From Chloroflexota bacterium (GTDB lineage Bacteria > Chloroflexota > Dehalococcoidia > SHYD01 > JACQUQ01), in the NCBI GenBank assembly GCA_016210175.1, contig JACQUQ010000079.1, forward strand, positions 1 to 36,171: a stretch of DNA of 36,171 nt, in the 5' to 3' direction. Below, in pieces: positions 1 to 36,171 of the stretch. Both the position numbers and the translations under genes were made by a program. Each line of letters begins with the position of its first letter. Positions within the stretch are counted from its first letter, which is position 1. The notes beneath the pieces are model-generated. The model was given only the letters and a program-made list of their open reading frames with translations, was not told the DNA's origin and did no database searches.

Positions 1-41
1 GCCCCGGGAAAGGTGGAGGCTACCCTTGAGAGGAGGAAGCC

Positions 42-330
42 ATGCCACGACCGGGACGGTACCCTGCGGAGGTGCGGGAGCGGGCGGTGCGCTTGGTGCT
101 GGCGCACCTGCATGACTCTCCCTCATTCTGGGCGGCGATCACCTCTCTGCCGGGTGCTCCCGGTCGCCCCCTCCACCTACGCTGCCCGGTTGCCGCCGCC
201 CGCCCTCCGCACGGCGGCAACGGGATGCCGCACTTCGGGTGGAGATGCGTCGGGTCCACGCCGCCCACTGCGGGGTGGCTGGCGTCCGCCAGCGGTGGCG
301 CCTGTTGCCGCGGGAAGGCATCCTGGTCGT
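42..330 (+). pseudogene. IS3-family transposase remnants (OrfA N-terminus, then frameshifted OrfB pieces)
   Basis: Frame 42: MPRPGRYPAEVRERAVRLVLAHLHDSPSFWAAI (OrfA-like); frame 13 (~148-225): CRVLPVAPSTYAARLPPPALRTA; frame 239: EMRRVHAAHCGVAGVRQRWRLLPREGI (OrfB-like). Pieces lie in different frames. Confidence 0.7.
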
Positions 331-354
331 GTGCGGTAAGGGGGGTGCGGTTGC

Positions 355-714
355 TGCGTGCAGTATTCGGGGACGGCGGGACGCGTTGAGCACTGCCAGA
401 TCGGGGGCGTTCCGGCCTATGCCAGCCCCAGGGGGCGGACGTTCCTCGACCGGGTGTTGTCCCTGCCCAGGGAATGGGCCGCCGACGAGCAGCGGCGGCG
501 GGAAGCGGGGGTGCCGGAGGCGGTCGCCTTCCAGACCGAGCCAGGGTTGGCTCGCCGGATGCTGGCGCGGGCGCTGGCCGCGGGGGTACCCTTCCGGTGG
601 GTAACCGGCGATGAGGCGGACGGGGGTAACCGGCGGCTGTGGGTGTGGCTGGAGGAGCGCAGACTGGCCCACGTGCTGGCGGTCAAATGTACGGAGCCGC
701 TCAGTCTGGTATAA
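355..714 (+). pseudogene. IS701-like transposase fragment, truncated at both ends
   Basis: GTAGRVEHCQIGGVPAYASPRGRTFLDRVLSLPREWAADEQRRREAGVPEAVAFQTEPGLARRMLARALAAGVPFRWVTGDEADGGNRRLWVWLEERRLAHVLAVKCTEPL resembles the central part of IS701-type DDE transposases. Confidence 0.75.
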
Positions 715-781
715 GTGAAAAAGAGGCATGTACTATCATGATGCATAACATACTCTAGAACCACGCCGTCAGAACCTATTG

Positions 782-1330
782 TCAGGTCAGGGCGGTGTGC
801 GCGGTATCGTGCGTATGGCCTGATGGAGAGGCCAGCTCCCCGGCGCGAATGGGCACGCTCAGCCAGTTCTCGACGGGTGGAATCGGGCAACTCCAGCCGT
901 CGTCATAGGCGCACATCGGGTTGTAGGCATAATTGAAGTCGATTTGGACCTGGCCATCAGGCTCAATGGAGATGTCCAGGTAGCGGCCGCCTCCATAGGT
1001 CTCCTTTCCTGACGTGGCATCACGAAAGGGAAGGAAAAGGTCCGAGGAATGGTCCCGGCGGTACAGGTAGAGCACGCACTCCTGCCCGTCAACCTGGAAC
1101 GTCACCTTCCCGGCGCGGGTGTAGGTCTGGTGGTCGCCGGAACTCGTGTCCATCTCAATGGTGGCGTGTGCCACATTCTGGTCGAGCGGCCCGCGCACTC
1201 GCAGTGCGGGGTTCTCCGGGTAGTAGCGCAGGCCGTCAAAAACGGCTCGCTGCTCCTCGGTCAGCGGCGAATGGTGACTATGGCGGAAATACTCGTCCTT
1301 CCTGGCCCGGAACTCCTCAAGCTCCGTCAT
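782..1330 (-). CDS. DUF1684 family protein
   Basis: FLPFRDATSGKETYGGGRYLDI...DFNYAYNPMCAYDDGWSCPIPPVENWLSVPIRAGE motif typical of DUF1684. Confidence 0.85.
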   Translation of the reverse strand: MTELEEFRARKDEYFRHSHHSPLTEEQRAVFDGLRYYPENPALRVRGPLDQNVAHATIEMDTSSGDHQTYTRAGKVTFQVDGQECVLYLYRRDHSSDLFLPFRDATSGKETYGGGRYLDISIEPDGQVQIDFNYAYNPMCAYDDGWSCPIPPVENWLSVPIRAGELASPSGHTHDTAHTALT

Positions 1331-1435
1331 CTGCGACTCCTTTCCTCTGCCGACACGCCGCGCGCCGCCCGCGGTAGGGCATCTCCACGACGGACGCCCA
1401 CAGGGAGAGTGCAGCAGCAGACCGTGTCACCGGTA

Positions 1436-1699
1436 TTACCGCCCGAGGCTCTCCAGTTTGCCGGCCAGGACGCGGTCGGACGGCTCGGCCAGGACCGTGC
1501 CGTCAGGGAATACGATGGTGGGGACGATCCGCATGCCGCGGTTGAGTTGCACCACCAGGGCGACGGCCTGCGGATCTTCCTCAATATTGACCCAGCTATA
1601 GGGCGTCTGCCGGCGGTCAAGGAGGCGCTTGGAGCGGGTGCAGTCCGGGCACCAGGTCGTGCCGTACACCACGATCTGGCCCTTGGTCGTCATAGTCAT
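1436..1699 (-). CDS. glutaredoxin-like (mycoredoxin-type) protein
   Basis: VVYGTTWCPDCTRSKRLLDRR...YSWVNIEEDP...MRIVPTIVFPDGT: CPDC redox motif and cis-Pro region. Confidence 0.85.
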   Translation of the reverse strand: MTMTTKGQIVVYGTTWCPDCTRSKRLLDRRQTPYSWVNIEEDPQAVALVVQLNRGMRIVPTIVFPDGTVLAEPSDRVLAGKLESLGR

Positions 1700-1748
1700 C
1701 GAGCGTCTTCCCTTCTCTTGCCATCACGCTGCCGCGCGACGCGACTTG

Positions 1749-2978
1749 CTACGGCTGAGCGATCTCCGTCTTTGGCTTGAAGGCAGCCCAGGCAAACCAG
1801 AACGGCGTGCCGTGCAGGACCGGTGCGAGACGCTTCCCTGCCAGCGGCCCGGCCGTGGCGTGCCCAAGGATGTTCCAGGTGCTTGCGGTCTCGCGGTCGA
1901 CGATCATCCCGCTGCGCACGGTGAACGTGAGCCGCCGCCCCTCAAGCTCAGCCTGGAACACGCCGACTGCGCCGATGTCCCGCGAGTCGGCGATGACCCG
2001 TCCATCGAGCGGGGAGGAGGCGCCGGGTGCGTGGAACACCACCACGCGTGTGTCGCCTATCGTATCCTGCACCACGCGCCGTTCCTGCACCACGCCGAGG
2101 GGATAGGCCCGGTCAATCCCGCCGAGACTGACCGTGACGACGCGCTCCATCGGGCGCAGGCGGCCGTCCGGCTTGCCGGAAAACAGGAACGGCGATGACG
2201 TGATATCGTCGTAGCCGACGTACGGGTTGCGGCCATAGTCCCGGAAATGGCCGGTGTCGCGGGAGAGCACCTTTCCGTTGGGGTAGGCCGTGCGGAAGTC
2301 CTGGAAGGAGATCAGGGCCGCGGGGAGGAAGGTCAGGCGCTCGCCGGTCAACTCGCCGACAATGGCCTGGCCCACCGCCTGCTGCCACCAGCTCTCGGTC
2401 TGGCGGTCGTACATCACCAGATCGCTGTGGCGCAGGTTGCCGGTGGTGCCGAAGTCCAGCACGCGGTCACCCAGCCGCCGGTCGAACGCGATGGCAGTAT
2501 TGCAGAGCGGGCAAAAGGTCACCGCGACCGGCACACCGCCCACCGCGTCATTGACAATCTCGTGCCACACGAGGACCTGGATGGGATAGGCCCGCGCCTC
2601 CCCCTGGATTTCCAGCGTCACCACCGGCTCCTGGGGCTGGAGCCACGAGGCCGCCTCTGAGGGAGCGACGAACTTCGGCCGGTCTATCGGCGGAATGCCG
2701 TCTTTGGGAGGCCCGCCCGATTGGAGTTCGCCGAGCGGGACACTATGGCGGGAGAAGTCGGTGCGCCAACCGGCACGGGAGAAGTTGCCGGACTCCAGCA
2801 GCGTGGCGAGCACATCGCCGACGCCCGATGCAGCGGCCGTTGCCTCAGGTGGGGCCGCTGGCCGCTGGACAGGAGACGCCGCAGTATACCCCACAGCCAG
2901 CAGCGCGGCAGCCACGAGCGCTCCCAGCCACCACCTGCGTAGTCTTTCCGTGCCTTGTCTGGGGTCGCGCGCTGCCAC
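1749..2978 (-). CDS. DUF3179 domain-containing protein with N-terminal signal/TM segment
   Basis: DGIPPIDRPKFVAPSEAASWLQPQEPVVTLEIQGEARAYPIQVLVWHEIVNDAVGGVPVAVTFCPLCNTAIAFDR. Confidence 0.85.
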   Translation of the reverse strand: MAARDPRQGTERLRRWWLGALVAAALLAVGYTAASPVQRPAAPPEATAAASGVGDVLATLLESGNFSRAGWRTDFSRHSVPLGELQSGGPPKDGIPPIDRPKFVAPSEAASWLQPQEPVVTLEIQGEARAYPIQVLVWHEIVNDAVGGVPVAVTFCPLCNTAIAFDRRLGDRVLDFGTTGNLRHSDLVMYDRQTESWWQQAVGQAIVGELTGERLTFLPAALISFQDFRTAYPNGKVLSRDTGHFRDYGRNPYVGYDDITSSPFLFSGKPDGRLRPMERVVTVSLGGIDRAYPLGVVQERRVVQDTIGDTRVVVFHAPGASSPLDGRVIADSRDIGAVGVFQAELEGRRLTFTVRSGMIVDRETASTWNILGHATAGPLAGKRLAPVLHGTPFWFAWAAFKPKTEIAQP

Positions 2979-3014
2979 GACGTTGCTCCTCTCGCGCCTG
3001 GGCGCTCTGGCCCG

Positions 3015-3827
3015 CTACGACTGGGCCACGCGCCGGAGCCCGGTGCTATTCAGGATGGCGATCTGGCGTCGCCGGAGGTCGATCAGGCCCTCCGCCTTGA
3101 ACTGGTTCAGGTAGAGCGTGGCCGTCTCCCGGTAGGTCCCTGCCATCTCCGCGAGCTCCTGATGGGTAAGACGCACCGTGGAGTCTGCGCGATGCTCCGC
3201 CAGACGGAGCAGGAGCGCGGCCAGGCGGGCGGAGACGCTCCGAAAGGCCAGGTCTTCCAGCAGCGATTCGGCTGCAATGAGGCGCTGGCCCACGACACTC
3301 AGAATGCGGAGCGCCACCTGGGGCTTGCGGGCAACGAGATCTTCGACGTCGCGACGGCTCATGGCGCAGATGGTGGCATCCTCCACCGTCTCGGCGAAGG
3401 CGTCGTACATACCCTGGCCGAGCAGCGACATCTCCCCGAAGAAAGTGTTGGGCTCCAGCGTCCCGATCACCAGCTTCTGCCCGTCCGCGGAGAGGCGGTA
3501 GATCTGGACCCTGCCCTTCTTCAGGAGGAACAGGACTTCGCCGGTCTCGCCCGGCATGTAGACCACCTGGCCCTTCTGGGCGGTGAGCATGGTGGTCACG
3601 CGCTCCAGCCAGTCCATGTCAGACGTCCCCAGGTCCTGAAAGATGTCCATTGCCCGGAGGTAGCCGATCTTGTGCTGACCAGGGCGCTCCATCACCGCCG
3701 CTGGCGGCGCCGGACGCGGTGCGGGGGCTTCCGCCCCGGCGGGAGCGGACTCCGCGGCAGGTGAACGTCCCAGTGACTCGCGCAGCCCCCTGGTGATGGT
3801 GGCAATCCCCTTTGAGATCATGGTCAT
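3015..3827 (-). CDS. Crp/Fnr-family transcriptional regulator
   Basis: cNMP-like domain (GQVVYMPGETGEVLFLLKKGRVQIYRLSADGQKLVIGTLEPNTFFGEMSLLG) plus winged HTH (LTHQELAEMAGTYRETATLYLNQFKAEGLIDLRRRQIAIL). Start chosen at MTMISKG; longer ORF to 3887. Confidence 0.9.
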   Translation of the reverse strand: MTMISKGIATITRGLRESLGRSPAAESAPAGAEAPAPRPAPPAAVMERPGQHKIGYLRAMDIFQDLGTSDMDWLERVTTMLTAQKGQVVYMPGETGEVLFLLKKGRVQIYRLSADGQKLVIGTLEPNTFFGEMSLLGQGMYDAFAETVEDATICAMSRRDVEDLVARKPQVALRILSVVGQRLIAAESLLEDLAFRSVSARLAALLLRLAEHRADSTVRLTHQELAEMAGTYRETATLYLNQFKAEGLIDLRRRQIAILNSTGLRRVAQS

Positions 3828-3984
3828 GGTGGGGCGCTCCCCTCTGTCGCCGTTCGGTCGGCGCGAGACCAGGCCGCACTGGGCCACCGCTCCACGGCCA
3901 TACGTGCCGTGCTGCGCTGCGCGGTCAGGCCGCAGACCGAGGCAGAACTGTGCCCAGCATAGCAGACCACAGGGCCGAAACTTG

Positions 3985-3998
3985 GTAAGCTTGCTTAC
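3985..3998. promoter_or_regulatory. 14-bp dyad GTAAGC-TT-GCTTAC upstream of the Crp/Fnr gene
   Basis: Perfect 6-bp arms with 2-nt centre in the intergenic region between the divergent crp-like gene and merA. Confidence 0.35.
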
Positions 3999-4240
3999 AT
4001 TTTACTCCTCTCCGGCGGGCGCCGCGGGGAAATCCGAGACCCGATCTGGGCGAGTCGGGTCTTCGCGGGAGCCACGACGCACGAACGTGAGAGCAGTCTC
4101 AGGCGGACTCGCACCGCCCAACTCCGGATGCTCGCGCCGCAGCATGGCATACGCTCCCCCCACGCGCCCTCCGCACCGTGCACCTCCTTGCGACCACCGT
4201 CAGATCCGCGACCTGTCGACGCGAAAGGCCCGGATGGGTA

Positions 4241-4273
4241 CTTGACTCTCAAGTTGACTCTAGGGTTTACGCT
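4241..4273 (+). promoter_or_regulatory. Mer-type promoter/operator-like sequence upstream of merA
   Basis: CTTGACTCTCAAGTTGACTCTAGGGTTTACGCT: TTGACT, ~18-nt spacer, TTTACG; CTTGA-N3-TCAAG dyad; TTGACTCT repeated at 12-nt spacing; resembles the TTGACT...GGTTACGCT layout of classic mer promoters. Confidence 0.45.
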
Positions 4274-4348
4274 GCATGGGGTGAGCGGGAAGAGGAGCGT
4301 CTCAGCGTCATCAAAAAGGCGAAGCGGCTGGGCCTGTCCCGTGCGGAG
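4268..4348 (+). pseudogene. probable MerR-family regulator remnant (HTH wing region only)
   Basis: [27 protein letters not shown] aligns without gaps to the MerR segment [26 protein letters not shown]; no ATG/GTG seen immediately upstream in frame. Confidence 0.5.
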
Positions 4349-4366
4349 AGCGGAGTGGAGGATGCC

Positions 4367-5800
4367 ATGACGACATTTGACCTTATCATTCTCGGTGGCG
4401 GCGCGGCGGCTTTCGCCGCGGCGACCAAGGCTGCCGACCTGGGCAAGAGCGCGCTGATGATCAACGGTGGTCTCCCCATCGGGGGGACATGCGTCAATGT
4501 TGGGTGTATGCCGAGCAAGCACCTGCTGACCGTCGGCGATGACCTCTATGCTCCCCAGCACCCGCGGTTCGCGGCCCTTGGGGAGGGGTGCACGCCGGCC
4601 TTCGATTTCTCGGTGGCGATCCGAGAGAAGAACGAGCTGGTCGCCAAAGCCCGCCAGGGCAACTATCTCAACGTCCTGGCGGGGCTGGAGACGGTCACAC
4701 TGCGAGAGGGCAGGGGCCGCTTCGTAGGCCCAAGCGAGGTGGAGGTCAACGGGCAGACCTACCACGGGGAGAAGATCCTGATCGCGACCGGGTCATCCAC
4801 CAAGCCGCTCCCGATCCCTGGCCTCGACCAGGTGGGTTGGCTGAATAACATCACAGCGATGCAGCTCCAGCAGCTCCCGGCGTCGCTGATCGTCATCGGG
4901 GGTGGGCCGCTGGGCCTTGAGTTTGCCCAGATGTTTGCCCATTTCGGGAGCAAGGTGACGGTCCTGGAGGCCATGGATCAGATCCTGCCCCGGCACGAGC
5001 CCGAGGTTGCCGCCGAACTCCAGCGCGCCCTGGAAGAGGAAGGCATCGAGTTTCGTATCGGGGTCACCATAGACGGGGTCGAGTCGCGGGACGGTAAGAA
5101 GGTGGTCACCATCCACGGCGGGAGCGACCGGCGCCGGCGCTCGCTCGCTCCCGCCGTGGAGGAACTGGTGGCCGATGCGTTGCTGCTGGCAGCAGGCATC
5201 CAGGCCAACACCGCCGATGTGCATCTGGACCAGGCCGGTGTCAAGGTCAACCAGAACGGCTTCATCCAGGTCAACCAGTACTACCAGACGGATAATCCGA
5301 ACATCTTCGCGGCAGGGGACTGCATTGGCAAGATGCCGCTGGAGACGGTAGCGGCAAAAGAAGGCGCGCTGGCCGCGGAAAACGCCTTCACCCTCCCGAT
5401 TCGCACCATCACCTATGACCATATCCCCAGCGCCGTGTTCACGAATCCCCAGGTGGCCTCGGTCGGGTTGACAGAAGCGGAGGAGATGCGGCGCTTTAAC
5501 GCCTGCGCCTGCCGCACGGTGTACATGGACGCCGTGCCGAAGGCCGTGGCTATCAACGAGGCCCGGGGCCTGTTCAAGATGGTCATCCATCCCCGCAGCA
5601 CCAAGATTCTCGGGGTGCATATCGTGGCCCCCAATGCCGCGGACCTGATCCACGAGGCGGCGCTGGCGGTGAAGTTCGGGCTGACGGTAGACGACCTGGT
5701 CGATACCATCCACGTGTTCCCCACGCTGAGCGAGGGCATCAAGCGGGCGGCCCAAGCATTCACCCGCGACGTAACGCGCATGAGTTGCTGCGTTGAGTAA
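4367..5800 (+). CDS. merA: mercuric reductase (MerA), without N-terminal HMA domain
   Basis: [16 protein letters not shown] redox-active site; FAD/NAD motifs ([25 protein letters not shown]); C-terminal [14 protein letters not shown] vicinal cysteines typical of MerA. Confidence 0.9.
5113..5159. repeat. perfect 15-bp-arm inverted repeat inside merA
   Basis: CCACGGCGGGAGCGA (5113-5127) / TCGCTCCCGCCGTGG (5145-5159), 17-nt spacer containing CCGGCGCCGG. Confidence 0.85.
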
Positions 5801-5981
5801 CACGGCTCCACCGCCTGAGCAGTGGCAGACGGAGGGGAATCCTGCCCAGTCTGGTTGCGGACATGGTCGCCGTGCCTGAGGATGGCTGCACCCAGCCGTG
5901 GGCACGGCTGGCATCGCAGCGCGCCGAACAACACCGGGGTGGTTAGTGTTGGGTCATCTGTGATTTGAGGGATACCGCTCG

Positions 5982-6010
5982 GTAGGGGCGGGTTTCAAAC
6001 CCGCCCCTAC
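5982..6010. repeat. 29-bp palindromic (REP/MITE-like) element between convergent genes
   Basis: GTAGGGGCGGGTTT-C-AAACCCGCCCCTAC, perfect 14-bp arms; between merA (+) and MFS (-) 3' ends. Confidence 0.85.
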
Positions 6011-6038
6011 AACCCTGCAATTCGCCCGTGACAGAACA

Positions 6039-7364
6039 CTAGACGCCCACCGCGCCGGGCTGTGCGCTCGGCTGCGGCTGGCCCTTGCCCAGGCCGGGAG
6101 GCCGAGCGAAGTACATGAGGGTCACGCCGAGCAGCAGCGTCACCGTGAACACCTGGAACGCGGCATCGTAGCTTCCCAACTGGTCGTACATGAAGGCGGC
6201 GAAGAGCGGGCCGCCGATGCTCGACACCAGGCTGAAGGGCGCCAGGATGCCCCGGATGGACCCCAGGAACGACCGCCCGTAGTAGTCGGCCCAGATCTGC
6301 GCTTGCAAGTTCCCGATGGCGCCCCCCACGAAGCCATGGACCAGCGCGAAGAAGAAGACGCGTTCCGGGCCCGTGCCCAGTAACAAGATCAGGAACCCCG
6401 CCGTCCGCCCCAGGAACGTCCCCATCATACAGTAGCGTACCGGCACCCGCTCCGCCAGAAACCCCCAGAAGAGCTTGGAGCCCATGGACGACAGGTGGTT
6501 GAGCGAGAACACCAGGCTGGCGGCCTGGAGGGAGAGGCCCGCATCCTGGAAATACGCGACCTGGTGGTACACCATCGAACTGACCGCCAGGCTGGCCAGG
6601 TTGAAGGAGAGCACCAGCATCCACAGGGTACGGGTGCGCAGCGCATCCCGCACGCTCCAGCGGGGTTCCTCGCGCGGGCGGGGGCGCTGGGCCGTCGCCG
6701 TGGAGTAGGACTGGCCATAGGGTTCCGGGGGGTCGCCGTCTGGCCGCAGCCCCATGTCTTCCGGGGTCCGGCGCATGAAGAGGATGGCCGGGGGCAGGAT
6801 GGTAGCGGCGACAAGCAGGCCCAACACCCCCCAGGTCGCCTGCCATCCCACCGCCCCGATGAGGAACGCGGCCAGGGGCGCGAACATAATGGCGCCCAAG
6901 TTGTTGCCGATCATGGTGAAGGCCAGGGCACGACCGCGCATCCGCACAAACCACTTGGACACCGCCGTGGTCGTGACCATGGAGCCCACCTCGTGCAACC
7001 CGAAGGCCGAGGCGGCGGTGTAGAGCACATAGAACTGCCAGGGCTCCGTCACGCCGCCCATGAGCATATAGGCGATGGCAGCCACGATCGCCCCGAACAC
7101 CATCAGCACGCGCGGGCCATAGCGGTCCAGGATGGGGCCGATGATAGGGGAAACCACCAGGTTGCCTACGCTCTGGAGGGTGACGGCGCCGGTGAGCGTG
7201 GTGCGGCTCCAGCCCAGGGACTCGCCCATGGGTTGCAGGAAGACCCCGAAGCTCGCACCCCCCGCACCGAAGGCGGTGGCGTCGGCTAGGGAAGAGACGG
7301 CAACGATGACCCAACCGTAGAAGAAGCGCGGGCGCTTGGGCTTGACCTGCGCCGCCTGCTCCAT
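6039..7364 (-). CDS. MFS transporter (OFA/monocarboxylate-like)
   Basis: RFFYGWVIVAVSSLADATAFGAGGASFGVFLQPMGESLGWSRTTLTGA...ILDRYGPR; many hydrophobic TM segments. Confidence 0.88.
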   Translation of the reverse strand: MEQAAQVKPKRPRFFYGWVIVAVSSLADATAFGAGGASFGVFLQPMGESLGWSRTTLTGAVTLQSVGNLVVSPIIGPILDRYGPRVLMVFGAIVAAIAYMLMGGVTEPWQFYVLYTAASAFGLHEVGSMVTTTAVSKWFVRMRGRALAFTMIGNNLGAIMFAPLAAFLIGAVGWQATWGVLGLLVAATILPPAILFMRRTPEDMGLRPDGDPPEPYGQSYSTATAQRPRPREEPRWSVRDALRTRTLWMLVLSFNLASLAVSSMVYHQVAYFQDAGLSLQAASLVFSLNHLSSMGSKLFWGFLAERVPVRYCMMGTFLGRTAGFLILLLGTGPERVFFFALVHGFVGGAIGNLQAQIWADYYGRSFLGSIRGILAPFSLVSSIGGPLFAAFMYDQLGSYDAAFQVFTVTLLLGVTLMYFARPPGLGKGQPQPSAQPGAVGV

Positions 7365-7596
7365 GGGAGAGTGCCTTTCTTGCTATCCGACCGGGGGTCT
7401 TGCCGTGGCGCCGCTGGGGAGGACCGACGAGCGTAGCCACAGGATACCTCGCATCAGTAGCATCGTCAACTATGTCGTGTCATGCTTGAGAAAGGTGTGT
7501 CCTGCGGCAATCTCATACGTTTTGCCCGGAGTATGCCGTGCCGGGCGCGGTGCGGAAGCAGGACAGCGCAGGGCTACCCTACCACTGGGGGGAGTG

Positions 7597-7938
7597 TTAC
7601 GCGGCCTTCCGGTCCCGGGCAAGGTCGTCGCGCACCGCCTGGTGCGCCAGCGGCACGCCCAGGCGGTAGGCTGCCCGCGCCACCAGGTGCGTGACCGCCG
7701 GACCCGTCAGCAGCAGAAAGGCGGCCGTCGCCAATCCCTTCACTCCGGCCCGTGGCTCTGCCAGGAACAGCAGGGAGAGGAGCACGCTCCCGACCCCTAA
7801 GGTCGGGATGACCTGCACGGCGTGCAAGCGATTATAGGTGTCGGGGAGGCGCAGCATGCCGTACACGCCCAGCACACAAAAGGCGGTTCCCACCACCAGC
7901 AGGAAGCTCCCGATAACCTCAGCCAGCAGGGACAGCAT
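7597..7938 (-). CDS. mnhG: Na+/H+ antiporter subunit G
   Basis: GSFLLVVGTAFCVLGVYGMLRLPDTYNRLHAVQVIPTLGVGSVLL: MnhG/PhaG family; gene order. Confidence 0.92.
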   Translation of the reverse strand: MLSLLAEVIGSFLLVVGTAFCVLGVYGMLRLPDTYNRLHAVQVIPTLGVGSVLLSLLFLAEPRAGVKGLATAAFLLLTGPAVTHLVARAAYRLGVPLAHQAVRDDLARDRKAA

Positions 7939-8202
7939 TCAGAAAACCCTCCCCCGTTCGATGTAGTGGGCGATGGAGAGCGTTGCGACGAAGGCGAGCA
8001 GCACCAGGGCCAGGGAGATCTCCAGGTAGACCCAGGAGCCCTGGATGAGCGCGAAGACGGCCAGCACCGCGGCCAGTAGCACCCCGACCAGGTCGAAGGC
8101 GACCAGCCGATCGAGCGCGTGGGGCCCCATCGCGACCCGGTACAGGCAGGGAATGAGGCAGGCGACCAGCACCACCAGGCAGACAGGAGCAAGCACGGTC
8201 AT
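7939..8202 (-). CDS. mnhF: Na+/H+ antiporter subunit F
   Basis: LIPCLYRVAMGPHALDRLVAFDLVGVLLAAVLAVFALIQGSWVYLEISLALVLLAFVATLSIAHYIERG: MrpF/PhaF family. Confidence 0.92.
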   Translation of the reverse strand: MTVLAPVCLVVLVACLIPCLYRVAMGPHALDRLVAFDLVGVLLAAVLAVFALIQGSWVYLEISLALVLLAFVATLSIAHYIERGRVF

Positions 8203-8690
8203 CAGAAGACCCTCCGGAGCACGTCGGCGTACCGCTGCCAGGAGGGGGTCCGTCGTAGCTCCACGTCGCTGGCGTCAATGACGTGGATGTAGATGGTCCG
8301 GCCATCCGCCGAGGCGTCCAGCACCAGTTCGCCCGGGGTCAGGGTGATCCCGTGGGCGACCAGCGCGGCGGTGGCCTCCGCGACATCGCCCAGCGTCAGG
8401 CGGACGATGCCCGGCCGGATGGCAGGGTGCGGACGGAGGAGACGCCGGGCCAGGTCCAGATTCGCCAGGACGAGGCTGGCCGGAAGGAGCGCCAGCAGGT
8501 AGAGCGCCAGGAACGCGGTCCGTCGGGGAAGCTGCGACCACGGGACCGTCCGCCCGCGCCCGGCGCCCGTCAGCAGGACCAGGGACGCACCGAACAGCAG
8601 TCCCAGGAGGACCTGGCCCACGCTGAACTCCCCCACCATCAGACACCAGACCCCCGCCATGACCAGCGTCAACAGCACCGTCATCCTCAT
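8202..8690 (-). CDS. mnhE: Na+/H+ antiporter subunit E
   Basis: MRMTVLLTLVMAGVWCLMVGEFSVGQVLLGLLFG...TLTPGELVLDASADGRTIYIHVIDASD: MnhE; start trimmed from the longer ORF. Confidence 0.92.
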   Translation of the reverse strand: MRMTVLLTLVMAGVWCLMVGEFSVGQVLLGLLFGASLVLLTGAGRGRTVPWSQLPRRTAFLALYLLALLPASLVLANLDLARRLLRPHPAIRPGIVRLTLGDVAEATAALVAHGITLTPGELVLDASADGRTIYIHVIDASDVELRRTPSWQRYADVLRRVF

Positions 8691-10174
8691 CGCCCGCCCT
8701 CCAGCACCGCCGTGATGTAGATGTCCGGCTGCCCCAGTTCCGCCGCGGCGGCCGCCGCCAGGCCCATGAACGGCCCCGGCCAGATGCCCAGGGCAACCAC
8801 GAGGAACACCAGCAGGAGGGGCGCTGCCAGGGTGCCCCGGTGGGCCGCCCGTCGTGCCCACCGCTCGACTGCCCAGGGCGGCGTCTCCCCCCAGTAGGCC
8901 AGCACGAACGCCCGCAGGCTATAGGCGATCCCCAGGCCGCTGGCCCCCACTGCCACCGCCAGCAGCGCCGGATCCCCTGCGGCCAGGCCCGCCTGGAAGA
9001 GGGTGAGCTTGCTCAGGAACCCGCTCAGCGGCGGCAGCCCGGCCAGCGCCAGCGCCCCCAGGCCAAAGGCCAGCGTCCCGCCCGGCGTGAGGTGGGCCAG
9101 CCCCCCCAGGCGCGGCAGCGCCTGCTCGCCCAGCCGCTCGGTCACGTAGCCCCCCGACAGGAACAGGCTGGCCTTCAGCAGCGCGTGGTTGACCGCATTG
9201 ACCATGGCCGCCGCCATCCCCGCCGGGCCGCCCCAGCCCAGGGCCAGCAGGATGAAGCCCATGTTGGCGATGGTCGAGTAGGCGAGCAGCCGCTTGAGGT
9301 TGGGGTTCGCCAGGGCCGCCAGCCCGCCGAACACCGCCGAGGCCCCGCCCAGAGGCGCCAGCACGAGGAGGACGGGTGCATCGGGGAAGATGAGCGTTTC
9401 CATCCGGACGATGCCGTAGAAGCCGATCTTGACCATGATGCCGGAGAGCATGGCCGAGACCGGCGACGGCGCGGCGGCGTGGGCATCGGGCTGCCAGAAA
9501 TGAAACGGAAAGATGGCCCCTTTGAGCAGGAAGGCCGCGAGCATCAGCGCTGCCACGATGGGCCAGAAAGGGGGAGCGGCCGCGTTGCGCACCCGCTGGG
9601 CGATGTCTGCCATGTTGAGGGTGCCCACCCCGGCGTAGACCAGGGCCACGCTGACCAGGAGCAGCAGGGAGCCGAGGGCGCTCAGGACCGCGTACTTGAA
9701 GGTGACTTCCGCCGAGACCGGCCGGTCGGCCAGCGCGACCAGGGCGAAGGAGGAAATGATGACGATCTCCATGAAAACGTAGAGGTTGAAGAGGTCTCCG
9801 GTCAGAAAGACGCCGCCGAGGGCTGTGAGCAGCAGGAGGAACAGGGGGTGGTACAGGCGGCGATGGGCCACCGCTTCCCCGGACACCAGGGTGTGCAGGG
9901 CGCTGGCCGCAGCGACGGCCGCGGTGGTGAGCGCCAGCGCGGCGCTGAAGCGGTCGGCCACCAGGGCGATCCCGTGGGGGGGAGCCCAGCCGCCCACCCA
10001 GTAGACCTGTGGCCCGCCTACGGAGGCGGCGAGTACCGCCGCGCTGGCGGCAAGGGTCAGCACCGTGGTGACCAGGCCAACCCACGCGCCCGCCCGCGCG
10101 GCCAGCAGGGCCGCAGGGATGGCCCCCGCCAGGGGCAGCACGATGGGGAGGATGAGGAGGTGCTGGCCGGTCAC
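8687..10174 (-). CDS. mnhD: Na+/H+ antiporter subunit D
   Basis: Proton-conducting membrane transporter motifs (FKYAVLSALGSLLLLVSVALVYAGVGTLNMADIAQ, AAFLLKGAIFPFHFWQPDAHAAAPSPVSAMLSGIMVKIGFYGIVR); GTG start overlapping the mnhC stop. Confidence 0.92.
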   Translation of the reverse strand: MTGQHLLILPIVLPLAGAIPAALLAARAGAWVGLVTTVLTLAASAAVLAASVGGPQVYWVGGWAPPHGIALVADRFSAALALTTAAVAAASALHTLVSGEAVAHRRLYHPLFLLLLTALGGVFLTGDLFNLYVFMEIVIISSFALVALADRPVSAEVTFKYAVLSALGSLLLLVSVALVYAGVGTLNMADIAQRVRNAAAPPFWPIVAALMLAAFLLKGAIFPFHFWQPDAHAAAPSPVSAMLSGIMVKIGFYGIVRMETLIFPDAPVLLVLAPLGGASAVFGGLAALANPNLKRLLAYSTIANMGFILLALGWGGPAGMAAAMVNAVNHALLKASLFLSGGYVTERLGEQALPRLGGLAHLTPGGTLAFGLGALALAGLPPLSGFLSKLTLFQAGLAAGDPALLAVAVGASGLGIAYSLRAFVLAYWGETPPWAVERWARRAAHRGTLAAPLLLVFLVVALGIWPGPFMGLAAAAAAELGQPDIYITAVLEGGR

Positions 10175-10506
10175 GCTCGCCCCTCGGTGAAGTCGGTCAC
10201 GTCGATGGAGTTCCCGCGGGCCACCAGCCAGAAGGTCAGCGTCACCAGGAAGGCGGTGAAGCCGAAGGTAATGACGATGGCCGTGAGCACCAGCGCCTGG
10301 ACTAGGGGATCGGCCAGCGGCGCGGCGTCCCCGCCGACGAAGGGGGCACGGACTCCCCTGGTGCGGCTCACTGCGATGATGAGGAGGTTGGCCGCATTCC
10401 AGAAGAGGTACAGTCCGATGACCATGCGCACGGCGTTGCGCTGGAGGAGCTGGAGCACGGCCACGGCGACCAGCACGCCGATGGTCGCGGCCATGAGCAG
10501 GCTCAT
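10171..10506 (-). CDS. mnhC: Na+/H+ antiporter subunit C
   Basis: GVLVAVAVLQLLQRNAVRMVIGLYLFWNAANLLIIAVSRTRG...DPLVQALVLTAIVITFGFTAFLVTL: NuoK-like MnhC. Confidence 0.92.
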   Translation of the reverse strand: MSLLMAATIGVLVAVAVLQLLQRNAVRMVIGLYLFWNAANLLIIAVSRTRGVRAPFVGGDAAPLADPLVQALVLTAIVITFGFTAFLVTLTFWLVARGNSIDVTDFTEGRA

Positions 10507-10922
10507 GCAATGGCCCTCCCCAGGCTTTCGATAACGGTCATAGCGCCTCCCCCCACCACCAGGTAGATCCCGACGTCGAAGAGCAGCGCCCGTGTGAGCC
10601 TGACGACCCCCACCAGCGGGACGGTCATGTGGACCTCCAGGATGGCGAGCAGGGGTTCCCCGGTGACCACGGGGAGGAGAGCGGCGAGAAGCGCGATGGC
10701 GAGGCCCACCGGGGGCATGCGCTCGAAGCGGAAACGTCGCAGCGTTCGTCGCGCCTCATGATAGCCGAAGGCGATGTACTGGAGCGTCAGCCCCAGGGCC
10801 GACACCACCCCGGCGCTGAAGCCATCGCCCGGCCCCTGATCGCCGCCCACCAGGTAGGTCATGGAGGTCAGCAGGGCAATGAGCAGCGTTGCCCGCGTCA
10901 CCAACCGGATCAACGGTGTCAT
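10503..10922 (-). CDS. mnhB: Na+/H+ antiporter subunit B
   Basis: MTPLIRLVTRATLLIALLTSMTYLVGGDQGPGDGFSAGVVSALGLTLQYIAFGYHEARR: MnhB; start at 10922 overlaps the mnhA stop. Confidence 0.92.
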   Translation of the reverse strand: MTPLIRLVTRATLLIALLTSMTYLVGGDQGPGDGFSAGVVSALGLTLQYIAFGYHEARRTLRRFRFERMPPVGLAIALLAALLPVVTGEPLLAILEVHMTVPLVGVVRLTRALLFDVGIYLVVGGGAMTVIESLGRAIA

Positions 10923-13303
10923 CCGGCTTCCCCCCGGATGAGGCGGACCAGGGTGTACACGCCGGTCGCGGCGATGGCGAAGACGGTGATCTCGCCCAGC
11001 GTGTCCAGCGCCCGGAAATCCACCAGGATGGCCGCTACCACGTCGCGCGCCTGGGTGAGCGCAAAGGCGTGCTCGTTGAACCAGGGTGCGATGGGGTCCG
11101 CCGGGGTGTGGGTGATGGCGAGCCAGCTCAGCCAGGCGCTCCCCAGCCCACCCAGGGCCGACAGCGCCACCATCACGAGCGTCAGGCGCTGCCGTGGGCC
11201 CAGGACCAGGTGTTGACGGACGGCGGGCGGGATCAGGGCGAGCATGATGACGAAGATCACTGCGACGATAGTCTCGACCAGGACCTGGACCAGCCCCACG
11301 TCCAGGGCGAACTCCAGGGCGAAGAGCGCGCCGATGACATAGCCCACGACGCTCAGCGCGAGGATCATGTGCAGGTGATACCGTATGACGAAGGTCAGCA
11401 CCGCACCGACGGCGATCAGCAGCAGCAACAGCGCCATCCCCCCATCGAGGGGGCCGCGCGGCAGAAGAGGGGCGCCCCCGGTGAGTGTCGGCACCGGCAG
11501 CACCGGCGCCAGGAACAGGCCGGTGAAGGCCAGCAGCCCCACCAGCCCCAGCAGGGTGAGGTGGAGGTAGCTCAGCAGGAAGCCATTCTGCACGCGGAGG
11601 GCACGTCGCCCGGCGTGACCCACGCCCGCGGCTGTCCCGGTGTAGAGGCGGTCCAGCGACCACGCCGGCCTGGCGACGGCATCGATGAGGGCGGCCCACC
11701 GCCGGAGGGTCAGGAAGGCCGCAGCGCCGAGCCCCAGGGCGACCAGGGAGAGGGCAAGCCGCAGGTCAAGGTGGTAGGCCAGGTCGAGGTGTGGGACCGC
11801 GCCGGTCGGGGCCGCCGCCGCGGGCTGGACCAGCGCCGCCCCGGCCAGGCCGGGCCACAGGCCGAAGAGCACCGTGAGCGCAGCGAGCACGCCCGGCGCA
11901 ACCAGCATGGTTGCGGGCACCGGCTCCGTGCGGGGAGGGGCCGCGCCGTGGAGGAAGGCGCCTGCCAGGAAGCGCAGCATGTAGGTGAGCGTGAGCGCAC
12001 CGGCCAGGACCGCCAGCACCACCAGGGCTAGGTGATGCGTTGCGAGGGTCGCGCCCAGGAACACCTCTTTCATCCAGAACCCCGCCAGGGGAGGAACGCC
12101 ACCCAGGGAGAGGGCCAGGGTTGCCGCCATGACAAAGGCGACCGGCAGCCGCGCCCACAGGCCGCCGGCCGCGCCGAAGGTCCGGAGTCCGGTGGCGTAG
12201 GTGACGATGCCGGCGGCAAAGAACAACCCCGCCTTGACCAGCCCGTGCTGCCAGAAGCTGAACAGCGCCGCGGCGAGGGCCTCCGGGCTGCCGTAGCCCA
12301 GAAGGGTGAAGATGAAACCGTACTGGCTGATGGTGGAGTAGGCCAGCAGGGCCTTGAATTCCCGTGCCCGCAGGGCCAGGATGCCACCCACCAGCATGCT
12401 CGCCACGCCGACCCCGGCGACCGACCACCCCCAGAGCGGGGCGCCGGCAAAGACCGGGTGGAAGCGGGCCAGGAGGTAGACGCCCGCGGCCACCAGGGCC
12501 GCCGAGTGCAGGAAGGCGCTCACCGGCGTCGGGGCAATCATGGCGTCGGGAAGCCAGACGTGGAACGGGAACTGCGCGGATTTGGCCGCCGCGCCCAGGA
12601 GCAGCAGGACCAGCGCCACGCCGAACACGGGCGTCGCCTGGAGCGCCTCCCGCCGCGCCAGGACCTCCGGGAGAGCATACGTACCGGCGGCACCCCCCAG
12701 GAGGAGCACGCCCACCAGCAGCGCCAGACCCCCGCTGCCCGTCGTGATGAGGAGCGTCTTCACCGCTGCGGCGCGCGCCTGGGCGTCCTGCCAGTGGAGG
12801 CCGATGAGGAGGAAAGAGGCCACGCCGGTCAGCTCCCAGAACACGTAAAGCTGGATCACGTCGCCGGAGAAGACCATGCCCAGCATCGCGCCGGTGAACA
12901 GCAGCATGGAGCCGTAGTAGACCGCTTCATCACCGCCGGCCCGCCGCTCCTCCAGTTCGTGGGGGAGGTAGCGGAGGGAGTAGAGCAGGCTGAGCAGGCT
13001 GATCCCGGTCACCAGGACCGCAAAGAGCAGGCTGAGGTCATCGACGTACAGCCCGACGCCTATCCCGGCCACCTCGATCCAGCCGGTCTGCCAGGAGAGG
13101 GGGCGAGGGGCCGCCGCCCAGAGCCAGGCGACCAGCAGCGCAGCCAGCGTTGCCGCCGCCAGTCCAAGCCGCGCGAAGGTGCGCCCGGTGCGGCGCAGGA
13201 GCCGTGCCACGGCGACCAGGGCTGTACCCAGCAACGGGACGCCGATGGTGGCGACCGCGAGCAGCGCCTCGTGGGACATCGTTGTAGGCTCTCCTGCGAC
13301 CAC
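10919..13303 (-). CDS. mnhA: Na+/H+ antiporter subunit A (with MbhD/E-like C-terminal part)
   Basis: NuoL-like core (VFWELTGVASFLLIGLHW, KSAQFPFHVWLPDAMIAPTPVSAFLHSAALVAAGVYLLAR) plus IGALFALEFALDVGLVQVLVETIVAVIFVIMLALIPP and TLGEITVFAIAATGVYTLVRL. Confidence 0.93.
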   Translation of the reverse strand: MVAGEPTTMSHEALLAVATIGVPLLGTALVAVARLLRRTGRTFARLGLAAATLAALLVAWLWAAAPRPLSWQTGWIEVAGIGVGLYVDDLSLLFAVLVTGISLLSLLYSLRYLPHELEERRAGGDEAVYYGSMLLFTGAMLGMVFSGDVIQLYVFWELTGVASFLLIGLHWQDAQARAAAVKTLLITTGSGGLALLVGVLLLGGAAGTYALPEVLARREALQATPVFGVALVLLLLGAAAKSAQFPFHVWLPDAMIAPTPVSAFLHSAALVAAGVYLLARFHPVFAGAPLWGWSVAGVGVASMLVGGILALRAREFKALLAYSTISQYGFIFTLLGYGSPEALAAALFSFWQHGLVKAGLFFAAGIVTYATGLRTFGAAGGLWARLPVAFVMAATLALSLGGVPPLAGFWMKEVFLGATLATHHLALVVLAVLAGALTLTYMLRFLAGAFLHGAAPPRTEPVPATMLVAPGVLAALTVLFGLWPGLAGAALVQPAAAAPTGAVPHLDLAYHLDLRLALSLVALGLGAAAFLTLRRWAALIDAVARPAWSLDRLYTGTAAGVGHAGRRALRVQNGFLLSYLHLTLLGLVGLLAFTGLFLAPVLPVPTLTGGAPLLPRGPLDGGMALLLLLIAVGAVLTFVIRYHLHMILALSVVGYVIGALFALEFALDVGLVQVLVETIVAVIFVIMLALIPPAVRQHLVLGPRQRLTLVMVALSALGGLGSAWLSWLAITHTPADPIAPWFNEHAFALTQARDVVAAILVDFRALDTLGEITVFAIAATGVYTLVRLIRGEAG

Positions 13304-13609
13304 GGCCCCAGCCGTGGCCCAGCGGTGACCGGGGGAGATTACTGGGAAAAGCGCCGCTCAGCCCGCGCTGGCGCTGGCGACACGAGCGGACCGCACCATT
13401 GAGTGGCACCACCCCTTTTTGAAAACGCATCAGCGCTTCCGGTAAGCCTGCCCTCCCGTCGCAACTGGTGCGCATTCCGCAGCGCAGGGCCGCACCCCAT
13501 CGCCAGAAGCCCTGGCGGGTCGGCAGGCCGGTGCCCGACCGTTGCGTCTGCCTCCTCGTGCCTGACCGAGGGGGTGACTGGAAGTTGGTGCAGTTTGGTG
13601 GGGTGGAGA

Positions 13610-13674
13610 CCGACCTAACCCCCCGGCCCCCTTCCCGCAGCGGGAAGGGGGAGCAGCGGGCGGGGTGAGGTCGG
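13610..13674. repeat. nested palindromic intergenic element
   Basis: Outer arms CCGACCTAACCCC / GGGGTGAGGTCGG (1 mismatch); inner perfect CCCCCTTCCCG-CAG-CGGGAAGGGGG (13627-13651). Confidence 0.8.
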
Positions 13675-13830
13675 CCCTCGCCACCAGCCCTCGTACAAGA
13701 GTGGGGTACACCCTGCGCGATGGGTGCCTTTTCAAGGCGCGCGCGGGTATGGTATGATGAAGCCGCGCCAGCCGGCCCACCGGGGCCGGTCCCTGTTTGT
13801 GTCCGCTGCGCCCAAAGGGAGACGCCACGC

Positions 13831-14340
13831 GTGTTTGCCGCTGCTATCCTCACGGTGAGCGACAAGGGGGCTCGCGGCGAGCGGGAAGACCGCAGCGGCC
13901 AGGTGATCCGCGACTTGCTGGGCGTGCTGCCCTGCCACATCGCCCGCTACGAGGTCGTGCCCGATGAGCGGCCGCTGATCGCCGTCCGCCTGCGGGAGTG
14001 GGCCGACGCCGGCGGCCTGGACCTCATCGTCACAACGGGCGGCACGGGGCTGGCGCCGCGGGACGTGACGCCGGAAGCGACTCTGGACGTGGTCGAGCGG
14101 CTGGTGCCCGGCCTGGCGGAGGCCATGCGGGCCGAGAGCCTGAAGAAGACGCCCATGGCCATGCTGAGTCGGATGGTGGCGGGGGTGCGAGGCCGTACCC
14201 TTATCGTCAACCTGCCGGGGAGCCCCAAGGCGGTCCAGGAATGCCTGGAGGCCATCCTCCCGGCGCTGCCCCACGGCCTGGCGACGCTCCGCGGCAGTGT
14301 GGGAGACCACGCTCCCGCCGAGCCACCGACCGGCGCGTAG
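13831..14340 (+). CDS. MogA/MoaB-type molybdenum cofactor biosynthesis protein
   Basis: AILTVSDKGARGEREDRSGQVIRDLL...DLIVTTGGTGLAPRDVTPEAT...LIVNLPGSPKAVQECLEAILPALPHGL; GTG start chosen by alignment. Confidence 0.9.
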   Translation: MFAAAILTVSDKGARGEREDRSGQVIRDLLGVLPCHIARYEVVPDERPLIAVRLREWADAGGLDLIVTTGGTGLAPRDVTPEATLDVVERLVPGLAEAMRAESLKKTPMAMLSRMVAGVRGRTLIVNLPGSPKAVQECLEAILPALPHGLATLRGSVGDHAPAEPPTGA

Positions 14341-14361
14341 GGTGCGGCTAAAGAGAGCAAC

Positions 14362-15165
14362 GTGCGTGTCGATATCCTGACCCTGTTCCCCGAGATGTTC
14401 CGTGGCCCCTTCGATGAAAGCATCATCCGGAGGGCCAGGGAACGGGACCTGGTCAGTATCCATGTCCATAACATTCGGGACTATGCCCTGGACCGGCACC
14501 GCGTCACCGATGACTATCCCTACGGCGGCGGACCGGGGATGGTCATGAAGCCGGACCCGATCTTTGCCGCCGCGGAGGCTGCCCTGGCCCAGGGCGAGCC
14601 TGCCCCACCGGACCGGCGGGCCATCATCTTGATGACCCCCCAGGGCCGGCCCTTCCACCAGCATATCGCCGACGAGCTTGCCACGTACACGCGCTTGCTG
14701 CTCATCTGCGGCCACTATGAAGGGGTGGATGAGCGGGTGCGGGAGCACCTGGCGACGGACGAGTTGAGCATCGGGGACTATGTGCTGACCGGGGGCGAGC
14801 TCCCGGCTATGGTGGTGGTGGACGCGGTGGTGCGGCGCATTCCGGGGGTGCTGGGGTGCCCGGCATCGGCCGCCGAGGAGTCCATCACCAGTGGGTTGCT
14901 GGAGTACCCCCAGTACACCCGGCCGGCCGAGTTCCGGGGATGGTCCGTGCCGGAGATGCTGCTGTCGGGGAACCACGGGGCGATAGCCCGCTGGCGTCGC
15001 GAGCAGGCGCTCCTGCGCACGGCGCAGCGGCGGCCCGACCTGCTGGCCTGCGCCCCGCTGACCAACGCTGATCGTGCCTTTCTCGCGCGGGTCTACGGAC
15101 CCGACGGGCTGGCCCGCTTGCTGGCAGGCCAGCCCGCCACCCCAGTACGGAGAGATGAAGATTGA
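14362..15165 (+). CDS. trmD: tRNA (guanine-N1)-methyltransferase
   Basis: [13 protein letters not shown]...[30 protein letters not shown]...[15 protein letters not shown]...[32 protein letters not shown]. Confidence 0.97.
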
Positions 15166-15242
15166 GGGCTGCGTGGGGTGGGCCGCCAGGGGGCTCATGA
15201 CGCAGTCCGCTGTACCCAGTCCGAGCAAAGGTGGTACCTGTC

Positions 15243-15593
15243 ATGATAACCGATATCCGGAGCGTGGTTGAACTCACGCCGAACCCGAATATCCCGGAGA
15301 TCCATCCCGGCGATACCGTGCGGGTGAGCGCCAAGGTGGTCGAGGCCGGCCGCGAGCGCATCCAGGTCTTTGAGGGCACCGTGATCCGCGTGCGCCGGGG
15401 TGGCGCCAGCGCCAACTTCACGGTACGACGCATTGCCTCCAACAGCATTGGGGTGGAGCGGACCTTCTTCCTGGCATCGCCGCGCGTGGACAAGGTCGAA
15501 GTAGTGCGCCGGGGCCACGTGCGCCGGGCCAAGCTCTACTACTTGCGCGGCCTGACTGGCAAGGCGGCTCGGCTCAAGGAGCGCCGCAAGTAA
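15243..15593 (+). CDS. rplS: 50S ribosomal protein L19
   Basis: [98 protein letters not shown]. Confidence 0.97.
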
Positions 15594-15755
15594 TGGGGCA
15601 GAGCGCCTGCCCGCCCAGCCATCTCGTTCCCTGATCCCCTTCCCTTCCAGGGAAAGCAGGTTGGGAGGAGCGGTGCCGGCATCGCTCCTCCGGCCTCGCC
15701 CGCCTGCGGCAGGAGACCGGGGGCGAGATCGCTTCTCCCTCCCTAGCCGGTGCCC

Positions 15756-18455
15756 ATGACGGCCACCTTCCAACTGCTCCCAGCCTGCTACGCTGAAGTA
15801 GCCGTCAACGCGCCGACGCCCCATCACCTCACGTTCACCTATGCCGTGCCGCCGGGGATGGCTGTGGCCGTGGGGCAGGCGGTCTGGGTACCCTTTGGCA
15901 CCCGCCTGGCCCAGGGGTTCATCTTTGCCCTCACGCCCACGCCCCGGGTGGAGGCCCCTCGGCCCCTGGCCGGCGCGGTGGCCGGGCAACCGTGCCTGGC
16001 CCCCTGGCAGGTGGACCTGGCAGGCTGGATCAGCCGCTACTACGGCTCCTCGCTGTTTGAGGCGGCCGCCCTCTTCATGCCCCCCGACTTCGAGCGGCGT
16101 GTCCTCACCCTGGTGCATCCCGTGCCGGCGACGTTCGGTCGGGTGGTGGGGACGTTGACGCCGCGCCAGCGCCGTATCCTGCGCTCTCTCGACCGCCATG
16201 GACCTACCGAGCTGGAGGACCTCAAGCGCCGGGTTGCCGACCGCCGCGCCGCCGAGGTGGTAGACCAATTGGTGCAGCAGGGGCTGGCCCGGAAGGAGCT
16301 GGTCGTGCAGCGCCCCCGGGTAGGCCCCAAGCACGCGCGCGTCCTGTGCCGTACCGAGTCGCCCGCACCGCCGGTCGTGCTGGACCGCAGCCCGCGCCAG
16401 GCTGCCTTGCTGTCGGCGCTGGAGGCGGCGGGCGGGCGGCTCACGCGGGCAGCCCTGCGTGAGGGCGGGTTCACGGCTGCGGTCAGCGCCGGGCTGGTGC
16501 GCAAAGGGCTGGTCCACTGGGAGGCCGTCCGGGAGGTCCGCGCGCCGTTGGTCCGGCCTCCAGGCCCAGCGGTCCCTGTCCCCACGCTGACCGCCGCCCA
16601 GGAACAGGCATGGGCCGCGCTGCGGCAGGCCCTGGACCAGCCCCCCGATGCTCGCGGGCCGCAGGTGTTCCTGCTCCACGGCGTCACCGGGAGCGGCAAG
16701 ACCGAGATCTACCTGCGCGCCCTGGCCCATGTCATCGCCCAGGGCCGGCGGGGCATCGTGCTGGTGCCGGAGATCGCCCTGACCCCGCAGACCGTCGAGC
16801 GCGTGGCGGCCCGCTTTCCCGGTCGGGTGGCCTTGCTCCATAGCGGCCTCTCCCTGGGCCAGCAGTTCGATGCCTGGTGGCGCATCCATGATGGCGAGTT
16901 CGATGTGGTGGTGGGCTCCCGCAGCGCGGTCTTCGCCCCGCAGGCCGATCTGGGGCTGATCGTCGTCGACGAAGAGCACGATGCCGCGTACAAGCAAACC
17001 GACCCGGCGCCCCGTTACCACGCCCGGCGCGTGGCCGAGGAAGTCGCACGCCGGACCGGCGCCGTGCTGGTGCTGGGTTCGGCAACCCCCGACCTGGGCA
17101 GCTACCTCCAGGCCCTGGCCGGACGCTTCCACGTGCTGGAACTCCCCGCGCGGGTATCTCCCCACCGCTCCCCCGGCCCCTCCCCGCTGCTGAGTTCCAG
17201 GGCGGACCGTTGGCACGGGGTGGCAGCGCAGGAGTGGAGCCGCTTCCCGTTCCCTCTCCCTCTGGGGGAGGGTGAGGGAGGTGCCGGGAAGAGCGCCCTC
17301 ACCCCGACCCTCTCCCAGGGGGAGAGGGAGCCACCACCTGCCTTCACCTCGCAGCTGGCCGCCCCGGAACTCCAGGTAGGGAAAGGGGGGCCGGGGGCTG
17401 AGGAGGGAGGCGCCTCAGCGCTGCGCGGCCTGCCTTCGGTGGAAATTGTGGACCTGCGGCGCGAGCTGCGGGAGGGCAACCGGAGTATCTTCAGCCGATC
17501 GCTGACGCTCCACCTGGCCGCGACCCTGGAGGCAGGTCACCAGGCCATCCTGTTCCTCAACCGGCGGGGCGCGGCCAGCTTCGTCCAGTGCCGGGACTGC
17601 GGCCATGCCATGACCTGCCGCCGCTGCGATGTGGCCCTGACCTATCACTCCGTCGGCGAGCGGCTGCTGTGCCACCAGTGCAGCGCCCAGGTTGCCGTGC
17701 CGGGCACCTGTCCGCACTGCGCCAGCCCACGTATCAAGTTCCTGGGCCTGGGGACCCAGCGGGTGGAGGAAGAGGTAGGGAAGCTCTTTCCGGCGGCGCG
17801 CGTGCTGCGCTGGGACCGGGATACCGCCCGCACCCGCAGCGCTCACGAAACGGCGCTGCGCCGGTTCCAGGACCACGAGGCGGATGTGCTGGTGGGGACG
17901 CAGATGATCGCGAAGGGGTTGGACCTGCCGCAGGTGACGCTGGTGGGGGTAGTGAACGCCGATATCACCCTCTACCTGCCGGACTTCCGGGCTGCGGAGC
18001 GCACCTTTCAACTGCTGACCCAGGTGGCGGGCCGGGCCGGGCGCGGCCCCTGGGCCGGGCAGGTCATCGTCCAGACCTACACCCCAGAGCACTACGCGCT
18101 GACGACCGCCGCCCGCCAGGATTACCGGGCCTTCGCCCAACAGGAGGCCGCCTACCGCCGCCGCCACGGCTATCCGCCCTTTGGGCGCATGGCCCGGCTG
18201 CTCTTTGCCCATCCGGGGGCAGCTCGCGCCCAGCACGAGGCCGAGGCCCTGGCCCGTCGTCTGCGGGAGGAGGCAGCGACGGCCGGCCTGGCCGAGGTGG
18301 CGGTGCTGGGTCCGGTGCCCGCCTATCCGCGGCGGGTGCGGGGGCGCTACCGCTGGCAGATCGTGCTCCTGGGGGGCGATCCCCATCCCCTGTTGGAGCG
18401 GATCGTCGTGCCCCGCGGCTGGCTGCTGGATGTGGACCCGGTGGGCTTGCTCTAA
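15756..18455 (+). CDS. priA: primosomal protein N' (PriA helicase) with an internal insertion
   Basis: FLLHGVTGSGKTEIYLRAL (Walker A), VDEEHDAAYKQ, zinc-binding CRDCGHAMTCRRCDVALTYHSVGERLLCHQCSAQVAVPGTCPHC; GTG at 15750 also possible. Confidence 0.95.
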   Translation: MTATFQLLPACYAEVAVNAPTPHHLTFTYAVPPGMAVAVGQAVWVPFGTRLAQGFIFALTPTPRVEAPRPLAGAVAGQPCLAPWQVDLAGWISRYYGSSLFEAAALFMPPDFERRVLTLVHPVPATFGRVVGTLTPRQRRILRSLDRHGPTELEDLKRRVADRRAAEVVDQLVQQGLARKELVVQRPRVGPKHARVLCRTESPAPPVVLDRSPRQAALLSALEAAGGRLTRAALREGGFTAAVSAGLVRKGLVHWEAVREVRAPLVRPPGPAVPVPTLTAAQEQAWAALRQALDQPPDARGPQVFLLHGVTGSGKTEIYLRALAHVIAQGRRGIVLVPEIALTPQTVERVAARFPGRVALLHSGLSLGQQFDAWWRIHDGEFDVVVGSRSAVFAPQADLGLIVVDEEHDAAYKQTDPAPRYHARRVAEEVARRTGAVLVLGSATPDLGSYLQALAGRFHVLELPARVSPHRSPGPSPLLSSRADRWHGVAAQEWSRFPFPLPLGEGEGGAGKSALTPTLSQGEREPPPAFTSQLAAPELQVGKGGPGAEEGGASALRGLPSVEIVDLRRELREGNRSIFSRSLTLHLAATLEAGHQAILFLNRRGAASFVQCRDCGHAMTCRRCDVALTYHSVGERLLCHQCSAQVAVPGTCPHCASPRIKFLGLGTQRVEEEVGKLFPAARVLRWDRDTARTRSAHETALRRFQDHEADVLVGTQMIAKGLDLPQVTLVGVVNADITLYLPDFRAAERTFQLLTQVAGRAGRGPWAGQVIVQTYTPEHYALTTAARQDYRAFAQQEAAYRRRHGYPPFGRMARLLFAHPGAARAQHEAEALARRLREEAATAGLAEVAVLGPVPAYPRRVRGRYRWQIVLLGGDPHPLLERIVVPRGWLLDVDPVGLL
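17170..17397. repeat. palindromic/MITE-like element inserted in frame within priA
   Basis: Bounded by 11-bp perfect IRs CCCCCGGCCCC (17170-17180) / GGGGCCGGGGG (17387-17397); inner dyads TCCCTCTCCC (17251-17260)/GGGAGAGGGA (17320-17329) and GGTGAGGG (17271-17278)/CCCTCACC (17296-17303); encodes ...PLPLGEGEGGAGKSALTPTLSQGERE... Confidence 0.8.
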
Positions 18456-19018
18456 CGCTCCCGAAAGCGGGGCCGTCGGTGGGGAGCTGCCGCGCACGCC
18501 GGACCCCACAGGCCCCGTTGCTCGGCGCGGGCTTCCCGCTCCAGGGCCTCCAGGGTTTCCTGCCGTTTCAGGTCGGGGGGATAGCACACCGCCGCAGCGT
18601 AGCCGCCCTGCACCAGTGCTCCGTTCACGAAGGTCTCGCCCACAAAGACGTACCGCAGCCACCGGCCATAGCGGTCGGTGTCCGAGGTGTCCCGCTCCAG
18701 GCGCACCTGCTTGCCCTCCACCAGCGCGCGGTTCCTGGCGTGCGCTTCCGGCCCGAAGCATTCCGCCGGCCCGGAGATCTCCGGCGTATCAACACCGATG
18801 TAGCGCACCCGCACCCGGCCGCGCTGCGGGTCGAGCACTTCGATGGTGTCTCCGTCAATGACCCGCACGACCGTAACCGTGCCCGCCGCGGCATCCGGGG
18901 CGCCGCGGGCGCATCCCCCCAAGGCCAGCGCGCCGAAGGAGAGGAGGACAAAGAAGAGAAAAAAGAGGCAAGCACGGCGGACCGAGGACCGCGCTCCTGC
19001 CGCGGATGCAGCTACCAT
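18452..19018 (-). CDS. thermonuclease family (SNase-domain) lipoprotein
   Basis: Lipobox-like LALGGC; TVVRVIDGDTIEVLDPQRGRVRVRYIGVDTPEI...YGRWLRYVFVGETFVNGALVQGGYAAA. Confidence 0.93.
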   Translation of the reverse strand: MVAASAAGARSSVRRACLFFLFFVLLSFGALALGGCARGAPDAAAGTVTVVRVIDGDTIEVLDPQRGRVRVRYIGVDTPEISGPAECFGPEAHARNRALVEGKQVRLERDTSDTDRYGRWLRYVFVGETFVNGALVQGGYAAAVCYPPDLKRQETLEALEREARAEQRGLWGPACAAAPHRRPRFRER

Positions 19019-19021
19019 CCC

Positions 19022-20743
19022 TCAGTCCTGTGTGGGGCGGAAGTCCTTCACGTTGAGGCGCAGGGTCCCACGTCCTGCCCAGCCATCTACTTCGAGGGTG
19101 TAGACGACATCCAGCCGGGGGGCCAGTTGGTCGGCCTGGCCGGCGAGGTGAAACCCGACCGCCCGCCACACGGCGCGGGCATCGCGCAGCTTGAGTTGCA
19201 GGTGCTTGCCTTCGGCCCCAACCGCGCGGTGGTCGGCCAGCGCCAACCCGCGCCCTAGGAACAAGGGCTCGGGGTTGTCCAGGCCGTGGGGTTCCAGTTC
19301 GTGCAGGGCCAGCGCGGCCGCGCCGGGCAGGGCGTCGGGGGCCACCGCAGCATCGACCTCCAGGACCGGGACCGGTTCCTGACCCGCCAGCGTGCGTGCG
19401 GCCACGTCAAGGAGGCGCTCCCGGAGCGCAGGGAGGCGCTCGGTCCGCACCGTGAAGCCTGCGGCCTGGGCGTGTCCGCCGCAGCGCTCCAGCAGGTCCT
19501 GGCACTCCCGCACGGCCTGCACGATGTTGAAGCCAGGGATACTCCTGGCGCTGCCCTGGCTGAGCTCCGGGCCGACTGCCAGCGCCACCGCCGGGCGGTA
19601 CCACTCCTCGGCCAGCTTCCCCGCCACCAACCCGACGATGCCCGCCCCAAAGCTCGCGTCCCCCACCAGCACCAGCGGCAGGTCGGCACCATCCCCCACC
19701 AACTCTCGTGCGCGCGCGAGGGCATCCTCGGTACGAAGCTGGCGCTCCCGGTTCAGGGCTTCCAGGGTATCGGCCAACCGGTACGCTTCTTCCGGGTCCT
19801 CCGTGGTGAGCAGGCGGTAGCTCAGGCTGGCGTGGTCGAGCCGCCCCGCGGCGTTCAGGCGCGGGGCGATCATGAAGCCGATATCACGCGCGGTCAACGT
19901 GCCCGGTTTGAGGCCGGCCCGCCGGAACAGCGCCTGGAGGCCGAGCCGCCGCGGACCCGGCCCTGGGCCGGCCGCCGGGGTGTTGAGGAGCCGCAGGCCG
20001 TGACGCACGAAATAGCGGTTCTCGCCCAGGAGCGGCCCCAGGTCTGCCACGGTGCCGATGGCGACCAGGTCCAGGTAGTCATCCTCGTCCAGGTCCCGGC
20101 CCAGGCTGCGCGCCACCGCCCCCAGAAGCTTGTAGGCCACCCCGGCCCCGGTCAGATGGGGAAACGGATAGGGAGCGGCCGTATCCTGGCGGTGCGGGTT
20201 GAGGAGGGCGACCGCCTGGGGCAATTGCTCCGGGATGCTATGGTGGTCGGTGACGATGGTTTCCACCCCCAGGGCGCGCGCGTGGGCGACCTCGTCGGGG
20301 GCGCTGGTGCCGGTATCCACGGTGATCACGAGGCCGATCCCCTCGGCGTGCAGCGCGTCGAGGGCCGGGCGGTTCAGCCCGTACCCCTCCGCCTCGCGGT
20401 GGGGGATGTAGGGCCGGGCTACCCCTCCCAGGCGACGCAGGCCCGTGACCAACAGCGCGGTGGCGGTAATCCCGTCGGCATCGAAGTCGCCGTAGACCGC
20501 GATAGGCTCCCGCTCGGCGATGGCGCGCCGCACCCGTGCTACGGCCCGGTCCATATCCGGCAGCAGGAAGGGATCGTGGACCAGCGCGACGCCGGCGCGC
20601 AGGAACGCCTGGGCCGCCTGGGGGGCGGTGAAGCCCCGGTTGTACAGGAGTTGCGCCAGCAGGGGATGCACGCCTGCCGCGGCGAAGCGTGCCCCGAGGC
20701 GCTCCGGGAGTGGCGGTTGCAGGTGCCAGCGTCGTGTGACCAC
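19022..20743 (-). CDS. recJ: single-stranded-DNA-specific exonuclease RecJ
   Basis: YGDFDADGITATALL...VITVDTGTSAPDEVAHARALGVETIVTDHHSIPEQLP...MIAPRLNAAGRLDHASLSYRLL...GGHAQAAGFTV. Confidence 0.95.
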   Translation of the reverse strand: MVTRRWHLQPPLPERLGARFAAAGVHPLLAQLLYNRGFTAPQAAQAFLRAGVALVHDPFLLPDMDRAVARVRRAIAEREPIAVYGDFDADGITATALLVTGLRRLGGVARPYIPHREAEGYGLNRPALDALHAEGIGLVITVDTGTSAPDEVAHARALGVETIVTDHHSIPEQLPQAVALLNPHRQDTAAPYPFPHLTGAGVAYKLLGAVARSLGRDLDEDDYLDLVAIGTVADLGPLLGENRYFVRHGLRLLNTPAAGPGPGPRRLGLQALFRRAGLKPGTLTARDIGFMIAPRLNAAGRLDHASLSYRLLTTEDPEEAYRLADTLEALNRERQLRTEDALARARELVGDGADLPLVLVGDASFGAGIVGLVAGKLAEEWYRPAVALAVGPELSQGSARSIPGFNIVQAVRECQDLLERCGGHAQAAGFTVRTERLPALRERLLDVAARTLAGQEPVPVLEVDAAVAPDALPGAAALALHELEPHGLDNPEPLFLGRGLALADHRAVGAEGKHLQLKLRDARAVWRAVGFHLAGQADQLAPRLDVVYTLEVDGWAGRGTLRLNVKDFRPTQD

Positions 20744-20924
20744 GGTCCCATTGTACCCCAGGACGCCGGGGGATGCCAGGAGGCCGAGCGCCCGCGCGCA
20801 GGGCCGGCTGCGGGCAGGGCGGAGCAGGCCGGTATGTCCGGCGTCCGTGCGTTGTTGTACTCGGAGGCATCACGCCGCGGCCGCGGCGCCTCCCATCCGC
20901 CCGTCCGTGAGGAAGGAGTTTGCC

Positions 20925-21176
20925 ATGGTCCCCCGGCACGCGTATATCATCCTGACGACCGAGCGCATCCCCATGTTCGAAGACGAGACGCTTCAGGCGC
21001 CCACGTTCGGGAACCACCGGTTCTTCGTCATCAAGGTTGACCCGGATATCGGGTATGAGTCCTTCGGCGGCCAGGGGATCAGCGTCCCGGCAGCCCAGGC
21101 CCTGGCCGAAGCTGCGGCCCCCGTGATCCAGGAGCACCTGGAGCCGCCCAGCCACCGGCGCGCCCGAGCTATGTGA
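20925..21176 (+). CDS. small hypothetical protein
   Basis: MVPRHAYIILTTERIPMFEDETLQAPTFGNHRFFVIKVDPDIGYESFGGQGISVPAAQALAEAAAPVIQEHLEPP; purine-rich GAGGAAGGAG upstream; no family recognised. Confidence 0.6.
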   Translation: MVPRHAYIILTTERIPMFEDETLQAPTFGNHRFFVIKVDPDIGYESFGGQGISVPAAQALAEAAAPVIQEHLEPPSHRRARAM

Positions 21177-21278
21177 CCGTGCCGAACACCACCGGGCCGC
21201 AGGCTGCCGCCACAGGGAGGCGTCTGACCCATCGGGGCGTGGGGGGCCGTACCCCCGGTGGAGCCTGGGGCCGGTCCG

Positions 21279-21896
21279 TTACCGCCCCCGGTCTGCCAGG
21301 ATGCGCCGGGCGTTGGCCCAATCTTCCGGGGTATTGAGGTTCCAGAGGGAGCGCAGGTCCGGGTCAATGGCGCGCAGTTCGGTCTCGTCCACGTAGCGCA
21401 CCCGCACCTTGGCAAAGAAGCGGTCGATCTTCAGGTCGCCCGCGGCAAGTTGCTCCAGGATGGCGGGCAGGCAGGCGCGATGGTAGACCGCGTGCAGTTG
21501 CTCGGTGTGCGCCGCCGTGCGGGGGAGCGTCACGTCGTAGCCCTCGGAGCAGGCTACCAGATACCGCAGCAGCGGCGCGCTCAGGAAAGGCATATCGCAG
21601 GCCACCAGTACGGCCCGGTCGGACTGGATAGCCTGGAGCGCCGTAGCGATAGCGCCCAGCGGCCCGGTACCGGGGAAAGCGTCGGGCACCAGGCGTGCGC
21701 CTCCGGCGAGCGCGGCCCGCTCTGGTGGCCCGATGACCAGCACCTCCTGCGCCACCGACCGCAAGGTGTCCAGGGCGCGCTCCAGGAGGGTGCGTCCGGC
21801 GAGCCTGAGAAGCGCCTTGTCTTGACCCATGCGGCGGCTGCGCCCGCCTGCCAGCACCGCGCCCGCCGCTGCAACCCGTTGCGTCTGTTCGATCAT
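21279..21896 (-). CDS. mobA: MobA-like molybdenum cofactor guanylyltransferase
   Basis: AGAVLAGGRSRRMGQDKALLRLAGRTLLERAL...ACDMPFLSAPLLRYLV...DPDLRSLWNLNTPEDW. Confidence 0.9.
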   Translation of the reverse strand: MIEQTQRVAAAGAVLAGGRSRRMGQDKALLRLAGRTLLERALDTLRSVAQEVLVIGPPERAALAGGARLVPDAFPGTGPLGAIATALQAIQSDRAVLVACDMPFLSAPLLRYLVACSEGYDVTLPRTAAHTEQLHAVYHRACLPAILEQLAAGDLKIDRFFAKVRVRYVDETELRAIDPDLRSLWNLNTPEDWANARRILADRGR

Positions 21897-22337
21897 CGCG
21901 CAGCCCTCCGCCGAGGCGCGTTCACATCCACCGGACCGGCCACGCCCGGCCCTGTCGGTCCAGGGGACGGGCCGCTCACCTCCCCATACTGTACTGTAGC
22001 TCTCGACGACGCAGGCGACAACCCTGAGCACCGGGGGGCGCCCAGGCAGCGACCAGCAGGGCCGGCTGAGGCAATGGCGGTGCGACCGGGGGCGCCAATG
22101 GCGCGCCGGATGCCTCTGCCGCGAGAGGGAACCCTGCGGTACCGCCACACTGCCGCCGCTCTTCCAGGGGGATTTCAGGTTGGTGGGTCGGCAAGCGCCG
22201 TATGCTGAATACATAACACAATGGAGAGGTTTCCTGCCGGGCAGGGTTGTCCGGGAGCACGACCCGGAGGCATGGGGGCGGACCGTTCGGGTCCGTACCC
22301 CCGCCGGAGACGCGATCGTACCGGGGGAGGCGCGCCG

Positions 22338-22526
22338 ATGACCATCGAGAAGCCGCAGCTTGCTATCAGGGTGCCACCGGAGCTCCACGAGCGCATTCAC
22401 GCGTTTCGCTATGCCAAGGGCTTTGCCACGGAGGAAGAGGCTATCCGCTACCTCATCGAGCGTGGCCTGAACTGCGAGCAGGGCCACACGGCGCCAGGGC
22501 CGACCGACCTCATCGCGGTGGATTAG
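22338..22526 (+). CDS. small CopG/ribbon-helix-helix-like protein
   Basis: MTIEKPQLAIRVPPELHERIHAFRYAKGFATEEEAIRYLIERGL: RHH-like pattern. Confidence 0.6.
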   Translation: MTIEKPQLAIRVPPELHERIHAFRYAKGFATEEEAIRYLIERGLNCEQGHTAPGPTDLIAVD

Positions 22527-22857
22527 GGTGCCGCCAGGATGCCCGGCCCTCCGCCGACGACCACGGCGGTCACGACGGTAGGGTAGCTTCCTCCCCGCCA
22601 GAGCTTCAGATACCCACCGGGGCCGCGCCGTCCTGCCTCAGGGTGCCCTTCCCGCGCGCCCGCGTGCCCGACCTCCACGGCCGGTTGCTGCCAGCCAGGT
22701 CGGGCCGCAGCAGGCCGGCCAGGCCCCGCATCTCCTTGAAATCCCCCAGCGCCACCACCATCCCCTCCTGTTCCTGAGAGCTGCACCGGTGTCTCACCGT
22801 CGCCGAAGCCCCCGGTCGCGCGGGGCCTGGGCAGAGCGCCGAGTGTGATATAAAGTA

Positions 22858-22890
22858 TTGATTATGCAGCTATGTTCGATCTTTAATATA
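22858..22890 (+). promoter_or_regulatory. candidate sigma70-type promoter for the downstream cluster
   Basis: TTGATT-N18-TTTAAT inside an AT-rich island upstream of the first solute-binding protein. Confidence 0.3.
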
Positions 22891-22986
22891 GCCGGCCTTT
22901 ACAATCACAATGATGCATGATAACCTCAACTATCACATGATGGACACGCAAGACACGGCACGATAGGATGAGGAGGATGTATCAGT

Positions 22987-24675
22987 ATGAATAGAGTGGA
23001 TAACACCTCTTCTCGGAGCAAAGTACTGCTGCGCTTGCGTTGGCCCATCGTGTTGGTGGTGGCGCTGCTCTTGGCGGCCTGCGGCCCCGCGACGTCCCCT
23101 CCCGCAGAGCAGCCAGGGGGACAGCCGGCTGCGCCGGGGCAGCCGCAGCCAGATACGCAGCCGAAGGCTGCACAGCCGAAGTCGGGCGGGACCCTGGTGC
23201 TGGTGAACAGCCTTGGCGATCCTCCCAGCTTCGACGTGCATCAAGAGACGACCATCTCCGTCATCGGCCCGATTATGCCCAACTATGATGGCCTGCTCAT
23301 GTTCGACCCGCTCGATCCGAGCAAGATCGTCGGGGACCTGGCAGAGCGCTGGGAGCAGAGCCAGGACGGCCGCCTCTATACCTTCGCCCTCCGCAAGGGA
23401 GTGAAGTTCCACAATGGGACCCCCTTTACCGCAGCGGATGCGAAATATAGCCTGGAGCGGATGATCTCCCCGCCGAAGGGGATGGTCAGTCCGCGCCGGG
23501 CGGCATTGGGAGCGATTGAGCGTATCGAAGTCCCCGACGCTACCACCCTGAACATCTTCCTCAAACAGCCGAGCCCCTCCTTGCTCGCCATCCTCGCGCA
23601 GCAGCGCGGCATGGCCATGTACAGCAAGGCCTTCCTGGAGGAGAAGGGCCAGGAGGTCATGAAAAAGGAGATCATGGGCACTGGCCCCTATAAGCTCAAG
23701 GACTATGTGCGGGGGACCAGCATCGAGCTGGTGAAGAACCCGAACTACTGGATGCCGGGGCGCCCCTACCTGGACGGGCTCAAGTACTTCATTCTCCCGG
23801 ACCCCAACACCCGCCTGGCCGCCTTCCGCACCGGGCAGTTGCACATCCATGGCCTGAGCGTCTCCGACGCACAAGCGCTGGAGAAGGAACTGGCGGGCAA
23901 GATCACGATCCAGCGGCAGCAAGGCATCAGCCCCCAAACCTTCCTGTTGAACACCACCCGCGAGCCCTTCGACGATATCCGGGTGCGCCAGGCCATCAGC
24001 ATGGCCATTGACCGTGAGGCGGGCATCAAAGTCCTGGCCCAGGGCGATGGCGATGTCAGCGGCCACATGCCGGCCACCGGCCTCTGGAGCCTGCCGCGGG
24101 AAGAGCTGGCGAAGCTGCCCGGCTACGCGACCGACAAAGCCGCCGAGATCGCCAGGGCCAAACAACTGCTGGCAGATGCGGGCTATCCCAATGGCTTTTC
24201 GGTCACGCTGGCCACCCGCAATGCCTCCAGCTACGTTGATCTGAGCACCTTCGTCAAGGACCAGCTTGCCAAGATCGGCGTCGAAGGGAATATCACGCCC
24301 TTCGAGTCGGCGGCGATCTTCGACCTCTTCAACAAGAAAGACTACGCCGCGTCGCCGTGGAGCTACGGCTTCTCCCTGGACGACCCGGACAGCATTTTCT
24401 CGGAATTCTACGTGTGCGGTTCGCCCAGAAACTACACTGGGCTCTGCGACGACGAGATGCAGCGCCTGTTCGAGCAGCAGTCGCAGACCCTCGATCCCGT
24501 CCAGCGCAAGAAGCTGGTCCAGGAGTTGGACCGCAAGGCCATCACCCAGTCGGCCATGATCGTCCTGTACTTTGGCCGGGTGCGGACCGGGGTCTGGAAC
24601 CAGGTGAAAGACTATCGTGTCTTCCCGAGCTCCTACAATAACGTGAAAATGCGAGATGTCTGGCTCGACCAGTAG
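22987..24675 (+). CDS. ABC transporter substrate-binding lipoprotein, family 5 (copy 1)
   Basis: Lipobox LLLAACG; LAERWEQSQDGRLYTFALRKGVKFHNGTPFTAADAKYSLERM; LNTTREPFDDIRVRQAISMAIDRE. Confidence 0.93.
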   Translation: MNRVDNTSSRSKVLLRLRWPIVLVVALLLAACGPATSPPAEQPGGQPAAPGQPQPDTQPKAAQPKSGGTLVLVNSLGDPPSFDVHQETTISVIGPIMPNYDGLLMFDPLDPSKIVGDLAERWEQSQDGRLYTFALRKGVKFHNGTPFTAADAKYSLERMISPPKGMVSPRRAALGAIERIEVPDATTLNIFLKQPSPSLLAILAQQRGMAMYSKAFLEEKGQEVMKKEIMGTGPYKLKDYVRGTSIELVKNPNYWMPGRPYLDGLKYFILPDPNTRLAAFRTGQLHIHGLSVSDAQALEKELAGKITIQRQQGISPQTFLLNTTREPFDDIRVRQAISMAIDREAGIKVLAQGDGDVSGHMPATGLWSLPREELAKLPGYATDKAAEIARAKQLLADAGYPNGFSVTLATRNASSYVDLSTFVKDQLAKIGVEGNITPFESAAIFDLFNKKDYAASPWSYGFSLDDPDSIFSEFYVCGSPRNYTGLCDDEMQRLFEQQSQTLDPVQRKKLVQELDRKAITQSAMIVLYFGRVRTGVWNQVKDYRVFPSSYNNVKMRDVWLDQ

Positions 24676-24679
24676 CCAG

Positions 24680-24698
24680 AGCGCCGCCGTGCGGCGCT
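24680..24698 (+). other. intercistronic hairpin after SBP copy 1
   Basis: AGCGCCGC-CGT-GCGGCGCT, perfect 8-bp arms, starting 4 nt after the stop codon; no T-tract. Confidence 0.65.
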
Positions 24699-24723
24699 TC
24701 ACGCCTGCCCAGGGAGAACGCCA

Positions 24724-25917
24724 ATGGTCATGGCCTTAGAAGGGATACGTATCCTGGATTTTTCGCATACGATTGGCGCGTACTGCACCCGTCTGTTGGC
24801 CGACCTGGGGGCTGACGTGCTCAAAGTGGAGCAGTATCCCCGGCGCTTTGCGGGTGAGGTCAGTGAGGAAGAGGAAATCCGGAGCGCCGCCTTCAATGCG
24901 TCGGGCCGGAACAAGCGCAGCATCGCGCTGGACCTCAAGGTGCCGGAAGCGCGGGAGATCGTCTATCGCCTGGCGCGGGAAACCGACGTGGTGATGGAAG
25001 ATTTCCGCCCCGGCGTCACGGCGCGGCTGGGGGTGGACTACCCCACCCTCGCCGCGGTGAACCCCCGCATCGTCTACTGCTCCATCTCCGGGTACGGGCA
25101 GAGCGGCCCCTATGCCCAGGTCCCCGGCCACGATCCCAACTACCTGGGGTTTGCCGGGGTCCTGGAGACGATGGGCGTGCCCGATGGCCCCTACTGCTTG
25201 CCGGGCGTGCTGGTCGCTGACTATGCGGGCGGCAGCATGCCGGCAGCCATTGGCATCCTCACGGCGCTCCTGGCCAGGGAAAAGACGGGGCAGGGCCAGC
25301 ACATCGACATCGCCATGGCGGATGGGGTGATCGCCCTGGTGGCCGCCAGCCACGGCAGCTACTTCGCCACCGGCCTCGCCCCCAAGCGGGGAGAGCGTCC
25401 TGCCCACGTCTACGAGACGAAAGACGGCAAGCGCCTGGTCGTCGCGCCCACGGAGCCCTGGTTCTGGGAGCGGCTGTGCCGGGCGCTGGGGCTGGAGCAG
25501 TACATCTCCTACCACCACGATGCGCAGGCCCGCACGCCGGAGCACCAGTACAGCGACGAAGGGCGGCGCCGGCGCGAGGAGGTGATCGCTGCCTTCACCG
25601 CGGTCTTCAAGACCAGGACGCGGGATGAGTGGCTGCGGCTGCTCTGGGACATCGATACCTGTGCCGCCCCGGTGTACACCTTCGAAGAGGTGTTCTCCGA
25701 CCCCCAGGTGCTGCACCGGCAGATGGTGGTGGACCTGGACCATCCCCAGGTGGGGAACGTGCGTCAGGTGGGGATCCACATCAAGCTCTCCGAGACGCCG
25801 GGGCAGGTGCGCAGCTTTGCCCCACGCTTCGGTGAGCACACTGAGGCAGTCCTCAACACCCTCGGCTACTCCCCGGAGGCCGTGCAGCGCCTCCGGCACA
25901 GCGGGGCTATCCCCTAG
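24724..25917 (+). CDS. CaiB/BaiF family III CoA-transferase (copy 1)
   Basis: GIRILDFSHTIGAYCTRLLADLGADVLKVEQ...SGRNKRSIALDLKVPEAREIVYRLARETDVVMEDFRPGV...VADYAGGSMPAAIGILTALLAREKTGQGQHIDIAMAD. Confidence 0.95.
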   Translation: MVMALEGIRILDFSHTIGAYCTRLLADLGADVLKVEQYPRRFAGEVSEEEEIRSAAFNASGRNKRSIALDLKVPEAREIVYRLARETDVVMEDFRPGVTARLGVDYPTLAAVNPRIVYCSISGYGQSGPYAQVPGHDPNYLGFAGVLETMGVPDGPYCLPGVLVADYAGGSMPAAIGILTALLAREKTGQGQHIDIAMADGVIALVAASHGSYFATGLAPKRGERPAHVYETKDGKRLVVAPTEPWFWERLCRALGLEQYISYHHDAQARTPEHQYSDEGRRRREEVIAAFTAVFKTRTRDEWLRLLWDIDTCAAPVYTFEEVFSDPQVLHRQMVVDLDHPQVGNVRQVGIHIKLSETPGQVRSFAPRFGEHTEAVLNTLGYSPEAVQRLRHSGAIP

Positions 25918-25997
25918 CCCCAAGGATCGTGGTGACTTCGGACACTCTGGGATCCGGGAGTTCGTCCCATCGTCCCATAGGAAGAAGGAGACCCACG

Positions 25998-27671
25998 ATG
26001 CAGATGCGGCAGCGCTTATCGCTTCTTGGTCTATTCTCCGCTTTCCTCTTGATCGCGAGCGCGTGTACTGCCCCCACCAGCCCGACCGGGGAAGGGCAAC
26101 CGGCCGCCCCGGACCAACCGAAGCCGGCCGCCCCGGATCAACCGAAGCCGGCCGCCAAGACGGAGCCCAAATACGGCGGCGTGCTCCATACGCAAAAGCC
26201 GGAGGACCCGCCCAGCTACAATCTGTACCGCGAGACCACGGTCAACACCAATAACACCATGAGCAGCGCCTACGACCAGTTGGTCCGCTTTGACCGGCTC
26301 CAGCCCGATAAGATTGTCCCGGAGCTGGCGGAGCGGTGGGAGGTCAGCCCCGACGGCAAGACCTTCACCTTCTCGCTGGTTAAGGGCGTGAAGTTCCACA
26401 ATGGGAATCCGCTGACCGCGGCCGACGTCAAGTTCACCATGGAGAGTTGGGTGGTCTCGCCCCTGCCGAAGGGAGAGCGAAACCCGCGCCTGGGAGCCTA
26501 TACCGCCATCGAGCGGGTCGAGACGCCCGACGACTTTACCGTGAAGCTCCACTTGAAGTATCCCAACCCGTCCCTGCTCGATAACCTGGCCCAGGGCTGG
26601 AACCCCATCTACGACAGGGAATTCATCGAGCAGAACGGCGGCACGGAAGTGATGCAGAAGCAGGCGATGGGGACCGGTCCCTACAAGCTCAAGGAGCACC
26701 AGCGCGGCGTGAGCGTGGAGATGGCCAAGAACCCAGACTACTGGGTGAAAGGCCGCCCCTATCTGAACGGGCTGAAGTTCTTTGTCATCCGGGACCCCAA
26801 TACCTACCGGGCGGCCGTCCGCACCGCGCAGCTCCACCTTGGGGGTGGGGATAAGGAATACCGGAGCGAGCTTGCCAAGGAGATCGCCGAGGGGAAATAC
26901 ATCGTCAAGCGAGTGGGCAGCTACTCCATGCAGGTGCTGGGCCTGAATACCACGCGCCCGCCGCTGGACGACCCGCGGGTGCGGCAGGCCATCAGCCTGG
27001 GGATCGACCGCAAAGAGTTCATCCGGCTCTATTACGAAGGGGAAGCGGATATCGGGGGCTACCTGGCCCCGTCGGGCAAGTGGAAGCTGCCCGATGAGGA
27101 GCTGCTGAAGCTCCCCGGCTACGGCACGGATAGGGCCGCCAACCAGGCCAAGGCCAAAGAGCTCCTGGCCCAGGCGGGCTTCCCCAGCGGCTTCAAGGCC
27201 CGCCTGGTGACCCGCAGCACCCAGGGCTACGTGGACCTGGCGGTGGTGGTCCAGGGGTTGCTCCAGAAGATCGGCATTGACGCCGAAGTGGCGCCCCAGG
27301 AGGCGGCCATGGCCTTTGAGACCCGGCAGAAGGGCGACTTCGACATGCTGCCCTGGACCCTGGTGGGCAGCCTGGACGACCCGGACCACGTCTACGGCCA
27401 GTGGTATATCTGCAATGCCGGGGCCAACTTCTCCCGGCTGTGCGACAAAGACCTGGATGCCCTCTTCGAGAAGCAGTCCCAGACCCTGGACCCCAAGGAG
27501 CGCCAGAAGGTGGTCTGGGAGATGGAGAAGAAGGCCGTGTCCAATGCGGGCTTCGTCATGTTGAGCTGGGGCTGGCAGCAGGCCGGGTACTGGGCCTTTG
27601 TCAAGAACTACGAGCCGCACCCCAGCATCTACAACAACTGGCAGATGCGGGACGTGTGGCTGGACCAGTAG
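25998..27671 (+). CDS. ABC transporter substrate-binding lipoprotein, family 5 (copy 2)
   Basis: Lipobox LIASAC; LAERWEVSPDGKTFTFSLVKGVKFHNGNPLTAADVKFTMESW; LNTTRPPLDDPRVRQAISLGIDRK; shares C-terminus MRDVWLDQ with copy 1. Confidence 0.94.
   Translation: MQMRQRLSLLGLFSAFLLIASACTAPTSPTGEGQPAAPDQPKPAAPDQPKPAAKTEPKYGGVLHTQKPEDPPSYNLYRETTVNTNNTMSSAYDQLVRFDRLQPDKIVPELAERWEVSPDGKTFTFSLVKGVKFHNGNPLTAADVKFTMESWVVSPLPKGERNPRLGAYTAIERVETPDDFTVKLHLKYPNPSLLDNLAQGWNPIYDREFIEQNGGTEVMQKQAMGTGPYKLKEHQRGVSVEMAKNPDYWVKGRPYLNGLKFFVIRDPNTYRAAVRTAQLHLGGGDKEYRSELAKEIAEGKYIVKRVGSYSMQVLGLNTTRPPLDDPRVRQAISLGIDRKEFIRLYYEGEADIGGYLAPSGKWKLPDEELLKLPGYGTDRAANQAKAKELLAQAGFPSGFKARLVTRSTQGYVDLAVVVQGLLQKIGIDAEVAPQEAAMAFETRQKGDFDMLPWTLVGSLDDPDHVYGQWYICNAGANFSRLCDKDLDALFEKQSQTLDPKERQKVVWEMEKKAVSNAGFVMLSWGWQQAGYWAFVKNYEPHPSIYNNWQMRDVWLDQ
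26100..26156 (+). repeat. 24-nt tandem repeat (2.4 copies) in SBP copy 2 linker
   Basis: CCGGCCGCCCCGGACCAACCGAAG / CCGGCCGCCCCGGATCAACCGAAG / CCGGCCGCC, encoding (AAPDQPKP)n. Confidence 0.9.
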
Positions 27672-27681
27672 CGCGCTCCCG

Positions 27682-27705
27682 GCGGCACGCGGTCCTGCGT
27701 GCCGC
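27682..27705 (+). other. intercistronic hairpin after SBP copy 2
   Basis: GCGGCACGC-GGTCCT-GCGTGCCGC, perfect 9-bp arms, ~10 nt after the stop codon; no T-tract. Confidence 0.65.
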
Positions 27706-27762
27706 GCCCCCTCCCGGCGGGGTGTGGCGGACCGGTCGGACCGGAGGGCGAGGAGAAGAGAG

Positions 27763-28941
27763 ATGGCGCTTCCTGCACTCGCTGGCGTCGTGGTCCTGGA
27801 CCTGACCACGTATTATGCCGGGCCGTATTGCACCAAGCTCTTGGCCGCCCTGGGGGCAGAGGTCATCAAGATCGAGCGTCCCGGCCTTGGAGATGGGGCC
27901 CGCCGCCTGGGACCGTTCCCCGGCGACCTCCCGCATCCGGAGAAGAGCGGGACCTTCCTCTACCTGAACACCGGCAAGCAGGGCATCACCCTCAATCTGA
28001 AGAGCGCCACGGGCCAGGAACTGTTCAAGCAGTTGGTCCGAGAGGCGACCATCGTGGTGGAGAACTTTGCCCCCCGCGTGCTGCCGGGCCTGGGCCTGGG
28101 GTACGAGGTCCTGGAGCAGATCAACTCGGCGCTGGTGCTGACCTCCATCTCGAATTTCGGGCAGACCGGACCGTATCGGGACTACCGGGGCGCCGAGATT
28201 ACCTTCATGGCCCTGGGGGGCCTCATGTACCAGACCGGCGAGCCGGACCGCGAGCCGCTCAAGCTGCCCGGCGCCGTCGCCCAGTACGCTGCCGGCTTCG
28301 CGGCCTTCAGCGCCACCCTGGGCGCGCTGTACTACGCCGAGGCCACTGGCACGGGCCAGCACGTGGATGTCTCGCTCATGGAGACCATCGCCTCCAGCCA
28401 TATCCAGGGCCTGTCCGAGTATGACTATGTGGGCACCATTCGCGGCCGCGGCTACGCCCAGGCGCACTACCCTTGCCAGGACGGGTTCGTGGCCTTCTCC
28501 GTGCAACCCCACCTGTGGCCGCGCTTGTGCCAGCTTATCGGCCGGCCCGAACTGGTGGAGGATCCCCGCTTCCGCACCTGGCAGGCCCGCCGGCAGCACG
28601 CCGACGAGCTGGATATGTACATCCTCCCCTGGGTGGTCGAGCGGACCCGGGAGCAGGTCTACCACGAGGCCCAGGCCGCCGGGGTGCCCTGTAGCTTCAT
28701 GGCCACCATGGCCGACCTGGAGGCGTCGCCGCAGTACCGGGCGCGCGGCTTCTTCTCAGCGATCGAGCACCCCGTCGCGGGGTCGTTCCCGTATCCCGGC
28801 ATCCCCTTCCAACTGGGCGAAGCGCCCTATAACCTGGGGCGAGCGCCGCTGCTGGGCGAGCACAATGCAGCAGTCTACGGAGAGCGCTTGGGGTATAGCC
28901 GCGAGGCGCTGGCGCGGCTCCAGGCCCAAGGGGTCGTCTAG
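27763..28941 (+). CDS. CaiB/BaiF family III CoA-transferase homologue (copy 2, catalytic Asp apparently replaced)
   Basis: GVVVLDLTTYYAGPYCTKLLAALGAEVIKIERPG...HPEKSGTFLYLNTGKQGITLNLKSATGQELFKQLVREATIVVENFAPRV...AVAQYAAGFAAFSATLGALYYAEATGTGQHVDVSLMET. Confidence 0.95.
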   Translation: MALPALAGVVVLDLTTYYAGPYCTKLLAALGAEVIKIERPGLGDGARRLGPFPGDLPHPEKSGTFLYLNTGKQGITLNLKSATGQELFKQLVREATIVVENFAPRVLPGLGLGYEVLEQINSALVLTSISNFGQTGPYRDYRGAEITFMALGGLMYQTGEPDREPLKLPGAVAQYAAGFAAFSATLGALYYAEATGTGQHVDVSLMETIASSHIQGLSEYDYVGTIRGRGYAQAHYPCQDGFVAFSVQPHLWPRLCQLIGRPELVEDPRFRTWQARRQHADELDMYILPWVVERTREQVYHEAQAAGVPCSFMATMADLEASPQYRARGFFSAIEHPVAGSFPYPGIPFQLGEAPYNLGRAPLLGEHNAAVYGERLGYSREALARLQAQGVV

Positions 28942-28980
28942 CGCATGTTGGCACATTGGAGATCTGCCGGGCGTGCATGG

Positions 28981-29071
28981 TGTCATACTGAGGCCCGCCG
29001 GCCGAAGCATCCGTACTCCTGGTGCCCGGTTGCCAGGGAGCTCCGGATTCTTCGCTTCGCTCAGAATGACA
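28981..29071. repeat. ~91-bp MITE-like element with imperfect terminal inverted repeats
   Basis: TGTCATACTGAG (28981-28992) / CTCAGAATGACA (29060-29071), 1 mismatch; contains GGATTCTTCGCTTCGCTCAGAATGAC, a common dispersed-repeat motif. Confidence 0.65.
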
Positions 29072-29141
29072 TACAGAGCGCATCTTTTCACACCATAGAT
29101 GATGTGCAAACCGTGACGCCGTCCAGCGTAGACCAAAGGAG

Positions 29142-30416
29142 ATGACCATGCCGCCGCTCCCGTTGGCTGGAGTGCGAATCCTCGATCTGACGATGTTCAT
29201 GGCTGGCCCGGTTGGCACCAAGCTCCTGGCGGATATGGGCGCGGAGGTCATCAAGGTCGAGTCGCCGGGCCACCCCGACCCCATCCGCATCCAGGCGCGC
29301 GGGGTGTATCCCCAGGGGGAGCCGGGCGAGCGCCCGTGGAACCGCTCGGGCATGATCAATGAGCGTGCCCGGAACAAGCTGGGCATCACCCTCGACCTGG
29401 CGTGTCCTGAAGGCAAGGCGGTCTTCCTGCGCCTGGTGGCGTGCAGCGACGTGGTCATGGAAAACTACCGGGCCGATGTCATGGAGAACCTGGGCCTCGG
29501 CTATGCCGCGCTGCGCCAGGCGAACCCCGGCATCATCCTGGTCTCCATCGCCAGCCAGGGCGTGGTCGGCCCGGAAGCCCTGTACCGCTCCTACGGCAAC
29601 AACCTGGAAGACCTCGCCGGCATGACCCTGCTGAAGGGCTACGAAGACGAGGAGCACCCGTACCTGGTCAGCGGCGCCTACCCGGACCCGACGAGCGGCT
29701 TCCTGGGGGCCGGCGTGGTGGTCGCCGCCCTGCGCTATCGCCGGCTCAACGGGGTGGGGATGCACGTGGACTTTTCCCAGCGGGAAATGGCGACGGCCAT
29801 GGTGGGCGACCTCTTCATGGACTACGCCATGAACCGGCGCCAGCCGCCCCGGTGGGGCAACGGCCACCCGTGGATGGCGCCCCACGGGTGCTATCCCTGC
29901 CAGGGCCGGGACAAATGGGTGACCATCGCGGTGGCAACGGACGCGCAGTGGCAACGGCTCTGTGCCGCCATCGGCAGGCCGGACCTGGCGCGGGATGAGC
30001 GGTTCGCCACGGGCGAGCGCCGCTGGCAGAACCGGAAAGCGCTGGATGCCGTGCTCACGGAGTGGACCCTGCAACGCGAGCATGTGGAGGCGATGGCGGC
30101 GCTCCAGCAGGCCGGCCTCGCGGCGGGCGCCGTCTATAACGTCGCGGAACTCTTCGCGGACCCCCACCTGGAGCACCGGGGCTTTTTCGAGGTGACCGAG
30201 GACCCGGACGCAGGGCTGCACCGGTACCAGGGGCGCCCGTGGAAGCTTTCCAAGACCCCCCTGGGCACCCGGACACCGGCGCCGCTCTTTGGCCAGCACA
30301 ATCAGCAGGTCCTGGGCGGCCTCGTCGGGTTGGACGAACCGGAATTGCAGGAACTGGAGGTGAAGGGCGTTATCGGGACCATCCCCCAACCGCGTATCCC
30401 TGTGGAGATGACATAA
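29142..30416 (+). CDS. CaiB/BaiF family III CoA-transferase (copy 3)
   Basis: GVRILDLTMFMAGPVGTKLLADMGAEVIKVESPGHPD...NKLGITLDLACPEGKAVFLRLVACSDVVMENYRADVMENLGLGY...AYPDPTSGFLGAGVVVAALRYRRLNGVGMHVDFSQRE; start 29142 or 29148. Confidence 0.94.
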   Translation: MTMPPLPLAGVRILDLTMFMAGPVGTKLLADMGAEVIKVESPGHPDPIRIQARGVYPQGEPGERPWNRSGMINERARNKLGITLDLACPEGKAVFLRLVACSDVVMENYRADVMENLGLGYAALRQANPGIILVSIASQGVVGPEALYRSYGNNLEDLAGMTLLKGYEDEEHPYLVSGAYPDPTSGFLGAGVVVAALRYRRLNGVGMHVDFSQREMATAMVGDLFMDYAMNRRQPPRWGNGHPWMAPHGCYPCQGRDKWVTIAVATDAQWQRLCAAIGRPDLARDERFATGERRWQNRKALDAVLTEWTLQREHVEAMAALQQAGLAAGAVYNVAELFADPHLEHRGFFEVTEDPDAGLHRYQGRPWKLSKTPLGTRTPAPLFGQHNQQVLGGLVGLDEPELQELEVKGVIGTIPQPRIPVEMT

Positions 30417-30503
30417 GAACCCACTGCCGGTGGACCATCCGCGCGCAGGTTCCTGGAACGCATGCTGTGTGCCACTGATCATTAAAGAGAGGGAAAGAAT
30501 ACG

Positions 30504-31469
30504 ATGAAGGCAACGTATATCGCGGCCCAGGGCGGCACTGACCAGTTTGTTTACGGTGAGATCCCCGAGCCAGCTATCGCGCCCGATGAGATCCTGGTGC
30601 GGGTGCGGGCCTGCGGGGTGAACCGGCTGGATGTCTTCGGGCGAGAGGGCTCGCACGGCGTGCGCATGCAGAGTCCCCAGCACGTGCTGGGCCTCGATCT
30701 GGCGGGTGAGGTCGAAGACGTCGGCAGCTACGTAGCCCACACCAAGCGGTTCAAGAAGGGCGACCGCGTCCTGGGCGTGGGCAGCGGGGGCACCTACGCC
30801 GAGTACGCGCGGGCCCCAATGGACCGTGTCCACCTGATGCCGGACTGGATGTCCTTTGAGGAGGCTGCGGCCATCCCCACGGTCTACGCGGCAGCCTGGC
30901 GGGCCATCGTGGTGCGGGCGCGTATCACCTTCGGCGAGGATGCGCTGGTGATGGCCGCGGGCAGCGGTGTGGGGACGGCAGCGATCCAGATCGCGAAGTA
31001 TGCCGGCTGCCGGGTGCTGACCACAGCCAGCAGCGACGCCAAGCTGGAGAAGGCCAGGGCCCTCGGGGCCGACATTGGCATCAACTATAAAGAACACCCC
31101 GAGTTCAGCAAGCAGGTGCTGGAGCACACTGGGGGCGCCGGGGTCGATCTCATCTACGAGCACATCGGGCAGAGCGTGTTCGACCAGTGTTACCGGAGCC
31201 TGAAGCGGGGGACCGGGCGCCTGGTGACCAATGGCGTGACGTCGGGGCACCTGACGCAACTCCATCTCGGCCAGCTGTGGACGCGCGAGGTCAGCCTTAT
31301 CGGCTCCACTATGCACCCGGAACTGGACCTCCCGGCCATCATGAAGGGGGTGGCAAGGAAGGCCCTGCGGGGCGTGGTGGACCGCGTCTTCCCCCTGAAG
31401 GATGCGGCGGAGGCCCACCGTGTCCTGGAGTCCAACGACTTCTTCGGAAAGCTGGTCCTGGTACCCTAA
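30504..31469 (+). CDS. MDR-superfamily oxidoreductase (quinone oxidoreductase/enoyl reductase-like)
   Basis: ILVRVRACGVNRLDVFGREG...HVLGLDLAGEVEDVG...AGSGVGTAAIQIAKYAGCRVLTTASSDAKLEKARALGAD. Confidence 0.92.
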   Translation: MKATYIAAQGGTDQFVYGEIPEPAIAPDEILVRVRACGVNRLDVFGREGSHGVRMQSPQHVLGLDLAGEVEDVGSYVAHTKRFKKGDRVLGVGSGGTYAEYARAPMDRVHLMPDWMSFEEAAAIPTVYAAAWRAIVVRARITFGEDALVMAAGSGVGTAAIQIAKYAGCRVLTTASSDAKLEKARALGADIGINYKEHPEFSKQVLEHTGGAGVDLIYEHIGQSVFDQCYRSLKRGTGRLVTNGVTSGHLTQLHLGQLWTREVSLIGSTMHPELDLPAIMKGVARKALRGVVDRVFPLKDAAEAHRVLESNDFFGKLVLVP

Positions 31470-31631
31470 GGCCACAAGCCGGCCGCCTGCGGTCGTGGCC
31501 TTCCCGCCGGGAGGCCGGTCGCTCCCCGGAAGCGGTGCGCCGCAGGCGCCAGGGAAGGCGTGGAGGCTGGCCGAGAAGCCGGCCACTGGCCCCCCGGAGG
31601 GGACTACGACGTTCAGGAAAGGGGGAACGTC

Positions 31632-32402
31632 ATGCCGGGACCCTTCCAGTGGATTATCTATGAGCAGAAGGGCCATATCGGGCACATCCGGTTGAACCGG
31701 CCCGAGAAGCTCAACTCGTACCACAACGGTGTGTTGTATGAGATGCTGGAGTGCTGGACCGAGATCCGCGATAACGACGATATCTGGGTGGCCGTGCTCT
31801 CGGCGGAGGGCCGCGGCTTCTGCGCGGGCCATGACATTAGCGGCGAGCGGGACCCGCGGCCGGGCCCCGAACCCCCCTCGATCCACTACGGCACCTTCGA
31901 CCTGTACAAGCCCATCGTCACGGCCTGCCAGGGCTACGCCCTGGGGGGTGGCGCCAGCCTGGCCCTGGGCTGTGACATCCGCATCGTCTCCGAAGACTTT
32001 CAGTTGGGCTACCCGCAGCCGAGCTACGGCGCGATGTCCCTGGGCGGCCCCCAGCGCCTCCCCCGCATGACCCACTGGGGCAAGGCGATGGAGTGGCTGC
32101 TGACCGCCTCGCGCATCCCGGCGCAGGAATGCCTGCACTGGGGCCTGGTCAACAAGGTCGTCCCCAATGGCCAGCAACTCGATGCGGCCTTTGAGTTTGT
32201 CGAGGAGAAGATCCTCCCCAACGCCCCCATTCCCATCCGCCTGTTCAAGGAGGCCGCCGTCCGGGGCAGCCGCCAGCCGTACCTGGCGGAAGCGATCCAG
32301 GTTGGCATGCTCGTGGCCGCCAAGAACCGGGGCACCGCCGACGCCGAGGAAGGGATACGCGCTTTCCGGGAACGGCGCAAGGCTGCCTGGACCGGCCGCT
32401 AG
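31632..32402 (+). CDS. crotonase-fold enoyl-CoA hydratase/isomerase family protein (copy 1)
   Basis: GHIRLNRPEKLNSYHNGVLYEML...AEGRGFCAGHDISGERD...GYALGGGASLALGCDIRIVSEDFQLGYPQPSYGAMSLGGPQRLPR...GLVNKVVP. Confidence 0.93.
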   Translation: MPGPFQWIIYEQKGHIGHIRLNRPEKLNSYHNGVLYEMLECWTEIRDNDDIWVAVLSAEGRGFCAGHDISGERDPRPGPEPPSIHYGTFDLYKPIVTACQGYALGGGASLALGCDIRIVSEDFQLGYPQPSYGAMSLGGPQRLPRMTHWGKAMEWLLTASRIPAQECLHWGLVNKVVPNGQQLDAAFEFVEEKILPNAPIPIRLFKEAAVRGSRQPYLAEAIQVGMLVAAKNRGTADAEEGIRAFRERRKAAWTGR

Positions 32403-32546
32403 TGCCTCATCAGGCATGAACTGATGGGGAAGACTGCCGCCGTGAACAGCGGGCCCGCCCTTCAGGGCGGTGGGATGGCACCCACCCCAGGAGCATTGAC
32501 AGAGCGCTAGACCGCCGGTGAGCAGCACGGTCCCCCCCGCCCCCCT

Positions 32547-32590
32547 CCCGCTCCTGCACATGGGGGAGCGGGGACACGGGGGTGAGGGAG
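32547..32590. repeat. intergenic palindromic repeat-like element
   Basis: CCCGCTCC (32547-32554) / GGAGCGGG (32565-32572) followed by GACACGGGGGTGAGGGAG; G/C-run composition resembles the priA insert. Confidence 0.5.
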
Positions 32591-32651
32591 CGGCGGCCTG
32601 CCATCTCCCCGCGAGGGGCCTGCATCAGCAGAGGAAGAGAGAGGGAGACGT

Positions 32652-33446
32652 ATGATTACTGGGAGGGATGTCCTGCTCACGGAAAAGCGCGATCATATCT
32701 ACATCATGACGATCAACCGTGAAGAGCGCCGCAATGCCATGAGCTCGGAGTTCATGGAGCGGTGGGCCGAAGAGTGGGAGCGCTTCGATGAAGATGACGA
32801 CCTCTGGGTGGCCATCTTCACGGGGACGGGCGACGTCGCGTTCTCCGCAGGCCACGATATGAAAGAGGACATCGAGGGCGACGTGCGAGGGGGCGCGTAT
32901 CGGAGCCGGAAGGCCCCTCCCCGGCGGCGCCCGCACCCCGACGTGCTGACGTGGAAGCCCACCATCGCCGCCGTCAACGGCTACTGCCTGGCCGGGGGCT
33001 GGATGCTGGCCCAGTCCTGCGATGTCCGTATCGCGGCGGAGCACGCGAGCTTCGGCATCCCGGAGGTGAAGTGGAACCTGCCGGCGGGCTTTGCCGCCCA
33101 GCCGGAGTACCTCGTCTCCCTGGGGGTGGTCTGCGAGATGTTGCTGTGGGGCCGCAGCATCTCGGCCCAGCGGACCTATGAGATCGGCTTTGTGAACAAG
33201 GTCGTGCCGAAAGCAAAGCTGATGGACGAGGCGCTGGAGTGGGCCGAGTACATGTGTACCCTGGGCCAGGATGCGGTCCGCGCCCACAAGCAGATGATCT
33301 ACCGGGGCCGCAATATGTCGGTGGCCGAGTTGAACGCGCTGGGCCGCGACCTCTTCTACTGGTATCCCGCGAAGAAGGGTGTGGTGTGGGACGCCGCGGA
33401 AGGCCCTCGCGCCTTCGCCGAGCGGCGGGCTCCCAAGTACCAGTAA
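32652..33446 (+). CDS. crotonase-fold enoyl-CoA hydratase/isomerase family protein (copy 2)
   Basis: HIYIMTINREERRNAMSSEFMERWAEEW...VAFSAGHDMKEDIEGD...GYCLAGGWMLAQSCDVRIAAEHASFGIPEVKWNLPAGFAA...GFVNKVVP. Confidence 0.93.
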   Translation: MITGRDVLLTEKRDHIYIMTINREERRNAMSSEFMERWAEEWERFDEDDDLWVAIFTGTGDVAFSAGHDMKEDIEGDVRGGAYRSRKAPPRRRPHPDVLTWKPTIAAVNGYCLAGGWMLAQSCDVRIAAEHASFGIPEVKWNLPAGFAAQPEYLVSLGVVCEMLLWGRSISAQRTYEIGFVNKVVPKAKLMDEALEWAEYMCTLGQDAVRAHKQMIYRGRNMSVAELNALGRDLFYWYPAKKGVVWDAAEGPRAFAERRAPKYQ

Positions 33447-33579
33447 GCTGGCGGACGGCGCGCCGCTGGGCCGCAGGACCGAGCACCGCGTCCCTGATGG
33501 AGTGTGGCGCGCTGAAGTGTGGAGCGATGCGCGCGCTTCCCGGTGGAGGTCACCCGCGGTCCCGCGCAGGGAGGATCCC

Positions 33580-35082
33580 GTGCAGAAGGCCGAGCCCCGG
33601 AGCCACTGGGACGTCGAGACGGATGTGGTCGTCGTCGGCTATGGCTTCGCGGGTGGGGTGGCGGCGGTGGCAGCGCATGACCGGGGCGCCCAGGTGCTCG
33701 TGCTGGAGAAGATGCCGTACCCTGGAGGTATCTCCATGCTCTCCGCCGGGAGCGCCGTCATCACCGACGACGCGGAACAGGCCTTCCAGTACCTCCAGCG
33801 CACCAACGCCGGCACGACCCCAGACCCCGTGCTCCGGGCCTTCGCCCAGGAGATGGTGGGGCTCCCGGCCTGCGTTGAGGAGTTGGCCGCGGTCAGCCAC
33901 GCCCAGGTAGAGGTGCAACACGGTCGGGGCGGTCCCTATCCCTTCCCCGGCACCAGGAGCCTGGGCTATGTCCGTATCGCTGCGGTCCCTGAGTTCACCG
34001 CTTTCCCCTGGGGCCAGGGCTTACGGGGCGGGGCGCGCCTCTATAAAGTCGTGGCGGACAACGTCTCGGTCCGGGGGGTGCGGGTGTGGCTGGACACGGC
34101 CGCTGAGGAACTACTGTGTGCCCCGGACGGCACGGTGGTTGGGCTCAAGGCCAGGCAGCAGGGCCGGGCGGTGGCTATTCGGGCGCGACGGGGCGTGGTG
34201 TTGGCCTGTGGTGGGTTCGAGCACTCCGAGGCGCTCAAGCGGCAGTACTTTCCGGCCCAGCCCGTCTACGGCGTTGCCGCCCTGGGCAATATGGGCGACG
34301 GTATCCTCATGGCCCAGAAGGCGGGCGCCGCCCTCTGGCACATGTGGCACTACCACGGCTCCTATGGCTTCAAGTTCCCCGACTTCCCGACCGCTTTCCG
34401 GACTGCCGTCATCGGCCCCAGGGCCACGGGCCAGCCGGTCCCGTGGATCGCCGTGAACAAGCTCGGGAAACGGTTCATGGACGAGTTTCCCATTTACCTT
34501 CAGGACACCGGCGCGCGACCGATGGAGCACTACGATACCCGAATCCAGGACTTTCCCGCCATCCCCGCCTACCTGCTGTTCGACGAGGCCGGACGCAGGA
34601 TGGGGCCGATCGGTCTGGGCGCCAGTAACGAGCCGCAATATATCTACGAGTGGAGCCAGGACAACCTGCGGGAAGTGCAACGGGGCTGGATTGCCTGCGC
34701 CGATACCTGGGAGCAACTCGCCCACCAGGGAGGGCTCAGCCCCACCATGGTCCAGCAGGCCGTAGCGCGCTGGAACTCCCAGTGCCTGGCGGGAGGTGAT
34801 CCCGACTTCGGCCGGCTGCCGGAGACGATGATGCCGCTCCAGGAACCTCCGTATTACGCGGTGCAGATCTGGCCGGTAGTCTCCAACACGCAGGGAGGCC
34901 CGGTGCATGACGAGCGGCAGCGGATCTTGGACTCCTTCGGACAACCCATCCCGCGCCTCTACAGCGCAGGAGAGCTGGGTTCCATCTTCGGCCACCTGTA
35001 CCTCGGGGGCGGGAATATCGCCGAGTGCTTCATCGGCGGCCGGATCGCCGGAGCCGGTGCTGCACAGGAAGAACCGGGCTAA
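33580..35082 (+). CDS. FAD-dependent oxidoreductase (fumarate reductase flavoprotein / KstD-like family)
   Basis: DVVVVGYGFAGGVAAVAAHDRGAQVLVLEKMPYPGGISMLSAG...GVVLACGGFEHSE...LYSAGELGSIFGHLYLGGGNIAECFIGGRIAG; GTG start preceded by GGGAGG. Confidence 0.92.
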   Translation: MQKAEPRSHWDVETDVVVVGYGFAGGVAAVAAHDRGAQVLVLEKMPYPGGISMLSAGSAVITDDAEQAFQYLQRTNAGTTPDPVLRAFAQEMVGLPACVEELAAVSHAQVEVQHGRGGPYPFPGTRSLGYVRIAAVPEFTAFPWGQGLRGGARLYKVVADNVSVRGVRVWLDTAAEELLCAPDGTVVGLKARQQGRAVAIRARRGVVLACGGFEHSEALKRQYFPAQPVYGVAALGNMGDGILMAQKAGAALWHMWHYHGSYGFKFPDFPTAFRTAVIGPRATGQPVPWIAVNKLGKRFMDEFPIYLQDTGARPMEHYDTRIQDFPAIPAYLLFDEAGRRMGPIGLGASNEPQYIYEWSQDNLREVQRGWIACADTWEQLAHQGGLSPTMVQQAVARWNSQCLAGGDPDFGRLPETMMPLQEPPYYAVQIWPVVSNTQGGPVHDERQRILDSFGQPIPRLYSAGELGSIFGHLYLGGGNIAECFIGGRIAGAGAAQEEPG

Positions 35083-35158
35083 GGCGTGCCGAACCGTTCA
35101 CCGAGTTCGTCCCGGCACCAGGCTGGGTCGGACCTTTCGCAGGACAAGGGGGAAGGCG

Positions 35159-36171
35159 ATGGTAGCGTTACCGGGCTTGGCCCGCACTCTGAAGGTTGCG
35201 TTGCTCCTGGGTGCGTCCGTGCTGCTCGCCGCCTGTACGGGCGCTGCTCCTACCACGGAGGCACCGACAACGGAGGCGCCGAAGACCGAGGCGTCGCCGA
35301 CGGCGAAGGACGAGGGCAAGCCCAAGTACGGGGGCATCCTGACCGCGGTGGAGACATTGACCCTCGACCAGGTCCACATCGACGCGCACCTGAGCCGGGG
35401 CAGCCCGGCCATTAGCGTACATGGCAACATCCACGGCTACATCCTGGCCGAGGACATGCAGAACCGCGGCACCATCACCGGCGACCTCGCCACCTCGTGG
35501 CAGTCCAGCCCCGATGGGCTGACCTGGACCTTCACGATCCGGGACGGCTTGCAGACCCACAAGGGCAAGCCCTTCAGCGCGGAGGACATCGCCTACAACA
35601 TCAACCGCACGATCCAGCGGCCCAACAAGCTCAACTTGTTCCGGACCGGCTGCATGAAGACCCTGGCGAAAGAGGCCAAGGCCCCCGACAAGACCACGGT
35701 GGTGGTCACGCTCCTGGACCGCTCGCCGGCCTTCCTCGCCTGCGTGTCCGACCCCCACATGTTCATGCAGCCCAAGTACATCCTGGAGGACATTGACGGG
35801 CCGGGGAAGGGGCGTCCCATGCGCCCGGAGGAGATCGACGGGGTAGGCCCCTTCCAGTTTGTGGCGACGGCAGAGCGAAGTCACTGGGAACTCAAGCGCT
35901 CGGCCAGCTTTTTCAAGCAGGGGCTGCCGTACCTGGACGGCCTGCGGTTCGTTGACCTGCCCGACGCCTCGTCCAAGATAGCGGCCTTCCGCACCCAGCG
36001 CATCGACATGTTCCAGAAGTTCGCCACCACGCCGCGCCCGTCGGAGGCCAAGGCGCTGAAAGCGGAGTTTGGGGACAAGATCACGCTCCAGCCTGGGGTG
36101 GCGCCCTCGGGCCCGCCTTTCCAGTTGAACTGGAAGCGGCCGCCGCTGGACGACATTCGGGTGCGCGAGGC
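35159..36171 (+). CDS. ABC transporter substrate-binding lipoprotein, family 5 (copy 3), 3' end outside the window
   Basis: Translated by hand: MVALPGLARTLKVALLLGASVLLAACTGAAPTTEAPTTEAPKTEASPTAKDEGKPKYGGILTAVE...LATSWQSSPDGLTWTFTIRDGLQTHKGKPFSAEDIAYNINRTIQ...; open to the window end, absent from the ORF track. Confidence 0.92.
   Translation, partial: MVALPGLARTLKVALLLGASVLLAACTGAAPTTEAPTTEAPKTEASPTAKDEGKPKYGGILTAVETLTLDQVHIDAHLSRGSPAISVHGNIHGYILAEDMQNRGTITGDLATSWQSSPDGLTWTFTIRDGLQTHKGKPFSAEDIAYNINRTIQRPNKLNLFRTGCMKTLAKEAKAPDKTTVVVTLLDRSPAFLACVSDPHMFMQPKYILEDIDGPGKGRPMRPEEIDGVGPFQFVATAERSHWELKRSASFFKQGLPYLDGLRFVDLPDASSKIAAFRTQRIDMFQKFATTPRPSEAKALKAEFGDKITLQPGVAPSGPPFQLNWKRPPLDDIRVRE

Follow-up and report, generated by a model that had tools for sequence, protein, structure and literature searches.

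The ten co-directional genes that close the Chloroflexota contig analyzed here form a real cluster, probably for uptake plus CoA activation, built from known protein families, with two of the originally predicted assignments corrected. Where the original prediction counted three CoA-transferases, we found that CoAT1 carries the active-site triad of a racemase and that CoAT2 and CoAT3 look like two subunits of one BbsEF-type enzyme. This subunit pairing is the strongest result of our study. What is new is the combination of a paired BbsEF-type CoA-transferase and a racemase-type protein with family 5 binding lipoproteins.

Layout of the ten-gene cluster

The window, meaning the whole stretch of 36,171 nucleotides that we analyzed, corresponds to contig C28 in full; the contig belongs to a metagenome-assembled genome (MAG) of 274 contigs and 3.47 Mb (91% complete), called the source genome below. 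As predicted, all ten genes lie on the + strand in the order SBP1-CoAT1-SBP2-CoAT2-CoAT3-MDR-ECH1-ECH2-FAD2-SBP3, and they have strong Pfam matches. The starts of SBP2 and CoAT2 were revised, most likely to 25998 and 27763, respectively.

SBP1, 22987..24675, +: family 5 solute-binding lipoprotein (SBP_bac_5, PF00496, 4e-84)
CoAT1, 24724..25917, +: CoA_transf_3 fold (PF02515, 4e-105), probably of the alpha-methylacyl-CoA racemase type
SBP2, 25998..27671, +: family 5 solute-binding lipoprotein (SBP_bac_5)
CoAT2, 27763..28941, +: CoA_transf_3, BbsE-like subunit B of a probable paired family III CoA-transferase
CoAT3, 29142..30416, +: CoA_transf_3, BbsF-like subunit A, probably of the same enzyme as CoAT2
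MDR, 30504..31469, +: medium-chain reductase/dehydrogenase (ADH_N/ADH_zinc_N), PIG3/quinone-oxidoreductase-like
ECH1, 31632..32402, +: crotonase fold (ECH_1) with both catalytic Glu residues replaced
ECH2, 32652..33446, +: crotonase fold (ECH_1), EchA19-like
FAD2, 33580..35082, +: FAD_binding_2 protein of the flavocytochrome c/3-ketosteroid dehydrogenase type
SBP3, 35219..36169, +: family 5 solute-binding lipoprotein (SBP_bac_5, PF00496), cut by the contig end

Intergenic gaps within the cluster are 48-249 bp. No terminator-like site was found between cluster genes on the + strand, where the sole such site falls inside CoAT3, and + strand sites in the cluster are rarer than in shuffled sequence. 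The proximity of binding-protein and CoA-transferase genes exceeds chance in the source genome, since 5 of its 18 SBP_bac_5 genes have a CoA_transf_3 gene no more than 500 bp away, compared with 0.8% expected (P ∼3e-7 per gene and ∼1e-5 per contig, under an approximate model that treats gene positions as uniform). The window holds no permease, ATPase, thiolase, 3-hydroxyacyl-CoA dehydrogenase, or acyl-CoA dehydrogenase gene; because the contig ends at 36171, cutting SBP3, the absence of the first four may be an edge effect.

Upstream of the cluster lie trmD-, priA-, and recJ-like genes, together with a set of Mrp-type antiporter genes. These housekeeping and membrane genes indicate that the contig is ordinary chromosomal sequence. 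The nearest named relatives of SBP1 come from Chloroflexota MAGs, one of them titled Dehalococcoidia, which is the probable class of the source genome. The Na+/H+ antiporter set (MnhE, MnhG, and Mrp/complex I-like subunits; 7597-13279, − strand) is flanked by an MFS transporter and housekeeping genes. Separately, the PriA-like gene (15756-18455, + strand) contains a 28-nt inverted repeat (86% complementary, 17251-17329), which is in frame and encodes the low-complexity insert PLPLGEGEGGAGKSALTPTLSQGERE; it resembles a palindromic repeat element tolerated in coding sequence.

A probable two-subunit CoA-transferase and a putative racemase

Family III proteins gathered from the source genome fell, in a tree, into two sister clades, A and B, with support of 100/99 each. 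Within that genome the catalytic Asp is present in 12 of 12 clade A members and in none of the 14 clade B members; CoAT3 belongs to clade A and has the Asp, and CoAT2 belongs to clade B and has Gln in its place. Genes of the two clades adjoin at 11 loci of the source genome, and all loci examined gave 59 distinct adjacent pairs (50 B-then-A and 9 A-then-B). The same was seen across the class, where nearly all sampled CoAT3 orthologues have a same-strand B gene alongside. Of the exceptions, one has SBP and crotonase genes separating A from B, and the other lies at the edge of its contig. Class-wide, the catalytic Asp is found in all 31 readable clade A rows and in 7 of 32 clade B rows. Furthermore, locus L213 encodes a natural B-A fusion protein, and C266 encodes a double-domain family III protein. 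The L213 record, in which the fused protein occurs with SBPs, is titled Dehalococcoides mccartyi MoH-23oct19-41; we take the locus to look unlike that organism, and the record may be a mislabelled MAG.

Comparison with solved structures agreed with this division, clearly so for CoAT3. CoAT3 scored 237 bits against chain B of benzylsuccinate CoA-transferase (9fn0_B) and 73 bits against chain A, while CoAT2 aligned with 9fn0_A over its full length at 193 bits and with YfdW at 197 bits. Like CoAT2, 9fn0_A lacks the catalytic Asp. BbsEF (PDB 9fn0, 9fol, and 9fun) shares with CoAT2/CoAT3 two adjacent family III genes and a catalytic Asp in one subunit that is absent from the other. It differs in that overall similarity is low, no benzylsuccinate synthase context was seen here, and the source genome is multi-copy with its 11 adjacent pairs. 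Since the pair resembles the BbsE and BbsF subunits, CoAT2 and CoAT3 probably form one heteromeric BbsEF-type enzyme, a complex predicted from sequence.

CoAT1 keeps the His126/Asp156/Glu241 triad of the Mycobacterium tuberculosis alpha-methylacyl-CoA racemase MCR in an alignment, and its best solved match over the active-site region is the racemase FAR. Full-length scores marginally favour CaiB/FRC structures (174 and 167 bits) over MCR (162 bits), hence the assignment is based on residues and not on overall similarity. With MCR and FAR (PDB 1x74 and 2g04) CoAT1 also shares the D[FY][GA]GGSM loop, although it is longer (397 aa versus 360). The full triad occurs in no member of clade A or B, but in others of the remaining family III group, among them the C143 gene that adjoins SBP and DppB/DppC genes and, in the L187 operon (described below), the final family III gene. 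These residues suggest that CoAT1 is probably an alpha-methylacyl-CoA racemase-type enzyme. Enzymes of this type take 2-methyl-branched acids and bile-acid intermediates as their substrates (PMC12246613, PMC12682127).

In ECH1 the catalytic Glu pair is replaced by Ser and Gln (alignment with 5zai), and ECH2 has Met/Glu, keeping only the second catalytic Glu (alignment with 4f47). As neither has both catalytic glutamates, we rejected standard enoyl-CoA hydratase as an assignment for either. MDR is nearest to the PIG3 quinone-oxidoreductase subfamily (TIGR02824, 3e-75, below the model cut-off), and the best NCBIfam models for FAD2, 3-ketosteroid-delta-1-dehydrogenase and flavocytochrome c, match it with scores far below all cut-offs.

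Binding proteins, sibling clusters, and conservation

The translations of all three SBPs contain a lipobox (LLAAC in SBP1 and SBP3, IASAC in SBP2), and SBP2 is ∼50% identical to SBP1. By family they are Dpp/Nik/Gsi-type; all three match PF00496, and none has the TctC fold (PF03401). In Escherichia coli DppA, Asp408 anchors the peptide amine. Alignment with DppA places Ser at this position in SBP1 and SBP2 and Gly in the SBP of a sibling cluster, C106; the comparison covers these three proteins, as SBP3 ends before the site.

Four sibling arrangements were found in the source genome, where A and B denote the CoA-transferase subunits:

C106: SBP-B-A-SDR-DppB-DppC-acyl-CoA dehydrogenase
C175: SBP-SBP-DppB-DppC-B-A-crotonase-SBP
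C143: racemase-like-SBP-DppB-DppC
C54: SBP-B-A

At C90, a thiolase domain protein is encoded beside another CoA-transferase pair. Two cases from outside the source genome argue for a functional link between SBPs and CoA-transferases:

L187, 5045-17488 of JACQYK010000005, in a MAG titled Deltaproteobacteria: B-A-SBP-DppB-DppC-DppD-DppF-crotonase-racemase-like-AMP ligase, all co-directional
L151, 6355-16998, genome G008, C235: IclR regulator, then SBP-thiolase-ChsH2-like-luciferase-like-B-SBP-crotonase-A-DppB

The L187 operon combines a complete Dpp-type importer with a paired CoA-transferase outside Chloroflexota. In its lineage, an SBP match at E <= 1e-70 was found in only 2 of 148 genomes, its own included, and this near-absence of close relatives would fit horizontal transfer. 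At L151 the ChsH2-like protein is an OB protein and the luciferase-like one a monooxygenase piece; the locus joins binding proteins to a BbsAB/ChsH2-like thiolase set. Genes were called with a caller trained on homologue matches. The L187 operon, along with siblings that add DppB/DppC and an acyl-CoA dehydrogenase or crotonase, supports the original view of the cluster as uptake plus CoA activation and not standard beta-oxidation.

The predicted dedicated binding protein for each substrate, with no transporter in view, fared less well. Permeases of the right family occur in the sibling clusters, and, set against 18 SBP_bac_5 and 22 BPD_transp_1 matches, the source genome has only 2 oligo_HPY ATPases, both encoded outside the ten-gene contig. 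Together, the sibling permeases and the ratio of ATPases to SBPs suggest that the SBPs share permeases and ATPases encoded elsewhere.

With a limit of 1.5 kb, an SBP gene accompanies just 2 of 29 CoAT3 orthologues across the class and none of 29 other CoAT1 orthologues. Furthermore, SBP-CoAT proximity in the genomes G003 (2/24) and G030 (19/163) is about that expected from the numbers of both families. These results point to a local arrangement and not a conserved operon, and on them we rejected SBP-CaiB alternation as a class-wide rule. The original prediction had named a search for this alternation in other genomes as a check, and a lack of conserved gene order in relatives as grounds for refutation. 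That order is largely not conserved; the families and the CoAT2-CoAT3 pairing are. Family III CoA-transferases number 32 in the source genome, 66 in G003, 67 in G030, and 72 in G031. G030 (JACPQD, a 5.0 Mb Chloroflexota MAG) gave 368 first-look SBP_bac_5 candidates, and all 105 of those scored passed. Direct inspection of its loci (L153-L162 and the JACPQD loci among L179-L238) revealed 168 distinct SBP frames, 143 of them over 450 aa, with only four permeases alongside.

Proposed function and family expansion

We favour, as reasonably probable, a reading in which the source genome has several uptake-plus-CoA-activation modules for non-peptide carboxylates, this cluster among them. The lipoprotein SBPs would capture a non-peptide compound bearing a carboxylate outside the cell and deliver it to a Dpp-type permease/ATPase that many SBPs share and whose genes lie elsewhere. 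The CoAT2-CoAT3 heteromer would then transfer CoA to the acid from a donor, for example succinyl-CoA, and CoAT1 would epimerize the carbon next to the thioester. FAD2, MDR, and the two atypical crotonases may carry out redox, isomerization, or ring steps on the thioester, with the remaining pathway steps supplied from other loci. The most likely substrate class would be a branched or alicyclic acid. Counting against this reading are the YfdW score of CoAT2, the CaiB/FRC scores of CoAT1, the Asp kept in the B subunits of some relatives, the unconserved gene order, the chance-level SBP-CoAT proximity in G003 and G030, and the lack of a permease or ATPase gene in the window.

The two families could also have come together by duplication and drift, in a loose neighbourhood with no shared pathway or substrate. 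In favour of this, both are greatly expanded (CoA_transf_3 at 32-72 per genome in four genomes, SBP_bac_5 with as many as 368 first-look candidates), G003 and G030 show about the proximity expected, and gene order is not conserved. Yet adjacency in the source genome is far above chance, co-directional, and tight, it is repeated with permeases at C106, C175, and C143, and a comparable operon occurs in the MAG titled Deltaproteobacteria; we regard drift as rather unlikely. It is a good deal less plausible that an ordinary peptide or nickel ABC importer has come by chance to lie beside a fatty-acid or branched-chain-acid degradation operon. The family type of the SBPs and the truncated contig would allow this, but the SBPs are interleaved with the CoA enzymes, the peptide-amine Asp of DppA is absent, and the crotonases are without the hydratase Glu pair.

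The remaining alternative, to which we give the least credence, is a cluster for breaking down a steroid- or terpenoid-like compound, in which the racemase, the KstD-like flavoprotein, and the CoA-transferase resemble enzymes of side-chain and ring steps in sterol or cyclic-acid degradation. The best FAD2 models, the 2-methyl-branched and bile-acid substrates of alpha-methylacyl-CoA racemases (PMC12246613, PMC12682127), and the related G008 operon with its thiolase and ChsH2-like protein are consistent with this. Against it, the FAD2 scores fall far short of every cut-off, the flavoprotein family is broad, and no ring-cleaving oxygenase or hydrolase is in view.

Returning to uptake and activation of non-peptide carboxylates, we tentatively suggest that part of the class practises a plug-in form of acid scavenging, in which dozens to hundreds of family 5 lipoproteins might feed a few shared Dpp-type permeases and ATPases and be genetically coupled to expanded two-subunit BbsEF-type CoA-transferases, the Asp-less subunit choosing the substrate. 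If true, conversion to CoA thioesters would hold novel acids inside the cell as soon as they enter. In many uncultured Chloroflexota, dozens of genes bear the annotations "CaiB/BaiF CoA-transferase" and "peptide ABC transporter SBP". Our analysis points to two-subunit enzymes for much of the first group and to racemases for some of its members, and in Chloroflexota the second group probably does not bind peptides. This would correct routine annotation and provides concrete transporter-enzyme pairs with which to test what recalcitrant organic acids feed these bacteria.

Comparable expansions have been described elsewhere. In the part of the SAR202 Chloroflexi account that we draw on (PMC5395668), the same phylum likewise has many family III CoA-transferases, and the CaiB/BaiF paralogues are taken to activate many different acids that are then oxidized; it does not describe A/B subunit pairs, members of the racemase type, or linkage to binding proteins. 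For transport, the orphan Bug/TctC SBPs of tripartite tricarboxylate transporters show a similar lineage-specific excess over membrane components, with 434 copies in Rhodoplanes (PMC5994714) and Bordetella as a further case. By contrast, the binding proteins here belong to family 5 and are of the ABC type (PF00496), and the permeases and ATPases are Dpp-type and oligo_HPY, respectively. Closer by family is the large Opp/Dpp expansion of Devosia (PMC6981132), which is presented, in the portion of that account considered here, as peptide transporters whose permease and ATPase genes lie in the same operons and, unlike our case, with no mention of CoA enzymes. Our literature search met no earlier description of a combined SBP_bac_5 and CaiB expansion in Dehalococcoidia, which is not proof of absence. 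Lastly, G506, G238, and other class members gave first-look family III counts of up to 141-147 in genomes of 2.8-2.9 Mb, exceeding the count in the source genome.
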